In this document: piece by piece, positions 1 to 64,000 of the stretch
Position numbering within the stretch: the stretch's first letter is position 1
How the letters are laid out: each line of letters begins with the position of its first letter
NCBI GenBank assembly: GCA_035504415.1
Contig: DATJRY010000006.1
Coordinates: forward strand, 62,001 to 126,000
Source of the DNA: Candidatus Sulfotelmatobacter sp.
Lineage (GTDB): Bacteria; Vulcanimicrobiota; Vulcanimicrobiia; Vulcanimicrobiales; Vulcanimicrobiaceae
Length of the DNA: 64,000 nt
Reading direction: 5' to 3'
The notes under the pieces: model-generated
What the model saw: the letters and a program-made list of their open reading frames with translations, nothing else
Told to the model about the DNA's origin: nothing
Databases searched by the model: none
Made by a program: the position numbers and the translations under genes

Positions 1-92
1 GGGGCCGCGGCCCGGGCGGGCGCGGCGGGAGCGAGAGCGCACGCGGCGCCCAGGAGCGCGGCGCTGACGCCGGCGCGAACGGATGGAGACAA
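1..92 (-). CDS. N-terminus of an exported protein under B12 riboswitch control (truncated by window edge)
   Basis: Only the first 30 codons are inside the window, reading leftwards from a TTG at 92-90. They encode a convincing signal peptide: a short polar start with one Arg, a hydrophobic Ala/Leu core and an Ala-x-Ala type end (ALAPAAPARAAA). A purine-rich Shine-Dalgarno (AAGGTC) lies about 8 nt upstream of the TTG. The gene lies directly downstream of a cobalamin riboswitch and divergent from cobU-btuF, so a TonB-dependent cobalamin receptor (BtuB type) is the natural guess. The part that would show this is outside the window, so the function is inference. Confidence 0.6.
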   Translation of the reverse strand, partial: MSPSVRAGVSAALLGAACALAPAAPARAAA

Positions 93-111
93 GACACCGA
101 CCTTATCGCGA

Positions 112-300
112 GGTGGAGTACAGTGGCCCGCGCGTCGGTATCCTGACTTCGCGGCTCGTCACCCATCGTGCACGCGCCTTCCAGCCTCTCGGCCGTGGCG
201 CGTGCGGGCTCCCCGCTGACAGTGGCGCGACCGTGCCGGATTCTCACCGGCTTCCCGCGCACGCGAACGGCGTGAGCTTCGCACGCCGAGGACGGAGACC
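112..300 (-). promoter_or_regulatory. Cobalamin (B12) riboswitch
   Basis: Read on the minus strand, this leader carries the class hallmarks in order. First comes GGGAAGCCGGTGAGAATCC (about 256-238), then the GCGCCACTGT element (228-219), a variable stem, and finally the B12 box AGTCAGGATACC (148-137). It ends about 40 nt before the TTG start of the leftward exported gene and includes that gene's likely Shine-Dalgarno region on its 3' side. The family normally represses uptake or synthesis genes when adenosylcobalamin is high. The divergent cobU begins less than 30 bp from its 5' edge, so the cobU promoter must overlap the riboswitch DNA. Confidence 0.9.
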
Positions 301-327
301 TCTTCGCGACGCCGAAGCGCGCGCCGG

Positions 328-909
328 ATGACGACGCTCGTGCTGGGACCGGTTCGCTCGGGAAAGACCGCGCGTGCGCTCGCGCTGGCGCGCGCGAGCG
401 GCAAGCGCGTCGTCGTCGCCGCCACGGCCGCGGTCGATCCGGCCGACGCCGAGATGGTCGACCGCGTCGCGCGCCATCGCCGTGAACGGCCGGCGGACTG
501 GACGCTGGTCGAAACCGCGACGCCCGGCGCGCCCGCGCTGATCGAGCTGCTGCGCGGCAGCGATGCGCAGACGTGCATCCTCGTCGATGCGCTCGGCACG
601 TGGCTGTCCTCCGAGCTGCTGGCGCTGGGCGCCGGGGCCGAGGCCGATGCGGTCGCCGCGTTGGCCACGCTCGACGCGCGCGGCGCCGCGCTCGTCGACG
701 CGGCGGCGCACGCGCGGGCCGACGTCATCGTCGTGGCCGAAGAGACCGGGTGGGGTATCGTCCCGGCAACGCGGCTCGGCCGCCTGTTTCGTGACGCTCA
801 AGGTCGGCTGGTGCGCGCGCTGGCCCAACGGGCCGAACGGGTCGAATTGGTCGTGGCCGGCTTCGCCGTCGACCTGCGCGCGATCGGCAGGCCGGTGGAC
901 GCACCGTAA
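328..909 (+). CDS. cobU: Adenosylcobinamide kinase / guanylyltransferase (CobU/CobP)
   Basis: This bifunctional enzyme phosphorylates adenosylcobinamide and transfers GMP to it during assembly of the cobalamin nucleotide loop. The 193-residue protein has the P-loop GPVRSGKT at residues 7-14. The family block RHRRERP (49-55) follows, which includes the His that accepts GMP, then VDALGTWLS (86-94), and a late block EETGWGIVPATRLGRLFRD in which CobU members are highly conserved. Length is normal for the family. It is followed 17 bp later by btuF and lies divergent to the riboswitch-controlled gene. No other cobalamin biosynthesis genes are in the window, which suggests salvage rather than de novo synthesis at this locus. 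Confidence 0.92.
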   Translation: MTTLVLGPVRSGKTARALALARASGKRVVVAATAAVDPADAEMVDRVARHRRERPADWTLVETATPGAPALIELLRGSDAQTCILVDALGTWLSSELLALGAGAEADAVAALATLDARGAALVDAAAHARADVIVVAEETGWGIVPATRLGRLFRDAQGRLVRALAQRAERVELVVAGFAVDLRAIGRPVDAP

Positions 910-926
910 CTGCCGAAGACCGAAGG

Positions 927-1763
927 GTGCCCTCGCGCGTTCTCGCCGCCGTGCTGTTGCTCGTGTCGACCGTTCTGGCCGGCGCGCGGCCGGCGCCTGC
1001 CGTGGCGGGCGCACAGCGCATCGTCTCGCTCGCTCCCTCGCTGACCGAAGACCTGGGCGCGCTGGGCGTGCTCGACCGTGTCGTCGGCGTGTCCGCCTAC
1101 AGCGACTTCCCGCCGGCGGCCCGGCGCATCCCGGTCGTCGCGTCGTTCTCGTCGGTCGCCGCCGAACGGCTGTTGGCGCTGCACCCCGACCTGGTCGTCG
1201 GGATCGCGGCGCAGCGCGCCATGGTCGCCGACGTGCAGCGCGCCGGCGTGCGCGTGGTGCTGCTGCCCGACGACGACTACGCCAGCATCTTCGCCGACCT
1301 GCACGCCCTGGGCGCGCTGGTCGCCGAACCGGCCCGCGCCGCTCGCGTGATCGCCGCGCTGCGCGCCCGAACCGTGTCCCTGGTGCGGAGTGTGCCGCGT
1401 CGCGCGCACGCTCCGCGCGTGTTCATGGTGCTCGGCGTCGATCCGACCTTCACCGTCGGGAGCGGGTCCTACATCGCGACGCTGATCGCGATGGCCGGCG
1501 GGCGCAACGCCGCCGACCTGCACGCGGCCTACGCGCCCTACAGCGACGAAGCGCTGGTCGTCGCGCAGCCCGACGCGCTGATCGTCGACGGCGCGGTCGG
1601 TTTCGCGAGCGTGCGCGGCCGAGCGCCGTGGAGCGACTTGCGCGCGGTGCGCGACGGGCACGTCTACACGCTCGCCGACGCGGCGCTGCTCGAACGGCCC
1701 GGGCCGCGCTACAACGAGGGCTTGGCGTGGCTGATCGCGACGCTGCGCGCGGTGCCGACGTGA
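927..1763 (+). CDS. btuF: Cobalamin/corrinoid ABC transporter substrate-binding protein (BtuF-like)
   Basis: This is a periplasmic binding protein of the BtuF/FhuD helical-backbone class (278 aa, GTG start). A signal peptide covers roughly residues 1-27. The mature chain opens with the typical RIVSLAPSLTEDLGALGV. Next comes the SAYSDFPPAARRIPVV block and a LLALHPDLVV strand, all hallmarks of BtuF proteins. Its place directly after cobU and opposite a B12 riboswitch supports corrinoid as the ligand, rather than siderophore. The permease and ATPase genes (btuC, btuD) are not adjacent; they may lie left of the window. The stop overlaps the next start (GTGA). Confidence 0.88.
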   Translation: MPSRVLAAVLLLVSTVLAGARPAPAVAGAQRIVSLAPSLTEDLGALGVLDRVVGVSAYSDFPPAARRIPVVASFSSVAAERLLALHPDLVVGIAAQRAMVADVQRAGVRVVLLPDDDYASIFADLHALGALVAEPARAARVIAALRARTVSLVRSVPRRAHAPRVFMVLGVDPTFTVGSGSYIATLIAMAGGRNAADLHAAYAPYSDEALVVAQPDALIVDGAVGFASVRGRAPWSDLRAVRDGHVYTLADAALLERPGPRYNEGLAWLIATLRAVPT

Positions 1764-2875
1764 CCGACATGCGCGACGAGCACCGGCGGCTCTATCCGAC
1801 CGGGCCGCAGGCTCAGCGCGCGCTGGTGGTCGCGGTCGACCTGCAGGACCCGCAGCGTCCGCTGGCGCCGGAGCTGGCCGAGTTCGAGGCGCTCGCCGAC
1901 GCGGCCGGCGCGCAGATCGTCGGCGAGGTCGTGCAGAAGCTGCCGCACGTCGATCCGGCGACGCTGGTCGGCAGCGGCAAGGCCCGCGAGATCGCCGAGC
2001 GCGCCGAGGAGCTGAAAGCAGACGTGCTGTTCGTCTTCAACGACCTGCGGCCGCGCCAGCGCACCAACCTCGAGAAGGTGGTGCCGTTGCCGATCGTCGA
2101 CCGCACGATGCTGATCCTGGACATCTTCGCCCAGCACGCGCGTTCGCGCGAAGGGCAGCTGCAGGTCGAGCTGGCGCAGCTGCGCTATCGCCAGTCGAAC
2201 TTGATCGGCGCCGGCGCCGCGCTCTCGCGGCTGGGCGGCGGCGTCGGCACGCGCGGCCCCGGCGAAACGAAGCTCGAGACCGACCGTCGCCGGATCGCGC
2301 AGCGGGTGACGCTGCTCGAGCGTCAGCTCGACGACGTGCGGCGCCAACGCGAGACGCGGCGCAGCGGGCGCGGCGGCGATCCGTTCGTGGCGCTGGTCGG
2401 CTACACCAACGTCGGGAAGTCCTCGCTGCTCAACCGCTTGGCGGGAAGCGCCGAGCGCGACCGCGCCTTCGTCGCCGACCAGCCGTTCGCGACGCTCGAC
2501 CCGACGCTGCGGCGCGCCTACATCGCGCCGGGCGTCAACGTGCGGCTGGCCGACACGGTCGGCTTCATCACCGCGCTGCCGCACGAGCTGGTCAACGCCT
2601 TCCGCGCCACCCTCGAAGAGCTCGACGCGGCCGACCTGCTGCTGCACGTGCACGACGCCGCGAACCCCGACTGGCCGCGACAGAAGGCCTCGGTCGAGTC
2701 GATCTTGCGCGAGCTCGGTCTCGACGAGAAACCGGTGATCGACGTCTTCAACAAGGTCGACCGGCTCGACGCGGCGGCGCGGGCCGCGTTGCCGGCCGAT
2801 GCGATCGAGGTCAGCGCCGCCAGCGGCGAGGGGATCGAGGCCTTGCGCGCCGCGATCGCGGAGCGGCTGTCATGA
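1760..2875 (+). CDS. hflX: GTPase HflX
   Basis: This ribosome-associated GTPase splits or rescues stalled ribosomes. The N-terminal HflX domain (about residues 20-110) includes the PATLVGSGKAREIAE block. The linker LGGGVGTRGPGETKLETDRR (about 158-177) follows and is diagnostic for HflX. The G domain has Walker A GYTNVGKS (214-221), DTVGF (265-269) and NKVD (331-334). The GTG at 1760 overlaps the btuF stop as GTGA; an ATG three codons later (1769) is an alternative. At 371 aa it is a little shorter than many homologues at the N-terminus. The upstream open frame in the same phase overlaps btuF and cobU and is not coding. Confidence 0.93.
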   Translation: MTDMRDEHRRLYPTGPQAQRALVVAVDLQDPQRPLAPELAEFEALADAAGAQIVGEVVQKLPHVDPATLVGSGKAREIAERAEELKADVLFVFNDLRPRQRTNLEKVVPLPIVDRTMLILDIFAQHARSREGQLQVELAQLRYRQSNLIGAGAALSRLGGGVGTRGPGETKLETDRRRIAQRVTLLERQLDDVRRQRETRRSGRGGDPFVALVGYTNVGKSSLLNRLAGSAERDRAFVADQPFATLDPTLRRAYIAPGVNVRLADTVGFITALPHELVNAFRATLEELDAADLLLHVHDAANPDWPRQKASVESILRELGLDEKPVIDVFNKVDRLDAAARAALPADAIEVSAASGEGIEALRAAIAERLS

Positions 2876-3639
2876 GCGCGCGTCGCGCCGCGCGGCTGAC
2901 CGCGCTCGCGCTCTGCGCCCTCGCCGGGACCGCGTGCGCGCACGCCGCGACGAGCGGCGCGGGCACGGCGACCTCCGCGCCGCCCGCCGTCGCGTCGAAG
3001 GATCGCTTCGTCCAGCTCTACGAGAAGCTGCACCCCGCCGTCGTGCTGTTCACCATGAAGATCCCGGCCGACGACCCGAAACGCAAGGGCCAGTGGGACG
3101 AGGCCTACGGCAGCGGCGTCGTGGTCGAGAGCGGCGCGTGGGGTTCGCGCATCCTGACCGACGCGCACGTCGTCGCCGACGCGCGCGATCTGGTCGCGAT
3201 CGTCGGCGACGGCCCGCGCGCGCACGCCAAGGTCGTCGCGACCACCGGCGAGGACGAGGACCTCGCTATCGTCGACGTCCCGATTCGGAACCGGCCGGTG
3301 GCCGCGCTCGGCGCGAGCACGAGCGTCGAACCCGGCACGCCGATCGGCGTGCTGGGCTACCCGATCCCGGATGCGTTCGAGGACGAGAAGCTCGGCCGCA
3401 CCGTCTCGCTCTACACCGGCCGCGTCGCCAGCGTGCGCAAGGGCTCGCTCGAGCTCGACGTTCCGATCATCCCCGGCGAGAGCGGCGGCCCCGTCTTCGA
3501 CGAGTCCAACGGCGTCGTCATCGGCATCGCCGAGTCGCGCTTCGAGGAAGAGCGCGCGATCGGCTTCGCCACGCCGATCGACGAGGCGACGCGCTTCCTC
3601 GCCGCCCACCCGCGCGTCGTCGAGGCCCGCCGCCGCTGA
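2872..3639 (+). CDS. Secreted trypsin-like serine protease (HtrA/S1C-like, no PDZ domain)
   Basis: The protein has 255 aa with an N-terminal signal sequence (about residues 1-25) and a chymotrypsin-fold protease domain. The catalytic triad is visible: His99 in TDAHVV, Asp130 in DEDLAIVDV, and Ser204 in PGESGGPVFD. It stops about 50 residues after the catalytic serine region, so it lacks the PDZ domains of DegP/DegS. The ATG overlaps the hflX stop (ATGA), so the two are probably co-transcribed. It likely acts in the periplasm or at the cell surface. A Cys near the signal end lies in a poor lipobox (GTAC), so lipidation is doubtful. Confidence 0.85.
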   Translation: MSARRAARLTALALCALAGTACAHAATSGAGTATSAPPAVASKDRFVQLYEKLHPAVVLFTMKIPADDPKRKGQWDEAYGSGVVVESGAWGSRILTDAHVVADARDLVAIVGDGPRAHAKVVATTGEDEDLAIVDVPIRNRPVAALGASTSVEPGTPIGVLGYPIPDAFEDEKLGRTVSLYTGRVASVRKGSLELDVPIIPGESGGPVFDESNGVVIGIAESRFEEERAIGFATPIDEATRFLAAHPRVVEARRR

Positions 3640-3658
3640 CGCGGCGCACCGCATAACC

Positions 3659-3667
3659 TGCTATACT
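3659..3667 (+). promoter_or_regulatory. Extended -10 promoter candidate
   Basis: TGCTATACT fits the extended -10 consensus TGnTATAAT. It sits in the short gap between the protease stop and the 3710 start, about 43 nt before that ATG. No good -35 is visible. The same TGnTATACT form precedes the TPR gene at 28167. Confidence 0.5.
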
Positions 3668-3709
3668 CCGGTCACGACGGTACCGGTCGCGCCGAGAGGC
3701 GGTGTGGGT

Positions 3710-5296
3710 ATGGTGCGATGCTGTGTCTTGGTTTGCGGCATCGGCGCGGCCTTGGCCACGGCGGCGCTGGCGGTCGGCCCCGAGCCGGAGCCGCTCCCGG
3801 TGCGTATCGAGCGCCTCGACCTGCAGATCAACAACCTGGAGCTGAAGATCCAGAGTACGCCGGCGTTGCCGGCCGCCGCACCGTTGCAGCGCGAGGTGCA
3901 GAGCTTGCAGAGCTCGGCGCGCGCGGTCGAGGCGCAGGCCGCGCAGGACCCGGCGGCCGCGGCCCGGAGCGTCGACGACCTGCAGCACCGCGCGGACGAC
4001 GACGAAAGCAATCTCGACCAAACGCCGGCGCCGACGACCGCTCCGACGCCGGGCGGCCAGAGCGTCCCGCTGGCCCCGCCGACGACCGTGCCCGAGCCGC
4101 CGACCCTCGGCTACGACACCGGCGACTTCCCGAACTACCCGCCGTGCACCGGCGCGCCCAGCGACAGCACCGAGGCGAGCGCATCCGCGTCCGAGGCGAC
4201 GCGACCGGCGCTGCGAGTCGGCGACGTCGCGGAAACGCTGGCGATGACCGGGATCGGGACGATCTCGGAGCTGCCGGGCGTCGACGAGCTCACGCTGATC
4301 TACAATATGGCCGACGTCGCTCGCGAGACGGCCGCGTACGGCGTCGACGCGGCGAGCGACGATCTCACCGCGCACCTGCTCGTCATGCGCAAGGAGAGCG
4401 CCGACCTGCAGCGCTTCTTCGCGGCGGAGCGGCGCTACCCGAAAGGCTCGCCGGAGTACGAACGCTACCGCGCGCAGTATCGTGACGCGATTCGCGCCCA
4501 CTTGGTCCAAGAGAATGCCGCGCTGCCCAAGGGCGAGACGTGGCAGTTCATGCGCGCCGCGGTCACCTCGTCTCCCGAGATCGTCATGCACGAGCGCACG
4601 ATGCTCGCGCAAGGGGTGGCCGAGAATCTGGTCGGGCTCGCGCTCCCGTTCATCCCGGGCGAGAAGTACGTCAACCCGGAAGAGATCCTGCCGGAAGATC
4701 TCAAGGCCGCGCGCAGCGTGAAGGACGCGCTCTCGCGCCATGCCTGGCGCGAGTTCGACGGGCTCGACGCCGCGCAGAAGTTCGTGGCCGAGCTGCTCGA
4801 GGACAAGATCACCAAGTACGCCGTCTCATGGGTGTTCAACCGCGACGGGACGCCGGTCGAGCTGCACCAGTACCTGCACGGCGCGTGCGTCGACTCGTCG
4901 GTCGTCGCGTACGAGAGGGCACCGTGGGAAAGCGCCCCGATCCATTCCGTCGTCTACGCGCCCGAGGTGGTGCGCAACGCGCCGTCGGTTCAAGTCGTGC
5001 AAGTCGCGCCGGTCGCCGCGGGGGCACCGCTCGCCGTCGCCGCACCGGTCGCCGTCGCCGCCGCGCCGGTCGCGACGGCGGCCGCGGCGTCGACGCCCGC
5101 GGTCACGGAAACCGCCGCGCCGGGCACGACCTCCTCGACGCCGGTCCAGCAGAGCCGCGTCCTCGGAGATCGGTGGGGCGCGTCGAGCGAGCGGCATTCC
5201 CCCACCTGCGCGAGCAGCCCCACCTGCGGGGTGTTGATCCAGCTCAGCAGCCATCCGACGATCGCGGGACGTGTGTTCGACGGAAGAGGCCTGTGA
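3710..5296 (+). CDS. Exported protein of unknown function with N-terminal coiled coil
   Basis: I do not recognise this 528-residue protein. The ATG at 3710 is chosen because GAGAGG lies about 10 nt upstream and a signal peptide follows (hydrophobic core GIGAALATAALAVG). Residues about 25-105 are heptad-like and rich in Leu, Gln and Ala (predicted coiled coil). A Pro/Thr-rich linker follows, then a helical region of about 300 residues with many charged residues, with no motif I can name. An Ala/Val/Pro low-complexity stretch lies near the C-terminus. The next gene starts inside its stop codon (GTGA), so the two products probably work together at the envelope. Confidence 0.7.
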   Translation: MVRCCVLVCGIGAALATAALAVGPEPEPLPVRIERLDLQINNLELKIQSTPALPAAAPLQREVQSLQSSARAVEAQAAQDPAAAARSVDDLQHRADDDESNLDQTPAPTTAPTPGGQSVPLAPPTTVPEPPTLGYDTGDFPNYPPCTGAPSDSTEASASASEATRPALRVGDVAETLAMTGIGTISELPGVDELTLIYNMADVARETAAYGVDAASDDLTAHLLVMRKESADLQRFFAAERRYPKGSPEYERYRAQYRDAIRAHLVQENAALPKGETWQFMRAAVTSSPEIVMHERTMLAQGVAENLVGLALPFIPGEKYVNPEEILPEDLKAARSVKDALSRHAWREFDGLDAAQKFVAELLEDKITKYAVSWVFNRDGTPVELHQYLHGACVDSSVVAYERAPWESAPIHSVVYAPEVVRNAPSVQVVQVAPVAAGAPLAVAAPVAVAAAPVATAAAASTPAVTETAAPGTTSSTPVQQSRVLGDRWGASSERHSPTCASSPTCGVLIQLSSHPTIAGRVFDGRGL

Positions 5297-6189
5297 GCGC
5301 GCGGTGGGCGCTCTGGCCCTGGCTCGCCGTCGGCGTGACCGTGCTGTCGTTCGCGTGGTGGCACAGCGCGCGAACGCCGCACCCGCCGCCGCCCGATGGC
5401 GGCGTGGCGAACGTCGCGTTCTCGCTCGCCGGACGGCCCGGCCAGATCACGCTGCGCCGCATCCTCACGCCGGCCGACTTCGACCGGCTGGGCACCGCGC
5501 CGTCCGACGACTTCGACATCGACGGCGGCGGGCGCGTCGTCTTTGCCGACGCCGGCACCGTGTTCGCGCTGGTGCCGACCGAGCGCGCCGTCCTGGCGGT
5601 CCCGCTCGCGCACGTCGCGGGGCTGCGCGGCGTGGCGGTCGACGGCAGCGACGCGCTGCTGCTGTTGACCGCGTCGAGCCTGTCCGGCTATCGCGGCGGC
5701 GCGGTGCAGTCGCTGCTGCCGTTCCCGGCCGGTGCGCCGATCAGCCGCATCGCCGGCTCCGTCGACCGGCGGCGCGTCTACCTGTACGGCTCGGCGGCAC
5801 TCGACGGGACGTTCGCGCACCGCGTCGTCGAGATCAGCGCCGACGGTACCGTCCGCAGCCTGGTCGAGGTCGACGAACCGGTCACCGCGGTCACCGACGT
5901 CGCGGGGTCGCTCTACTTCGCGACCATGCACGCCATCTACCGATGGCACGACGCGCACCTGCAAGTCGTCATTCGGCTCCCGTCCGCCGTGCGCGTGCGC
6001 TCGATCGCCGCCGCGCCGGGCGTGTTATACTTCTCGACGGACGACGAGGTCTACGCGCTCAAGGGTTTGGTCGCGGTCTCGATCGTGCGCCGGCTGGGCG
6101 GGGCGGTCCGCAGCTACCGCGGTTCGCTCTACGTCCTCGACGCGCGCCGCAAGTGTTTGGTGCAGCTGAACGGCATGCAGTATCTCTGA
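5293..6189 (+). CDS. Membrane-anchored protein of unknown function, possible beta-propeller ectodomain
   Basis: The 298 aa protein starts with GTG at 5293, overlapping the previous stop, with GGAAGAGG just upstream as ribosome binding site. One N-terminal membrane segment (residues about 4-24, Trp-rich: WALWPWLAVGVTVLSFAWW) is followed by a Pro-rich spacer. The remaining sequence is made of repeating short beta-rich units with Gly-Asp turns (for example VEISADGTVRSLVEVDEP and APGVLYFSTDDEVYAL), as in NHL/WD-like propellers. The repeat count is uncertain. It is probably translationally coupled with the 3710 gene. The function is unknown. Confidence 0.68.
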   Translation: MSARWALWPWLAVGVTVLSFAWWHSARTPHPPPPDGGVANVAFSLAGRPGQITLRRILTPADFDRLGTAPSDDFDIDGGGRVVFADAGTVFALVPTERAVLAVPLAHVAGLRGVAVDGSDALLLLTASSLSGYRGGAVQSLLPFPAGAPISRIAGSVDRRRVYLYGSAALDGTFAHRVVEISADGTVRSLVEVDEPVTAVTDVAGSLYFATMHAIYRWHDAHLQVVIRLPSAVRVRSIAAAPGVLYFSTDDEVYALKGLVAVSIVRRLGGAVRSYRGSLYVLDARRKCLVQLNGMQYL

Positions 6190-6231
6190 GCGACCGCAGC
6201 CTCCTCGCGGATCGACGGGTCCAAGACGACC

Positions 6232-7404
6232 ATGAGGAGATCGGGGCCGCTCGGCCTGCCCAGCGCGGTGTGGTGGTCGGCCTGGACGTTCGTCGGGCTG
6301 GTGGGGTTCTCGCGCGTCTCGTTCGGGCTGTTGCTCCCGTTCGTCAAGCACGACTTTCCGGGGACGTACTCGCTCTACGGTCTGGTCGCGGCGGCGAACT
6401 TCGCCGGCTACCTGGTCGCGCTGATCGCGATGATGTTCGTTCCGCCGGCCTGGCAGCGCCGGCGCGTCAACACCGTCGCGCTCGTCTTCATCGCGCTCAC
6501 GCTGGCGGCGTCGGGTCTGGCGCCGGAGCTGCGCAGCCTCGCGGCGGCGCGCTTCGTCAACGGGCTGGCGCAAGGCGTCGCGACCATGCTGACGATCGGG
6601 CTCGCGCTCTCGGTCGTGCCGCCCGCGCTGCGTGGCCGCGCGTCGGGGATCTTGTGGGGCGGAGGGGGCGTCGGGATCGCGCTCTCGGGGGCGGTGCTGC
6701 CGATCGCGGCGGCGCACGCCGGCGGCTGGCGCGTCATCTGGGTCGCGATGGCCGTCGTCGCCGCGATCGGGATCGTCGGCTTGCACCGCGCGCTGCCGGA
6801 GCGAACGGTCACGCAAGCGACGGCCGCCAGCACGCGCAGCGATCGCGTCGCGCTGGTGATCCTGGCCGCGCAGTACACGCTCTTCGGGCTCGCCTTCGCC
6901 AGCTATTTCACCTATGCGCCGGCCTACGCGCACGCGCTGCTGGCGAGCGCCCTCGCGCTGGCGATCGCGTGGGTGCTGCTGGGCTGCGCGTCCGCGGTCG
7001 GGTCCGATCTGTGGGGCCGCGCGCTCGACCGTTCGCGGCGCGGTGCGACCCTCGCGCTGTGCATGGCGCTGGGCGGCGTCGGCGCGCTCTCGCTGGTATG
7101 GGGCGGACTGGTCGGCGCGATCGTCAGCGCCGTGCTCGTCGGCAGCAGCTCCGTCGGCGGACCGGCGCAGACCTCGGCGCTGACGCGCCGCTACGCCGGC
7201 GCGAACGAATACGTGCGCGCGCTGAGCGTCATCACGACCTCGTTCGCGGTCGGCCAGACTCTGGGCGCGCCGGTGGGCGGCGTCATCGCCGACGCGTCCG
7301 GTCTCGCCGGCGCGATCGTCTTCAGCGCCGCGATCTTCTTCGCCGGCGCGCTCGCGGCGTGGCCGATCGTCACCCGCGCCCGGCGCGCCGCGGCTAGTGT
7401 GTGA
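6232..7404 (+). CDS. MFS transporter
   Basis: This integral membrane protein (390 aa) has about 12 hydrophobic segments. It resembles the YbfB/YjiJ branch of the major facilitator superfamily: an N-terminal FSRVSFGLLLPF region, a central RASGILWGGGGVG region, and a GAPVGGVIADASG segment near the C-terminus. The substrate cannot be read from sequence. It begins 42 bp after the previous gene and its 3' end overlaps the converging channel gene by 11 bp. No strong Shine-Dalgarno is visible, so the start could be a few codons off. Confidence 0.85.
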   Translation: MRRSGPLGLPSAVWWSAWTFVGLVGFSRVSFGLLLPFVKHDFPGTYSLYGLVAAANFAGYLVALIAMMFVPPAWQRRRVNTVALVFIALTLAASGLAPELRSLAAARFVNGLAQGVATMLTIGLALSVVPPALRGRASGILWGGGGVGIALSGAVLPIAAAHAGGWRVIWVAMAVVAAIGIVGLHRALPERTVTQATAASTRSDRVALVILAAQYTLFGLAFASYFTYAPAYAHALLASALALAIAWVLLGCASAVGSDLWGRALDRSRRGATLALCMALGGVGALSLVWGGLVGAIVSAVLVGSSSVGGPAQTSALTRRYAGANEYVRALSVITTSFAVGQTLGAPVGGVIADASGLAGAIVFSAAIFFAGALAAWPIVTRARRAAASV

Positions 7405-8428
7405 TGCCGACGTTGATGTGCAGGCGCGGGCGCGAGCGGTCGCCGATCCAGCGCGCGGGCGGGATGCGCCACCAGCGGGCCAGCGTGTCGAGCTGCGGCG
7501 CGTACGTGGCGCGGCGCTCGGCGAAGGCCGGCCACGCTTTTTCCAGCGGCTGCAGCGGCGCGCCCGCCTCGCGGAGCTCGTTGTAGGCGGCTTCGAACTC
7601 GGGCGGCTCGACGCCGACGGCCTGCGTCGTATCGAGGCGGAAGAAGCCGGTGAAGTCGCGCACCAGGTGCGTGCCCAGCCGCAGCGTGATGACGGCTTGA
7701 CCGTAGTTGTCGATGTCGAGCGTGGTGATGAGCAGCGTCGAGGCGTCGAGGATCGCGCCCAGCGTGCCGATCCAGGACTCGTCGTCGTGACTGGAACGAA
7801 AGTACGTCAGCGACGGGTACGCCAGGTGCGTCTCGAGGACTTCGGCGATCCAGTGCTGCGCCTCGCGCAAGATCGGCGAGACGTCGTCGAGCAGCCCGAG
7901 CTTGACGTGGCGCAGCACGAACTCGAGGCCGCTGGGCGGCGCTCCCGTGCGCTCGGAGATCGAGACGATGAACGACTCGCGGCGCTGGAACGCCGCGAAG
8001 GTTTGGAACAGGAAGGTCGTCACGATCGCGAACGTGCCCAGCCCCGCGGCGCCGGCGATCAGCGAGAAGAGGCGCGTCGGAATCATCATCGGGGCGAAGT
8101 CGCCGTAGCCGATCGTCAGCAGCGAGGTGCCCGCGTAGTAGATCGCGCTGGGGAGATCGGGATGGGGATGGATCTGCGCGCGCAACGCCCAGAACACCAG
8201 GCCGAAGCCGAGGATCTCGAGCGCGACCCACACGACCAGCAGCGAGACCAGCAGTGCGGGCGCGAACATTCCGAGCACGTCCTCACGCCGTTCGGGGTCG
8301 TTGATGCGCAGCGCGACCGCGCGCCACGTCCGCCAGCCCAGGCGCGAGATGCGCGTGCTCGGACGGTAGCGACCGCCGATGGCGCGCGGCACGATGACCG
8401 ACAGGAACAGGTCGCCGACCGAGATCAC
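7394..8428 (-). CDS. Two-TM potassium channel family protein
   Basis: The potassium selectivity filter TIGYGD (residues 105-110 from the GTG at 8428) sits between two membrane helices (about 55-80 and 115-140). A cytoplasmic C-terminal region of about 200 residues follows. No RCK/TrkA-N nucleotide-binding motif is obvious in it. The GTG at 8428 would cut into an N-terminal hydrophobic segment. Reading in frame further upstream gives a longer membrane helix back to a CTG at 8476, where CTGA overlaps the stop of the preceding lipoprotein gene. No ATG, GTG or TTG exists in that extension before an in-frame stop. The true start may therefore be CTG 8476. Confidence 0.8.
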   Translation of the reverse strand: MISVGDLFLSVIVPRAIGGRYRPSTRISRLGWRTWRAVALRINDPERREDVLGMFAPALLVSLLVVWVALEILGFGLVFWALRAQIHPHPDLPSAIYYAGTSLLTIGYGDFAPMMIPTRLFSLIAGAAGLGTFAIVTTFLFQTFAAFQRRESFIVSISERTGAPPSGLEFVLRHVKLGLLDDVSPILREAQHWIAEVLETHLAYPSLTYFRSSHDDESWIGTLGAILDASTLLITTLDIDNYGQAVITLRLGTHLVRDFTGFFRLDTTQAVGVEPPEFEAAYNELREAGAPLQPLEKAWPAFAERRATYAPQLDTLARWWRIPPARWIGDRSRPRLHINVGITH

Positions 8429-8472
8429 GACGATCGCGAGGCCGGCGAGTCCCGCCAGGACGTCGAGCGCGG

Positions 8473-8856
8473 TCAGTGCGGAACGCCGGTCACCGACGCG
8501 AGTCCGATCGGACCCACGTCACTGACCTGGTCCTTGTGTACGACGACTTGTGCCGAGTAGGACTGATAGCCGGGCGAGCTGATCTCGATCGTCTGTGTGC
8601 CGGTCGGCACGTCGAGCAGGCGGAACCCGCCTTTGTCGGCCGGCGAGATGCGGATCGTGCGCAAGCCGATGGTGACCTGCGCCGCCGGGACGGGCAAGGT
8701 CGGGTCGTTTGCTTCGACGATGCGACCGACCACCGTGCCGGTGTCGGTGACACCCTGGCCGTTGGGGTTGTCACACCCTTTCGCGCCCAACAAGACGACC
8801 GCGGCTCCGAGACCGAGGACGGAGGCGACGCGCGTGAACTTCGTGTATATGGTCAG
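8473..8856 (-). CDS. Small exported (lipo)protein with a carboxypeptidase-regulatory/PEGA-like domain
   Basis: The protein has 127 aa if read from a CTG at 8856. A hydrophobic N-terminal segment ends in LLGAKGC, an imperfect lipobox because Lys is at -2. The rest is one small beta domain ([23 protein letters not shown] ... [17 protein letters not shown] split across strands), typical of PEGA or CarboxypepD_reg-like modules. No ATG, GTG or TTG is available in a sensible position. The CTG has GAGGGAG 7 nt upstream, so a non-canonical start is likely. The ORF remains open further upstream, but that part is antisense to nuoA. It overlaps the channel gene start. Confidence 0.6.
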
Positions 8857-8859
8857 GTC

Positions 8860-9225
8860 GTGTCTCCCTCTGGAATCGGGTATGGACCCGTCGCGATCTA
8901 CCTGGCGCTGGCGTTCCTCGCCGCCCTGGCGTTCTGTCTCCTGCCCGGCCTGCTCGGCCGCCGCAAACCGAACCCGGTGAAGTCCGAAGCGTACGAGTGC
9001 GGCGTCGAGCCGACGTCCGACGTCTCCGGCCGCTTCCCTGTTCGATTCTACGTCATCGCCATGCTGTTCGTCGTCTTCGACGTCGAGGCGGCCTCGTTCT
9101 ATCCGTGGGCGGTGCAGATGCACGCGCTGCGGGTGTTCGGGTTGGCCGAGATGGTGAGCTTCGTGATCGTCCTGGCCATCGGGTACGCCTACGTCTGGAA
9201 GCGAGGCGGTTTCCAATGGCGCTAG
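8860..9225 (+). CDS. nuoA: NADH-quinone oxidoreductase subunit A
   Basis: This small membrane subunit of complex I sits near the quinone site. It has 121 aa and three membrane helices. The signatures [19 protein letters not shown] and [16 protein letters not shown] lie in the loop and second helix. The only plausible start is GTG at 8860. That places the nuoA start 3 bp from the start of the divergent lipoprotein gene, so upstream control signals for the operon must lie inside that gene. It is the first gene of a 14-subunit operon and overlaps nuoB by 10 bp. Confidence 0.9.
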
Positions 9226-9698
9226 GTAGCGGCGGAGATTTTCTTCTCACCACCGTCGACTCGGTCGCTCGCTGGGCGCAATCCTCCAGCGTCTGGCCGC
9301 TCACCATGGGCTTGGCCTGCTGCGCGATCGAGATGATGACCGCGACCGCGCCCGAGTACGACATCGCGCGCTTGGGCTCGGAAGTCTTCCGGGCCTCGCC
9401 GCGCCAGGCCGACCTGATGATCGTCTCCGGCCGGGTTTCCAAGAAGATGGGCCCGATCGTGAAGCGTCTCTACGACCAGATGGCCGACCCCAAGTGGGTG
9501 ATCTCGATGGGCGCCTGCGCCTCGAGCGGCGGCGTCTTCGACAACTACGCGATCATCCAAGGCGTCGACACCGTCATCCCGGTCGACGTCTACGTCCCCG
9601 GCTGCCCGCCCACGCCCGACGGCCTGCTCTACGCGGTCAACTTGATCCAACAGCAGATCAAGCAAGGTGGCCGCGGCGGCATCCTGGCGCGAGCGTAA
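9216..9698 (+). CDS. nuoB: NADH-quinone oxidoreductase subunit B
   Basis: This 160 aa subunit carries the terminal cluster N2 of complex I, which passes electrons to quinone. The four ligands are visible: the adjacent pair Cys35-Cys36 in GLACCAIEM, Cys101 in MGACASSGG and Cys130 in [10 protein letters not shown]. The ATG at 9216 lies inside the end of nuoA. Length matches the minimal bacterial form, without an N-terminal extension. Confidence 0.96.
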
Positions 9699-9701
9699 CC
9701 G

Positions 9702-10430
9702 ATGCCCAGCTCGCAGACCCCACCGCCCGGCTCGACGGCCGTCGATCCGACCGCGGTCCGGCCGACCATCGCCGACGCGCGCATCCTGCGCGTCACGCCC
9801 GACGCGCTGATCGCGACGCTGCGGGAGCTCAAGGCGCAAGGCTTCTCCCAGCTGACCGACATCGGCGGCGTCGACTACCTCGAGCGTGAGCCGCGCTTCG
9901 ACGTCGTCTACCATCTGCTCGCGCTGCCGACGCGCGAGTCCAGCATCGGCGACGTCGGCGCGCCGGCGCGCGTACGCGTGCTGTGCGGCGTGGACGTGGA
10001 TCAGGAAGTCCCGACCGCGGTCGCGCTGTGGCCGGCCGCCGACTGGGCCGAGCGCGAAGTCTTCGACTTGTTCGGGATCCGCTTCCAAGATCACCCCGAC
10101 ATGCGCCGCATCCAGATGCCCGACGACTGGGAAGGCTACCCGCTGCGCAAGGACTACCCGCTGCGCGGCCCGGCCAGCGAACGCACGCCGCGGCCTTCGT
10201 TCGCGCTCAAGTCGAACGTCGCCGCCGGCACGCCCGCTTCCGGCCGCGCCGCCGCCGCCCTGCAGAAGCAGCTGCTCGAAGCGCGCAGCCGCGAAGTGAA
10301 GACGGCCGCCGAAGCGGGTCGAACGGCCCAGACCGGCGTGCACCCCGGCGCCAGCGTGACCGCCGGCGACGCCAGCGCGAAAGAATTGGCCGAACGCCCC
10401 GTCAACCTGAACACGAAGGACAACGCGTGA
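9702..10430 (+). CDS. nuoC: NADH-quinone oxidoreductase subunit C with C-terminal extension
   Basis: This is a peripheral-arm subunit. The 30 kDa signature is clear (WPAADWAEREVFDLFGIRF, then HPDMRRIQMPDDWEGYPLRKDYP). The core ends near residue 160. About 80 further residues, rich in Ala, Lys and Glu (SNVAAGTPASGRAAAALQKQ onwards), have no counterpart in ordinary NuoC and look partly helical or disordered. It is separate from nuoD, unlike the fused NuoCD of E. coli. The stop overlaps the nuoD GTG. Confidence 0.94.
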   Translation: MPSSQTPPPGSTAVDPTAVRPTIADARILRVTPDALIATLRELKAQGFSQLTDIGGVDYLEREPRFDVVYHLLALPTRESSIGDVGAPARVRVLCGVDVDQEVPTAVALWPAADWAEREVFDLFGIRFQDHPDMRRIQMPDDWEGYPLRKDYPLRGPASERTPRPSFALKSNVAAGTPASGRAAAALQKQLLEARSREVKTAAEAGRTAQTGVHPGASVTAGDASAKELAERPVNLNTKDNA

Positions 10431-11656
10431 GCACGATCGCGCCGTCAACCGCCGGCTACGCCGTCGACGTCGTCGAGAGCACCGATGGACGCATGGTCCT
10501 CTCGATGGGCCCGCAGCACCCCTCGACGCACGGCGTGCTGCAAGTCATCACCGAGATCGAAGGCGAGATCGTCACCAAGGCCTCGCCCGAGATCGGCTAC
10601 CTGCACACCGGCATCGAGAAGAGCGCCGAGAACCTGTTCTGGTCGCAGGCGTCCACCGTCATCGAGCGGATGGACTACCTCTCGCCGCTGACCAACGCCC
10701 TCTGCTACTACCTGGCGGTCGAGAAGCTGCTGGGCATCGACGGACAGATCCCCGAGCGCGCGCAGCAGATCCGCGTGCTGCTCTCCGAGCTCTCGCGCAT
10801 CGCCTCGCACTGCGTGTGGCTGGGCACCGGCGGCATCGACCTGGGCGCGCTGACCGGTTTCTTCTACGCCTTCGACCTGCGCGAGCGCATCCTGGATCTG
10901 TTCGAGGCCTCGGGCGGCGCGCGCATGCACCCCAACTACCTGCGCGTGGGCGGCCTCGCGCAAGACCTGCCCAAGGGATTCCTCGACAAGCTCGACGGCG
11001 TCATCGCGATGTACGAGCCGCGCATGCGCGACCTGCGCGGCCTGCTGCAGAAGAACCCGATCCTGCAAGACCGCATGATCGACGTCGGCATCCTCGAGGC
11101 CGAGGACGCCGTCGCGTGGGGGATGACCGGGCCGATCCTGCGCGCGGCCGGGATCGCGTACGACGTGCGCAAGGCGTTCCCGTACAGCGGTTACGACCGC
11201 TACGAGTTCGACGTCCCGACCCGCACCGAAGGCGACGCCTACGCGCGCTTCCTGGTCCGGCTGGACGAGATGGACGAAGCGATGCGGATCATCCGCCAGG
11301 TGCGCAAGGAGCTCGACACGCCCGGCAACTGGCAGATGACCGACACCAAGTTCGCGCCGCCGCCGAAAGAGACGATCGCGCTCTCGATGGAGGCGCTGAT
11401 CCATCATTTCAAGCTCGTCTCCGAATCGTTCCGCGTGCCGGCCGGCGACGTCTACCAGGCCGTCGAGGGCCCGCGCGGCGAGCTCGGCTACTACGTCGTC
11501 TCGAACGGCGACAACCGGCCGTGGCGCGTGCGCACGCGGCCGCCGTCGATGTACAACCTGCAGGTCCTCAAGAAGATCGCGCTGGGCGAGCTGATCGCCG
11601 ACATGGTCGTCATGATCGGTTCGCTCGATCCGGTCTTCGGCGAGGTCGATCGCTAA
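10427..11656 (+). CDS. nuoD: NADH-quinone oxidoreductase subunit D
   Basis: This 49 kDa-type subunit forms the quinone cavity together with NuoB. It has 409 aa with GTG start at 10427 overlapping the nuoC stop. The recognisable blocks are MGPQHPSTHGVLQ, EIGYLHTGIEKSAE, RVGGLAQDLPKGF and the C-terminal RTRPPSMYNLQ with DPVFGEVDR at the very end. It is the last gene before the operon is broken by an inverted gene, and there is no space for a long terminator before the converging gene at 11676. Confidence 0.96.
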   Translation: MSTIAPSTAGYAVDVVESTDGRMVLSMGPQHPSTHGVLQVITEIEGEIVTKASPEIGYLHTGIEKSAENLFWSQASTVIERMDYLSPLTNALCYYLAVEKLLGIDGQIPERAQQIRVLLSELSRIASHCVWLGTGGIDLGALTGFFYAFDLRERILDLFEASGGARMHPNYLRVGGLAQDLPKGFLDKLDGVIAMYEPRMRDLRGLLQKNPILQDRMIDVGILEAEDAVAWGMTGPILRAAGIAYDVRKAFPYSGYDRYEFDVPTRTEGDAYARFLVRLDEMDEAMRIIRQVRKELDTPGNWQMTDTKFAPPPKETIALSMEALIHHFKLVSESFRVPAGDVYQAVEGPRGELGYYVVSNGDNRPWRVRTRPPSMYNLQVLKKIALGELIADMVVMIGSLDPVFGEVDR

Positions 11657-11675
11657 CCGATCGCCGCGCCACGTG

Positions 11676-12203
11676 TCACCGTATGCTCTCGGCGCCGGCC
11701 TTGCAGACCGTCGCGTCCTGATCGCCCGTGCCGCCGCTGCAGCCGACGGCGCCGATGATGTGTCCGTTCTCGACCAGCGGGAAGCCGCCGGGCGAGGCGA
11801 CCAGACCCGGATCGAGCGTGGACACGTACGGGTGCCCGCTCTCCTCGGCGTTGTAGAAGACGCGGCTCTCGCGCCGGAAGCGCGCGGCGGTGCGCGCTTT
11901 GCCTTGCGAGATCGCGATCGAGGCGTACTGGACGTCGTCCATCCGGTAGAAGTAGACCAGCTCGCCGTGCGGGTCGACGACGCTGATCGCGAACGCCCAG
12001 GACGGATGCTTCGCCGCTTCGGCGAGCACCGCGTCGACGACGCGCGCCGCGCGCGCGGCGGTGATCGACGGACCGTAGGGGATCGCGAACGGCATGCGGT
12101 CGGGCGTGCCGCCGGCCGGCGCGGGCGTCGGCACTTGCGCGGCGACGGGGTGGGCCAGCAGCAACGCGGCGCCGGCCAGCGCGGAGATCGTGAACAGGCG
12201 CAT
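11676..12203 (-). CDS. Secreted GlcG/HbpS-like (DUF336) protein inserted in the nuo operon
   Basis: The chosen ATG (12203) has GGAGG upstream and gives 175 aa with a clear signal peptide ending AHPVAAQ. The mature part has the GlcG/HbpS layout. It begins SITAARAARVVDAVLAEA; the middle reads WAFAISVVDPHGELVYFYRMD and QGKARTAARF; the C-terminal part ends with GGFPLVENGHIIGAVGCSGG and DATVCKAG. HbpS homologues bind haem degradatively or act as extracellular sensors; others have no known role. It faces against nuo transcription, separating nuoD from nuoE. Confidence 0.85.
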   Translation of the reverse strand: MRLFTISALAGAALLLAHPVAAQVPTPAPAGGTPDRMPFAIPYGPSITAARAARVVDAVLAEAAKHPSWAFAISVVDPHGELVYFYRMDDVQYASIAISQGKARTAARFRRESRVFYNAEESGHPYVSTLDPGLVASPGGFPLVENGHIIGAVGCSGGTGDQDATVCKAGAESIR

Positions 12204-12367
12204 GGCAACCCTCCGCGGCGCCGCTTCGCACAGCTCGCTTGCTTCGCCTTCCGGCGGCGCCCCGCTTTGACGCATCGTCCGAAGGCCCCGCGGCTTTTTC
12301 ATACGAAGGCCGTCAAGTCAATGTCGCGCGCCGCAGCACACGTATCGCATCTCGAAGGACAGGGTCG

Positions 12368-13189
12368 GTGAGTACGCAGGCAGACGCCGCCATCGGCGTG
12401 CATCCGGGTTCAGACGCCGTCGCCGACTGGTCGCCGCACCTGCTGCGTCCCGGTCATCCGTTCGACGAGCTGTACGCGCGCTTGCGGCCGGAGATCGACG
12501 CGACCCTCGCCCAGTACGAGCAGAAGCGCTCGGCGCTGCTGCCGATGGCCCACTTGTTCCAGGAGCACGAGGGCTACGTCTCCGCCAACGCGGTGGCCGT
12601 CATCGCGCACACGCTCGAGGAGACGCTGGCCACCGTCGAGTCGACGCTCTCGTTCTACACGCTGTTCTTCCGGCGCCCGGTCGGCAAGTACATGGTGCAG
12701 GTCTGCCGCAACCTCTCGTGCCTGCTCAACGGCGCGCAAGAGATTCTCGACCATTGCCGCGCGAAGATCGGCGTGGCGCACTTGGAGACGACCGACGACG
12801 GCGTCTTCTCGTACGAGGAAGTCGAGTGTCTGGCGGCCTGCGACCGCGCGCCGTGCGCGCAGGTCAACCTCGAGTTCGTCTACGACCTGACGAAGGAGAA
12901 GGTCGACCAGCTGCTGGCCGACCTGCGCGCGGGAACGCACGCGATCCAGCCGCTGGCGCAGACCGTCAAGCCCGGGCGCACCTGGAAAGTCGCGCAGGAC
13001 ACCGGGCTCAAGGCGCCCGGCGCGCGCGGCGTGAGCGATCCCAACAACGCCGGCGGCATCGGCGACCCCAGCGGCATCACGATGTTCGACCTGATCGTCG
13101 GCAAGCCGCAGTACGAAGAGCGGTCGAAGGAACGCCTCGTCCACGAAACGACGCTGCGCCCCGAACTCGCCGAGGACGGACACCACTAG
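12368..13189 (+). CDS. nuoE: NADH-quinone oxidoreductase subunit E with C-terminal extension
   Basis: This thioredoxin-fold subunit carries the N1a [2Fe-2S] cluster. The ligands are visible as CX4C (Cys113, Cys118) and CX3C (Cys154, Cys158). GTG at 12368 is preceded by GAAGGA. The protein has 273 aa, and about 90 residues follow the usual end of NuoE (LLADLRAGTH), including a Gly/Asn-rich stretch, with no family match that I know. It lies 2 bp from nuoF. Its promoter must lie between it and the inverted gene, or inside that gene, because the operon is interrupted here. Confidence 0.94.
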   Translation: MSTQADAAIGVHPGSDAVADWSPHLLRPGHPFDELYARLRPEIDATLAQYEQKRSALLPMAHLFQEHEGYVSANAVAVIAHTLEETLATVESTLSFYTLFFRRPVGKYMVQVCRNLSCLLNGAQEILDHCRAKIGVAHLETTDDGVFSYEEVECLAACDRAPCAQVNLEFVYDLTKEKVDQLLADLRAGTHAIQPLAQTVKPGRTWKVAQDTGLKAPGARGVSDPNNAGGIGDPSGITMFDLIVGKPQYEERSKERLVHETTLRPELAEDGHH

Positions 13190-13191
13190 CC

Positions 13192-14462
<1,271 letters not shown>

Positions 14463-14463
<1 letters not shown>

Positions 14464-16703
14464 TGTCCGCGACCGCCGTGCCGACCGACCTGGTCACCGT
14501 CACCATCGACGGCGTCGCCGTGCAGGTCCCCAAGGGGACGCTGCTGGTCGAGGCCGCCAAGACGATCCACCGCGACATCCCGGTCTACTGCTACCACGAG
14601 AAGCTCGGCCCGGCTGGGCTGTGCCGCATCTGCTTGGTCGAGATCGAAGGGATGCCCAAGCTGCAGATCGCGTGCAACACGCCGGTCACCGACGGCATGG
14701 TCGTGCACACGACCAACCCCAAGGTCGACGACGGCCGGCGTGCGATCCTCGAGTTCTTCCTGTTGAACCACCCGCTGGACTGCCCGATCTGCGACAAGGG
14801 CGGCGAGTGCGATCTGCAAGACTACTCGATGGCTTACGGCCAAGGCGCCTCGCGAATGGTCGAGTCGAAGCTGCCCAAGCCCAAGGCGGTCGATCTCGGC
14901 CCGACGATCGTGCTCGACGAAGAGCGCTGCATCGTCTGCCAGCGCTGCGTGCGCTTCGACCAGATCATCACGCAGGAGAGCTCGCTGCGCACCGACGACC
15001 GGGGCGCGCACACGATCATCGCGACGGCGACCGGCAAGCCGTACGTCTCCGACTTCACCGGCAACGTCACCGAGCTGTGCCCGGTCGGCGCGCTGACCTC
15101 GAAGACGTACCGCTTCCGCTCGCGGCCGTGGGACAACCACCGCACGACGACGACCTGCGCGCAGTGCAGCGTCGGCTGCCAGATGTACGTCGACGAGCGC
15201 AACAACACGTTGCTGCGCACGATGAGCGTCCCCGAGGACGACGCCATTTCGGACAGTTGGCTGTGCGACCGCGGGCGCTACAACATCGGCTTCGTCGACG
15301 ACGAGCGCCGGATCACCACGCCGCTGCTGCGCCAGCCCGACGGGAGCTTCGCCCAGCTCGACTGGGCCGACGCGCTCGACCTCTTGGCGGGCGAGTTGAA
15401 GAAGGCCGGCGCGAGCATCGGCGTGATCGGCGGCGGCCGGCTGCTCAACGAAGAGATCCTGCTGGCGGCGGAGCTGTTCCGCGGCTTGGGGACGCAGAAC
15501 CTCGACGCCCGCGTCGGCGCGCAGTCGGTCGTGCGGTCGGCGCAGAGCGTCACCCACGTCGACGTCGAGCGAGCGCAGACGATCGTCACCATCGGCCGGC
15601 CGCCTTCACAGCTCGCGCCGGTGCTCGACCTGCGCGTGCGCAAGGCCGTCGCGCGCAACGGCGCGCGGCTGATCTCGGCCGGCGACTATCCGGCGAACAG
15701 CTTCGTCCCCGAGACGCGCGCGACGACGGCCGATGAGCTGCGGGCCGCGCTGGGAGATGCGCCGGGAACGGTCGTCGTGATCTCCGACGGCGTGCGACGC
15801 GAGGCCGATGGGCCGCTGACCGCGGTCCTGCGCGCGCTCCCCGGCGCGACGACGCACTTCCTCGTCCTTCCCGAGACGCCGAACGGGCGCGGCGCCGATG
15901 CGCTCGGCTTGCGCCCGGGCAGCGGCGGCCTCGACACGCGCGGGATGCTCGAAGCGGCGCGCGACGGCAAGCTGGCGCTGTTGGCGTTCCTCGGAGCGGA
16001 CCCGATGCTGCGCTTCCCCGACCGCGCGCTGGCCGAAGCGGCGTTGGACGCGGCGCCGTTCGTCGTCGTCACCGAGCTGTTCATGACCGAGACCGCGCAG
16101 CGCGCGAACCTGGTGCTGCCGGTGTGCAGCGCGTTCGAGAAGTCCGGCACGACGACCGATCTGGCCGGCGACGTGCTGCCGGTCGCCGGCGCGGTTCGCG
16201 CGCCGGCCGGCGTGCTCGCCGACGGCGACGTCGTCGTCGAGCTGGCCGCGCGCCTGAACGTCCCGCTCTCCGCGCCCGACCGGCTCGACGAGACGGTGCG
16301 CGATCTGGTGCGCCGCGCGCCGTCGCAATCGCCCGCGGCCGCGCAACCCGGCGACGCCGGCGCCGCGCGCCCGGCCGAGAACGGCCGGCTGCGCGTCATC
16401 GCCGAGAGCGCCAGCTTCACCGGCGGCGGTACGCTGGCCAACGATCCGCGCTTGGGTGCGCTGCGGCTGCGGCCGCGGGTGCGCATCCACCCGGAGACGG
16501 CGCGTGCCTGGGCTCTCGCCGACGGCGAGAGCGTCACGGTGAGTTCCGGCAGCGACGCGTCGCTGGCCGATCTGACCGTCGTGGTCGACCCGAGCGTCCC
16601 GCGCGACGCGGTCGCGCTGCTCGACGGCCTCCCCGCCGCCCCGCTCAACACGCTCGGGGTCAACCCGTCGGTCCGCCTCCTGAAGCCGGCGGTGCTGGCA
16701 TGA
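14463..16703 (+). CDS. nuoG: NADH-quinone oxidoreductase subunit G
   Basis: This iron-sulfur subunit has 746 aa. Cluster ligands can be placed: N1b (Cys43, 54, 57, 71), N5 (His103, Cys107, 110, 116) and N4 (Cys156, 159, 162, 206). The extra N7 set (Cys232, 235, 239, 268) is present, which many lineages have lost. The C-terminal molybdopterin-oxidoreductase-like domain is shorter and more diverged than in E. coli. A Pro/Ala-rich linker lies near residues 615-640. GTG start at 14463. Confidence 0.96.
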
Positions 16704-17704
16704 ATTCCGTGCCGTTTTGGCTGATCGTTTTGATCAAGGCGGTCGTCGTGTTGGCGGTCGTGATCACGACGTTCGCGTACTCGATGCTGTTCGAGCGCAA
16801 GATCATGGGTTGGATGCAGATGCGTCCGGGCCCCAATCGCGTCGGACCGTGGGGGATGCTGCAGCCGGCCGCCGACGCGGTCAAGATGATCTTCAAGGAA
16901 GACCTCACGCCGGAGACGGCCGACCCGCTGATCTACCGCATCGCGCCGTTCATCTCGCTGATCTGCGCGATGGGGACGTTCGCCATCATCCCGTTCTCGG
17001 CCGGCGGCGACGGAACGCCGTGGTCGGTCGGCAACGTCAACGCGGGCGTGCTGTTCATCTTCGCGCTGACCTCGGTCGGCGTCTACGGCATCTCGCTGGC
17101 CGGCTGGTCCTCGGGCTCGAAGTTCCCGCTGCTGGGCGCGGTGCGCTCGACCGCCCAGATGATCTCCTACGAGCTCTCGATGACGATGTCGGTGATCGGC
17201 GTGCTGATCCTGGCCGGCTCGACCGCCCTGGACACGATCGTCGACGCGCAGCACCGGCTGTGGTTCATCGTGCCGCAGATCGTCGGCTTCTGCATCTACG
17301 TGATCACCGCCGTCGCCGAGACGAACCGCGCCCCGTTCGACCTGGTCGAGGCCGAGACCGAGCTGGTGGGCGGCTTCCACACCGAGTACTCCGGGCTGCG
17401 GTTCGGGCTGTTCTTCATCGCCGAGTACCTGAACATGATCACCGTCTCGTGCCTGGCGACGCTGCTCTTCCTGGGCGGTTGGAACGCGCCGTTCGGCATC
17501 CCCTCGTTCGGCTTGTGGGGCCTGCTGTGGTTCATCATCAAAGCCGGGTTGTTCTTGTTCTTCTACATCTGGTTGCGCTCGACGCTGCCGCGCTTCCGCT
17601 ACGACCGCCTGATGGATTTCGGCTGGAAAGTGCTGCTGCCGGTGGCGACGCTCAACCTCGTCGTGACGGCGGCGATCGTCGCCGTGTGGCCTTCGCATGC
17701 GTAA
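16700..17704 (+). CDS. nuoH: NADH-quinone oxidoreductase subunit H
   Basis: This membrane subunit (334 aa, about 8 helices) forms the quinone entry channel. Signatures are SMLFERKIMGWMQMRPGPNRVGP near the N-terminus (split by the helix end), ETNRAPFDLVEAETELVGGF in the conserved loop facing the quinone site, and EYSGLRFGLFFIAEY. The ATG overlaps the nuoG stop (ATGA). Confidence 0.96.
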   Translation: MNSVPFWLIVLIKAVVVLAVVITTFAYSMLFERKIMGWMQMRPGPNRVGPWGMLQPAADAVKMIFKEDLTPETADPLIYRIAPFISLICAMGTFAIIPFSAGGDGTPWSVGNVNAGVLFIFALTSVGVYGISLAGWSSGSKFPLLGAVRSTAQMISYELSMTMSVIGVLILAGSTALDTIVDAQHRLWFIVPQIVGFCIYVITAVAETNRAPFDLVEAETELVGGFHTEYSGLRFGLFFIAEYLNMITVSCLATLLFLGGWNAPFGIPSFGLWGLLWFIIKAGLFLFFYIWLRSTLPRFRYDRLMDFGWKVLLPVATLNLVVTAAIVAVWPSHA

Positions 17705-18293
17705 GAATCTGTTCAACGTCGGCGCCCTGGCGCGCGGCTTCTCGACGACGTTCAGCTACCTGTTCAAGAAGCGGCCGACGATCGAGTACCCGTCGGTGAA
17801 GAAGCAGCACGCGCCGCGCTTCCACGGCCTGCACGAGCTGCGCCGCTACGCCGACGGCAAGGAACGCTGCATCGGCTGCGAGCTGTGCGCGATCGCCTGC
17901 CCGGCCAACGCCATCACCGTCATGGGCGCCGAGAACGCGCCGGCCGACCGCCGTTCGCCGGGCGAACGCTACGCGGCGCGCTACGAGATCGACGAGCTGC
18001 GCTGCATCTTCTGCGGGCTGTGCGAAGAGGCGTGCCCGACCGACGCCATCGTGCTCACCCCGCGCTTCGAGATGGCCGACTACCGCCGCGGCGCGTTCGT
18101 CTACGCCAAGGACCGGCTGCTGGTGCCGCCGGAGGCCGGCGTCGGCACGCCGCCCGACGAGCGCCCCAACGGCATTCCCGCCGATTTGGGCGGCGTGTAC
18201 CGCGCCAAGGACACGGTCGACATCGCGACCGGCTACGAGGCGACCAACCGCGGTCACATCCTGCGCGACCAGCGCCGAGGGCTGGCCGGATGA
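17697..18293 (+). CDS. nuoI: NADH-quinone oxidoreductase subunit I
   Basis: This 8Fe ferredoxin-type subunit carries clusters N6a and N6b. It has 198 aa. Two CX2CX2CX3CP motifs are visible: CIGCELCAIACP and CIFCGLCEEACP. The C-terminal tail beyond the second motif, with KDRLLVPPEAGVG, is somewhat long. It overlaps nuoH by 8 bp and nuoJ by 4 bp. Confidence 0.96.
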   Translation: MRKNLFNVGALARGFSTTFSYLFKKRPTIEYPSVKKQHAPRFHGLHELRRYADGKERCIGCELCAIACPANAITVMGAENAPADRRSPGERYAARYEIDELRCIFCGLCEEACPTDAIVLTPRFEMADYRRGAFVYAKDRLLVPPEAGVGTPPDERPNGIPADLGGVYRAKDTVDIATGYEATNRGHILRDQRRGLAG

Positions 18294-18880
18294 TCGCGTT
18301 CGCGATCCTCGCGATCGTCATGGTCGCCAGCGCCCTCTTCACGATCACCGCGCGCAGGCCGGTGCACTCGGTCGTCGGGCTGCTGGTGAACTTCGTCGCG
18401 CTCGCGATCACCTATCTCACGCTGCAGGCCGAGTTCTTGGCCGTCATCCAGATCGTCGTCTACAGCGGCGCGATCCTGATCTTGTTCGTGTTCGTCATCG
18501 CGCTGCTCTCGAGCGGCGTCGCGCCGTTCGACATCGGGCCCGACCGCGCCAAGGGCGTCTTGGTCCCGGCGATCGTCTTCGGCGCGCTGATCGTGGCCGG
18601 CGTCGTCGCCACGATCGTGCGTTCGCCGGTCACCGTCGCGCCTGGACAACCGGGCGCGACCGGCGACGCCGACGTCTTCGGCAGCGTGGCGAACTTCGGG
18701 GTCGCGCTCTTCAACGACAACCTGTTGCCGTTCGAGGCGACCGCGTTCATCCTGCTGGTGGCCGTGATCGGCGTCGTGCTGATCGCCGGCGACGCGGGGC
18801 CGGCCGGCGTGATCACCCGCCGCCGCCGCAAGCGTCCGGGCGAGCGCGAGGCGATCGTCAAGGAGTCCGCCGCGCGATGA
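18290..18880 (+). CDS. nuoJ: NADH-quinone oxidoreductase subunit J
   Basis: This membrane subunit of complex I has 196 aa and five predicted helices. The conserved VIQIVVYSGAILILFVFVI segment contains the pi-bulge helix of the family. The C-terminus is basic (TRRRRKRPGERE), a cytoplasmic tail. The start overlaps nuoI (ATGA) and the stop overlaps nuoK. Confidence 0.95.
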   Translation: MIAFAILAIVMVASALFTITARRPVHSVVGLLVNFVALAITYLTLQAEFLAVIQIVVYSGAILILFVFVIALLSSGVAPFDIGPDRAKGVLVPAIVFGALIVAGVVATIVRSPVTVAPGQPGATGDADVFGSVANFGVALFNDNLLPFEATAFILLVAVIGVVLIAGDAGPAGVITRRRRKRPGEREAIVKESAAR

Positions 18881-19182
18881 CGGTCGCACCCGAGTACTAC
18901 GTCGGCCTCTCGGCCGTCCTGTTCAGCATCGGCGTGATCGGCGTGATCGTGCGGCGCAACCCGCTGATCATGCTGATGTCGATCGAGCTGCTGTTCAACG
19001 CCGCGAACCTGGCGCTGGTCGCCTACGCGCGCGCGTGGATCGACAACGTCGGCCACATCTTCGCTTTCCTGGTGATCACGGTCGCCGCCGCCGAGGCCGC
19101 CATCGGCCTAGCCATCGTGGCCGTGACCTTCCGCAAAACGCCGCACGTGGACGTCGACGACGTCGCGGTCCTGAAGGGCTAG
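18877..19182 (+). CDS. nuoK: NADH-quinone oxidoreductase subunit K
   Basis: This small three-helix antiporter-like subunit (101 aa) keeps the two conserved membrane glutamates, in MSIELLFNAANLALVA and in VAAAEAAIGLAIVA. These take part in proton transfer. Length is exactly typical. It is ATGA-coupled to nuoJ. Confidence 0.96.
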   Translation: MTVAPEYYVGLSAVLFSIGVIGVIVRRNPLIMLMSIELLFNAANLALVAYARAWIDNVGHIFAFLVITVAAAEAAIGLAIVAVTFRKTPHVDVDDVAVLKG

Positions 19183-19191
19183 CCGCCGATC

Positions 19192-21147
19192 ATGCTCCTG
19201 CTCGTCATTTGGCTGCTGCCGCTGCTGGGCGCGGTGCTGGCCTGGGCCTTCGGGCCGCAGCTGCGCGGCTGGACGGGACCGAAGTGCACCGCCCTGGTCG
19301 GCCTCTCGTTCCTCGCGACCGCCGCCAGCTGGGGCGCCGCGACCGGCGCCGGCGGCGCACACGTCACGCTCGTCTCGTGGCTGCCGGGGTGGACCTTCGG
19401 CTTGCAACTGGACAAGCTTTCGCTGGTGTGGACGCTGATCATCACCGGCGTCGGCTTCCTGATCCACCTCTACTCGATCGGGTACATGAGCGGCGACCGC
19501 GCCTTCGCGCGCTTCTTCGCCTACATGAACTTCTTCGTGTTCGCGATGCTCACGCTGGTGCTCAGCGACAACGTGGTCGGGTTGCTGGTCGGTTGGGGGC
19601 TGGTCGGCCTCGCCTCGTACTTCCTGATCGGGTTCTGGTTCGAACGACCGACCGCGGTCGCGGCCGCGCGCAAGGCGTTCGTCATGAACGTCGTCGGCGA
19701 CGTCGGCATCATGTTCGCGATCTTCGTCATCATCGCGCGCATCGGCGCGATCGGCTTCGCCGACGTCTTCACCAAGTTCCCCACCGCGTTCAGCGGGCCC
19801 GATCTGTTCCTGGTCTGTCTGGGGCTGTTCATCGGCTGCGCCGCCAAGTCGGCGCAAGTGCCGCTGCACACCTGGCTGCCGGACGCGATGGAAGGCCCGA
19901 CCCCGGTCTCGGCGCTGATCCACGCCGCCACTATGGTCACCGCCGGCGTCTACCTGGTGGCGCGGTTCGCCCCGCTGTGGAACGCTTCGCCCGACGCGCG
20001 CGCGCTGGTCGGCGTGATCGGCGCCCTGACCGCGATCCTCGGCGCGATCCTGGGCTGCGTGCAGTGGGACATCAAACGCATCCTGGCCTACTCGACCATG
20101 TCGCAGATCGGCTACATGATCATGGGCGTGGGCGTGGGCGCGTTCGAGGGTGGCGTGCTGCACTTCCTCACCCACGCGTTCTTCAAGGCGCAGCTGTTCC
20201 TCACGTCCGGCATCGTCATCCACGCGCTGCACGACGAGCAGGACGTGCGCCGGATGGGCGGGCTGCGCACGCGGCTCCCGTTCGCCTTCTGGGCGATGCT
20301 GGTCGGCGTGCTCGCCATCTGCGGCGTCCCCGGCTTGAGCGGATTCTTCTCGAAGGATCTGGTGCTCTACACGACGCTGCAGAAGGGGCACCCGTGGCTG
20401 TACGCGATCGGCGTGCTGACCGCCGGGATCACCGCGTACTACATGTTCCGCCTCTTGTTCGTGACGTTCTTGGGCAGCTATCGCGGCGAGGTCGATCCGT
20501 CGGATCTGGGGATTCGGCATCCGGAGCTGGCCGGCACCGCGCCGGCCGTCGGCCACGCCGAGGAGCACGAGCCGGCCGGCCACGGCCACGCGCCGGCCTG
20601 GCTGATGTCGCTGCCGGTCGCGATCCTGATCCCGTTCTCGATCCTCATCGGCTGGCTCGGGCTGGGCGGTGAGAGCAGCCCCTGGGCGCGCTTCTTCGGC
20701 GACTTCTTCGGGACGACGAACGGGCCGGTCACCAGCGCGCCGTTCGGCGAGACCGTCTCGACGCTGCTGGTGCTGCTGGTCGTGATCGCCGGCTTCGCCG
20801 TCGCCGCGCAGCGCTACTGGCGCGGGGAGGCGCTCGCGAACGCGGTCCCGCGCTTGCGCAACGAAGCGATCCACGCCCCGGCGCTGCTCGTCAACGCCTA
20901 CTATTTCGACGCCGCGTACGATTGGCTGCTGGTGCGGCCGGCGCGCGCGCTGGGCAGCTGGTTCGTGCGCTTCGTCGACCCGCGCGTCATCGACGCCGGC
21001 GTGCGCGAGGCGGCGATCTCGGCGCAGTGGCTCGGCCACCTGTTCCGCAGCTTCGAGACGGGTCTGGTGCGCGTGTACGCGCTGACGATCGCGCTCGGCG
21101 TCGTGTGCTTCGTCGCCTACTACACGCTGAGCGGAGTCGCCCGATGA
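19192..21147 (+). CDS. nuoL: NADH-quinone oxidoreductase subunit L
   Basis: This is the distal proton-pumping antiporter-like subunit, 651 aa with about 16 helices and the long lateral helix at the C-terminus. The family core is plain: VGWGLVGLASYFLIGFW, KSAQVPLHTWLPDAMEGPTP, SALIHAATMVTAGVYL and YSTMSQIGYMIMGVGVG. A His-rich loop (HAEEHEPAGHGHAPAW) sits near residue 460. It is followed directly by nuoM with an ATGA overlap. Confidence 0.96.
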   Translation: MLLLVIWLLPLLGAVLAWAFGPQLRGWTGPKCTALVGLSFLATAASWGAATGAGGAHVTLVSWLPGWTFGLQLDKLSLVWTLIITGVGFLIHLYSIGYMSGDRAFARFFAYMNFFVFAMLTLVLSDNVVGLLVGWGLVGLASYFLIGFWFERPTAVAAARKAFVMNVVGDVGIMFAIFVIIARIGAIGFADVFTKFPTAFSGPDLFLVCLGLFIGCAAKSAQVPLHTWLPDAMEGPTPVSALIHAATMVTAGVYLVARFAPLWNASPDARALVGVIGALTAILGAILGCVQWDIKRILAYSTMSQIGYMIMGVGVGAFEGGVLHFLTHAFFKAQLFLTSGIVIHALHDEQDVRRMGGLRTRLPFAFWAMLVGVLAICGVPGLSGFFSKDLVLYTTLQKGHPWLYAIGVLTAGITAYYMFRLLFVTFLGSYRGEVDPSDLGIRHPELAGTAPAVGHAEEHEPAGHGHAPAWLMSLPVAILIPFSILIGWLGLGGESSPWARFFGDFFGTTNGPVTSAPFGETVSTLLVLLVVIAGFAVAAQRYWRGEALANAVPRLRNEAIHAPALLVNAYYFDAAYDWLLVRPARALGSWFVRFVDPRVIDAGVREAAISAQWLGHLFRSFETGLVRVYALTIALGVVCFVAYYTLSGVAR

Positions 21148-22589
21148 TCTTGACCGCCCTGGTCTTGGTGCCGATCGTCGTCGGCTTCGCGCTCTACGCG
21201 CTGCCGCGCACGGCGACGGGTGCGCTGCGCGCGATCCCGGCCCTGGTCGCCGCGCTCGCGTTCTTCGCCGCGCTGGCCGGCTACGCCGGCGGCGTCCCCG
21301 ACGTCTCGGTGCACTGGTTGGCGCGCCCGTTCAGCGCGGCGTTCCACCTCGGCTTCGGCCCCGTCTCGGTCTGGATCGTGGCCCTGCTGGCGGTGGTGAC
21401 CTTCAGCGCGGCGCTGGCGATCCCGGCCAGCCCGCGCGCACGCGCCTTGGCGGCGCAGCTGCTGGTGCTGCAAGGTGCGATGAACGGCGTCTTCCTCACC
21501 AAGGACCTGCTGCTGTTCGCGCTGTTCTGGGACCTGATGCTGTTGCCGGTCTTCCTGGTGCTGATCGATCACGCGTCGCACGCGCGGGCCGCGTGGAAGT
21601 ATCTCGTCTACAACTTGGCCGGCGGCTTGGCGCTGCTGCTCGCGACGGCCGCCTACGGCGTCGTCGCCGGCAGCACCGATGTCATCGGTCACGCGCCGGC
21701 GCCGGTCATCGGTGCGACCTGGGGCGCGTGGATCTTCGCCGGGTTCGCGTTGGCGTTCCTCATCAAGACGCCGGTCTTCCCGTTCCACACCTGGATGCCG
21801 GAGACGTACGCCGAGCTGCCGCCGGTGATGGCCGCCGTCGTCTCGGCGGTGCAATCGAAAGCCGGGCTCTACGGGTTCTTGGTGATCGGGGTGCCGCTGC
21901 TGCAGGCGCAGATGGTCGACGCGCGCGGGCTGATGATCGCGCTCGGGTTGGCCTCGCTGTTGTACGGCGCGCTGGCCGCGCTGGCGGCGAACGACGCGAA
22001 GCGCGTCGTCGCGTACAGCTCGCTCTCGCACCTCGGACTGATCCTGATCGCCGTGTTCAGCGGCTCGCCGCTGGCCTCTACCGGCGCGCTGGTCTACATC
22101 GTCGCGCACGGCCTGTTCAGCGCCGCGCTGTTCATCACGCTGGGCGCCGTCGAGCAGCGCGAGGAGACGCGCGACGTCACCCGCCTGGGCGGCCTGGGCG
22201 CGCGCAATCCGCGCTTGGCCGGCGCGCTGGTGCTGGCGGCCCTCGCCGCGCTGGGCTTGCCGGGCCTGGCCGGTTTCGCCGGCGAGATCCTGATCCTGAC
22301 CGGCGTCTTCAAGAGCGGCCTGGTGTGGCCGGCGATCGTCGCGCTGCTGCCGATCATCCTCGCTTCGGCGTACATGCTGCGCCTCTACCAAGGGATCATG
22401 AACGGACCCGAGATTCCCGACCTGCCGGTGCGGCGCGATCTGAGCTGGCGCGAAGGACTGGCGCTCGCACCGCTGGTCGCCGCGTTCGTGTGGCTGGGCG
22501 TCAATCCGAGCGCGCTGACGGTGACGCCGGCGGCCGCCGGCGCGCAGGTCGGCCTGGCGCCGGCCGTGGAGGCGTCCCGTGCTCGTTAA
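21144..22589 (+). CDS. nuoM: NADH-quinone oxidoreductase subunit M
   Basis: This is a proton-pumping antiporter-like subunit (481 aa, about 14 helices). Diagnostic segments are FALFWDLMLLPVFLVLID, KTPVFPFHTWMPETYAELPP and AYSSLSHLGLILIAVFSG. The start overlaps nuoL by 4 bp and the 3' end overlaps nuoN by 11 bp. Confidence 0.96.
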   Translation: MILTALVLVPIVVGFALYALPRTATGALRAIPALVAALAFFAALAGYAGGVPDVSVHWLARPFSAAFHLGFGPVSVWIVALLAVVTFSAALAIPASPRARALAAQLLVLQGAMNGVFLTKDLLLFALFWDLMLLPVFLVLIDHASHARAAWKYLVYNLAGGLALLLATAAYGVVAGSTDVIGHAPAPVIGATWGAWIFAGFALAFLIKTPVFPFHTWMPETYAELPPVMAAVVSAVQSKAGLYGFLVIGVPLLQAQMVDARGLMIALGLASLLYGALAALAANDAKRVVAYSSLSHLGLILIAVFSGSPLASTGALVYIVAHGLFSAALFITLGAVEQREETRDVTRLGGLGARNPRLAGALVLAALAALGLPGLAGFAGEILILTGVFKSGLVWPAIVALLPIILASAYMLRLYQGIMNGPEIPDLPVRRDLSWREGLALAPLVAAFVWLGVNPSALTVTPAAAGAQVGLAPAVEASRAR

Positions 22590-24012
22590 TCTGCCGAGTG
22601 CCGGCGACTACACCGCGCTGCTGCCGACGATCGTCGTCGCCTGCGCGCCGCTGCTGATCCTGATCGTCGACCTGTTCCTGCGCGGGGAGGGTGCCGGCCG
22701 CCGCGCCGTCTCCGTCGCCATCGCGATCCTCGCGCTGCTCGGCGCGGGCTGGCTGCTGGCCGCGCAGTACCCGCACGACGTGGTCGCGTTCGACGGCGCG
22801 TTCGTGCAGGGCGGCTTCTCGATCGTCTTCAGCGAGATCGTCGTCATCGCGACGATCGGCACGCTGTTGCTCTCGCTGGGCATCGGGCGCACCGATCAGG
22901 TCGCCGGCACCACGGCGCTGCTGCTGTGGAGCGCCAGCGGCGCGATGCTGATGGCCGGCGCGGCGAGCTTGTTGACCGTCTTCTTGGGTCTCGAGCTGCT
23001 CTCGCTCGCGCTGTACTGCCTGTGCGCGATCTCGGCGCGCGCGACGGCGCGCGAGTCGGCCCTCAAGTACCTCTTGCTCTCCTCGATGGCGTCGGGTTTC
23101 TTGCTGTACGGCTCGGCGCTGCTGTTCGGCGCGAGCGGAACCGTCTCGTTCGCCGGCCTGGCGGCCGCGACGCCCTCGCCGCTGCTCGCGCTCGGCGCCG
23201 GCTTGTTCCTGGTCGGCGTCGCGTTCAAGCTGAGCCTGGTGCCGTTCCATTCGTGGACGCCCGACGTCTACGAGGGTGCGCCGCTGCCGGTGACCGCGTT
23301 CATGTCGGTCGCCACCAAGGCGGGCACGCTGGCGGTGCTGGCGCGCTTCGCCTACGCGGCGCTGCCGCAAGCCGACGCGCAGACGCTGCTGCTGCCGCTG
23401 TGGGTGCTGGCCGCGCTCTCGATGCTGATCGGTAACCTCGCCGCGCTGGCGCAGACCGACATGAAGCGCCTGCTGGCGTACTCGGGGATCGCGCAAGTCG
23501 GCTACATCGTCACCGCCTTCGCGGGGACGACCGTGCTGGGGCTGCGCTACGCGCTCCTGTACTTGGCCGGCTACACGTTCATGAACCTGGGCGCGTTCGC
23601 GGTCGTCGCGCTGATGTCGCGCGACGGCGACGCGGTCGTCGGCTTGGGCCGCTTCGCGGGTCTGGCCGGGCGGCGCCCGTGGCTGGCCGCGGCGATGACG
23701 TTCTTCCTGATCGGTCTGGCCGGCTTGCCGCCGACCATCGGCTTCACCGGCAAGATCCTGATCTTGGCCGCGACGGTCGGCGCCGGTTACGCGTGGCTGG
23801 CCGGCGTGCTGATCATCGGCACCGCGATCTCCGCCTACGTCTACTTCAAGATCGTGCGGGCGATGTTCGCGAACATCGACGCGGCGCACGTGCGCGACGA
23901 GCGTTCGACGAACCCGCTGCCGTGGATCGCGGTCGCCGTCTGCGCGGTGGCGACGTTCGCCCTGGGCGTCCTCCCGTACACCCCGTCGAACGTCCTGCCG
24001 CACGTGAAGTGA
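22579..24012 (+). CDS. nuoN: NADH-quinone oxidoreductase subunit N
   Basis: This third antiporter-like subunit has 477 aa and about 14 helices. The GTG start at 22579 lies inside the end of nuoM. Characteristic segments are ELLSLALYCLCAISA, KLSLVPFHSWTPDVYEGAPL and AYSGIAQVGYIVTAF. It ends the complex I set, but its stop overlaps the start of a GNAT gene, so the transcript continues. Confidence 0.96.
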   Translation: MLVNLPSAGDYTALLPTIVVACAPLLILIVDLFLRGEGAGRRAVSVAIAILALLGAGWLLAAQYPHDVVAFDGAFVQGGFSIVFSEIVVIATIGTLLLSLGIGRTDQVAGTTALLLWSASGAMLMAGAASLLTVFLGLELLSLALYCLCAISARATARESALKYLLLSSMASGFLLYGSALLFGASGTVSFAGLAAATPSPLLALGAGLFLVGVAFKLSLVPFHSWTPDVYEGAPLPVTAFMSVATKAGTLAVLARFAYAALPQADAQTLLLPLWVLAALSMLIGNLAALAQTDMKRLLAYSGIAQVGYIVTAFAGTTVLGLRYALLYLAGYTFMNLGAFAVVALMSRDGDAVVGLGRFAGLAGRRPWLAAAMTFFLIGLAGLPPTIGFTGKILILAATVGAGYAWLAGVLIIGTAISAYVYFKIVRAMFANIDAAHVRDERSTNPLPWIAVAVCAVATFALGVLPYTPSNVLPHVK

Positions 24013-24464
24013 CGATTCGCCCGGCGCGGCCCGACGACGAGACCTTCGTCGTCGAGCTCGTTCCGCGGTTCGTCGAGCACGGCGCGGCCGACGGGCACAC
24101 GCCGGACGAGGTGATCGTGGGGACCGCGCGCGTCATGCGGCGCGCGCTGGTCGCCCCGCGCGAAGGCGAGCTGTTTCTGATCGCGCAGGAAGCGGACGGC
24201 ACGCGGGCCGGCTTCTTGTACGCGATCACCGAGCGCGACTTCTTCACGGCCGAGCCGTACGTGCACGTCTCGGAGATCGCGGTCGCGCGCAGCGGAGCGG
24301 GCGTCGGCGCCGCGCTGATGGCGGCCGTCGAAGCCTGGGCGCGCGAGCGCGGTTCGCGCTTCATCTCGCTCAACGTCGTCGAGGAGAACCGTGCCGCGCA
24401 GCGCTTTTACGAGCGCCGCGGCTACGGCCCGGGGCACCGCCACTACGTGCGGCGCTTGGACTAA
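24009..24464 (+). CDS. GNAT family N-acetyltransferase
   Basis: This protein has 151 aa with a GTG start inside the nuoN stop (GTGA). The GNAT fold is shown by the VHVSEIAVARSGAGVGAALM segment (motif A, acetyl-CoA pyrophosphate loop R-x-x-G-x-G/A) and by SLNVVEENRAAQRFYERRGY (motif B). The substrate is unknown. The translational coupling to nuoN is firm from sequence, but a role in complex I is only a possibility, since GNAT genes often travel as passengers. Confidence 0.85.
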   Translation: MTIRPARPDDETFVVELVPRFVEHGAADGHTPDEVIVGTARVMRRALVAPREGELFLIAQEADGTRAGFLYAITERDFFTAEPYVHVSEIAVARSGAGVGAALMAAVEAWARERGSRFISLNVVEENRAAQRFYERRGYGPGHRHYVRRLD

Positions 24465-24480
24465 CGCGTTCCAGCCCCAC

Positions 24481-24525
24481 TTGTGTGCGGGTGAAACAAT
24501 CCGTATACTGCCAAACAGGTGGCAG
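24481..24525 (+). promoter_or_regulatory. Promoter with overlapping palindromic operator for marR
   Basis: TTGTGT (24481-24486) and TATACT (24504-24509) are spaced by exactly 17 bp. Overlapping the -10 and the expected transcription start is a perfect inverted repeat, CTGCCA - 6 nt - TGGCAG (24508-24525). An 18-bp palindrome over the start point is what a MarR dimer would bind to repress its own promoter. The site is directly upstream of a marR gene. Confidence 0.65.
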
Positions 24526-24581
24526 CCAGACTCCCGGCGATCGACTCCGATCCTTCGCGAGGCCGTTCTGACGAGCCGTCG

Positions 24582-25025
24582 ATGGCGCGCCTGTACGGAC
24601 TGCCGGGGCACTTGATCCGGCGCTGCCACCAGATCGTCGGCGGATTGTTCGCCGAGGCGCTGAGCACATCCGATCTCACGCCGATGCAGTACGCCGCGCT
24701 GACGGCGATCCGCGCGCACCCCGAGATCGACGCCACGCGCCTCTCGCGGCTGATCGTGTTCGACAAGTCGACGCTGGGCTCGGTCCTGGAACGGCTCGAG
24801 GCGAAGCAGCTGATCTGGCGCGAGGCCAGCCCGCGCGATCGCCGCGCCAAGCGCTTGCGCATCACGCCGGCCGGCACGCGGCTGATCGAGCGCGCCGATC
24901 CGATCGTCGACCGCGTCGAAGCCGACTTCCTCGCACCGCTGCCGGCGGCCGACCGCACCCGCCTGGTCCGCTTGTTACGCCGCGTCGTCGCCGGCCACGC
25001 CGCCGACGAGGCCAAGCTCACGTGA
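24582..25025 (+). CDS. MarR family transcriptional regulator
   Basis: This winged-helix repressor has 147 aa from the ATG at 24582. An in-frame GTG at 24519 would add 21 residues, but it lies inside the operator and almost at the transcription start, so I prefer the ATG. The MarR layout is present: dimerisation helix (LIRRCHQIVGGLFAEAL), the DLTPMQYAALTAI helix, the recognition region ATRLSRLIVFDKSTLGSVLERLEAK (in two helices) and a wing with ASPRDRRAKRLRITPAG. It is GTGA-coupled to an FAD monooxygenase, so it probably senses an aromatic compound and controls that enzyme. Confidence 0.88.
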   Translation: MARLYGLPGHLIRRCHQIVGGLFAEALSTSDLTPMQYAALTAIRAHPEIDATRLSRLIVFDKSTLGSVLERLEAKQLIWREASPRDRRAKRLRITPAGTRLIERADPIVDRVEADFLAPLPAADRTRLVRLLRRVVAGHAADEAKLT

Positions 25026-26209
25026 GCGAGCCGTCCGTCCTGGTGGTGGGCGGCGGCATCGGCGGATTGGCCGTCGCGCTGGCGGTCGCGCAGCGCGGCC
25101 GCACCGTGCGGGTGCTGGAGAAGGCGGCCGAGTTCGGCGAGATCGGAGCCGGCTTGCAGTTGGCCCCCAACGCGTCGCGCGCGCTCGAGCGGTTGGGCAT
25201 CCTCGACGCGTTGGCGCGGCACGCGGTCTTCCCGCAACACCTGGTCTGGATGGACGCGCTGGCGGGGACGCGCCTGTGCGAGCTCGACCTCGGCCAGCCG
25301 TTCGTCGAGCGCTACGGCTACCCGTACGTCGTCATGCACCGCACGGATCTGCTGGCCGAGCTGCTCAGCGCCGCACGCGCGCACGAGCGCATCACCTTGG
25401 AGACCGGCAAGGAGCTGGTCGAAGTCGACGCCGACGACGAGCTGGTCCGGGTGCGCTGCGCGGACGGCACGACCGCGCGCGGCGAGCTGCTGGTCGGCGC
25501 CGACGGGCTGTGGTCGACGGTGCGTTCGTTCGTCGTCGACGACGGCGCGCCGATCTGTTCCGAATACGTCGCCTACCGCGGCGCGATTCCGATCGGCGAG
25601 ATGTCGACCCACGCCGGGCTCGACAACGTCGTGTTCTGGACGGGGCCCGACAAGCATCTGGTGCAGTATCCGGTCCGCCGCGGGGAGCTCTACAACCAAG
25701 TCGCCGTCTTTCGCAGCCATCGCTACCGGCCCGGAACCGACGACTGGGGGACCGCCGAGGAGTTGGAGCGGGCCTTCGGCGGCACCACGGCGCCGGTGCG
25801 CGCGGCGTTGACGAAGATCCGCCGCAACCGCCGCTGGCCGATGTACGACCGGCTCCCGATCGACCACTGGAGCCGCGGCCGGGTGACGCTGCTCGGCGAC
25901 GCGGCGCATCCGATGCTGCAATACCTCGCGCAGGGTGCGTGCCAGGCGCTCGAGGACGCCGTCGCGCTGGCGGATGCGCTCAGCGACAACCGCACCGTCG
26001 AGGGCGCACTGCACGCCTACGAGCAGGTGCGGGTCGCGCGCACGGCGCGCGTACAGACGACGGCGCGCGCGTGGGGCGCGTTCTGGCACGTCCATCCGGA
26101 CGATCAACCGGCGCGCGACGCGCACCTGGTCGATCGCTCACCGCGGGACTACAACGAGCTCGACTGGCTCTACGGCGCTACGGCGCCGGCGTCGGCGACG
26201 GTTGCGTGA
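25022..26209 (+). CDS. FAD-dependent aromatic monooxygenase (salicylate/3-hydroxybenzoate hydroxylase type)
   Basis: This single-component flavoprotein hydroxylase has 395 aa and a GTG start inside the marR stop. Motifs are the Rossmann GGGIGG (10-15), the DG motif in LVGADGLWSTVR (about residues 158-169), and the second FAD motif LLGDAAHPMLQYLAQGACQ starting near 290. The family attacks aromatic acids using NAD(P)H and O2. Close relatives act on salicylate, 3-hydroxybenzoate or 6-hydroxynicotinate, and sequence reading alone cannot choose between them. No ring-cleavage gene is nearby. The 3' end overlaps the converging gene by 32 bp. Confidence 0.88.
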   Translation: MSEPSVLVVGGGIGGLAVALAVAQRGRTVRVLEKAAEFGEIGAGLQLAPNASRALERLGILDALARHAVFPQHLVWMDALAGTRLCELDLGQPFVERYGYPYVVMHRTDLLAELLSAARAHERITLETGKELVEVDADDELVRVRCADGTTARGELLVGADGLWSTVRSFVVDDGAPICSEYVAYRGAIPIGEMSTHAGLDNVVFWTGPDKHLVQYPVRRGELYNQVAVFRSHRYRPGTDDWGTAEELERAFGGTTAPVRAALTKIRRNRRWPMYDRLPIDHWSRGRVTLLGDAAHPMLQYLAQGACQALEDAVALADALSDNRTVEGALHAYEQVRVARTARVQTTARAWGAFWHVHPDDQPARDAHLVDRSPRDYNELDWLYGATAPASATVA

Positions 26210-26633
26210 CGAGCGGCTGGAACGAGATGCCGTCGACTTTGCCGGCGGTATCGAACGAGATCACCATCGCGATCGGCGGCGGTACGCTGCCGACGATCTT
26301 GTAGACGAAGTAGTTCGAACCGTTCTGCGTGCCGCGCTGCAGCTGCGTGAACGAGGCGATGGTGCCGACGGTGCGCAGGTGTCCGCCCATGTCGGAGATA
26401 TCCGCATCGCTGATCTTCGCGTTGAGCTGCGCGTCGTAGTGCGAGCGGTCGATCGTGCCGGTGCGCCAGGCGTCGAACTCGGCGCGCGCGCGGGCCGTCT
26501 GCGCCGGGTCGATCGTCGCGACCGGACCGGGCGCGGTCGCGGGCGATGCGTCGGGCGTCGCCGTCTGCGCCAGCGCGGGAGCGGCCGTCAGGCCGGCCAG
26601 CAGGCAGAAGAGGAGAAGGCGCTGCGAGGTCAT
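26178..26633 (-). CDS. Small secreted protein of unknown function
   Basis: The protein has 151 aa with a signal peptide (hydrophobic core LLLFCLLAGLTAAPALAQ), a Thr/Pro/Ala-rich linker, and one small alpha/beta domain containing RTVGTIASFTQLQRGTQNG and FVYKIVGSVPPPIAMVISFD. This resembles the DUF3887/NTF2-like small domains that occur in exported proteins, but the match is weak. It lies downstream of fumC on the same strand. Its ribosome binding site and start codon are locked in a perfect 15-bp hairpin (see the repeat feature). The stop overlaps the converging monooxygenase gene. Confidence 0.75.
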   Translation of the reverse strand: MTSQRLLLFCLLAGLTAAPALAQTATPDASPATAPGPVATIDPAQTARARAEFDAWRTGTIDRSHYDAQLNAKISDADISDMGGHLRTVGTIASFTQLQRGTQNGSNYFVYKIVGSVPPPIAMVISFDTAGKVDGISFQPLVTQPSPTPAP

Positions 26634-26647
26634 CGCAGCGCCTTCTC
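26613..26647 (-). repeat. Perfect 15-bp inverted repeat enclosing the start codon of the 26178-26633 gene
   Basis: The left arm 26613-26627 and right arm 26633-26647 are exact reverse complements with a 5-nt loop (26628-26632). In the minus-strand RNA the GAGAAGG ribosome binding sequence is in the 5' arm, the AUG opens at the loop, and the first codons form the 3' arm. A second hairpin, GTTCTC - 5 nt - GAGAAC (26649-26665), lies next to it toward fumC. The pair could end fumC transcripts, gate translation of the next gene, or both. No long U-tract follows. Confidence 0.8.
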
Positions 26648-26674
26648 TGTTCTCCGCTCGAGAACCAGCCGTTC

Positions 26675-28105
26675 TCACGGATGTGTCATATTGGCCGGTA
26701 CGACGAACTTGTCGAAGTCGGCGCCGCTGATGTATCCCAGGCTCAGCGCAGCTTCCTTTAAGGTCGTGCCGTCGTGGTGCGCCTTCTTGGCGATCTCGGC
26801 CGCCTTGTCGTACCCGATGTGCGGCGCCAGCGCCGTCACGGTCATCAGCGACTGCCCCAGGTATCCGGCGATCGCGGTTTCGTTGGCCTGCAGCCCCTCG
26901 ACGGCGTGCTCGCGGAACATCGTGCACGCGTCCTTGAGCAGCCGGCACGAGTGCAGGAAGTTGTAGATCATGACCGGGTTGAACACGTTCAGCTCGAAGT
27001 TGCCCTGCGAGGCGCCGAACGAGATGGCCAGGTCGTTGCCGTACACCTGCACGACGACCATCGTCATCGCTTCGGACTGCGTCGGGTTGACCTTGCCCGG
27101 CATGATCGAGCTGCCCGGTTCGTTCTCCGGCAGGATCAGCTCGCCGATGCCGGCGCGCGGACCCGAGGCCAGCCAGCGGATGTCGTTGGCGATCTTCATC
27201 AGCGCCGCGCCGAGCTGCTTGAGCGCGCCCGAGGCGAACACGAACTCGTCGTGCGAAGCGAGCGCGGCGAACTTGTTCGGATGCGAGCGGAACGGCAGGC
27301 CGGTCAGCTCGGAGATCTTCTTGGCGGCGCGGTCCGCGAACTCGGGGTGCGCGTTGAGACCGGTGCCGACGGCGGTGCCGCCGATGGCCAGATCGTAGAG
27401 CCGGTCGAGCGCGAACTCGATGTCGACGATGGCGCGATCGAGCTGCGCGACGTAGCCGGAGAACTCTTGGCCCAGCGTCAGCGGCGTCGCATCCTGCAGG
27501 TGCGTGCGGCCGACCTTGACGATGTCCTTCCACTGCTTGGCCTTGGCGTCGAGCGCGTTGCGCAGCGCCTTGACGGCCGGCAGCATGTCGATGATCGCCT
27601 GCGCCGCGGCCATGTGCATCGCGGTCGGGAAGGTGTCGTTCGACGACTGTGACATGTTGACGTGGTCGTTGGGGTGGATCGGCTTTTTCGAGCCCATCTC
27701 GCCGCCCGCCATCTCGATCGCGCGATTCGAGATGACCTCGTTGACGTTCATGTTCGTTTGGGTGCCGGAGCCGGTCTGCCAAACGCGCAGCGGAAAGTGC
27801 TCGGCCAGCTTGCCCGAGATCACCTCGTCGGCGGCGCGCACGATCAGGTCCGTCTTCTCGGCGTCGAGCTTGCCGAGGTCGTGGTTGACCAGCGCGGCGG
27901 CCTTCTTGAGGGTGCCCATCGCGCGGATGACCTCGCGCGGCATCACGTCGCGCGGCGTTTGCGCGTCCCCGATGTCGAAGTGGATGAGCGAGCGCGCCGA
28001 TTGCGCGCCGTAGTACTTGTCGTTCGGCACGTCGATCTTGCCCATCGAGTCGCTCTCGACGCGCGTCGTTCCGACCGTACCGTTCGTCTGCGTGGTAGTG
28101 GCCAT
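26675..28105 (-). CDS. fumC: Class II fumarate hydratase
   Basis: This enzyme interconverts fumarate and malate in the TCA cycle. It has 476 aa. The superfamily signature [13 protein letters not shown] is present, with the catalytic Ser in the flexible SS loop. Also visible are [33 protein letters not shown] and [19 protein letters not shown]. It has a slightly extended Thr-rich N-terminus before [19 protein letters not shown]. The iron-independent, oxygen-stable class fits the aerobic respiratory genes nearby. It is divergent from the TPR gene with about 100 bp between them. Confidence 0.97.
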
Positions 28106-28166
28106 AGCGCCCCCAGACTTCGGCGCCGCGGCGGGCCGGCACTCCGCGAGAAAGGTCGCAGGACCG

Positions 28167-28175
28167 TGATATACT
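28167..28175 (+). promoter_or_regulatory. Extended -10 promoter for the TPR gene
   Basis: TGATATACT matches TGnTATAAT, about 35 nt before the ATG at 28210. GGAGGAG lies at 28194-28200. The same AT-rich patch reads TAGTAT on the other strand and could also serve fumC. It lies in the only non-coding gap between the two divergent genes. Confidence 0.6.
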
Positions 28176-28209
28176 ATGCACTACGCCCGTCCTGGAGGAG
28201 GGGTCGCCC

Positions 28210-29364
28210 ATGCGTCTCCTGCGCGCGTTCGTCGCCCTGATCGTCTTCGTCGCCGCCACGGCCGCCCCGGCCCGGCCCGCGCCACCCGCCACGGCGCCGG
28301 TGGCCGACGGCGCGGGCCTCGTCGACGCCGCGCGCGCCAAGCTGGCGTCCGGCGACGGCGCCGGCGCGCTGGCGCTGCTGCAGCCGTACGTGGCGCAGCA
28401 CCCGACCGATATCGCCGCCGGCCGGCTGCTGGGCGACGTCTACTTCCGGGTCCCCGACTTCGGCAAGGCCGAGGCGGCCTGGAAGGCCGTCGTCAAGGTC
28501 GACCCCACCGACCGCGAGACGCACAACCGGCTGGGCGCGCTGTACGCCGCCGAGGACCGGGTCCCGGAGGCGACCCTCGAGTTCGAGCGCAGCCTGCCGC
28601 TGGCCGAAGGCTATGCCGGCCTGGTGCGCCAGCACCAGCGGCTCGGGGACATCGATCAGTGGATCGCCGAGATCCAGGAGGCGATCGACAAGAACCCGCT
28701 CGACGCCGACAAGATCTCGCTGATCGGGCACGTCTACGAGTACCTCCACCAGAACGAGCTGGCGCTGCTGGCCTACCGCAAGGTGGTCAACCTGCGGCCG
28801 ACCAGTTGCGGACCTCGCGTCGACCTTTCGAACGTTTTGGTCGAGACGGACCAGTACGACCAGGCGATCGGTGAGCTCCACGCGTGCCTCGCCCGCGACC
28901 CCAAGGACTACGCGGCGATCATCAACCTGGGCGACGCCTACCTCCACAAGGGCGAACAGGCGCGGGGTGCCTCCTACATCGACCAGGCGCTGGCGCTCAA
29001 CCCGATGGGGTTCGAAGCGCTCGTCGATCACGGCTACGTGCTCGACGAGAACGGCGATTGGAAGGACGCGATCGTGTTCTACAACCGGGCCCTCGCCATC
29101 GATCCGACGCGTCCCGAAGCGTACATCGACCTCGGCTTCGATTATGCGGGCCAGCACCTGTTCGCTTTGGCGGAAGCAGCCTACCTCAAGGGGCTCAGCG
29201 TCGCCGCAGACGACGGCACGCTCCACTACTTACTCGGCCAGACGTACGACGAGCAAGGCAAGGTCAGCTTGGCCCGCGAGCAATATCGCGCCGCGTCGCA
29301 CTCGCCGGAAAAGTACATCGCGCAGCAGGCGCGCGCCGAGTTGGGACTCCTCCCGCCCCAGTAA
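28210..29364 (+). CDS. Exported tetratricopeptide repeat protein
   Basis: The protein has 384 aa with a signal peptide (about residues 1-22) and then about nine TPR units of 34 residues covering nearly the whole chain. Typical units are GRLLGDVYFRVPDFGKAEAAW, AIINLGDAYLHKGEQARGAS and YIDLGFDYAGQHLFALAEAAY (each split by the TPR turn). TPRs are protein-interaction scaffolds, and periplasmic ones often serve envelope assembly. It has its own promoter and is followed by an intrinsic terminator, so it is a single-gene unit just upstream of surface cluster A. A functional link to that cluster is only suggested by position. Confidence 0.85.
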   Translation: MRLLRAFVALIVFVAATAAPARPAPPATAPVADGAGLVDAARAKLASGDGAGALALLQPYVAQHPTDIAAGRLLGDVYFRVPDFGKAEAAWKAVVKVDPTDRETHNRLGALYAAEDRVPEATLEFERSLPLAEGYAGLVRQHQRLGDIDQWIAEIQEAIDKNPLDADKISLIGHVYEYLHQNELALLAYRKVVNLRPTSCGPRVDLSNVLVETDQYDQAIGELHACLARDPKDYAAIINLGDAYLHKGEQARGASYIDQALALNPMGFEALVDHGYVLDENGDWKDAIVFYNRALAIDPTRPEAYIDLGFDYAGQHLFALAEAAYLKGLSVAADDGTLHYLLGQTYDEQGKVSLAREQYRAASHSPEKYIAQQARAELGLLPPQ

Positions 29365-29379
29365 CGCGCAAAACGGAAA

Positions 29380-29426
29380 GTTTACGCCCGCGCTGTTGCG
29401 ACGCTCAGCGCGGACATTTCGTAAAC
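29380..29426 (+). repeat. Nested inverted repeats overlapping the terminator
   Basis: GTTTACG (29380-29386) pairs with CGTAAAC (29420-29426). Inside it CCGCGCTG (29388-29395) pairs with CAGCGCGG (29406-29413). The outer arm shares bases with the left arm of the terminator hairpin at 29423, so the two folds exclude each other. Confidence 0.6.
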
Positions 29427-29452
29427 GGCGCGTCACGGCGCCGTTTTCTTTT
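29423..29452 (+). terminator. Intrinsic terminator after the TPR gene
   Basis: AAACGGCGC (29423-29431) and GCGCCGTTT (29438-29446) form a perfect 9-bp stem with a 6-nt loop, followed at once by TTTTCTTTTC. It sits between the TPR gene and surface cluster A. Confidence 0.8.
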
Positions 29453-29566
29453 CGCCCAAAGGTCCGCAATCGGCTTTCCTCCTCGCGTGTAGCCTGTTAG
29501 GATCGGCGACGGCCGCTGCGCACGTATGCACCAGCGGCGTTCCGCACGTTACGAGGAGTTGACAAA

Positions 29567-30055
29567 TTGCGTAGCTTCGCGGCGTCGTCGCTGGCACTGA
29601 TGCTCGCGCTCTCCCTTCCCGGGATCGCGCTTGCAAAGCCGGCCGTCACGCTCAAACTCACCGGCTCGGTCGTTACCACCACCACGGACGGTAAAACCCA
29701 GCTCACCCCCGTCGAAAAGACCGAGCTGCGGCCGGGCGATCGCGTCCGCTGGAGCATCATCGCGCGCAACGGAGGCGACTCCGGGGCATACAAACTTTTG
29801 ACGGTAGAAAAGATCCAACCCGGCACGGCGTACGTCGCGGGGTCGGCGAGTGCGTCCAAGGCGCACGCCGAGTTCTCGCTCGACGGCGGCAAGACGTGGT
29901 CGGCCGCGCCGACGGTCACCGTCAAGGACGCGCAAGGCAATGCGGTCGTGAAGAAGGCCGATCCGTCGACCTTCACGACGATCCGCTTCGTTCAGGACGG
30001 CGCGCTCGCCGCCCAGAGCACCGAAGCCTACGTCTATGAGGTCCGCGTCAAATGA
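29567..30055 (+). CDS. Small secreted DUF11-like protein (surface cluster A)
   Basis: The protein has 162 aa, with a TTG start and GAGGAG upstream. A signal peptide runs to about residue 23 (LSLPGIALAK). The mature chain is essentially one DUF11-type beta-sandwich repeat, LRPGDRVRWSIIARNGGDSG followed by PGTAYVAGSASA, as found in large bacterial surface proteins. It ends in a beta strand and VK (YEVRVK), like the next protein (FLVQVK). The stop overlaps the following start. It probably is a secreted subunit or assembly factor of the cluster; no enzyme motif is seen. Confidence 0.78.
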   Translation: MRSFAASSLALMLALSLPGIALAKPAVTLKLTGSVVTTTTDGKTQLTPVEKTELRPGDRVRWSIIARNGGDSGAYKLLTVEKIQPGTAYVAGSASASKAHAEFSLDGGKTWSAAPTVTVKDAQGNAVVKKADPSTFTTIRFVQDGALAAQSTEAYVYEVRVK

Positions 30056-32316
30056 AGCGGACCTCCTTCTTGTTGACGGCGCTGCTAGGCGTCGGCCTGG
30101 CGGTCGCCGCTCCGCGCGTCGAAGCGCTCGCTTCCGGCACGACCGCCGGGACGACGATCTCGAACACCGCCACGGCGACCTACTCCGACGGCACCAACAC
30201 CTACAACTCGCAGTCGAACACGGTCACGACGACGGTGCAGAACGCGCCGGCGCTGACGATCTCCCCGCTGCAAGCCTCGCCGGGCGCGAACACCGTCTCG
30301 CCGGGCGGCTCGATGACCGACACCTACACGGTCACCAACACCGGTAACAGCTCGGGCTACTTCCAGCTGACCGGCACGCAAGGCACCAACGACGGCGTCA
30401 CCGCCGGCCAGGCGTCCTTCACGCAGTACGTCGTCAATACCGGCGGCGGGCCGCAGACCTTCTCGACGATCGCCGCGGTCAACACCTATTTGGCCACCGG
30501 CAACTCGGGCGGTCCCTTCCTGACGGCCGTCAACGGCACGATCACGATCGGCGTTCAGTACACGGCGAACTCGGGCGCGAGCGGAACGATCACGACGTTG
30601 CTCACGCCGGACATCGTCTACCCGGCCGGCAGCGGCACCTCGCTGCAGACGTCTTCGACGGTCGTCGGCCAGTACAGCGATCCGGTCGCGGTCGACGCTC
30701 GCGTCGACGTCCAGAAGACCGCCGTCGTCGGGGGCACCGTCGCGGCGCCGACCGTCACCTACACGGTTCGCTTCGCGAACGGCGGCTCGCGCAACCTCGC
30801 GCCGGTCTTCAAGAACGCGCTGCCGGGCGGCAACGCGGCGACCTACGACAGCTCGTGCACGAACAGCACGGCCTGCGGCGTCGTCTTCACCGACAAGATC
30901 CCCTCGTTCAACGGCACGCAGCTCACCCTGAACGGCACGCCGTCGATCAGCGGCGCGACCGGCACGGTCATCTACTCGGTCGACGGCACCACCTGGACGA
31001 CGACCGCGACCGGCGCCGTGTACGTCGGCGTCTTCGTCCCGACGACCTCGCTGACGGGCGCGGGGCTGACGACCTTCGCCGCCAACACCAACACGACCAG
31101 CCAGGGCAACGTCCCCGCTGCCAACGCGTCGCTGACGTTGACCTTCACGATCAACGGGTCGACCGCGACCGGTGCGGCCAACGCCAGCGCGATCACCAAC
31201 GTCGCCAACTCGATCTTCGCCGACCAGAGCGGCTACGTCGAGGGCCCGGGGATCACATACCAGAGCGTCACCAACGGCACCACGGCCACGACGACCAACA
31301 CCGCGCCGGCGGTTGCCAACACGACCGGCACGCTGGCCGGCTCGGCGTCGGTGGTGTCGGCCGCCTCGCCGACGAACGCGGCGCTGCTCAACGGCACGTA
31401 CAACGTGGGCTCGAGCACGGCGTACCCCGGCGCGACGGGTCCGGACGGCACGACCGCGACGGACTTCACCGCGCTCAGCTACACCAACGGCAACTCGCTG
31501 CTCTCGGCGGTCAACGGCGCGAACGTCACCGTCCCGGCCAGCGCGGCCGCGGCGACGTTCACCAACTCGCTGCAGAACAACGGCAACAAGGACGACACGT
31601 TCAACCTGACGGCCGCGACGGGCACCGGCCTGACCGCGCTGCCGACCGGCTGGACCGTGACGTTCCAGAGCACCGGCCAAACGGCCAGCGGCAGCTGCGC
31701 CGCGGTGACGGCCGGCACCACGATCACCTCCGTCTGCGTCGCCTCCGGCGCGACCCAGACCTACAAGGTCGTGTTCACCCCGCCGGCCAGCGCGACGACG
31801 TTCACCTCGTTCACCGGCTACGGTGACGCGATCACCGCCACGTCGACCAACAACAGCTCGATCACCAACCTGACCACCGACGAGATCTTCGTGGGCGGGT
31901 TCGTCAAGCTGACCAAGACGGTCGCCGACGCGGCGTCGCAGCCGTGCGCGACGGCCTCGACCTTCACCACCGGTGCCGCCAACGTCAGCCCCGGCGACTG
32001 CGTGAAGTACGTCGTGACGTACGCCAACGTGGCCCCGGGCCAAGGCAGCGGCGCCAACAATCAAACGTTGAGCGCGTCGAGCCTGGTCATCACCGAGGAC
32101 GGAACGGCCGCCGGCGGGACGCAGGTCGCGTACACCAACAACTGGGCCACCTACACCAACGGCCTCTACAACGCGCCGGTCGACACCAACAGCGGCTCGT
32201 TCGTCTACAGCCCGACCGCCGGAACGCCGGCCGGTTCCACCAAATTCACCGACACCGTCGCCTCGCTCGGCGCAGGCACCACCGGTTCGGTGACCTTCCT
32301 GGTCCAGGTCAAGTAA
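30052..32316 (+). CDS. Large secreted Thr/Ser/Asn-rich surface protein (surface cluster A)
   Basis: The protein has 754 aa with a signal peptide (about 1-27). The mature N-terminus, GTTISNTATATYSDGTNTY followed by QSN, is shared with the next gene product. The chain consists of repeated DUF11/Ig-like beta domains rich in Thr, Asn, Ser and Gly, with a few Cys (a pair in SCTNSTACG). No LPXTG, dockerin or catalytic motif is visible. The C-terminus is a beta strand ending FLVQVK. Composition is typical of a surface-layer or fibre subunit. It lies in an operon with the beta-barrel gene at 34552, which may export or anchor it. Confidence 0.78.
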   Translation: MKRTSFLLTALLGVGLAVAAPRVEALASGTTAGTTISNTATATYSDGTNTYNSQSNTVTTTVQNAPALTISPLQASPGANTVSPGGSMTDTYTVTNTGNSSGYFQLTGTQGTNDGVTAGQASFTQYVVNTGGGPQTFSTIAAVNTYLATGNSGGPFLTAVNGTITIGVQYTANSGASGTITTLLTPDIVYPAGSGTSLQTSSTVVGQYSDPVAVDARVDVQKTAVVGGTVAAPTVTYTVRFANGGSRNLAPVFKNALPGGNAATYDSSCTNSTACGVVFTDKIPSFNGTQLTLNGTPSISGATGTVIYSVDGTTWTTTATGAVYVGVFVPTTSLTGAGLTTFAANTNTTSQGNVPAANASLTLTFTINGSTATGAANASAITNVANSIFADQSGYVEGPGITYQSVTNGTTATTTNTAPAVANTTGTLAGSASVVSAASPTNAALLNGTYNVGSSTAYPGATGPDGTTATDFTALSYTNGNSLLSAVNGANVTVPASAAAATFTNSLQNNGNKDDTFNLTAATGTGLTALPTGWTVTFQSTGQTASGSCAAVTAGTTITSVCVASGATQTYKVVFTPPASATTFTSFTGYGDAITATSTNNSSITNLTTDEIFVGGFVKLTKTVADAASQPCATASTFTTGAANVSPGDCVKYVVTYANVAPGQGSGANNQTLSASSLVITEDGTAAGGTQVAYTNNWATYTNGLYNAPVDTNSGSFVYSPTAGTPAGSTKFTDTVASLGAGTTGSVTFLVQVK

Positions 32317-32323
32317 TCTGATC

Positions 32324-34555
32324 GTGTCCGCCGACGTCATCGGGCGCATCGTGCGCGCGATCGTCCTCGCCCTCGCGTGCACCGCTCTGGCGGTCCGCGC
32401 GGGCGAGGCGGCGTCGCCGGCGGGCACGCTGATCACCAACACCGCGACCGCGCAGTATGCCGCCGGACCCGCCGGCGTGACCTACAGCGTGCAATCGAAC
32501 GTGGTGCAAGTCGCGATCGCGGCGGTCTCCGCGATCGTCGTCGGGCCCAAGGAAAAGGCGGTCAACCCCGCCACCGAGGGCTACTCGGCCGGTTCGCCGA
32601 TCACGCGCACGTTCACCATCACCAACGCGGGGAACGCCGCCGACGCCTATACGGTCACCGCGGTGACGACGGGCGGCGGCGCGATCTCCTCGATCGCGTA
32701 CCTCGAGTCGAACGGCACCGTTCCGGTGACGCTCAACGCGACGACCACGCCGACGCTGCAGCCGGGTGGGTCGATCTCGGTGCAAGTCGGTCTCACCACC
32801 AAGGGCGTCGCGGTCGGCACGAGCTTTCCGATCGCCCTGACCGCGCGGTCGACCAGCACCGGCGCCGCCAACGGACTCGTCTCCGACAGCGGCCAGGTGT
32901 GGGCGCTCGCGCAAGCGGCCGCGTCGCTGGGCGGCGTCACCGGTCCCAACACGCTCGTCACCAAGCTCGTCGACTCGGTCCGCTCGACCACGGCGAATCC
33001 GGGAGCCACCATCACCTACTCGATCGCGTTCAAGAACTACGGCGGCTCGGCGGCGACGAACGTCGCCCTCACCGACGACGTTCCGGCCGGCATCACCGCG
33101 CTGCCGCAGACCGCGACGCTCAACGGCACCAACGTCGCCGCGGCGGCGTCGCTGAGCGGACAAGTGCTGACCGTCAAGGTCGGGACGTTGGCCGCCGGCG
33201 CGATGGACACGCTGACGTTTCAAGCGACGGTCATGAACGCCGAGAGCGCGGGATCGAGCTTCGTCAACGTCGCCTCGCTGGCGGCCGACGGCATCAGCCC
33301 GGTCTCGACCTCGCCGGCCAGCGTGCTGGTCGGGCTGGCCAACAAAGTCTACGACGGATACGCGGGCGGCGGGTCGGCGATCGCCGGCGCGACCATCACG
33401 CTGCGCGACGCGAGCACGCACGCCGTCATCGCGCTCCCGCAGAACCCCGGCGGCACCGCCGGTTCTTCGGCGCTCACGCGCGCACCGCAAGACGCGCTGG
33501 TCGGCGTGCCGGCCGGGGGGCTCGCGCCCAACTACAGCAACGCGAACCCGTTCACCACCGGCGCCGACGGCACGTACAGCTTCGTCTTCAACACCAGCCA
33601 GCTCGGCGTGCCGGGCCAGCCCGCGCAGTACGAGCTCGACATCGCGGCTCCCAACTACACCGCGCGCCGCATCGCGGTCACGATCAGCCCGGACGCCACC
33701 GGGCTGCTCTACGACGCGACGCTGCGCGATCTCGACGGCATGCAGTTGGCCTCGCCCGGCGGCTTCACGCTGGTCGCCAACTCCGTCTCACTCTCCGACG
33801 TGTTCGGCCTCCTAGGAAACCTCCCCATGTTCGCTCCGCACCCGTTGACGGTCAGCAAGACCGTCGACCGTGACGTCGCCTCGGGCGGCGATCGTCTGCT
33901 CTACACCGTGCAAGTCGGCAACTCGGGCGCCAGCTTCGGCACGACGCGCGTCGTCGACACCTTGCCGGCCGGCATCGTCTACGCGCCCGGGACCGCGCGC
34001 GTCGACGGTCAACCGATCGAACCGCTCCGCGACGGCCGCATCCTGACCTGGACGCTGGCCGGCGTGAGCGGCACGCACACGATCACCTACGCGTGCGTCG
34101 TGCTCCCGTACGCCTCCGAGGGCACGACGCTGGTGAACCTGGTCGACGTCGACGCGCTGGCCGCGAGCGGCGCGCACGTGACGGGCAGCGCGAGCGCCGA
34201 CACCCGCATCGTCGCCGGCGCGCTGGGCAACCGCATCGTCATCACCGGCCGCGTCTTCGCCGACGTCGCGAAAACCGGCCGCTTCCGCACCGGCGACAAG
34301 GGCGTCGCCGGCGTGCGCGTCTACCTCGAGGACGGCGAATCGGTCACCACCGATCCGTACGGCCGCTTCACGTTCCCGGCGGTCCGTCCGGGACAGCACG
34401 TGCTGCGCGTCGACGAGACGACGCTGCCGGCGAGCGTGAAGCCCTACGGCGACCGTCGCTACGACAGCACCCGCAGCCTGCAGCGCCTGCTGCACGGCCT
34501 CTACGACGCCGGCTTGATGCAGGACGTCGAGTTCGCTCTGGAACCGGCCGCATGA
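32324..34555 (+). CDS. Secreted DUF11-repeat protein with C-terminal SdrD-B-like domain (surface cluster A)
   Basis: The protein has 743 aa, GTG start, and signal peptide (AIVLALACTALAVRAGEA). The N-terminus repeats the GTLITNTATAQY and QSNVV motif of the previous protein. Two DUF11 domains are recognisable (TTANPGATITYSIAFKNYG, and SGGDRLLYTVQVGNSG). The last 110 residues form an SdrD-B/CarboxypepD_reg-like domain (VRVYLEDGESVTTDPYGRF, then VRPGQHVLRVDETTLP). A similar domain is fused to the barrel in surface cluster B. The stop overlaps the start of the barrel gene (ATGA), which suggests the two products form a complex. Confidence 0.8.
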   Translation: MSADVIGRIVRAIVLALACTALAVRAGEAASPAGTLITNTATAQYAAGPAGVTYSVQSNVVQVAIAAVSAIVVGPKEKAVNPATEGYSAGSPITRTFTITNAGNAADAYTVTAVTTGGGAISSIAYLESNGTVPVTLNATTTPTLQPGGSISVQVGLTTKGVAVGTSFPIALTARSTSTGAANGLVSDSGQVWALAQAAASLGGVTGPNTLVTKLVDSVRSTTANPGATITYSIAFKNYGGSAATNVALTDDVPAGITALPQTATLNGTNVAAAASLSGQVLTVKVGTLAAGAMDTLTFQATVMNAESAGSSFVNVASLAADGISPVSTSPASVLVGLANKVYDGYAGGGSAIAGATITLRDASTHAVIALPQNPGGTAGSSALTRAPQDALVGVPAGGLAPNYSNANPFTTGADGTYSFVFNTSQLGVPGQPAQYELDIAAPNYTARRIAVTISPDATGLLYDATLRDLDGMQLASPGGFTLVANSVSLSDVFGLLGNLPMFAPHPLTVSKTVDRDVASGGDRLLYTVQVGNSGASFGTTRVVDTLPAGIVYAPGTARVDGQPIEPLRDGRILTWTLAGVSGTHTITYACVVLPYASEGTTLVNLVDVDALAASGAHVTGSASADTRIVAGALGNRIVITGRVFADVAKTGRFRTGDKGVAGVRVYLEDGESVTTDPYGRFTFPAVRPGQHVLRVDETTLPASVKPYGDRRYDSTRSLQRLLHGLYDAGLMQDVEFALEPAA

Positions 34556-37500
34556 ACCTGCGTCGTCGCTTCCGCCGCACCGCGATCGCGTTTCTCGCCA
34601 CCGGATTCGTCCTCTCGACGATTCAGGTCGACGATGGTGCGCGCATTCCGGCTGCGCTGGCGGACACGACGACGATCCCCGCGCTCGCCTCGCCGGTGCC
34701 GCCGGGGGCGCCCGCCGCGAGCCCCTCGCCCGATCCGTCCGACGCGCCTGACGATCCGACCAAGGGTCCGCGCGGCGGCGACCTCACCCATCTGACCTTC
34801 ACCGCGACCGACGGTCTGACCGCGGCGCTGAACGATCCGGTCGACGACGGCGTCGCCGGCAGCACCGCCGCCGCGATCGCGGTGCAGACCGTGCGCGGGG
34901 CCGGCGTCGAGCTGAAGGTCGGCGGCGAGGTCATCCCGTTCTCGCGCATCGGCAAACGCACCGTCGACACCAAGACCGGCCAGACGATCTACACCTACTA
35001 CGGCGTCGTGCTGCGCGCCGGCGCGAACGACGTGCAGCTCACGCCGCTGGGCGCGAACGGTCTGCGCGGGACGACGAGCACGCACCGCATCTACGGTCCC
35101 GGACGCCCGGTCGCGATCGCGATCGCGGCCAGCGGTCCGCTGCGCGCCGACGGGAGCAGCGTCGACGACCTGCGCATCCAAGCGCGTGACGCCTGGGGGC
35201 ACCATGCGGCGTCGGGCGAGCTCGTGCAGCTCACGCTCGTCTCCGGTGACGCGCGCCTCTCGCGGGTCGCGGTCGCGACCGACGATCCCGCCGCTCCCGC
35301 CGTGACGCCCACGCCGCAGCCATCGCCCTCGCCGGGCGCCGGCGCGGCGAACACGCGGCAGACGATCGGCGTCGCGCTCGGCCCCGACGGTTCGGCGATC
35401 GTGCACCTGCTGCCGGGGATGATCCCGGGCGACATCGTGCTGCAGGCGTCGAGCGGCGATGCGACCTGCGAGACGCGCGTCTTCCTCGCGCCCAATCCGC
35501 GCAAGCCGTTCGTCAACGGCCTGGTCACCGCCGGCGCCGGCGCGGTGCCGGGCATCCCGGACAGCCCCGACGACGTCGCCGACGGCACCAACTCCCGCCG
35601 CGGCCGCATCGCGGTCTTCGGCACCGGCTCGGTCGGCAGCGGCGTGTTGACCTTCGCCTACGACACCGCCAACGTGCTGCAGCGCACGACGGACTACAGT
35701 GGTGCGGCGAGCGTCGATCCGAGCGATCGTCCGTACGCGATCACCGGCGACACCAGCTCCCTGCGCGACGACGCGCTCTCGCGCGACCATCTCTTTTTCC
35801 GCTACGACAGCGGCCGCACCAGCGCCGAGTGGGGCGAGTTCCAGGCCTCGACGACGACCGACCCGACCAACCTGGGTGCGTTCAACCAGCTGGTCGACGG
35901 CGCCAAGCTCGACGTCGCCGGCGCGAACGCGCGTGCGACCGTGTTCGCGGCGCGCAACGACGTCGGCTACGACCGGCGCGTGTTCGCGCCGACGGGCCTC
36001 GCCAGCGGCGTGATGCTCTACCCGCAGATCGTCGTCGGCTCGGACGTCGCCTACTTGGCGGCGATCGATCGCCGCACCGGCGCCGTGCTGACGCAGACGC
36101 CGCTCACCAACGGCGTCGACTACACGATCGAGTACTCGACCGGGCAGCTGCGCTTCATCAACATCCCGCTCCCGTTCGACCAGAACTTCAACCCGCAAGA
36201 AGTCGTGCTGACGTACGAGTACGACGACCCCAGCGGTGCGGCCAAGACGGTCGGCGGCCACGCCGAAGTCGCGCTCGGCAAGGCCGTCAAGCTCGGCTTG
36301 GGCTACGTCAACGACACGACCGGTGCCGGCAACGTCACGCTGGCCTCGCAGTCGCTCAGCGGGACGATCCCGGGCGGCTCGTGGTCGATCGTGCACGCCA
36401 CCAGCGCCGGCTCGCTGCTGGCGACCTCCGCCGATCAGACGCAAGCCGGCGACGGCGGCGGCGCGCTGCATGCCGCGCTCACGCGCAGCGTCGGCAACGA
36501 CCACCTCTCGTTGCTGTTCGATCAGACCGGGGCGGGCTACGACGATCCGTTCGGCGGGCTCTCCACGCCCGGCCTCATCAACGAAGCGGTCAGCTACGGC
36601 CACAAGTTCGCCGGCGGCCAGGGCGAGATCGACCTCGACCTCGACCATCAGGCCAACGTCGGCATCAACGGGGCGGCCTCGACGACGCAGACCGAAGCGC
36701 AGCTGCGCGCGCGCCGCCAGCTCGGCAAGCGGGTCACGGTGACCGCCTCGGTCGACCGCCGCGTCTCGACCAGCTCCGCGGTCGGCACGCAGCTGGCGGT
36801 GCCGACCCCCGCGCCGAGCGGAACGCCCAGCCCGTACGACGTGACCAATCTGCCGGCGCAGGAGTCGACGCAGGTGCAGGCCGGCGTCGACTGGCGGGTG
36901 ACCAACGCGGCGACGCTGAGCGTCGACCGTCTGCAGACGATCGGCGGCGAGAACTCCGTGCAGCCGACGCAGACCGACGCGCAGCTGACCTACGACATCG
37001 GCAAGATCGGCCGCGTCTACGCGCGCGAGCGCTGGAGCGCCGCGCCGGTCGAAAGCTTCGCCGACGCGACGCAGGCGCTCACCTCCGGCACCGGCGGGAC
37101 GCGCTCGTTCGAAGTCGGCGTCGAGAACCGCTTGGGGCCGATGACGACCGTCGACGACTCGTGGGGTGTCGATCACACCGCCAACGGCAGCAGCATCTAC
37201 ACCGCGCTGGGTGTGCAGGAGAAGCTCAACCTGGGCCGCGTCAAGGGCAACGCCTTCATCCAGGACGGCACCGCCAGCGGCTACGACTCGTCGAGCGGCG
37301 GGTTCGACGTGTACGGCCTCTCGCTCAGCTACGCCGATCCCAGCAACCGCCTGCGCGTGAGCGGTTCCTCGCAGCTGCGCACCGGCAACGGCGCCGGCTT
37401 CTCCGATACGCTCGGCGCGGCCGGCGCGCTGACGCAGGACCTTTCCGTGTTCGCCGCGCTGACCGACGCGCGCTCGGACGGCAACGGCGAGTCCGACGAC

Positions 37501-37983
37501 AAGGTCGGCTTGGCCTGGCGCCCCGCGCAGAGCGACGACGGCGTGACGCTCTTCCAGTACGAGCGCCAGACCGGTACCGGCACCTACGACGGCAACGACG
37601 AAGGTGCGGTGCTCTCGCTCGAGCAGGTCGTCCGCCTGCGCCGGCGCACCGAGGTCACCGCGCGCTACGCCTACAAGCTCGACGGCGACCAGTTCTACGA
37701 AGCGCACAGCTCGCTGCTCGGCCTGCGCGTCGATCAGACGCTCGGCGATCGTTACGACGTCGGCGCCGAGATCCGCCGCGCGAACGTGCTCGGCATCGAC
37801 GGCGCGACCTCGAACGCGTTCGCGCTCGAGGCCGGCCTGCGGCTCGGCAACCAAACGCGCTTCGGCGTCGGCTACAACTTCAGCGCGACTGCCGACCCGT
37901 CGCTGGCGACGACGCCGCAGCACCGCGGCTTCTACACCACCGTGACGACCGTGGTCGACCGCATCTTGGGTTGGGGCCGCTAG
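34552..37983 (+). CDS. Predicted outer-membrane beta-barrel protein with Ig-like N-terminal domains (surface cluster A)
   Basis: The protein has 1143 aa. The signal region is followed by a Pro/Ser/Asp-rich stretch (about 45-70) and an Ig-like domain. A Big-1/invasin-like domain lies near residues 185-300 (DGSSVDDLRIQARDAWGHHA). From about 350 to the end the chain is amphipathic beta strands with alternating hydrophobic residues and Gly/Asp turns. It contains the block NGVDYTIEYSTGQLRF (about 519-534), a kind of motif seen in very large outer-membrane translocon-like proteins. I infer an outer-membrane pore or anchor for the two DUF11 proteins encoded just upstream. Four bases overlap the converging ridA. 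Confidence 0.78.
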   Translation: MNLRRRFRRTAIAFLATGFVLSTIQVDDGARIPAALADTTTIPALASPVPPGAPAASPSPDPSDAPDDPTKGPRGGDLTHLTFTATDGLTAALNDPVDDGVAGSTAAAIAVQTVRGAGVELKVGGEVIPFSRIGKRTVDTKTGQTIYTYYGVVLRAGANDVQLTPLGANGLRGTTSTHRIYGPGRPVAIAIAASGPLRADGSSVDDLRIQARDAWGHHAASGELVQLTLVSGDARLSRVAVATDDPAAPAVTPTPQPSPSPGAGAANTRQTIGVALGPDGSAIVHLLPGMIPGDIVLQASSGDATCETRVFLAPNPRKPFVNGLVTAGAGAVPGIPDSPDDVADGTNSRRGRIAVFGTGSVGSGVLTFAYDTANVLQRTTDYSGAASVDPSDRPYAITGDTSSLRDDALSRDHLFFRYDSGRTSAEWGEFQASTTTDPTNLGAFNQLVDGAKLDVAGANARATVFAARNDVGYDRRVFAPTGLASGVMLYPQIVVGSDVAYLAAIDRRTGAVLTQTPLTNGVDYTIEYSTGQLRFINIPLPFDQNFNPQEVVLTYEYDDPSGAAKTVGGHAEVALGKAVKLGLGYVNDTTGAGNVTLASQSLSGTIPGGSWSIVHATSAGSLLATSADQTQAGDGGGALHAALTRSVGNDHLSLLFDQTGAGYDDPFGGLSTPGLINEAVSYGHKFAGGQGEIDLDLDHQANVGINGAASTTQTEAQLRARRQLGKRVTVTASVDRRVSTSSAVGTQLAVPTPAPSGTPSPYDVTNLPAQESTQVQAGVDWRVTNAATLSVDRLQTIGGENSVQPTQTDAQLTYDIGKIGRVYARERWSAAPVESFADATQALTSGTGGTRSFEVGVENRLGPMTTVDDSWGVDHTANGSSIYTALGVQEKLNLGRVKGNAFIQDGTASGYDSSSGGFDVYGLSLSYADPSNRLRVSGSSQLRTGNGAGFSDTLGAAGALTQDLSVFAALTDARSDGNGESDDKVGLAWRPAQSDDGVTLFQYERQTGTGTYDGNDEGAVLSLEQVVRLRRRTEVTARYAYKLDGDQFYEAHSSLLGLRVDQTLGDRYDVGAEIRRANVLGIDGATSNAFALEAGLRLGNQTRFGVGYNFSATADPSLATTPQHRGFYTTVTTVVDRILGWGR

Positions 37984-38375
37984 GACGAGCGGCGCAGCGC
38001 GACGACTTCGATCTCGACTTTGGCGCCGCGCGGAAGGGCGGCGACGGCGACCGTCGAGCGGGCCGGATACGGACCCTCGCCGTACGGCTGCGCGTAGACC
38101 GCGTTGACGGCCGCGAAGTCGTCCATCGCGACCAGGAAGATCGTCGTCTTGACGACGTCGGCGAAGCCGAGTCCAGCCGCTCGCAGCACGGCGTCGATGT
38201 TGCGGTTGATCTGGTGCGTCTGCGTCGCCGCGTTGCCCTCGACGAGCGAACCGGTCGCCGGGTCGAGCGCGATCTGGCCAGAGCAGAAGACGTACGGCCC
38301 GGCCGCGACGGCTTGCGCGTAGGGCCCGATCGCGGCCGGTGCGTCGGGTGTGCGGATCGTCTCGCGCTCGCTCAC
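37980..38375 (-). CDS. ridA: RidA family reactive-intermediate deaminase
   Basis: The protein has 131 aa and a GTG start. It has the RidA/YjgF/UK114 fold with IGPYAQAV near the start, CSGQIALDPATG, the NIDAVLRAAGLGFADVVKTT block and a C-terminal arginine in the PARSTVAVAALPRGAKVEIE segment that binds the imine/carboxylate. The archetype removes enamine and imine by-products of PLP enzymes. It is ATGA/GTGA-coupled behind the aldo/keto reductase gene. Confidence 0.92.
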   Translation of the reverse strand: MSERETIRTPDAPAAIGPYAQAVAAGPYVFCSGQIALDPATGSLVEGNAATQTHQINRNIDAVLRAAGLGFADVVKTTIFLVAMDDFAAVNAVYAQPYGEGPYPARSTVAVAALPRGAKVEIEVVALRRSS

Positions 38376-39415
38376 GCGTGCGCCGGGAGCGCCGCGTCGG
38401 GCGGCGGCGACATCGTGCCTTTGTAGCGGTTCTGTTCCGGGCCGACGCCGAAGTTGCTCTTCGCGAGCTCGGCGATACGCGCCAGCTCGGCGGCGCTCAG
38501 GCGCGGCGTGTCGGGCGCCGCTGCGAACTCGCGCAGCTGCTCGCTATCGTAGATGTTCGGCAGCACGGTCATCACGCGCGGTTCGGCCAACAGCCACTGG
38601 ATCGCGGCTTGACCGAGCGTGCGGCCGGGCTCCTCGAGGAAGCGCAGCGTCTCGACTTTCTGGATACCGTTGATCAGCCACGAGCGCGGACGATGGCTGC
38701 GATGATCGGTCGGCGGGAAGACGGTGTCCTTGGTGTACTTGCCTTCGAGCATCCCCGACGAGTGCGGCACGCGGATGAAGTAGGTCGTGTCGGCGTGGAG
38801 CTCGTCGGCCGCCGCGACCATCTCGTTGCCGGGGTACGGCTCGAGCAGGTTCCAGATCATCTGGACCATCGGCACGTTGCGCTGCGCCGCTTCGATGCCT
38901 TCCCACAGCCAGCCGATGGCGGGACCGAGCGCGACGCCCCAGCTGCGAATCTTCCCCTCGCGGCGGAAGTCTTCGAGCAGCGCTTGCAGCTCACCGTCGC
39001 GCACCTGCTCCAGGCGCGCGTTGTGCATCTGCCAGACGTCGATGTAGTCGGTCTGCAGGCGCCGCAGCGAACCTTCGAGCGCCTTGCGCACGAAGGCGGG
39101 CGAGAAGTCTTGCTCGATCTCGTTCTGGCCCTTGCGCTCGCCGGCGTGATGCTCCCAGTCGTACCCGAACTTCGTCGCGTACACCACCTTGTCGCGCCGG
39201 TCCGAGAAGGCGGCGGCCAGCTGCTCCTCGCTGCGGCCGTTGCCGTAGGTATCGGCGGCGTCGAACGTCGTGACGCCGAGCTCGTATGCTTCGCGCATCA
39301 GCGCGACCGCCTCGACGTCCGACTTCTCGCCCCACCAGCCGGTCGAGGTGGTCCACAGGCCGAAGCCGACCTCACTCACGGTCACGTCGGATTGGGGCAG
39401 CGTACGGTACTTCAT
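38372..39415 (-). CDS. Aldo/keto reductase
   Basis: The protein has 347 aa. The TIM-barrel aldo/keto reductase pattern is clear: GFGLWTTSTGWWGE near the start, then TTFDAADTYGNGRSEEQLA with the catalytic Asp and Tyr. The conserved Lys lies in VVYATKFGYDW and the conserved His in YIDVWQMHNAR. NADPH-dependent reduction of an aldehyde is expected but the substrate is unknown. It is upstream of ridA with a 4-bp overlap. Confidence 0.9.
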   Translation of the reverse strand: MKYRTLPQSDVTVSEVGFGLWTTSTGWWGEKSDVEAVALMREAYELGVTTFDAADTYGNGRSEEQLAAAFSDRRDKVVYATKFGYDWEHHAGERKGQNEIEQDFSPAFVRKALEGSLRRLQTDYIDVWQMHNARLEQVRDGELQALLEDFRREGKIRSWGVALGPAIGWLWEGIEAAQRNVPMVQMIWNLLEPYPGNEMVAAADELHADTTYFIRVPHSSGMLEGKYTKDTVFPPTDHRSHRPRSWLINGIQKVETLRFLEEPGRTLGQAAIQWLLAEPRVMTVLPNIYDSEQLREFAAAPDTPRLSAAELARIAELAKSNFGVGPEQNRYKGTMSPPPDAALPAHA

Positions 39416-39478
39416 CGACTCTCCTCGGCGGGACCGCTTCGGCGCCCCGGAGCGGCGCGCCTCGCCCGCCGAGGGGCC

Positions 39479-39658
39479 TCAGCGCGCGCCGTTCGACAGG
39501 TGGCGGGAGAGGCCGAAGTAGAGCGCGGCAAAGCCGAAGTCCGTCGCCGCGAAACCGCCCCACGTCGGCGAGTGCTCCCGCACCGCCGCGACGGTCATGA
39601 GCACGCCCGCGCACAGGAAGCCGATCGGAATGACGCGCACGATGAGGCCTCGCCTCAT
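39479..39658 (-). CDS. Small membrane protein (59 aa)
   Basis: The start ATG overlaps the stop of the Tat-lipoprotein gene (ATGA). The chain has two hydrophobic segments (VIPIGFLCAGVLMTVAA and GFAATDFGFAALYFGL) with an Arg-rich N-terminus. The coupling suggests that it acts with the upstream protein. I do not recognise a family. Confidence 0.6.
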   Translation of the reverse strand: MRRGLIVRVIPIGFLCAGVLMTVAAVREHSPTWGGFAATDFGFAALYFGLSRHLSNGAR

Positions 39659-40566
39659 GAACAGAGTAAGTCCTTCACCAGAGCGAGCGCCGCTGCGATG
39701 ATCGCGAAGACGCACGCGATGAGCCCGAGAACGGCTGCCACCGGCACCGCGCCGAAGATCGCGGCGATACCCCCGGCGGTGGCGATCATCGCCGAGATCA
39801 GCGCGGCCATGTCGGCCGCGACCTGCATGCAGTAGCAGCACACTTTGATCGCGACGCGCTCGCCGTTCCAGATCGGGTTTTCGACGTCGCTCCCGACCGT
39901 CGGGGCGTAGGCCAACAGGCCGGGGTGCCGGTGAATCCCCCGCGCGGCCGTCAGCGTCGCGGGAAGCGCAAACGTCGTGGTGGCGGGCGCGCTCCCGGCG
40001 GCCGTCGCCGTGCACGAGAAGTTCACCCCGTCGGCGGTGTCGACGTTCACCGTCCACGCCGTCCCGTTGACGTCGATGAACGCGTTCGTCACGCTGGTCG
40101 ACGAGCTCGCGGCGATCGTGAGCGTGTGGACGAACCCGTTGGTGTCGGTGAACTGAACCGTGCCGTTCGAGGGCAGCGTGCCGGGTCGCGTGAAACCGGT
40201 CGAGTAGGTTCGACCCGTCGCCATGGACGTGAGGGCGTAGCTGTACGTCGCCGCGTTCGCGCTCGAGACCGCGATGTCGGTCGTGTTGTTGAAGACCGGG
40301 GAACCGCCCGACGTCGCGCTCCCCAGCATCTGTGAGATGTCGTTGTACGCCACCTGGCTCGTGCCGCCGGTCGACGGCGCGAGCGTGTAGTTGTACTTAT
40401 ATCCTCCGCCGTTGGTCGTACACGACTCGCAGAGGACGGCCGGCTGGCGCTTCGCCCCGGCCAAATGCGAGAGGGTCGTCACCCCGGCCGCCCCGGCGCA
40501 TCCGGCCAAGGCAAAGGGGACTGCGACACCGACAAAGCCACGGCGCGATATCCGAGAATGTTGCAT
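39655..40566 (-). CDS. Tat-type exported (lipo)protein with clustered cysteines and C-terminal membrane helices
   Basis: The protein has 303 aa from the ATG at 40566 (GAAGGTG upstream). The N-terminus has a twin-arginine motif (SRRGFVG), a hydrophobic stretch and a lipobox LAGC. The mature chain has a CESC pair soon after the signal, then a beta-rich Thr/Ser domain of about 170 residues. A cluster CCYC precedes two closely spaced hydrophobic helices, with one Cys just before the terminus (LLCS). Twin-arginine export plus cysteine clusters would suit a metal- or cofactor-binding protein folded in the cytoplasm, but no known family is recognised. It is coupled to a 59-aa membrane protein. Confidence 0.68.
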   Translation of the reverse strand: MQHSRISRRGFVGVAVPFALAGCAGAAGVTTLSHLAGAKRQPAVLCESCTTNGGGYKYNYTLAPSTGGTSQVAYNDISQMLGSATSGGSPVFNNTTDIAVSSANAATYSYALTSMATGRTYSTGFTRPGTLPSNGTVQFTDTNGFVHTLTIAASSSTSVTNAFIDVNGTAWTVNVDTADGVNFSCTATAAGSAPATTTFALPATLTAARGIHRHPGLLAYAPTVGSDVENPIWNGERVAIKVCCYCMQVAADMAALISAMIATAGGIAAIFGAVPVAAVLGLIACVFAIIAAALALVKDLLCS

Positions 40567-40637
40567 CGAGACACCTTCACTCGAAAGACGTCCCACCCAG
40601 TATGCTGTGCCGGAAACCGTAGCAGAGGGTTCCGATC

Positions 40638-42059
40638 GTGTCAAGAGATGACTTCCGCGCGTCCTTCGATCGCGTGGCGGATTGGATCGACGCCTACCTG
40701 CGCGAGACGCGCCGCTATCCGGTGCTCTCGCGGGCGCAGCCCGGCGATCTGGTGCGCGCGCTGCCCGACCACGCGCCCGCGGAGGGCGAGTCGTTCGAGG
40801 CGATCTTCGCCGACTTCGAGCGGCTGATCGTCCCCGGCATCACGCACTGGAACCATCCCCGGTTCTTCGCCTACTTCGCCATCAGCGCGGCGCCGATCAC
40901 GGTGCTGGCCGAGGCGCTGGCGGCGGCGCTCGACGTCAACGCGATGCTATGGCGCACCTCGCCGGCCGCGACCGAGCTGGAAGACGTCACGCTGGCATGG
41001 CTGCGCCGGATGCTGGGCCTGCCGGACGGCTTTCACGGCATCATCTACGACACGGCCTCGATCGGCGGGTTCACCGCGCTGGCCGCGGCGCGCGAGTCGC
41101 TCGACCTCGACATCCGTACGCGGGGGATGGCCGGGCGCGACGACCTCCCGCCGCTGCGCGTCTACCTCACCGAGCACACGCACTCGCACGTCGAGAAGGG
41201 CGCGATCGCGCTGGGCGTCGGGCGCGAGAACGTGGTGAAGATCCCGGTCGACGAGCGCTTCGCGATGCGGCCCGAATCGCTCGCGCAGGCGCTCGACGAC
41301 GACCTCGCGCGCGGGCTGCGGCCGATGTGCGTCGCCGCGACGGTCGGCACCACCTCGACCACCTCGACCGATCCGATCGCCGCGATCCGCGCGGTGACGC
41401 GCGAGCGCGGTGTCTGGCTGCACGTCGACGCGGCCTACGGCGGTCCGGCCGCGATCCTGCCCGAGTTTCGCTGGCTGCTCGATCCGGCGCACGAGGCCGA
41501 CTCGATCGTCGTCAACCCCCACAAGTGGCTGTTCGTCCCGGTCGACCTGAGCGTGCTCTACGTGCGCGACCCCGAGCTGCTGCGCCGTACGTTCAGCTTG
41601 GCCTCCGACGTGCTGGTGACGTTCGAATCGGACGTCCACAACTACATGGACTACGGACTGCAGCTGGGGCGGCGCTTTCGTGCCCTCAAGCTGTGGTTCG
41701 CGCTGCGTGGCTACGGCGTGCACGGGATGCAGGCCAAGCTGCGCGGTCACATCGCGCTGGCGCAGGAGCTGGCCGGCTGGGTCGACGCGGAGCCGGATTG
41801 GGAGGTCGTCGCGCCGCACCCGCTCTCGGTCGTGTGCTTCCGCCACGCGCCGGCCGGGATCGCCGACGGCGAGCCGCTCGACGCCCACAATCAAGCGATT
41901 CTCGATGCGGTCAACGCGACCGGCGAGGCGTTCTTGAGCTCGACCCGGCTGCGCGGCGGGCTCGTGCTGCGGGTCGCGATCGGCAACGAGCGCACCACCC
42001 GCGAGGACGTCGCGCTGGCATGGCAGTTGCTGCGCGACGCGGCGGCCTCGGCCGGCTAG
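40638..42059 (+). CDS. PLP-dependent aromatic-L-amino-acid decarboxylase family protein
   Basis: The protein has 473 aa, GTG start and AGAGGG upstream. The group II decarboxylase hallmarks are present: THWNHPRFFAYFAISAAP (substrate pocket), HVDAAYGGPA (Asp that pairs with the PLP ring) and VNPHKWLF (PLP-binding Lys). It likely decarboxylates an aromatic amino acid such as Trp, Tyr or Phe. The exact substrate cannot be told. It stands alone and divergent from the Tat-lipoprotein gene, with TATGCT at 40601 as a weak -10. Confidence 0.92.
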   Translation: MSRDDFRASFDRVADWIDAYLRETRRYPVLSRAQPGDLVRALPDHAPAEGESFEAIFADFERLIVPGITHWNHPRFFAYFAISAAPITVLAEALAAALDVNAMLWRTSPAATELEDVTLAWLRRMLGLPDGFHGIIYDTASIGGFTALAAARESLDLDIRTRGMAGRDDLPPLRVYLTEHTHSHVEKGAIALGVGRENVVKIPVDERFAMRPESLAQALDDDLARGLRPMCVAATVGTTSTTSTDPIAAIRAVTRERGVWLHVDAAYGGPAAILPEFRWLLDPAHEADSIVVNPHKWLFVPVDLSVLYVRDPELLRRTFSLASDVLVTFESDVHNYMDYGLQLGRRFRALKLWFALRGYGVHGMQAKLRGHIALAQELAGWVDAEPDWEVVAPHPLSVVCFRHAPAGIADGEPLDAHNQAILDAVNATGEAFLSSTRLRGGLVLRVAIGNERTTREDVALAWQLLRDAAASAG

Positions 42060-42295
42060 ACGCCTCGCGGCGCGAGGCGCCGCTCGTACCAGAACAGCGC
42101 CGCCAGCGGCAGCAGCGGCAGACCGAACAGCGCCACGTGCAGCGCGTGCGCACGCGCCGCGCCGGCGGTCTCGCGGGCCGCGAGACCGCACCAGTGTGCC
42201 CCGGTCTCGAGGGCCGGCCCCAGGCCGTGGCGCACGGTGAGGTAGAGCACGCCCGCGACCAGCAGCGCGGTCGCGACCCGCACGCCGGGCGGCAT
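42056..42295 (-). CDS. Small two-helix membrane protein coupled to the chemoreceptor gene
   Basis: The protein has 79 aa. The ATG shares one base with the chemoreceptor stop (TGATG). Two hydrophobic helices (VATALLVAGVLYLTV and LHVALFGLPLLPLAALFWY) flank a His/Cys-containing loop (GAHWCGLAARE). The 3' end overlaps the converging decarboxylase by 4 bp. No family is recognised; coupling hints at a partner of the receptor. Confidence 0.6.
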   Translation of the reverse strand: MPPGVRVATALLVAGVLYLTVRHGLGPALETGAHWCGLAARETAGAARAHALHVALFGLPLLPLAALFWYERRLAPRGV

Positions 42296-43905
42296 CAGGA
42301 CGCGAGCGCCAGCTGCACGTCGTGCGAGGCGAGCAGCTCGCGCGTCACGTCGCCGACGTTCTCGCGCAGCTCGGCGTTGCGCTCGACGACCTCGTCGGCG
42401 CCGCTGAGCACCGCCGCCGCCGTCTCGCCGACCCGCGCGCTCGCCTCGCGGACGCGAGCGATCGCACCGCGGACGACCTCCGTCCCTTCGGCGACGCCGC
42501 GCACGGTCTCGGCGATCGTGCGAGTCGCGGCGGACTGCTGATCGACGGCGGCGGCGACATCGGAGGCGGCCGAGGTCAGGTCGCCCACCGAACCCCGGAT
42601 CTCCTCGAGCGAGGACGCGACGTCGCCCGACGCGCGCCGCATCGAGCCGACCACGTCGGCGATCTCGGAGGTCGCGCTCGAGGTCGCCTCGGCGAGCTTG
42701 CGGACCTCCTCGGCGACGACGGCGAAGCCGCGCCCGCTCTCGCCGGCACGAGCCGCTTCGATCGCGGCGTTGAGCGCCAACAGGCGCGTCTGATCGGCGA
42801 CGTTCTCGATCAAGGTCGTCACGGCGTCGATCTGTTCGGTCGCGTCGCGCAGCGAGCGCGCGACCTCGCCGCCGCGCTGGCTCTCGCGACTGGCACGCTG
42901 GGCGACGGTCAGCGCCCGCTGCATGCGGTCGCGAATCTCGCTGCTGGCGTGCGAGAGCTGGTCGGTGGCACCGGCGACCTCGCCGATCATGAGCCCCGAG
43001 CGCTCGGTGATCGTGGCCACCTGCGCGACCTCGTCGCGCGTCTGCTCGGCGAGCCGTTCGGCATCGCGCGCCGAGGCCAGCATCGCCTGCGAGGCGCGCG
43101 TGACGTCCTCGACGACGGTGCGCACGCTGCGCTCGATGCGGTCGACCACGTCGCGCACGATTTTCGTGCGGGTCCCGGCGGCGGTGCGCTCGGCCGCGAG
43201 GCGGCGCGCTTCCTCGCGCGAGGTCGCTTCGGCGGCGAGCTGCGCGTCGTCGAGCGCGCGCTGGGCGTCGGTCAGCGCGAGCGTCTTCAGGTCGGCCTCG
43301 CCCGCGAGCGCGTCGCGCAGACGCCGACTCTCGGCCAGCGCCGCGTTCGCGCGCGCGTTCTCCTGATCGGCGGCGATGAACAGCGCGCGGATGCGCACCG
43401 TCATCCAGATGAGGATACCGCACTCGACGACCACGATGACGGCGTGGAGCAGCACGCGCGGCAAACCCCCGAAGCCGCTCTGATCGGGGAACACGGAAAG
43501 GGGTGCGACGAAGTCGAGGATCAGGTGATGCAGCGCGGTCAACGTCGCCGCGAGCGCGATCGGGCGCCAATCGACGTACGCGACCAGCATCGCGAAGACC
43601 GCGAAGAAGTACATGTGGAAGTCGATTTGCAGATCCCCCGCGCCGGCGTGGACGAACAGCATGGGCATCCCGACCAGCGCCCAGGCGACGGTCAACCGCC
43701 CGGCTAGGCCGTTCGGAGAAAGGCGAACGCCGAGCGTTCCGATCAGCGCCAGCGCGGCGGCGAGCGCGGTCGGCGGCGCGACCGGGTGCGCGTTGAAGGC
43801 CGCGATCGCCGCGACGACCGGGACGTGCAGCCACAGCAACACGACGAAAACCTGCGACGCACGGCGGCGCAGGGCCATCAAGGCCTGGGGTTCAGTCGGA
43901 GACAT
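42295..43905 (-). CDS. Methyl-accepting chemotaxis protein with a polytopic membrane sensor
   Basis: The protein has 536 aa from the ATG at 43905, chosen because GAGGA lies 6 nt upstream; an in-frame start at 43947 is less likely. The N-terminal region of about 190 residues has about six membrane helices with several histidines ([21 protein letters not shown]) and no large periplasmic domain. A long coiled coil follows. The signalling tip is recognisable as [20 protein letters not shown] then [17 protein letters not shown]. The membrane His residues might bind haem or a metal, which would suit redox or gas sensing. No CheA or CheW gene is in the window. Confidence 0.9.
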
Positions 43906-43986
43906 CCGTTCCTCACGAGGCAGGGCGAGCGAATTCCGCGCCACCACCCCGTGCGCTGGACTACATCGACCCTAACGGGTCAGGCA

Positions 43987-44026
43987 GCCGTTCGGATGCC
44001 GTTTCGTCAGCGAACGGCCGCTTTTT
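43987..44026 (+). terminator. Terminator-like hairpin upstream of the chemoreceptor gene
   Basis: GCCGTTCG (43987-43994) and CGAACGGC (44011-44018) form a perfect 8-bp stem with a 16-nt loop, followed by CCGCTTTTT. The T-run is placed to stop rightward transcription, that is, antisense to both flanking genes. A second small repeat GACCC-TAAC-GGGTC lies just to the left. It could also be part of the chemoreceptor leader RNA. Confidence 0.4.
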
Positions 44027-44044
44027 GACCCGCGCTTTACCTTT

Positions 44045-45358
44045 TCAGAACGTGCGCAAGTATTCTTCGCGCTCCCACGGGTGCACCGCACGGCGGTACC
44101 GCTCGTACTCGGCCAGCTTCGCGTCGCGGAAGGCATGGTAGATGTGATCGCCGAGCGCGCCCCGTACGACCAGGTCGGCGTCGAGCGCGGCGATGGCCTG
44201 GCGCAGCGACTTCGGCAGCTGCGTGATCCCGTGATCGGCGCGAAAGCGGTCCGACAGATCGTAGGTCGAGCCGGTGAACGGGTCGCCGGGCAGGCTGCGC
44301 GAGCGGATGCCGTCGGCCAGCGATTCGACCAACACGGCCAGCGCGAGATACGGATTGCAGGACGCGTCGGGGCTGCGTACTTCGATCAGCGGCGGTTCGT
44401 CACCGAAGGCCGGCGGCACGCGCACGAGCGCGTTCGCGCTGCGCTGCGACCAGACCGTATAGACGGGCGCGTCCCAGGCCGCGACGAGCCGCTTGTACGA
44501 GTTGACGGTCGGATTGCAGATCGCGGTGAAGCCCGGCGCGTGCTCGAGCAGGCCCGCGATGGCGTGCAGACGGGCGACGTCGTCGACGTCGCCCGTCGCG
44601 AAATAGACGTGCAGCCCGCTGCCGGCCGAGCTCTCGAGCGGCTTGGGCATGAAGGTGGCGTGCAGCCCGAACTGCTGCGCGATGCGCCGCGCGACGTTGC
44701 GCACCGTGACGAGGCGGTCGGCGATCGACAGGACGCCGGCGGCGGCGAGGTCGAGCTCGTGCTGACCCGCGCCGTGCTCGTGATGCGCGCTCGAGATCGG
44801 GATGCCCATCGCTTCGAGCGCGACGCTCATCGCCAAACGCGCTTCTTGGCCGCGGTCGCTGGCGGAGAAGTCGAAGTACGAACCGACGTCGGTCGTGCGC
44901 GTCGTCGGCGTCCCGTCCGGTTCTTGCTGGAACAGGTAGAACTCGACCTCGAGCGCGGTCTGCAGCTTCTGAACGACGTCGCCCGCGTCTTCGAGCACGC
45001 GCTTGAGCGTCGTGCGCGGGCAGCCCTCGAAGGGCGTGCCGTCCGGCATCTGGATGTCGCACAGGATGCGCGCTTCGGCTTGGCCGTCCTCGCTCCACGG
45101 CAGGATCGTGAAGGTCGCGGCATCGGGCCGCAAGACCATGTCGATCTCTTCGCCGCGTACGAACCCGTCGATCGAGCCGCCGTCGAAGGTGACCTTGCCG
45201 TCGAAGGCGTGCTCCAGCTCGGAGACCGGGATCGAAACGCTCTTCTGGATGCCGAGGATGTCGACGAAGGCCAGGCGCACCCAACGCACGCCGCGTTCCT
45301 TGGCGGTCGCGAGGACGGAGCGGCGAGCGGCGTTCGCGTCTTTCACGGTCGTGAGCAT
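44045..45358 (-). CDS. Glutamine synthetase family protein (type I-like)
   Basis: The protein has 437 aa. The beta-grasp N-terminal domain contains FVDILGIQKSVSIPVSELE. The catalytic domain has EVEFYLFQ, SAHHEHGAGQHELDL, the NPTVNSYKRL block and WSQRSANALVRVPPAF. The ligation of ammonia to glutamate is the archetype, but paralogues make gamma-glutamyl-amines or other amides. The canonical adenylylation-loop sequence (NLYDLPP type) is altered to STYDLSDRF, so control by GlnE is unlikely. The start shares one base with the stop of the PucR regulator gene, which suggests a specialised, inducible role rather than housekeeping GlnA. Confidence 0.88.
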   Translation of the reverse strand: MLTTVKDANAARRSVLATAKERGVRWVRLAFVDILGIQKSVSIPVSELEHAFDGKVTFDGGSIDGFVRGEEIDMVLRPDAATFTILPWSEDGQAEARILCDIQMPDGTPFEGCPRTTLKRVLEDAGDVVQKLQTALEVEFYLFQQEPDGTPTTRTTDVGSYFDFSASDRGQEARLAMSVALEAMGIPISSAHHEHGAGQHELDLAAAGVLSIADRLVTVRNVARRIAQQFGLHATFMPKPLESSAGSGLHVYFATGDVDDVARLHAIAGLLEHAPGFTAICNPTVNSYKRLVAAWDAPVYTVWSQRSANALVRVPPAFGDEPPLIEVRSPDASCNPYLALAVLVESLADGIRSRSLPGDPFTGSTYDLSDRFRADHGITQLPKSLRQAIAALDADLVVRGALGDHIYHAFRDAKLAEYERYRRAVHPWEREEYLRTF

Positions 45359-46590
45359 CAGCCGTCCAGCGCGTCGACGGCGAGCGCCGCGCGCACCGTG
45401 AGCTGGTCGTGCGGCGAGTCGAGGTCGAGTCGGCCGATCTCACCGATCTGGCGCAGGCGATAGAAGACGGTGTGTCGGTGCACGTTGAGTCGCGCGGCGG
45501 CCTCCTTGATGTTTTGGCCGACGTCGAAGAAGAGCTTGAGCGTCTTCACGAGCTCGGTCTGGTGCTTGTCGTCGTAGGCGCGCAGCGGCTCGAGGATGCG
45601 CGTCGAGAACGCGCGCCAGTCTTCGCGAGTCGCGCCGTTGCGATGCAGGAGCGGGTACACGCCCAGGTCGTCGTACGGCATGACCCGGCCGCCGCCGAAC
45701 ATCCGCCGCGCGATCGTCATCGCTTCGCGCGCCTCGTCGACGCTGCGTGCGACCTGTACCATCTCGGCGTGGCGGCCGACGCCGCCGACGATCTTGACCT
45801 CGATGCCGGCGCGCGCGATGCCGCGCGGGATCAGCGTCGCCGCCGTGCGCGCGTTGGAGGCGTCGATCTCGAGCGGCGCCGGGACGAGGAAGAAGAAGCC
45901 GGGGCCGCGCTCGATGACGACCACTTCGCCGGTCCGGGTGCCCAGGACGTCCAGGCACACCCGCCGCAGCTCGGCGTTCTTCTGCGCCGCGACCGACTCG
46001 TCGAGCCCCTCGCCTTCGACCGCCACGGCGACGTAGCCGGGCGCCAGCGCGATGCCGCGCGCCTGCGCGTCCTCGCGCGCTTCGAGCGGGTCCTCGTAGG
46101 CCCGCGCCAAGAGCCGATCCCAGAAGCCGCGGCGCCGCCCCCGTCCGCCGGCCGACTCGCGCGCCAGCTCGACGGCGATCTGGGCGGCGGTCAGGCGGAT
46201 CATCCCCGGCGCGTCCTCGGTTTCGCGCGGGCCGGCCGGGAAGACGCTCAGCCAGCCGAGCCGCGCTTCGCCGGCGCGGATCGGATAGGCGCGGGCGCGG
46301 GCGTCGGCCGGCGCCGTCAGAGCGACCGGCTCGGTGCCGTCGACGTCTTTGGGAACCAGGTCGCGCACGGAGGTCGGGATGGCCCGATTGGCGGTCCCGG
46401 CTACGGCGAGATGGCGCCATTGGGCATCCTCGACCAGCACGGCGGCCTCGACCGTCGTCGCGAGGTGCGCCGCGAGCGCCTGCGCTCCGCCGCCGCCGGC
46501 TGCGATCCGGGCGAGCGACTCGGCGTAGGCCAAGAGCGGTTCGGTGCGGTCCCGACGCGGGGACCGCGGGGCGATGGCCTTGTCGTCCAC
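45358..46590 (-). CDS. PucR/CdaR family transcriptional regulator
   Basis: The protein has 410 aa from a GTG at 46590; the frame is open to 46677. The N-terminal GAF-like sensor portion (about 20-190) is followed by a GGDEF-like middle region, and a C-terminal PucR helix-turn-helix with TLKLFFDVGQNIKEAAARLN then VHRHTVFYRLRQIGEI, which is diagnostic. Such regulators respond to purines, sugar acids or amino-acid derivatives. The gene is coupled (TGATG) to the glutamine synthetase homologue, so it probably controls nitrogen or amine use. It is divergent from the 46704 gene. Confidence 0.87.
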   Translation of the reverse strand: MDDKAIAPRSPRRDRTEPLLAYAESLARIAAGGGGAQALAAHLATTVEAAVLVEDAQWRHLAVAGTANRAIPTSVRDLVPKDVDGTEPVALTAPADARARAYPIRAGEARLGWLSVFPAGPRETEDAPGMIRLTAAQIAVELARESAGGRGRRRGFWDRLLARAYEDPLEAREDAQARGIALAPGYVAVAVEGEGLDESVAAQKNAELRRVCLDVLGTRTGEVVVIERGPGFFFLVPAPLEIDASNARTAATLIPRGIARAGIEVKIVGGVGRHAEMVQVARSVDEAREAMTIARRMFGGGRVMPYDDLGVYPLLHRNGATREDWRAFSTRILEPLRAYDDKHQTELVKTLKLFFDVGQNIKEAAARLNVHRHTVFYRLRQIGEIGRLDLDSPHDQLTVRAALAVDALDG

Positions 46591-46703
46591 GAGTCGTGGG
46601 CTCTTAGAGCAAACCGCTTGCGCTCCTTTGGACGTGTGTCGAGAGGAGACACGCAGGGCGCTTTGTGACGCCGGCACGAAGTGCGTCCCATGGAGACGTT
46701 CGC

Positions 46704-47039
46704 GTGAGCTTGTTGACGTTCCACTTGTGGGTCGGCGCGGTGGTGGCCCTGGCCGCGATCGCCGGGATCTGGCGCACCTCCGACCGGCGCATCGCGCTCT
46801 ACATCGTCACGCTGCAGGTCCTGATCGGGATCGTGCTGGTCGTGCAAGGGCTGCGCGCTCCCTCGCTGCACTACGCGCTGGCGATCCTCGGCTTCATCGG
46901 CTACATGGTCGCCAACGCGATGGCCCGCCGCGCCGCCGGCCGCCCCATCGTCCTCGCGACCGCGATCCTCTCGTCGGTGCTGCTGCTGGTCGCGTTCGCG
47001 GTCGGCCACAGCGCCGTGCAGCACGCGTGGGTTCGCTGA
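46704..47039 (+). CDS. Small four-helix membrane protein
   Basis: The protein has 111 aa, GTG start with GGAGA upstream. Four hydrophobic helices span almost the entire chain (TFHLWVGAVVALAAIAGIW, LYIVTLQVLIGIVLVVQG, LHYALAILGFIGYMVANAM, and a C-terminal one). A His sits at the start of helix 1 and one in loop 2, in the manner of small haem- or quinone-linked membrane proteins, but this is weak. No family is assigned. A hairpin covers its stop codon. Confidence 0.7.
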   Translation: MSLLTFHLWVGAVVALAAIAGIWRTSDRRIALYIVTLQVLIGIVLVVQGLRAPSLHYALAILGFIGYMVANAMARRAAGRPIVLATAILSSVLLLVAFAVGHSAVQHAWVR

Positions 47040-47048
47040 CGCGAACCC
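47029..47048. terminator. Hairpin at the junction of two converging genes
   Basis: GGGTTCGC (47029-47036), a 4-nt loop TGAC, and GCGAACCC (47041-47048) form a perfect 8-bp stem that contains the stop codon of the rightward gene. It lies just before the end of the converging transporter gene and could stop transcripts from either side, although no T-run follows. Confidence 0.45.
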
Positions 47049-47079
47049 GTCGCGGTCCTCGCTTCGCTGCGGTCCGCCG

Positions 47080-48378
47080 TTAGCCGGACGGGCTCGACGG
47101 GCTGAGGATGGTCTGGACGGTGGAGACGACGGTCAGCGCGCCGACGACGGCGACCGTCGCCCACGCGATCGCGTTGAAGGCCCAGTTGTTGACGTAGGTC
47201 CCCATCAGCCGGGGCCGGTTGATCAACAGCAGCATCAGCACCAGCACGATCGGCAGCAACGCGCCGTTGAGCACCTGTGAGTAGAAGATGATCGCGTTCT
47301 GCAGCACGTCGGGCGCGACCAGCACGATGGCGGCGCCGATGACGATCAGGCTGGCGTAGAGCGAGTAGAAGATCGGCGCCTGGCTGAACGAGTTCTCGAC
47401 CCCCGACTCGAAGCCGAACGCTTCGCAGACGTAGTACGCCGTCGAGAGCGGCAAGATCGAAGCGGTGAAGATCGCCGCGTTGAGCAGCCCCAACGCGAAC
47501 AGCAGCGAGGCGTACTTGCCGGCCAGCGGCTGCAGCGCGGTCGCGACGTCGCCGGCCGTGTTGACCGAGAGCGCGGCCTGATGCGGTCCCAGATGCAGGT
47601 TGTGGACGAAGATCGTCGCTCCGGTCGCGACGATGATGAAGTAGGCGATGACGTCGGTCACGATCGCGCCGGTGATGACGTCGACCCGCGAGTACGGGTA
47701 CTCCTTGATCCGCACGCCCTTCTCGACCACCGCCGACTGGATGTAGAACTGCATCCAGGGCGAGATGGTCGTGCCGATCACGCCGATCGCGGTCAGCACG
47801 TAGGCTTGCGTGGGCTTGAAGTGCGGGACGAAGGTCTGGTGCAAGATCTCGCCCCACGGCGGATGGACGAGGAAACCGCTGACGACGTAGGCCAGGTAGA
47901 CGAAACAGAAGGCGAAGAAGATCTTCTCGACCACCCGGTAGTTGCCGCGGGTGACGAGCGTGAAGACCAAGATCGCCGCCAGCGGAACCAGCACGAACTT
48001 GGTCAAGAACGGCAGGTACTGCTGGAAGACCGGCGAGGCGTAGGCGATGCCGGCGAACTCGGCGGCGGTGTTGCCCAGGTCGCCGAAGACGAACAGCAGC
48101 AGCACGATCGCCGTCACCTTCACGCCGAAGTTCTCGCGGATCAGATCGGCCAGCCCTTTGCCGGTCACGGCGCCCATCCGCGCGCACATCTCCTGCGTCA
48201 CGATCAGTGCGATGGTGACCGGGATCAGCAGCCACAGCATCGAGTAACCGAACTGCGCGCCGGCGATCGAGTAGGTCTGGATGCCGCCGACGTCGTTGTC
48301 GGCGTTGGCCGTGATGATGCCCGGGCCGATGATCGAGAAGAACATCAGCAGCGAGCGCCACAGGGACGGGCGCTTCAC
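47080..48378 (-). CDS. Nramp-related divalent metal transporter (NRMT-like)
   Basis: The protein has 432 aa and 11-12 helices with the Nramp/LeuT layout. Helix 1 reads GPGIITANADNDVGG, where canonical Nramp proteins have a DPGN ion-binding motif. In helix 6 the usual MPHN-type segment is replaced by GTTISPWMQFYIQS. Loss of the Mn/Fe-specific methionine and changed helix-1 residues are known in the Nramp-related magnesium transporters, so Mg2+ or a broad divalent specificity is plausible. It lies 3 bp downstream of a free-standing MgtE-type sensor gene, which supports Mg2+. Confidence 0.85.
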   Translation of the reverse strand: MKRPSLWRSLLMFFSIIGPGIITANADNDVGGIQTYSIAGAQFGYSMLWLLIPVTIALIVTQEMCARMGAVTGKGLADLIRENFGVKVTAIVLLLFVFGDLGNTAAEFAGIAYASPVFQQYLPFLTKFVLVPLAAILVFTLVTRGNYRVVEKIFFAFCFVYLAYVVSGFLVHPPWGEILHQTFVPHFKPTQAYVLTAIGVIGTTISPWMQFYIQSAVVEKGVRIKEYPYSRVDVITGAIVTDVIAYFIIVATGATIFVHNLHLGPHQAALSVNTAGDVATALQPLAGKYASLLFALGLLNAAIFTASILPLSTAYYVCEAFGFESGVENSFSQAPIFYSLYASLIVIGAAIVLVAPDVLQNAIIFYSQVLNGALLPIVLVLMLLLINRPRLMGTYVNNWAFNAIAWATVAVVGALTVVSTVQTILSPSSPSG

Positions 48379-48381
48379 TAC

Positions 48382-49695
48382 TCAGCCGGCCTTTTGCGCG
48401 GGACGGTGATGACGGGTGAACCGTGGCAGCTTGCGTTTGAGGCGTTCGGGGATGATCGCGTCGATCGCGTCGTCGACGGTGACGATCCCCAGCAGCTTGC
48501 CATCGGTGGAAACGACCGGCACCGCCAGGAGGTCGTAGCGCGCGATGGTGCTGGCGACGTCCTCGGCCGGCGTGTCGGTCGAGACGCTCACCAGGTCGGC
48601 TTCCATGACGGCGTGGATCGGATCGTCGGGCTTGGAGAGCAGCAGCGTGCGCAAGCTGAGCGCGCCCAGCAGCGTGCGCGCCTGATCGGTCACGTACAGG
48701 TAGTAGACGAACTCGGTCTCGGGACCGATCTCGCGGATCTTCGCGATCGTCGCGTCGACCGTGCGGTGCGGATAGATCCACACGTAGTCGGTCGTCATCA
48801 GCCCGCCGGCGGTGTCTTCGGCGAACTTGGCCAGCTCGCGCAGCTCCTCGGCCGTCTCCGGCTCCATCTCGGCGAGCAGCGCGTTCTGCTTGTCCTCCGG
48901 GAGCTCGCCGAGCAAGTCGGCGGCGTCGTCGGAGTCCATCTCCTCGATGATGTCGGCGGCGCGCTCGGTCCCCAAGTCGTCGATGACCGCGCGCTGCACG
49001 TCGGGGTCGAGGTGCTCGAGCGCGTCGGCCGCGTGCTCGTCGTCGAGCGAGCCGACGACGCGCGCGGCGTCGCGGGCGGAGAGCTCGCTGATGATCTCGG
49101 CCAGGTCGGCGGGCTGGATGCGGCCCAGCCGGCTCTGGCTGACCGAGAGCCGCACCTGCTCGGGGTTGAGGTCGTGCAGCGGCGCCACGTTGTCCCACGC
49201 GATCAGCGAACGCGGGATGCGGTCCATCAGGCGCGCGGCGATGCGCTGGCCGCCCAAACGCCGCAGCAGGCCGGCCACGCCGATGTCGGCGGCGACGACG
49301 CGGATCGCGTCGGCGGTGCGCGCCAGCTCGAGGTCGTTGATGCGCACGACCTTGCGGCCGTCGACGTCGACGATCTGCTTGTCGAACAGGTCCTCGACCA
49401 GGTAGAGGGCCTGGTCGTCGGGCGGTGCGGGCTCGGTGGGCGCCGCGGTGAGGACGACGGTGCGGTCGGGCTCGATCGCGGCGACCGAGCCCACCGGCGC
49501 CAGGCGCATCCCGGCCCGGGTCTTGATCGCGATGGCGTCGACCTTGGGGAACGTGTCGTCGGGGTGCTGGACGACGAAATCCGCGACCCGGCCGACCTGC
49601 TGGCGGGTACCGTCCGGGCGCTCGACGACCGCGGGGCGACCGACCAGTTCGGAGACGAAGCCTTCCTGGAAGCGCGTCTGCGTCGTCGATGCCAC
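48382..49695 (-). CDS. Soluble MgtE-like sensor: PRC-barrel, MgtE-N and CBS-pair domains, no membrane domain
   Basis: The protein has 437 aa, with GTG start and AAGGGGGAG upstream. The N-terminal part looks like a PRC-barrel (FVSELVGRPAVVERPDG). About residues 195-300 form the MgtE-N superhelix of acidic repeats (DLAEIISELSARDAARVVG, then LDDEHAADALEHLDP). A CBS pair begins with AGGLMTTDYVWIYPHRTVD and ends IVTVDDAIDAIIPE. The chain stops where the five-helix Mg channel of MgtE would begin. In MgtE these domains close the pore when Mg2+ is high; here they most likely gate or regulate the adjacent Nramp-like transporter. Confidence 0.88.
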   Translation of the reverse strand: MASTTQTRFQEGFVSELVGRPAVVERPDGTRQQVGRVADFVVQHPDDTFPKVDAIAIKTRAGMRLAPVGSVAAIEPDRTVVLTAAPTEPAPPDDQALYLVEDLFDKQIVDVDGRKVVRINDLELARTADAIRVVAADIGVAGLLRRLGGQRIAARLMDRIPRSLIAWDNVAPLHDLNPEQVRLSVSQSRLGRIQPADLAEIISELSARDAARVVGSLDDEHAADALEHLDPDVQRAVIDDLGTERAADIIEEMDSDDAADLLGELPEDKQNALLAEMEPETAEELRELAKFAEDTAGGLMTTDYVWIYPHRTVDATIAKIREIGPETEFVYYLYVTDQARTLLGALSLRTLLLSKPDDPIHAVMEADLVSVSTDTPAEDVASTIARYDLLAVPVVSTDGKLLGIVTVDDAIDAIIPERLKRKLPRFTRHHRPAQKAG

Positions 49696-49715
49696 GTCGT
49701 CTCCCCCTTACCATC

Positions 49716-49746
49716 AAAAAAGCCGCCGGGTCTCGCTCCCGTCGGC
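49716..49746 (-). terminator. Terminator-like hairpin in the leader of the MgtE-sensor/transporter operon
   Basis: On the minus strand, GCCG-A-CGGG, a 7-nt loop, and CCCG-G-CGGC form an 8-bp stem with one mismatch, followed at once by TTTTTT (49721-49716). The structure ends 12 nt before the AAGGGGGAG ribosome binding site. A terminator this close to the start of a metal-transport operon could be an attenuator (for example metal-responsive), or could end an upstream small RNA. Confidence 0.6.
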
Positions 49747-49837
49747 CGCCGCCTCTACCGTGTCCATCGTAACCCCGCCGTCAAGCCGAAGCGAGGGGCG
49801 TGAAGCCGCGGACCGCAGCGGCCGAAACCCTAGGAAG

Positions 49838-50368
49838 ATGACCCCTTCGATCCGGCTCGTGACGGGACTGTCCCTGGCCGCGCTCCTGTGCGCCTGCTCG
49901 ACCCCCAAGCCGTCCGCGACCAGCACCCCGACCCCGGCCGGCGGCTCGACGGCAGCCGCGGGCGCGACGCCCGGCGCGGCGGCGACCCCCGTCGGCGTGC
50001 CGCCGGCGGGCACGCCCCAACCGGCGGTCGGACCGCCGAACGCGCCCGTCCCGATCCCCGGCAAGAAGGGGGCGATCCCGCTCGACGCCACCCAGCAGGC
50101 CGACCTCGACAAGTTCCTGGCGGCCCACCCGGCCCTGCGGCCGCGGCTGCGCTACGCGCTGGCGCTCGGGGACGACAACCGCCGGCACCTGGTCGTCTAC
50201 GACGGGGGCGGGCTGAGCGCCGACGGCAAGCGGGCCGGGGTTCACGGGTTCGTCGTCTTCAAGGTGCTCAACACCGACGACGGCTCGCACTACGATCCCG
50301 AGGGTGACGAGCTGATCGCGCCGATCGCGGCCCCGCCCGAGCGGCACATCACCGCCAACAACGTCTGA
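49838..50368 (+). CDS. Lipoprotein of unknown function
   Basis: The protein has 176 aa. The ATG at 49838 has AGGAAG just upstream. The signal ends in a lipobox (LLCAC). A Pro/Ala/Gly/Thr-rich linker of about 60 residues leads into a small C-terminal domain (DLDKFLAAHPALRPRLRYAL, then VVFKVLNTDDGSHYDPEGDE). I do not recognise the domain. It is a single-gene unit ended by a strong hairpin. Confidence 0.72.
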   Translation: MTPSIRLVTGLSLAALLCACSTPKPSATSTPTPAGGSTAAAGATPGAAATPVGVPPAGTPQPAVGPPNAPVPIPGKKGAIPLDATQQADLDKFLAAHPALRPRLRYALALGDDNRRHLVVYDGGGLSADGKRAGVHGFVVFKVLNTDDGSHYDPEGDELIAPIAAPPERHITANNV

Positions 50369-50371
50369 ACG

Positions 50372-50401
50372 AGAAAGGCCACCCCGACGGGTGGCCTTTC
50401 T
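50372..50401. terminator. Strong hairpin between converging genes
   Basis: AGAAAGGCCACCC (50372-50384) and GGGTGGCCTTTCT (50389-50401) form a perfect 13-bp stem with a 4-nt loop CGAC. It stands between the rightward lipoprotein gene and the leftward one at 50425 and probably terminates both. Confidence 0.8.
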
Positions 50402-50424
50402 GGTTCTCGACGGCCCCCCGGCGC

Positions 50425-51438
50425 TCAGCGCGCGGTCGGCGTCGGTGACGGGGTCGGCGTCGCGACCGGGGTCGGACTGGGTGCCGGTGTCGGGCTGCCC
50501 GTCGGCGGCCCGACGGTGGTCAGCGCGGTGCCGAAGCGGTCGTCGACGACCAGGATCACCGCGGACGGGCTCTTGTCCGTGGCCGAGACCGTGGCCGTCA
50601 GGGAGCCGGTCTTCGAGCTGGCCAGCAAGTCGGGGAGGCCGAAGCCGTGCGCCGGCGGGGTACCGAACGTCACCCCGGCGCCGAGCATGAGCGCGGTCAG
50701 CGGGCGGCCCAAGCAGTCGTAGGCGTCGAGCGGGGCGCTTCCACCGGCGGACAGGCCGATCGGCGAGGAGGCCGCGGCCAGCTGGATCTCGTTGACCTGG
50801 TACGGGATCGCCAGCACGTCGGCCGGCCAGTTCCAGGTGAAGAAGACGATCCAGCCGCGGCCCGCGGTGGTCGTGAGCTCGGAGGTGACCGTGATCGACG
50901 CGCTGGTCGCCGTCCCCGAGAACGAGCCGCTCACGCCGGCCACGGACGGCCGGGTGACGGCGGTGAGGATGGGGGCCGCCTGCGTGCCGACGTAGGCCAG
51001 CGTGAACGTCGACGAGCCGAGCGGCTCGATCGCGCCGGCCGGATCGCCGAAGGTGGCCTGCGGATAGTCGGTCGGGTCGCTGCAGAAGTTCAGCTCGGGC
51101 ACCGACGCGGTGACCGGGCTCGAGCCGCGGCGCTGGACGCCGGTGAACTGCCAGTTGGCGCAGTCGTTCGAGACGGCGCCGTTCCCGCACGACTGGATCG
51201 GCGGCAACTGCAGCTCGCTCCAGCCGCCGTCGTCATAGGACGAACTGGTCCCGCTGCTCTGCGTGTGCCGGGTCGACGTGTTCAGCTTCGCCAGGATGTG
51301 GCGCGCGGCCGACGACTCGCCGGGACTGCTCGGCCCCGTTTGGTTCGCCGTTCCCGGCGAGGGGGCGATCCCGCCTCCGCCGGCACAACCGGCGAGCAGC
51401 AGCAGCGCGAGCGGCAACGCGAACTTCCTAGCATCCAT
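50425..51438 (-). CDS. Lipoprotein of unknown function, Thr/Ser-rich
   Basis: The protein has 337 aa. The signal peptide ends in a clear lipobox (LLAGC) followed by a Gly/Ser-rich tether. The body is beta-rich with several Cys (SCGNGAVSNDC, NFCSDP, YDCLG). It ends in a low-complexity Pro/Thr tail (repeats of PTPxPSP). There is no known family. It lies downstream of flagellin on the same strand, with a 96-bp gap that holds a GCCGGxTG/CACCGGC inverted repeat. It may be a surface protein. Confidence 0.72.
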   Translation of the reverse strand: MDARKFALPLALLLLAGCAGGGGIAPSPGTANQTGPSSPGESSAARHILAKLNTSTRHTQSSGTSSSYDDGGWSELQLPPIQSCGNGAVSNDCANWQFTGVQRRGSSPVTASVPELNFCSDPTDYPQATFGDPAGAIEPLGSSTFTLAYVGTQAAPILTAVTRPSVAGVSGSFSGTATSASITVTSELTTTAGRGWIVFFTWNWPADVLAIPYQVNEIQLAAASSPIGLSAGGSAPLDAYDCLGRPLTALMLGAGVTFGTPPAHGFGLPDLLASSKTGSLTATVSATDKSPSAVILVVDDRFGTALTTVGPPTGSPTPAPSPTPVATPTPSPTPTAR

Positions 51439-51534
51439 GAGCTATCGTCTCCCTCCAAGGCGGCTGGAGGAAGATTGCCGGGTGACGCCCGACACACCGG
51501 CTGGGCGCCGTAAAGTTTCGGTAAAATCCGTACG

Positions 51535-52776
51535 CTAGACGACGATTGCGTCGGAGACGAGGGTGGCGAAGCTCTGCGCCATCGTTTCCACACCGGCGAT
51601 GATCCGCTGCTGGATTTGAACCTGGATTTGATCCTTGGTGAACGCCGTCGTCGCTTGCGCGACGTTGAGGTCTCGGATCGCACTCTCCGAGGCCTGATAG
51701 TTGACGGACGCCGTGTTGGCGTTGACCGCCGCTTCTTGCAACGAGACGTTCTGCGCACCGACGCGCGCCCGAATGTTGCCGAGATATTGAATGCCGTAGT
51801 CGATGCGATATTCCGCCGCGGTATTCATCGTGTCCGAACCCACCACGATGTTGCCGACGCCGAGGTTGTTCGCGGTGACCGCCGGGATGTCGACGGCGAT
51901 GGTCGATCCTTCGGCGGAGCCGTCGTTGACGTAGAGGTTGCTGCCGGGCGCTTTCGTTTGCGGCGCGAGGCTGACGACGGTCGCACTCTGACCCACGTCG
52001 GCGGCGCTCAGATTGTTGAAGGCAAACTGCAGGACTTCTTGTCCGTTTTCGTCCGTCTGCGTATATGGCCCGGGGATCGGTCCGAACGCGGGATCGATGA
52101 GCACGTTCGTACCTGCTTGAACCAAGAAGTTCGTGACTTGCGCCGGCCCGAATCCCGGCGACGCGCTCTCCAAGTCGACCGTCACAGAAAGCATATCCGT
52201 CGTTGGATCGTACGAGTTCACAGTGAACGTCTGCTCGATCTCTTCGCTCGTGTCGGTCGAGTTCGTGACGTTGGTCTGCGTCGGGTCGTAGAGCGTCTGT
52301 CCCGACGCCAGCGTCGGATTCGACGAGAACAGCAGCTGGTTGGGCAACGGGAAATCACTCGACGCACTCCCGTCGAGTAGATTACGGCCGTTATACGTCG
52401 TGTTCTCGGAGATCTTGTTGATCTCGAGCGTGAGCTGGGTCAGCTCAACCTGAATGTCCGCTTGATCCTGCGTGCTCTCCAGATCGCTGTTGGCCTGCAC
52501 CACCAAAGACCGCATGCGCTGGAGAATGTCAGAGATCGTCGCCATCGCGCCGTCGGCGATGGTGAGCGCGTTGTTGGCGTCCTGCACTTCCTGAACGCCT
52601 TGATCGAGACCCATCACCTTGGTCGCAAGCGAAGTCGCGATCGCGAGTCCGCTCGGATCGTCTGCGGCCGTATTGATACGCAGGCCGGAAGAGAGACGCT
52701 GTACTTGCGTCGACAGGTCCGACTGCGTTTGGGCGTTCGCGTTGAGTGCGTAGTTCGCGAACCCCAAGACGTCCAT
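51535..52776 (-). CDS. Flagellin
   Basis: The protein has 413 aa from the ATG at 52776. The N-terminal D0/D1 domain is clear (QVQRLSSGLRINTAADDPSG, then TISDILQRMRSLVVQANSD, NKISENTTYNGRNLLDGS). The C-terminal D1/D0 domain contains LGNIRARVGAQNVSLQEAA and ends with IIAGVETMAQSFATLVSDA. The variable middle is short (about 170 residues). The start MDVLGFANYALNAN replaces the usual M-x-I-N-T-N opening. It is the only flagellar gene in the window and carries its own sigma-28-like promoter. It is divergent from surface cluster B. Confidence 0.93.
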   Translation of the reverse strand: MDVLGFANYALNANAQTQSDLSTQVQRLSSGLRINTAADDPSGLAIATSLATKVMGLDQGVQEVQDANNALTIADGAMATISDILQRMRSLVVQANSDLESTQDQADIQVELTQLTLEINKISENTTYNGRNLLDGSASSDFPLPNQLLFSSNPTLASGQTLYDPTQTNVTNSTDTSEEIEQTFTVNSYDPTTDMLSVTVDLESASPGFGPAQVTNFLVQAGTNVLIDPAFGPIPGPYTQTDENGQEVLQFAFNNLSAADVGQSATVVSLAPQTKAPGSNLYVNDGSAEGSTIAVDIPAVTANNLGVGNIVVGSDTMNTAAEYRIDYGIQYLGNIRARVGAQNVSLQEAAVNANTASVNYQASESAIRDLNVAQATTAFTKDQIQVQIQQRIIAGVETMAQSFATLVSDAIVV

Positions 52777-52822
52777 GGTGATGGTGGCTCTTCCCTCCGT
52801 GGAAGCTGCCCGTCCGTGGGCT

Positions 52823-52838
52823 GGGGTACAGGTACCCC
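52823..52838. repeat. 16-bp palindrome at the flagellin transcription start
   Basis: GGGGTAC-AG-GTACCCC is a near-perfect palindrome just downstream of the flagellin -10 element. It would be a hairpin at the 5' end of the flagellin mRNA, or a DNA operator for a dimeric protein between flagellin and surface cluster B. Confidence 0.5.
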
Positions 52839-52847
52839 TTCCCACCC

Positions 52848-52875
52848 TATCGGCACCTGCCGAGCCCCAACTTTA
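52848..52875 (-). promoter_or_regulatory. Sigma-28 (FliA)-like promoter of flagellin
   Basis: On the minus strand TAAAGTTG (from 52875) and GCCGATAG (from 52854) closely match the sigma-28 consensus TAAAGTTT and GCCGATAA. The spacing between TAAA and GCCGATA is 17 nt, against the usual 15. It lies about 70 nt upstream of the flagellin ATG, with GGAGGGAA (52798-52791) as ribosome binding site. Confidence 0.6.
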
Positions 52876-52895
52876 CCCCTCCATCCACAGATTCG

Positions 52896-55800
52896 GTGGT
52901 GGCCGGGCGGCCGGGAGCCGATGAATCGGGTGTGCATCTCCGTCTGCGGCGCCTGCTGGCCGGGACGGGTGTCGCATGCCTGGTTGCCTCGGCCGTCTGC
53001 TTCGCGTCGGAGGGGGCGCTGCTCGCGGCGCCGTTCCTGGCCGTCAACCTGCACCTCCCCGCGAGCCTGCTGGCCGTGGTCGAGCCCTCGCCCGGCCCGA
53101 GCCCCACGCCCGCTCCCTCGCCCTCACCGTCCCCTTCGGTCGCGCCGCATCCGGTGCGTCACTCGTTCCTGGGCGAGGGGCCGATCGTGTTCTCGGGCTC
53201 CGGCACCTACCAGCTGGGGGTCAACAAGCAGACGCGCGACGGGTTGGACCTGGGCTACGACAGCTACTCGACGGCCCTCACCCTCACGGCGGACCGGCGC
53301 ACCGCGCAGACGTCGCTCGAGATCAGCGACTCGCTGGGCGTCGGGGGCGGCGCCTTCAACTCCGGCTCGTTCATCGTCGCGTACCGCACCCCGACCTACA
53401 CCCTGAGCTACGGCCAGCTGGCGGGTCCGGCCGACACCCAGCTCGAGATCGGCGGCTTCGCGCGGGGCATCTCGCTGACGCTGCCGCTGCGCAACGGCGA
53501 CCTGACCTACATGAGCGCGATCGCGACCGACTCCGAGGAGGAGACCTACCGGATCTACGGCCTGCGCCGCGACTGGAACGCGCTGGGCGGCTACTTCGCT
53601 CTCTCGGGTTACTATGGAACGGGACAGCAAGGCGGACGGGAATCGATCGGCGACTTCTCGTTCCAAAAATACGGCCCCGTCCTCTCGACCCAAACCGAGC
53701 TGGCCATCGGCCAGACCGACGACGTCCTCGACCAGCCGAACGGCATTCGGGTGGCGGGCGGCTTTCAGGCCGACATACAAGGGAAGGGCGCGAGCGAAAC
53801 CTTCGGCATCCGGTACGACCCAGCCGGCTTCAACACGCTGACCGGGGTGCTCGATGGCGGGATGTCGGTCGACCTGGCGCTGCGGCGACAGGGCGGCTTC
53901 GGCAACTTCAGCCTCGACTACACCCACCTCGACGACCGCAACGTCGACACCCTTTCACACGACGACGACGTGACGCTGACCGGCGGCAAATCGTGGGGCC
54001 ACTTCGGGCTCGAGTACGTCGGCAGCTTTCAGGACGAGCGCGAGCCGGGCTCGATCACCCTCAATCGCAGCGCCGGCCTGACCGCAACCGAGCAGATCAA
54101 GAAGATCTCGATCTACGCCACCGTCCAAAAGGCGTCGACCAGCGCCACCGACGGCAACGCAGCGACCAGCCAGTACGCGCTCGGGATCAGCCGCAACATC
54201 CTCGGCGGCGCGGCCTCTTACCAGTTCACCCGCAGCCTGGAGAACGGCGGCGGCCTGAGCAACGGCACCTCGGTCGACCAGACGGTCGACTACGCCCGGC
54301 CGTTCGGCAAGAAGGCCGACATCCAGGTCAGCGAAGGCTTCGAGGACGAGCGCAACAACCTGATCCCAGCCCGCATCGTCGAGACGGCGGTCAGCGTCGT
54401 GCGGCGACTCTCCTCGGTCGTCAGCATTCAGGCCAGCGCCGACGTCTTCCACCAGACCGGGCCGGGCGGCGGTTCGGGGACCGGCTTCAGCCTCTCGCTG
54501 GTCGGCCCATTCGGCTTCAACCAGCCGCAGTCGGTACAGGGGAAGGCCAACCCGCATCTGCCGGCGGTCATCCGCGGGACGGTCACGATGTCGAGCTCGG
54601 CGAGCCCGTTCTCGTACAACGTCGCCGCGCCGCGCGGGCTCAACAACGCCATGGTCGTACTTGACGACGGCATTACCGAGCGAACCGACTCCGCCGGCAA
54701 CTTCGAGTTCCGTTTCGTCCCGCAAGGGACGCACGTGGTGCGGATCGACCCGGCGACCATATCGCCGGGGTTGGTGCTCGACCGCGAGTTCCAGACCGTC
54801 AACGTCCTGGGCGGCCAGACCACGACCCTGGCCTTCAACGTGGGCAACTTCGGCGCGGTCTCCGGACAGGTCTACGCGCGGGGGCCGAACGGCACCAAGA
54901 TCCCGATCCCCAAGGTCGGGATCGCGGTCGACGGCGTCCAGGCGACGGTCACCACGCCCCAAGGGTTCTATCAGGTCGGCCGGCTGAATCCGGGCGCGCA
55001 CACGATCGAGGTCGTGACCGCGACCGTCCCCTCGACGATCGCCTTCGTCGACGATACCAAGAAGACGATCACGGTCGCCGCCGGGTCGCAGGTACCGCTC
55101 GACTTCGCCGGATCGGCGCTCGGGTCGATCGCCGGCTTCGTCTATACGGCGGGCGAGGGTGGGTTCGGCAATCAAGTCGGGGCGAACAACGTGTACGTCG
55201 TGGCGGAGCCCGGCGAGCACGCCGGCATCACCAACGACGACGGGTCGTTCCTGCTCGACAACCTCCCGCCGGGCAGCTACACGCTGAGCATCGACCAGGA
55301 TACGATCCCAGACGGCCTCGGGGTGGTCTCGGGCCCGGACGGCCCGATCGATCTGGCCGGCGGCGCGAACGTCTCCGGCGTCGTGTTCCGCTTGGGCGGG
55401 GTGGCGAAGAACGTCGTCTTCACCTTCAACCAAGGCAAGGAGCAGGCGATCCAGGTCGAGACGGAACCGGCCGTGGTCCCGCCCGGCGCCCTGGTGCACG
55501 TCGTCGCCCACACCAACGCCAAGGACGTCACGCTCACGGTCCAGAGCGACGTCTTCGGTAACTTCCCGTTGCACCTGGACAAGAAGTCCGGCGCGTGGGT
55601 CGGCGACGTGATCGCGCCGACGCTCACCCGCGGCGACTACTCGTTGACGGTCGCGGCGCAGCGGAAGGACGTCCGGGAGAACACCGTGCTGGTCCAGGTG
55701 GACCCGGGCCTGTCGCTCTTCACGATCCGCGTCTTCCCGGCCAAACCGCTGCCGGGCCACCAGATCAAGGTCTCGATCAAGACCTACGCCCCGGTCGCGG

Positions 55801-55961
55801 CCGGCGACGTCATCGAGTTCCAGGACGGCTTCAAGCTGCCGCTCCCCAAACCGAACGGGCGGCTGTTCGTCTTCAGCATGCCGCTCTGGGAGAAGGGGCT
55901 GCCCTACTCGGCCACTATCCGAACCAAGCGAGGGCAAAATTACCCGATAAGTCTCCGTTAA
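52896..55961 (+). CDS. Usher-like outer-membrane beta-barrel protein with Ig-like C-terminal domains (surface cluster B)
   Basis: The frame from the GTG at 52896 gives 1021 aa; an in-frame GTG at 52932 sits closer to the signal segment (LLAGTGVACLVASAV) and may be the true start. A Pro/Ser-rich linker lies near residues 68-90. From about 95 to 555 the chain is amphipathic beta strands with short turns, as in a large outer-membrane barrel. Then come three or more small beta domains of CarboxypepD_reg/SdrD-B type, starting near 575 (MVVLDDGITERTDSAGNFEF), 650 (AVSGQVYARGPNG) and 743 (SIAGFVYTAG), and an Ig-like end. Barrel followed by beta-sandwich domains recalls fimbrial ushers; with a chaperone-like gene nearby I infer an export pore. 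Confidence 0.75.
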   Translation: MVAGRPGADESGVHLRLRRLLAGTGVACLVASAVCFASEGALLAAPFLAVNLHLPASLLAVVEPSPGPSPTPAPSPSPSPSVAPHPVRHSFLGEGPIVFSGSGTYQLGVNKQTRDGLDLGYDSYSTALTLTADRRTAQTSLEISDSLGVGGGAFNSGSFIVAYRTPTYTLSYGQLAGPADTQLEIGGFARGISLTLPLRNGDLTYMSAIATDSEEETYRIYGLRRDWNALGGYFALSGYYGTGQQGGRESIGDFSFQKYGPVLSTQTELAIGQTDDVLDQPNGIRVAGGFQADIQGKGASETFGIRYDPAGFNTLTGVLDGGMSVDLALRRQGGFGNFSLDYTHLDDRNVDTLSHDDDVTLTGGKSWGHFGLEYVGSFQDEREPGSITLNRSAGLTATEQIKKISIYATVQKASTSATDGNAATSQYALGISRNILGGAASYQFTRSLENGGGLSNGTSVDQTVDYARPFGKKADIQVSEGFEDERNNLIPARIVETAVSVVRRLSSVVSIQASADVFHQTGPGGGSGTGFSLSLVGPFGFNQPQSVQGKANPHLPAVIRGTVTMSSSASPFSYNVAAPRGLNNAMVVLDDGITERTDSAGNFEFRFVPQGTHVVRIDPATISPGLVLDREFQTVNVLGGQTTTLAFNVGNFGAVSGQVYARGPNGTKIPIPKVGIAVDGVQATVTTPQGFYQVGRLNPGAHTIEVVTATVPSTIAFVDDTKKTITVAAGSQVPLDFAGSALGSIAGFVYTAGEGGFGNQVGANNVYVVAEPGEHAGITNDDGSFLLDNLPPGSYTLSIDQDTIPDGLGVVSGPDGPIDLAGGANVSGVVFRLGGVAKNVVFTFNQGKEQAIQVETEPAVVPPGALVHVVAHTNAKDVTLTVQSDVFGNFPLHLDKKSGAWVGDVIAPTLTRGDYSLTVAAQRKDVRENTVLVQVDPGLSLFTIRVFPAKPLPGHQIKVSIKTYAPVAAGDVIEFQDGFKLPLPKPNGRLFVFSMPLWEKGLPYSATIRTKRGQNYPISLR

Positions 55962-55974
55962 AAAGGCCCTCTAC

Positions 55975-56064
55975 CGCACCGTGGGGCTAACGACCGGCCC
56001 CCTGACGGTCGAAGACCGAGGTGAGGGGCGGAGATCGCCCCCCAATCTAGCGTCCCTCCACCTC
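55975..56064 (+). promoter_or_regulatory. Structured leader before the first subunit gene of surface cluster B
   Basis: The 117-nt gap between the barrel gene and the first subunit has nested complementary arms. GAGGTG (56018-56023) pairs with CACCTC (56059-56064). Inside it GGGGCG (56025-56030) pairs with CGCCCC (56036-56041). GGGGC/GGCCCC and GACCG/CGGTC pairs lie further 5'. The ribosome binding site AAAGGA (56066-56071) follows directly. I recognise no known riboswitch class. Confidence 0.45.
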
Positions 56065-56078
56065 GAAAGGATTCGAAC

Positions 56079-56843
56079 GTGAAAAGAGCACTTGCTGCTC
56101 TGGTCATGCTGGGGATCGCGACCGTCACGGCGGCTCCTAGCATGGCAGCTACCACGGTCTACGGTTCCGCGCAGATCAAGTACACCGTCAACGCGACCGC
56201 CTCGGTCGCCATCGCGACGAACTACACGACGGCTGCCCCTTGGGGTCAGGCCGCCGGAGCTTCCACGATCTACTCGCAACCGGCGGGCAACTGCACGGCC
56301 GGTGCGGCCGAGACCGGCGCGACCCTGACCTTCGGGGCGATCACCCCGCCCACCAGCGGCTACACGAGCTGCTACTACAAGAACGCGCTGCTCCTCGGCG
56401 TGAGCTCGAACGACACCAGCGGGTTCAAGGTGTACGAGTACACCGACTCCGTCGCGACCGGTACGGCGATCTGCTCGTACCCGCTCAACGCGACGATGGC
56501 CGCCTCCCCGACCGTCTCGGGCGCGACCGCGGCCGTGACGTACGTGGCGTCTTGCCCCACCGTCAACTCGGTTGCCGGCGTGGCCCTGGTCGGTGAGGGT
56601 GGGTCGACGGCCGGCACCGGCTTCGGCGGCGCCAGCACGCCGGGCACCGGCACCTGGGATCAGACCGCGACCCCGACCGCCACCACGGCGGGCGCCGTCG
56701 GCTCGGTGTTCTTCTCAGCGGCAACGGCCAACGGCTCGTGGCTCTACGGCGGCCAGGACATCTCGTTCAACGTCAGCTCGGCGGCCGCGTCGTCGACCAC
56801 GACGCAGACGAACGTGGTCACGCTCGCCGTCGTTCCGAACTGA
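56079..56843 (+). CDS. Pilin-like secreted subunit (surface cluster B)
   Basis: The protein has 254 aa, GTG start, AAAGGA upstream and a signal peptide ending PSMAATT. The mature N-terminus, VYGSAQIKYTVNATASVAI, resembles that of the 62044 product (VGSAQLDYKVLPYVHASV). Ser/Thr/Ala/Gly-rich beta sequence follows, with two cysteine pairs. The C-terminus DISFNVSS then TQTNVVTLAVVPN matches the ends of two other cluster proteins. The layout recalls the spore-coat-U/CU-pilin subunits, which end in an alternating hydrophobic strand. No such family match is certain. Confidence 0.72.
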   Translation: MKRALAALVMLGIATVTAAPSMAATTVYGSAQIKYTVNATASVAIATNYTTAAPWGQAAGASTIYSQPAGNCTAGAAETGATLTFGAITPPTSGYTSCYYKNALLLGVSSNDTSGFKVYEYTDSVATGTAICSYPLNATMAASPTVSGATAAVTYVASCPTVNSVAGVALVGEGGSTAGTGFGGASTPGTGTWDQTATPTATTAGAVGSVFFSAATANGSWLYGGQDISFNVSSAAASSTTTQTNVVTLAVVPN

Positions 56844-56894
56844 CGTCCGGAGCAAGAGACTGAAGCCGTCGCGGGTGGCGACCGAGAATCTAGA

Positions 56895-57686
56895 GTGATG
56901 CGCATCCCCTCGCGTTTGCTCCAAGTTATCGGTGCGACCGTCGTCCTCGGACTGGCGGCCGCAGCCCCCTCGGCGGCGGACCTCTCGGTTGACGTCTCTC
57001 CGGCCAAGTACGAGCTCCAGACGGAGCCCGGCAAGCAGGAGACGTTCCCGATCACGGTCCGCAACACGAGTCAGGCGCAGATTCATATCGTCGCTTCGCT
57101 CGTGGACTACACCGTCGGGCGCGATGGGCAGTACGCCTTCGCCGCCCCCGGCAAAGGGCAGTTCTCGCTCTCCAAGGACATCACCATCAATCCGCGCGAG
57201 TTCGACGTCGATCCGGGTTCGTTCACGCAAGTGCGATTCTCGGTCGACGTGCCGGCTGGCGCGAACGGTGAGTACAGCAATCTGGTCTTCTTCACGACGC
57301 GGCCCACTCGCCACGGCGGCGGGCTGTCGATCGCGGAGCGAATCGCCTCGAAGATCTACGTGATCATTCCGGATACGACGCACATCGGCGGGGAGATCGA
57401 CGACGTGCGCATGCAGTCCGCCGCAGACGGCGCGCACTACCTGGTCAACTTCCACAACACCGGAAATGCTCACGTGTATCTGAGTGGCCGCGTCGAGATC
57501 AAACAAGGAAGCGCGATCGTCGACCGACTCACGTTGCCGTCCGGCTTGCTCGTCGAGCGCGGCGGAACGCGCGTCGTCGACATCCTCGGGAAGAAGCTCC
57601 CGCCTGGCTCGTACTCCGTCGTCGCCCTGGTGGACTACGGCGGGCCGAACCTGGTCGCTGGACAGACGAACGTCACCGTGCGCTAA
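56895..57686 (+). CDS. PapD/DUF916-like periplasmic chaperone candidate (surface cluster B)
   Basis: The protein has 263 aa with a signal peptide (to about residue 30, AAAPSAADLSV). Two immunoglobulin-like domains are visible. The first begins LSVDVSPAKYELQTEPGKQE with VRNTSQAQIHIVASLVDYTV, the arrangement of PapD-type and DUF916 N-domains. It ends with IYVIIPDTT, comparable to the G1-strand/linker region. The second starts near 175 (HYLVNFHNTGNAHVYLSGRV). An SNLVFFTTRP segment lies between. It is placed between two secreted-subunit genes, which is what a dedicated subunit chaperone would show. A DUF916-type surface role is the alternative. Confidence 0.7.
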   Translation: MMRIPSRLLQVIGATVVLGLAAAAPSAADLSVDVSPAKYELQTEPGKQETFPITVRNTSQAQIHIVASLVDYTVGRDGQYAFAAPGKGQFSLSKDITINPREFDVDPGSFTQVRFSVDVPAGANGEYSNLVFFTTRPTRHGGGLSIAERIASKIYVIIPDTTHIGGEIDDVRMQSAADGAHYLVNFHNTGNAHVYLSGRVEIKQGSAIVDRLTLPSGLLVERGGTRVVDILGKKLPPGSYSVVALVDYGGPNLVAGQTNVTVR

Positions 57687-57722
57687 GCGCACGGGACACA
57701 CGCGGAACGGATTCCGGAGCAT

Positions 57723-60700
57723 ATGAAAGCATTGTCGCGGACGTTGGCGCTCGTCGCCTTCGTCGCCGTCACCGTCCTCGGTGCCGGTGGGATCGTCGCC
57801 CTCGCACAGTCCACGCAGTCGACCCTGCGCGGCGGCGGTGGGATGCGTGCCATAGCGACGCCGGCCGCGGCGCCTTCGGGCGGCCCGACCGCGCCGCCCT
57901 TGCCGCTCGGCGACATGCGCCGCAAGGGCCACACGAGCGTCTCCGGACAGACCGTTTTCGATCCGCTCGGCTGGCTCCAGCGTCTTCCGCAATTCCAGCG
58001 CAAGCAGATGCTGCACCGGCTGGGACCGCGCTACGCGGGCCAGCAGCCGGCCGGAATGCCCAAGCTCGGCCCGATGTTGCGCGCCAAGCAGGGGATCCGG
58101 CACAGCGCGTCCGCGACGGGCGCTTCGATCGTGCTCACCGGTACCGCCACCACGCAGGCGTACCTGGACGACCAGACCGTCGCGTACGGTGCGGACGTCT
58201 ATTGGGAGTGCGAGAACCTCAAGGCGAACACGACCTACGAGTACATCGTGTTCTCGCCCGACGGTTTCGCGTACACCGTCGGCATCGACGAGTACTGGGC
58301 CGGCAACGCGAACTCGAACACGTTCACGACCGACGCGACCGGCCGCTGCGAGCACACCGCCGGCGGCGAGATGTATCCGTATTGGGCCGCAATCACGCTC
58401 ACGACGCCGCTGGCCGCCACCAACGCGACCATCCTCAACGGCCCCGACACCAATGCGGCTGCTTCGGCCTATTCGGGGATCTGGGCGATCGCGGTCAAGA
58501 ACACTGCGACCGGAAACTTCGAGGCCGTCGCCTACACGGTCGTCATCGGCACGCTGAACTTCTCGACCTACTCGAATGCCGGGATGACGACGGTGGCGAA
58601 CGACTTCGCCTCCGGCTCGACGGCGTACGTTCAAGCGACGGGACTCAACCCGGCGCATTTCTACGACTTCGGCTTCATCAATACGTCCGGCAACGGCTTG
58701 CCGTGCGTGTACACGATCCCGTCCGGCACGCAGAACTACAACAACGCGGTGTGCTTCACGAACGGCGCGGCCGGCGTCTTGCCGACGAATCAGTCGTTCA
58801 GCGGGCAGTGGACGACGCCGGCGAGCGGCACGAACGCCGCCGGCACGTACTCGGTCGAGCTCTACGACGCGACGACGAACGACATGATCTCGCAGCAGCA
58901 AGTGTCGGTCAATCCGTCGACGCTGACCTGGAACACGCTGGTTCCCTACAGCTCGACCAGCGGCACCGGGACCAACCTCAACAACATCTTCGCCACCGAC
59001 GGGCTGTTCAACGTCCAAGCCGGCATCGGTAACGTCACCACCGATCAGTCGGTCACCGGCCTGAACATCTCCGGCAGCGGCACGACCAGCGGTCACGTGT
59101 ACTCGCTCACGCTGAGTAACGGCAACGGCGTCGTGCTCGCCTCGACCACGAGCGACACCGGCACGACGACGTTCCCGGAGAGCACGCCGGCCGGCCCGCA
59201 GTTCTTCAATCCGCCGCTGAGCTTCACGGCGACCGGCACGACGTTCACGGAGAACAACGTCGCCTTCCCGCTGAACACCGCGACGCTGACCTCGTTCGGT
59301 GCTTCGCAGACGCCGTTCGCGCCCAACGTCTACACCGCGCAGCTCTACGATTCGACGGCCGGCACCGTGGTGGGCTCCAAGTCGTTCCAGATCGTCTCGT
59401 ACTCCGGTTCCTTCGAGTGGACGAGCCCGGCCGGCTCGTTCGTCAACGCGAACGCCGGGGGGCTGGCGACGAACGTCACCGCCACCCTCACCAACACGGG
59501 CGGCACGCTGTTCGGGACCTGGAACGCCGACGGCATCAAGCAGGTGACGATCGAGCGCGACAGCACCGCGAAGGTCACGATGGGTCTGCAAACCGGGGTG
59601 ACGACCGCCACTGACTCGCAGGGCCAGACCTGGAACCTCACCACCTATACCGACGCCATCACCGGCGCGCCGGGCGTCAAAGCCGTCCCCGCCGTCGCGG
59701 GCGAGTCGCTCGCGCCCGGCTCGACGCTGCCGTTCCCGCTCACCGTGGGCGTCGCGACCGGCAACTGTACCGCCGCTTGCATCCTGCGCACGACGATCAC
59801 GCCGCTGCACGGCATCGCCGAGAGCATCACCAGCGCGACGATGGCGAACACCGCGACCAACGGCCTCGAGGTCCTGGGCTTCAGCGTCGCCGCGAACCAG
59901 CCGTCGTACAGCTGGACGACCATCGGCGACTTCTCCGGTACGCAGCTCGGCACTCCGCGGTACACGCAAGCGATGTACGTGTCCGGTACCGACAACGCGC
60001 TCTCGACCGGGACGTATCCCATCACCGTCACCGTCAACAACACCGGCGGTTCGGCGGCGATCAACGCGCTCGAGTTCGTCATGCCGGCGACCTACTATCC
60101 GAGCACGAGCACGCCGAAGTTGACCTCCGTGGTCAACAACGGCAACTCGCAAGTCGCCAGCTGGACCGTGTACACCGAAGACGGCGGCAACGGCGCCACC
60201 GCGAACGCCAACCTCGGGTCGAACGCGTTCGCCTTCGATTCGGGCAGCAAGTCGATCGCGGTCGGCCAGACGGCGGTCTTCCAGTTCACGCTGCCGATCT
60301 CGTTGGCGTCGTTCCCCTTCCAGGTCGTGCCGGTGACGGCCAACTGGACGGGCACCTCGTTCACCGTCGGCCCGACCAGCACGCTGACCAACGCGATCGC
60401 GGGGACGACCAACGTCCTCTCCGACGAGATCGGCGTCTTCTCGCTGAACCCGGCCTTCATGACCGCGTCGATCACGCCGGCGGTCGTCGCCGCCTCGGCC
60501 GGCTCCTCGTTCACCTTCGCGTTCACCAACACGTCGACCGGTCTGGACCCGAACCCGGACTACGTCAGCCAGCTGCTGATCGAAGTGCCGAGCATGGGCG
60601 GCGTCTATCCGTCCTCGGTGTCGGTCACCTCGCCGAACCAGACCGGGGTGACCTGGCATGCCAACGCGACCTCGACGACCGGCACGTACCTGATCGACCT

Positions 60701-62030
60701 GTGCACGTCGAACACGATCCCGAGCGTGGCGAACCAAACCTACACCGCCTGCACCGCGACGCAGGACGCGAACTCGCTGCCGCCGGGCGACACGCTGGAC
60801 GTGACCTTCACCTACGCAACGGCACCCGGCGTCGCCACGGCTTCCGTGCCGTGGATCGCCGTCGGCGCGAACGGCGGCGCGGTCGTCGGCTCGGTGACGA
60901 CGCCCATCAACGAAGAGCCGACGTTGGCCGTTGCCAACACGACGGCTCAGACGAGCATCACCTACGCCGGTGGCTACACCGCGACGCCGGTCTATCCGCC
61001 GGTCGCGCCGATCACCGCCGTGCCGGCCAACAGCCAGCCGACGATCGGCGCCTGGGCGAACTACAACGACGGTAACGGATACGTCTTCCAGCTCTACAAC
61101 AACGGCTCGACCCCGATCACGGACGTCAGCATCCAGATCCCCTCGTCGAACACCTCGGGGCAGATCTTCGACACGCAAGACTGGTCGGTGATCGCGTCGT
61201 CGATCTACACCTACGGCGCGGGCGCGGCGGGCGCGCAGTGCAGCGCCAACGGTTACAAGACGCTGACCGAGCCGGTGCGCGGCTCTCCGGGGACGCCGGG
61301 CATCATCACCCTGCACGGCTGCACGATCGCGGTCGGCCAGTCGCTCGACGTGTTCTTCTACGCGCTCTCGCCGTACGACATCGGCTCGACGTTCCTGTGG
61401 CCGGCATCGGTCGCCGACAACGGAACGCCGGCCAATCCGAACACCAACGCGAACACGCTGGCGGCCTACTCGCTGTCCAACACCGTGCGCGTCATCGATG
61501 AGGCCGAGCTGTCGATCCAGGTGCCGACGGGAGTGTCGCCGACCTTCACCTACAACCCCGCGCTGTTCGGACCCAGCGACGCGCCAACCGTCAGTTGCCC
61601 GAACTGCACGTTCACCAGCGGCACGGTTCCGATCATCAACCTGAACTCGATCACCGGAACCTTCGACGCGACCGACACGCTGGCGGCCTCGGTCTACTCC
61701 GACTCGACCGCCGGCTGGACGCTCTACGTCGCGGCCGACCAGAATCCGCAGATCTCCTCGGGCGGCGGCCCCGCGCTCAACACCTGGATCGACAAGACGG
61801 CTTCGTCGCATCCGGGCACCGGTACGTTCACGCCGAACGCGGCAGCCGATACTTCCCCGGGTGTGGTGGTTCCCACGACTGGTACGCAGCAGCTCTCGAC
61901 CTTCACGGGCGCCGCGCTGCACACGCCGGTCGACAACATCATGAGCTTCCAGCTCAACGTCGGGGCGACGGTGTTGTCGGCGACGCAGACCAATACGATC
62001 ACCCTCACCTACACCCTCATCGCCAACTGA
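57723..62030 (+). CDS. Giant secreted surface protein with pilin-like C-terminus (surface cluster B)
   Basis: The protein has 1435 aa with a signal peptide (about 1-29). A basic Gly/Pro-rich region of about 100 residues follows, including LPQFQRKQMLHRLGPRYAGQ. The rest is a long series of beta-sandwich modules rich in Thr, Ser, Asn, Gly and Ala, with several cysteine pairs (for example VSCPNCTF near 1275). DUF11-like pieces are visible (ITVTVNNTGGSAAINALEF). The last 150 residues resemble the small pilin-like subunits and end with MSFQLNV then TQTNTITLTYTLIAN. A tip adhesin or major fibre protein carrying a subunit-type domain at its end is the simplest reading. No catalytic motif. Confidence 0.75.
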   Translation: MKALSRTLALVAFVAVTVLGAGGIVALAQSTQSTLRGGGGMRAIATPAAAPSGGPTAPPLPLGDMRRKGHTSVSGQTVFDPLGWLQRLPQFQRKQMLHRLGPRYAGQQPAGMPKLGPMLRAKQGIRHSASATGASIVLTGTATTQAYLDDQTVAYGADVYWECENLKANTTYEYIVFSPDGFAYTVGIDEYWAGNANSNTFTTDATGRCEHTAGGEMYPYWAAITLTTPLAATNATILNGPDTNAAASAYSGIWAIAVKNTATGNFEAVAYTVVIGTLNFSTYSNAGMTTVANDFASGSTAYVQATGLNPAHFYDFGFINTSGNGLPCVYTIPSGTQNYNNAVCFTNGAAGVLPTNQSFSGQWTTPASGTNAAGTYSVELYDATTNDMISQQQVSVNPSTLTWNTLVPYSSTSGTGTNLNNIFATDGLFNVQAGIGNVTTDQSVTGLNISGSGTTSGHVYSLTLSNGNGVVLASTTSDTGTTTFPESTPAGPQFFNPPLSFTATGTTFTENNVAFPLNTATLTSFGASQTPFAPNVYTAQLYDSTAGTVVGSKSFQIVSYSGSFEWTSPAGSFVNANAGGLATNVTATLTNTGGTLFGTWNADGIKQVTIERDSTAKVTMGLQTGVTTATDSQGQTWNLTTYTDAITGAPGVKAVPAVAGESLAPGSTLPFPLTVGVATGNCTAACILRTTITPLHGIAESITSATMANTATNGLEVLGFSVAANQPSYSWTTIGDFSGTQLGTPRYTQAMYVSGTDNALSTGTYPITVTVNNTGGSAAINALEFVMPATYYPSTSTPKLTSVVNNGNSQVASWTVYTEDGGNGATANANLGSNAFAFDSGSKSIAVGQTAVFQFTLPISLASFPFQVVPVTANWTGTSFTVGPTSTLTNAIAGTTNVLSDEIGVFSLNPAFMTASITPAVVAASAGSSFTFAFTNTSTGLDPNPDYVSQLLIEVPSMGGVYPSSVSVTSPNQTGVTWHANATSTTGTYLIDLCTSNTIPSVANQTYTACTATQDANSLPPGDTLDVTFTYATAPGVATASVPWIAVGANGGAVVGSVTTPINEEPTLAVANTTAQTSITYAGGYTATPVYPPVAPITAVPANSQPTIGAWANYNDGNGYVFQLYNNGSTPITDVSIQIPSSNTSGQIFDTQDWSVIASSIYTYGAGAAGAQCSANGYKTLTEPVRGSPGTPGIITLHGCTIAVGQSLDVFFYALSPYDIGSTFLWPASVADNGTPANPNTNANTLAAYSLSNTVRVIDEAELSIQVPTGVSPTFTYNPALFGPSDAPTVSCPNCTFTSGTVPIINLNSITGTFDATDTLAASVYSDSTAGWTLYVAADQNPQISSGGGPALNTWIDKTASSHPGTGTFTPNAAADTSPGVVVPTTGTQQLSTFTGAALHTPVDNIMSFQLNVGATVLSATQTNTITLTYTLIAN

Positions 62031-62043
62031 CGGAGAGAATACG

Positions 62044-62700
62044 TTGATTCGTCGATTGGCCGCCGCGGCCGCCGCCCTCGCCCTCGCCGGAACACCACTC
62101 CTCGCTCGCGCCGCAACCGTCGGCTCCGCGCAGCTGGACTACAAGGTGTTGCCGTACGTCCACGCCTCGGTCACCCCGAACTACGCGTCCGGCTTCGGCG
62201 TCGCCGGTATCTCGACCAACGGGTTGGGCAGCGGAACGACGCCGGCAAACGGCTCGACCGCGGTCCTCGACGGCGGCCAAGTCGACTTCGGCAACGTCGT
62301 GGTCGGCTACAACTACCTCTACAAGTACGCAGCGCAAGTCAACGTGAACACCAACGATCCGTCCGGCTTCATCGTCTATGCGGAAGGCGCCACGGACCTG
62401 TTTACGCCGTCCGCGTCGACTTCGCCGCTGTTCCAAACGCTGTTCTGGCTGCCGTCGTCGAGCGGCAACACGGCGTTCAGCTCCGCCACGTCGTTCAACA
62501 AGACGGCCGGTACGCCGATCGGCGTCAACGGCGTGAACGGAATCACGTACGGCGGGGCGCCCTCGAGCGCATCGGTGGTCTGGACGAGCGGCGCGTCAGG
62601 GTCGCTCTCGCAAGGCTTCGACTACGAGCTGCGGCCCAACGGGTCGATGGCGATCAGTCAGTTCAACGTCTACATCGTCTACACGGTGATCGGAAATTGA
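62044..62700 (+). CDS. Pilin-like secreted subunit (surface cluster B)
   Basis: The protein has 218 aa, TTG start and GGAGAG about 5 nt upstream. The signal peptide ends LLARAATV. The N-terminal GSAQLDYKVLPYVHASVTPN and C-terminal FDYELRPNGSM followed by NVYIVYTVIGN parallel the 56079 product and the end of the giant protein. There is no Cys in the mature chain, unlike the 56079 subunit. It is coupled to the next gene through a TTGA overlap. Confidence 0.72.
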   Translation: MIRRLAAAAAALALAGTPLLARAATVGSAQLDYKVLPYVHASVTPNYASGFGVAGISTNGLGSGTTPANGSTAVLDGGQVDFGNVVVGYNYLYKYAAQVNVNTNDPSGFIVYAEGATDLFTPSASTSPLFQTLFWLPSSSGNTAFSSATSFNKTAGTPIGVNGVNGITYGGAPSSASVVWTSGASGSLSQGFDYELRPNGSMAISQFNVYIVYTVIGN

Positions 62701-63485
62701 GACACACACGCAACCTCGCGCTGCTCGCGCTCGTCGTGCTCGCCGCGCTGGCCGCGTTCTCTCAGGCCGACGCCGTGCAGGCGACCAAGACCTCCAAGAT
62801 CGTCGAGTTCGAATTCGTCATAACGCCGAGCCCGGCGCCGAGCGTGGGCGCGTTGCCCGCGCCGCAGGTAAAGGCGGCGGCGGCGATCGCCGCCGCGCCT
62901 CGCACGGACGCCTCGACGCGGACGCTGCTCGTCGATCCGTTCGCCGGACCGCGCCAAGTCGCATGGGGTGGCCCGAGCTGGGACGTCGCTCCGGGGATCC
63001 AGATCGCACAGGTGCAAGCGCAGCCCTCGCCGGTGCCGGTGCAGTTCGTCACCAAAGCGGATCCGAACGCGCAATACTTGCAGGTAACGCCGGGGTCGGC
63101 TGGCACGATCCTGACCGCGGTCTACGGAACCAACTACTACGCCTGTGCGCTTACGATCAAGACCTACTACACGACGGCCTACGGCTTGACGGACTGGGGG
63201 TACGGCACCTCGACCTCGAGCGCCATCGGCTATCCGATCGAGAACTATCCGACGACGAGCTATCTCGCGTGGGCCGCCGAGGCGAGTCCGGAACCGGTTC
63301 CCGAACCGACTCCCGCGACGTTCACGGGCTTCTACAACGAGGGCTCGCCGGGCCAGACGGTCTGGTCGAAGGCGGCGAACGTCACCTACACGGGCTGTAT
63401 CGATCTGCGGCTGACGGTGCCGACCGCGGTGGCGCCCGGCACGTACTCGGCGGTCATCGAGTACAACCTCCAGGTTACGATCTAG
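62697..63485 (+). CDS. Secreted protein, probable accessory subunit (surface cluster B)
   Basis: The protein has 262 aa, TTG start overlapping the preceding stop. The signal peptide ends AFSQADAVQA. A Pro/Ala-rich stretch (about 40-115) separates the N-terminal strand (SKIVEFEFVITPSPAPS) from a C-terminal beta domain with one Cys pair (YYACALTIKTYY, and TGCIDLRLTV). It ends in APGTYSAVIEYNLQVTI, a terminal strand of the type found in pilin and spore-coat-U subunits. It is the last gene of the cluster and converges on the 63490 gene with 4 bp between. Confidence 0.7.
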   Translation: MRHTRNLALLALVVLAALAAFSQADAVQATKTSKIVEFEFVITPSPAPSVGALPAPQVKAAAAIAAAPRTDASTRTLLVDPFAGPRQVAWGGPSWDVAPGIQIAQVQAQPSPVPVQFVTKADPNAQYLQVTPGSAGTILTAVYGTNYYACALTIKTYYTTAYGLTDWGYGTSTSSAIGYPIENYPTTSYLAWAAEASPEPVPEPTPATFTGFYNEGSPGQTVWSKAANVTYTGCIDLRLTVPTAVAPGTYSAVIEYNLQVTI

Positions 63486-63489
63486 CCGG

Positions 63490-63966
63490 TCATTCCTCGC
63501 GGCGGGTGGTCGCGAGGAGCAAGCTCATCAGCACCAGCAGCGCGACGGCGCCGTAGACGGCGGTCGAGCGCCCGTGCAGCGCGCGATAGTCGTCGGAGCG
63601 CAGATCGGTGATCGCCTGCATGTGCGGCACGATCGCCTGTTGCTCGTATGCAGCGAGCCCGAGCGCGGCCGCGATGAGCACGATCCGAACGGCGTCCCAG
63701 GTGCGATCGCCGGCGTCGACCGCGCGGGCGAGCGCCGCCAGGATCGCGATGCCACCCAGCACGTAGCCCCAAATCGTGAGCTGCCCGATCGTCGCGGCCG
63801 TCAGCGCCGCGAACCGGCTCAGGTCGAGTGGACCGACGATCCGGAAGGCCAGCGGCGCCGAGATGAAGGCAAACCCCACCAGTGCGCCGAGCCAAACGCC
63901 GAGCGCCGGGACTTCGATCGCGGCGAGGATGCGGTCGCGTCGGCCGGAAGCTGCACTCCTCATCAT
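63490..63966 (-). CDS. DUF4149-like four-helix membrane protein
   Basis: The protein has 158 aa and four predicted helices. The first two (VPALGVWLGALVGFAFISAP, followed by LAFRIVG) show the W-x-G-x(3)-G-F-x-F-x(2)-P pattern of DUF4149/TMEM205-type proteins. A helix 4 with YGAVALLVLMSLLLATT precedes a basic/acidic tail. The function of the family is not established. The ATG at 63966 has GGAAAGG about 8 nt upstream. Confidence 0.75.
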   Translation of the reverse strand: MMRSAASGRRDRILAAIEVPALGVWLGALVGFAFISAPLAFRIVGPLDLSRFAALTAATIGQLTIWGYVLGGIAILAALARAVDAGDRTWDAVRIVLIAAALGLAAYEQQAIVPHMQAITDLRSDDYRALHGRSTAVYGAVALLVLMSLLLATTRREE

Positions 63967-64000
63967 TGCCCACCCTTTCCGAGGAGACCGCGCGTGGACC

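Follow-up and report, generated by a model that had tools for sequence, protein, structure and literature searches.

Gene content and conservation of the locus

The window analysed here, a stretch of 64,000 nucleotides from the genome of a soil bacterium in the little-studied phylum Eremiobacterota (Vulcanimicrobiota), contains a block of six adjacent genes (52896-63485), all reading rightward on the forward strand. The first gene encodes a usher-like outer-membrane protein of 1021 residues (52896..55961), in an ORF whose start codon position is uncertain. It is followed by the genes for small subunit A (56079..56843; 254 residues), a two-domain periplasmic chaperone resembling PapD and WxLIP (56895..57686; 263 residues), a large adhesin-like protein (57723..62030; 1435 residues), small subunit B (62044..62700; 218 residues) and small subunit C (62697..63485; 262 residues). 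Inspection of the sequences reveals a hydrophobic, signal-like N-terminal stretch in all six proteins, in agreement with an earlier note on this DNA that had described, with these coordinates and strand, a block of genes for exported proteins. The six ORFs are real genes, as relatives retain this gene set, with similar lengths and approximately 25-79% identity. Pfam searches returned no match for the three small subunits or the large protein, and a genome-wide search yielded no match for either Usher (PF00577) or PapD_N (PF00345), consistent with the earlier description of a barrel lacking recognisable usher sequence.

A survey of 149 genomes of the phylum shows that the barrel gene is present in every one of the 36 genomes carrying the chaperone (Fisher 1.6e-29), that the two genes are spaced by 809-1112 bp in 33 of these, and that the synteny of the six-gene set holds across the order. 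The co-occurrence that the earlier note had proposed to survey is thus borne out as co-inheritance and adjacency across the order. The large protein was found in all clusters not cut by the end of a contig or stretch, with the exception of cluster L050, in which it was not detected. The phylum also harbors a second, divergent class of chaperones, partnered in 9/9 genomes (p 7e-13) by a further barrel-like protein, ~700 residues long, that likewise bears usher-like tail domains, and a similar gene set was found in Polaribacter. In the cultured representative of the phylum, the outer membrane contains LPS (PMC9758169).

The barrel protein and its usher-like tail

The protein encoded by the first gene comprises a signal, a Pro-rich linker, a predicted β-barrel and five tail domains resembling Ig and CnaB folds. 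In the AlphaFold2 model, calculated for 53157-55958, the barrel region (53184..54503; model residues 10-449, pLDDT ~70) contains about 24 long strands, as counted by hand from the DSSP list, with a low pTM for the barrel model (0.38). The first two tail domains, D1 and D2 (54546..55121), are CnaB/CarboxypepD_reg-like and collinear with the CTD1 and CTD2 domains of ushers, whereas Pfam and DSSP place a further CarboxypepD_reg domain (D3) and two Ig-like domains (D4-D5) outside the usher plan (55122..55958). Of the architecture anticipated in the earlier note, more than 20 long strands and the C-terminal domains are present in the model, but the plug is absent: the one candidate segment (model 64-102), modelled with low confidence, spans only ~40 residues and falls short of the size of the FimD plug. 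The usher N-terminal domain was not found either, since there is no Pfam match to PapC_N and the strands start immediately after the Pro-rich linker.

Foldseek searches with the model placed FimD first (2.9e-13), with PapC close behind, while VIA returned MtrB as the top match (Z 18.5), with ushers tying with MtrB, LptD and porins. At the sequence level, the protein scored 71.1 against a profile of 11 ushers (null maximum 21.5), with a weak match for the barrel part alone (28.5 at best; null maximum 20.2) and a match of moderate strength between D1-D2 and residues 601-725 of an archaic usher (hhalign 37.7; null maximum 22.2). All seven barrels of the family scored above all 20 control CarboxypepD_reg proteins from the same genome when compared to the usher profile. 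Archaic ushers and an enlarged usher profile were needed to bring out this signal; profile comparison to three classical ushers alone gave no match, and the barrel match was not improved by leaving the plug out of the usher profile. The CarboxypepD_reg tail reported in the earlier note is confirmed (Pfam, 2.8e-14), but it does not set the protein apart from ushers, as the C-terminal end of the alternative usher EcpC also matches CarboxypepD_reg (1.2e-4). In VIA superpositions, D1 is close to the CnaB domains of SdrD and UafA (rmsd 1.6-2.1).

The chaperone and its putative partner subunits

The modelled chaperone displays the two-domain fold of PapD/WxLIP chaperones in both Foldseek and VIA comparisons, in keeping with the two-Ig-domain, PapD/DUF916-like protein recognised previously. 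Both domains are covered in VIA superpositions with E. faecium WxLIP (9i25; Z 15.2), which is the nearest solved structure, and with the chaperone-usher chaperones that come next, CfaA (14.3), CsuC (13.0) and PapD (11.7). Its Pfam match to WxLIP_PGBD, equivalent to DUF916, lies below the gathering score (2.4e-4). Since untrimmed hhalign scores were inflated by signal peptides, the chaperone comparison was based on a run with mature sequences only, in which the profile of the protein matched WxLIP over both domains (68.6; null maximum 19.1) as well as archaic chaperone-usher chaperones (58.1; null maximum 21.0), and its second domain alone scored only 24.5 against WxLIP (null maximum 21.5). At the depth where the chaperone matches both families, WxLIP and archaic chaperones show no profile match to each other, and comparison to the classical chaperones FimC, YadV and YehC remained at the null level (15.3). 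These profile matches support a relationship by ancestry between the chaperone and its archaic counterparts. An arginine is invariant in archaic chaperones (Arg89 of CsuC; PMC4654587); in contrast, this position is apparently Ala or Ser in the alignment of the chaperone described here.

The C-terminus of the chaperone (ending LVAGQTNVTVR) contains no hydrophobic membrane helix. An alternating hydrophobic segment (57324..57356; LSIAERIASKI) that includes the basic residue K153 is a candidate donor (G1) strand, and conservation points to K38 (57006-57008) as the partner basic residue; both positions, candidates for anchoring the C-terminus of a subunit, are occupied by K or R in 22/22 cluster chaperones. 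The segment is disordered in the model of the free chaperone; residues 143-148 lack order, and the strand runs from R149 on. Strand donation was examined by folding a read-through fusion of subunit A and the chaperone, with TGA read as Gly; the resulting model (pTM 0.41; pLDDT ~55-65 in the subunit part) has no confident interface, and hence we draw no claim from it.

The three small subunits listed in the earlier note are all present, with the correction that A and B share homology (hhalign E 1.2e-15), which extends to the C-terminal domain (61479..62027; ending TITLTYTLIAN) of the 1435-residue protein; this domain matches subunit B at 2.7e-5 and subunit A at 4e-6. The C-terminal strand of subunit A is conserved, as are the N-terminal GSAQLDYKV and the C-terminal VYIVYTVIGN of subunit B. 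Subunit C is more diverged but shares the C-terminal strand, its last ~27 residues matching subunit A (28.1; null maximum 15.9) and WxL domains (30.8; null maximum 16.2) in untrimmed hhalign runs. By eye, an N-terminal TG-V-V-KWN segment of the subunits is like the donor strand of CsuA/B. The subunits returned no Pfam, WxL or spore-coat-U match, PDB profile searches with the subunits and with the subunit-like domain of the large protein produced nothing credible, and profile comparison of the partner proteins with WxL proteins was weak. LDFG, GWxL and LTYTL motifs give the subunits the appearance of WxL or spore-coat-U proteins; whole-domain profiles are not significant, and we regard this resemblance as a lead only.

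A putative chaperone-usher-type pathway and its alternatives

Taken together, the fold of the chaperone, the homology among subunits, the usher-like tail and the co-inheritance of the genes support the chaperone-usher parts list proposed in the earlier note, and we consider it likely that the six genes constitute a diverged chaperone-usher-type pathway assembling and exporting a surface fibre or adhesin complex. Between the distant and independent origins contemplated in that note, the match of the chaperone to archaic chaperones and of D1-D2 to usher CTD1-CTD2 favour a distant origin over an independent one. Under the proposed mechanism, the three subunits and the 1435-residue protein would enter the periplasm via Sec, where the soluble chaperone would cap each subunit by loan of its G1 strand, its inter-domain cleft holding the conserved C-terminal strand of the subunit. 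The complexes may then dock onto the barrel protein's tail domains, because the usual N-terminal docking domain is absent, and subunits would cross the outer membrane through the barrel, the chain growing as the next subunit's N-terminal extension replaces the chaperone strand. The large protein, with its subunit-like C-terminal domain, may sit at the fibre tip by analogy with tip adhesins.

The proposed pathway resembles the archaic and alternative systems (Csu, CupE, ECP) in several respects: its periplasmic chaperone has two domains and is related to theirs in both fold and profile, the first two tail domains align with CTD1-CTD2, and several small subunits accompany a larger adhesin-like protein that ends in a subunit-like domain; ECP further shares the CarboxypepD_reg-like tail. 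It differs from them in lacking the usher N-terminal domain, the plug and any Usher, PapD_N or SCPU Pfam match, in having three additional tail domains and a much bigger adhesin-like protein, and in a chaperone nearer to WxLIP. With the classical systems (Fim, Pap) it shares the Foldseek ranking of the barrel and the chaperone fold, but neither PapC_N, plug nor chaperone profile.

The closeness to WxLIP raises an alternative, which we deem improbable, in which the locus encodes a diderm cousin of the WxL/WxLIP (DUF916-DUF3324) complexes, with the chaperone remaining structurally bound in a static complex on the barrel and no secreted polymer. WxLIP is indeed its best match by fold and profile, WxLIP clusters also pair a small with a large partner protein, AlphaFold2 predicts a WxL sandwich completed by a WxLIP hairpin (PMC10599100), and subunit C has a C-terminal strand similar to the second WxL motif. 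Nevertheless, the host is a diderm, the chaperone is soluble and lacks the C-terminal membrane helix of WxLIP, no partner protein matches a WxL domain, and the chaperone's constant companion is an outer-membrane barrel bearing a usher-like tail, absent from the Gram-positive WxL clusters examined.

Two further readings concern the barrel. An adhesin or inverse-autotransporter-like barrel exposing its own Ig tail, with the remaining genes encoding separate adhesins and a general chaperone, would explain the CnaB/Ig domains that follow the barrel and their similarity to Gram-positive SdrD and UafA; we find it very unlikely given the ~24 modelled strands, rather than 12, the alignment of the tail with periplasmic usher domains and the strict pairing with a chaperone in two separate classes. 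Even less credible is a porin or MtrB-type conduit, in a cluster devoted to uptake, electron transfer or another non-adhesion role: the VIA ranking is compatible with it, but the six genes include no cytochrome or transport gene, and neither the chaperone and subunit homologies nor the usher-like tail fit such a role.

Chaperone-usher pili are known mainly from proteobacteria, and our literature search found no report of them in Eremiobacterota. If the pathway operates as proposed, a conserved set with a usher devoid of docking domain and plug would reveal which usher parts are dispensable. As a more speculative scenario, which we hold to be possible but doubtful, WxL/WxLIP complexes and chaperone-usher pili could derive from one ancestral donor-strand module, of which the chaperone would be a living intermediate and the Eremiobacterota, with their Bacteroidota relatives, a third major branch whose usher lacks the N-terminal domain and plug. 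By matching two families that do not match each other, the chaperone offers a concrete way of testing whether Gram-positive and Gram-negative systems share donor-strand complementation, tying the machines that build enteric adhesive hairs to a Gram-positive surface-protein system.

Conservation of the six-gene cluster

The window lies on contig C6 of a 4.2-Mb assembly; among named genomes, close matches come from metagenome bins assigned to Candidatus Eremiobacterota / WPS-2 (phylum Eremiobacterota/Vulcanimicrobiota). The cultured member of this phylum has an LPS-covered outer membrane (PMC9758169), and a periplasm and outer-membrane barrels are therefore expected in the host. The six ORFs at 52896-63485, proposed in an earlier note to encode a chaperone-usher (CU)-like fibre system, are present as described: a barrel protein (52896), subunit A (56079), a chaperone (56895), a large 1435-aa protein (57723) and subunits B (62044) and C (62697). 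Within the genus, and also in sister family f2, the same genes occur in identical order; other genera have the large gene last (barrel, A, chaperone, B, C, large), with subunit C detected in some, not all, of these clusters.

The barrel profile matches 41 of 149 phylum genomes. Strong chaperone-profile matches were obtained in 36, all among the barrel genomes (Fisher p 1.6e-29); the five genomes with only the barrel are mostly incomplete bins. Both genes share a contig in 34/36 genomes, with a gap of 809-1112 bp in 33/36, so that the genome survey bears out the co-occurrence in relatives on which the fibre proposal depended. A second copy in the same genome, rearranged and diverged, lies on contig C11 (locus L036, G000:C11:306000-325000, 6278-16246) in the order subunit, chaperone, subunit, chaperone, large protein, barrel. 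The 1033-aa ORF starting this copy is mostly upstream frame, its subunit-like part comprising only the last ~240 aa.

Other surface genes are found in the window. A flagellin-like gene (51535-52845, minus strand; Flagellin_N 2.8e-35) is divergent from the cluster; the cultured phylum member has no flagellin gene (PMC9758169). A further rightward surface cluster (30052-37983) encodes two ~750-aa proteins, in which DUF11-like repeats are recognisable by eye, together with a large barrel-like protein (34093-37983), whose true start is probably internal.

Ancestry of the chaperone and its relatives

The chaperone 56895 was modelled as part of a read-through fusion with 56079 (pLDDT ~83 over the chaperone portion). 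Foldseek against the PDB returned E. faecium WxLIP, a Gram-positive surface-complex protein, first (9i25, 5.5e-11), followed by CfaA, CsuC and many CU chaperones. The PapD-like fold suggested previously is supported by VIA Z scores of 15.2 for WxLIP (217 aligned, rmsd 5.8), 14.3 for CfaA (194, 4.5), 13.0 for CsuC (181, 4.1) and 11.7 for PapD (182, 5.9); since generic Ig proteins reach 11-13 on a single domain, the weight of these values rests on two-domain coverage and sequence.

In profile comparisons of mature sequences with column-shuffled nulls, the 56895 family matched WxLIP (68.6, null maximum 19.1) and archaic CU chaperones (58.1, null maximum 21.0), and stood at null level against classical CU chaperones (15.3). 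Archaic and classical CU chaperones matched each other (73.8), and WxLIP presented no profile signal with the archaic ones (19.1 versus a null of 19.7). Because 56895 matches two families that are mutually invisible at this depth, it appears to bridge them, a reading from small alignments (3-13 sequences) that needs deeper ones. Separately, the plasmid record CP069367.1, labelled Klebsiella pneumoniae, holds an unannotated WxLIP-like stretch (102082-102480; 55% identity to the E. faecium protein) and is possibly mislabelled or contaminated.

A basic residue, K or R, occupies the positions of K38 (strand A) and K153 (strand G1) in 22/22 cluster chaperones, and the predicted placement of this pair resembles that of the two basic residues forming the anchor pair of classical CU chaperones (PMC4654587). 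The model shows disorder in the segment preceding K153, as would be expected of a free donor loop.

Divergent chaperone relatives, in which these basic residues are lost, occur in 11 phylum genomes beside a different barrel-like protein of ~700 aa (family A18). Their profile match is clear with the window chaperone (173) and with WxLIP (62.6), and weak with the archaic CU chaperones (26.5, null maximum 16.9). A18 is present in nine genomes, all among these 11 (p 7e-13), and adjoins the chaperone gene in eight. Members with small subunits lie at L047:13261-15420, L048:11057-13195 and L049:7256-9346(-). The usher C-terminal-domain-like tails of family A18 match the window barrel family (69.5, null maximum 30.5) and ushers (33.6, null maximum 22.0). 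The N-terminal domain of one member is weakly copper-amine-oxidase-N-like (Cu_amine_oxidN1). This second chaperone/barrel-like pairing in the phylum is an independent recurrence. Locus L047 also encodes a 1056-aa Big_2 repeat adhesin. The Polaribacter locus L064:9881-17613 comprises a chaperone relative and, after it, two small exported proteins plus a protein of 1779 aa, which contains long charged repeats and gives weak SdrD_B/CarboxypepD_reg (CnaB) matches at its C-end; this locus is possibly a Bacteroidota version of the system.

Barrel protein and subunits

In the 52896 model (934 residues, pLDDT 69.6, pTM 0.38), residues 10-449 form ~24 long strands, and five beta-sandwich tail domains (D1-D5) follow. 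The strand count is in the range of the 20-plus-strand barrel envisaged earlier and C-terminal domains are present, but the envisaged plug found no counterpart, with neither a plug-sized insert nor a PapC_N domain in 52896. Foldseek returned FimD first, then mostly FimD and PapC. VIA placed MtrB (18.5), PapC (17.8), FimD (16.4) and porins (near 16) close together, so the fold by itself does not distinguish ushers from other barrels; the sequence of the barrel part scored at null or slightly higher against ushers. In the tail, D1-D2 show a collinear profile match to archaic usher CTD1-CTD2 (37.7, null maximum 22.2). The whole barrel family scored 71.1 against 11 ushers (null maximum 21.5), and seven family barrels scored 25-32, compared to 11-23 for a control set of 20 further CarboxypepD_reg proteins encoded in this genome. 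EcpC, an alternative usher, likewise has a CarboxypepD_reg-like C-terminal domain. The 4.2-Mb genome holds 35 CarboxypepD_reg matches, most within ORFs of ~700-1200 aa.

Homology links subunits A and B (hhalign 1.2e-15), and the last 183 residues of the large protein match both (B, 2.7e-5; A, 4e-6; single-comparison E-values), while subunit C has only the last strand in common with A (28.1, null maximum 15.9). All conserve this C-terminal strand (e.g., TITLTYTLIAN, VYIVYTVIGN). Direct matches of the subunits to the WxL or spore-coat-U families are weak. Mature A and B begin with an alternating segment (e.g., GSAQLDYKV in subunit B of the window and, among relatives, TGTVTVKWN), similar by eye to the CsuA/B donor strand TGQVDVKLN.

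Assembly and classification

Taken together, these data establish the gene set, its synteny, the fold and ancestry of the chaperone, the homology of the subunits and the usher-like tail. By analogy, 56895 would donate a strand to the subunits, a step for which the argument is homology, given that the fusion model of subunit A and 56895 (pTM 0.41) has an interface without confidence. The subunits would then be exported through the 52896 barrel, with docking on its tail domains; their N-terminal extension may serve as donor and the large protein may sit at the tip. We consider it likely that the cluster is a diverged CU-type system working like one. Since Usher/PapD_N sequence, an usher N-terminal domain and a plug were each looked for and not found, it is not classed as a plain CU member but as a probable variant of the chaperone-usher kind.
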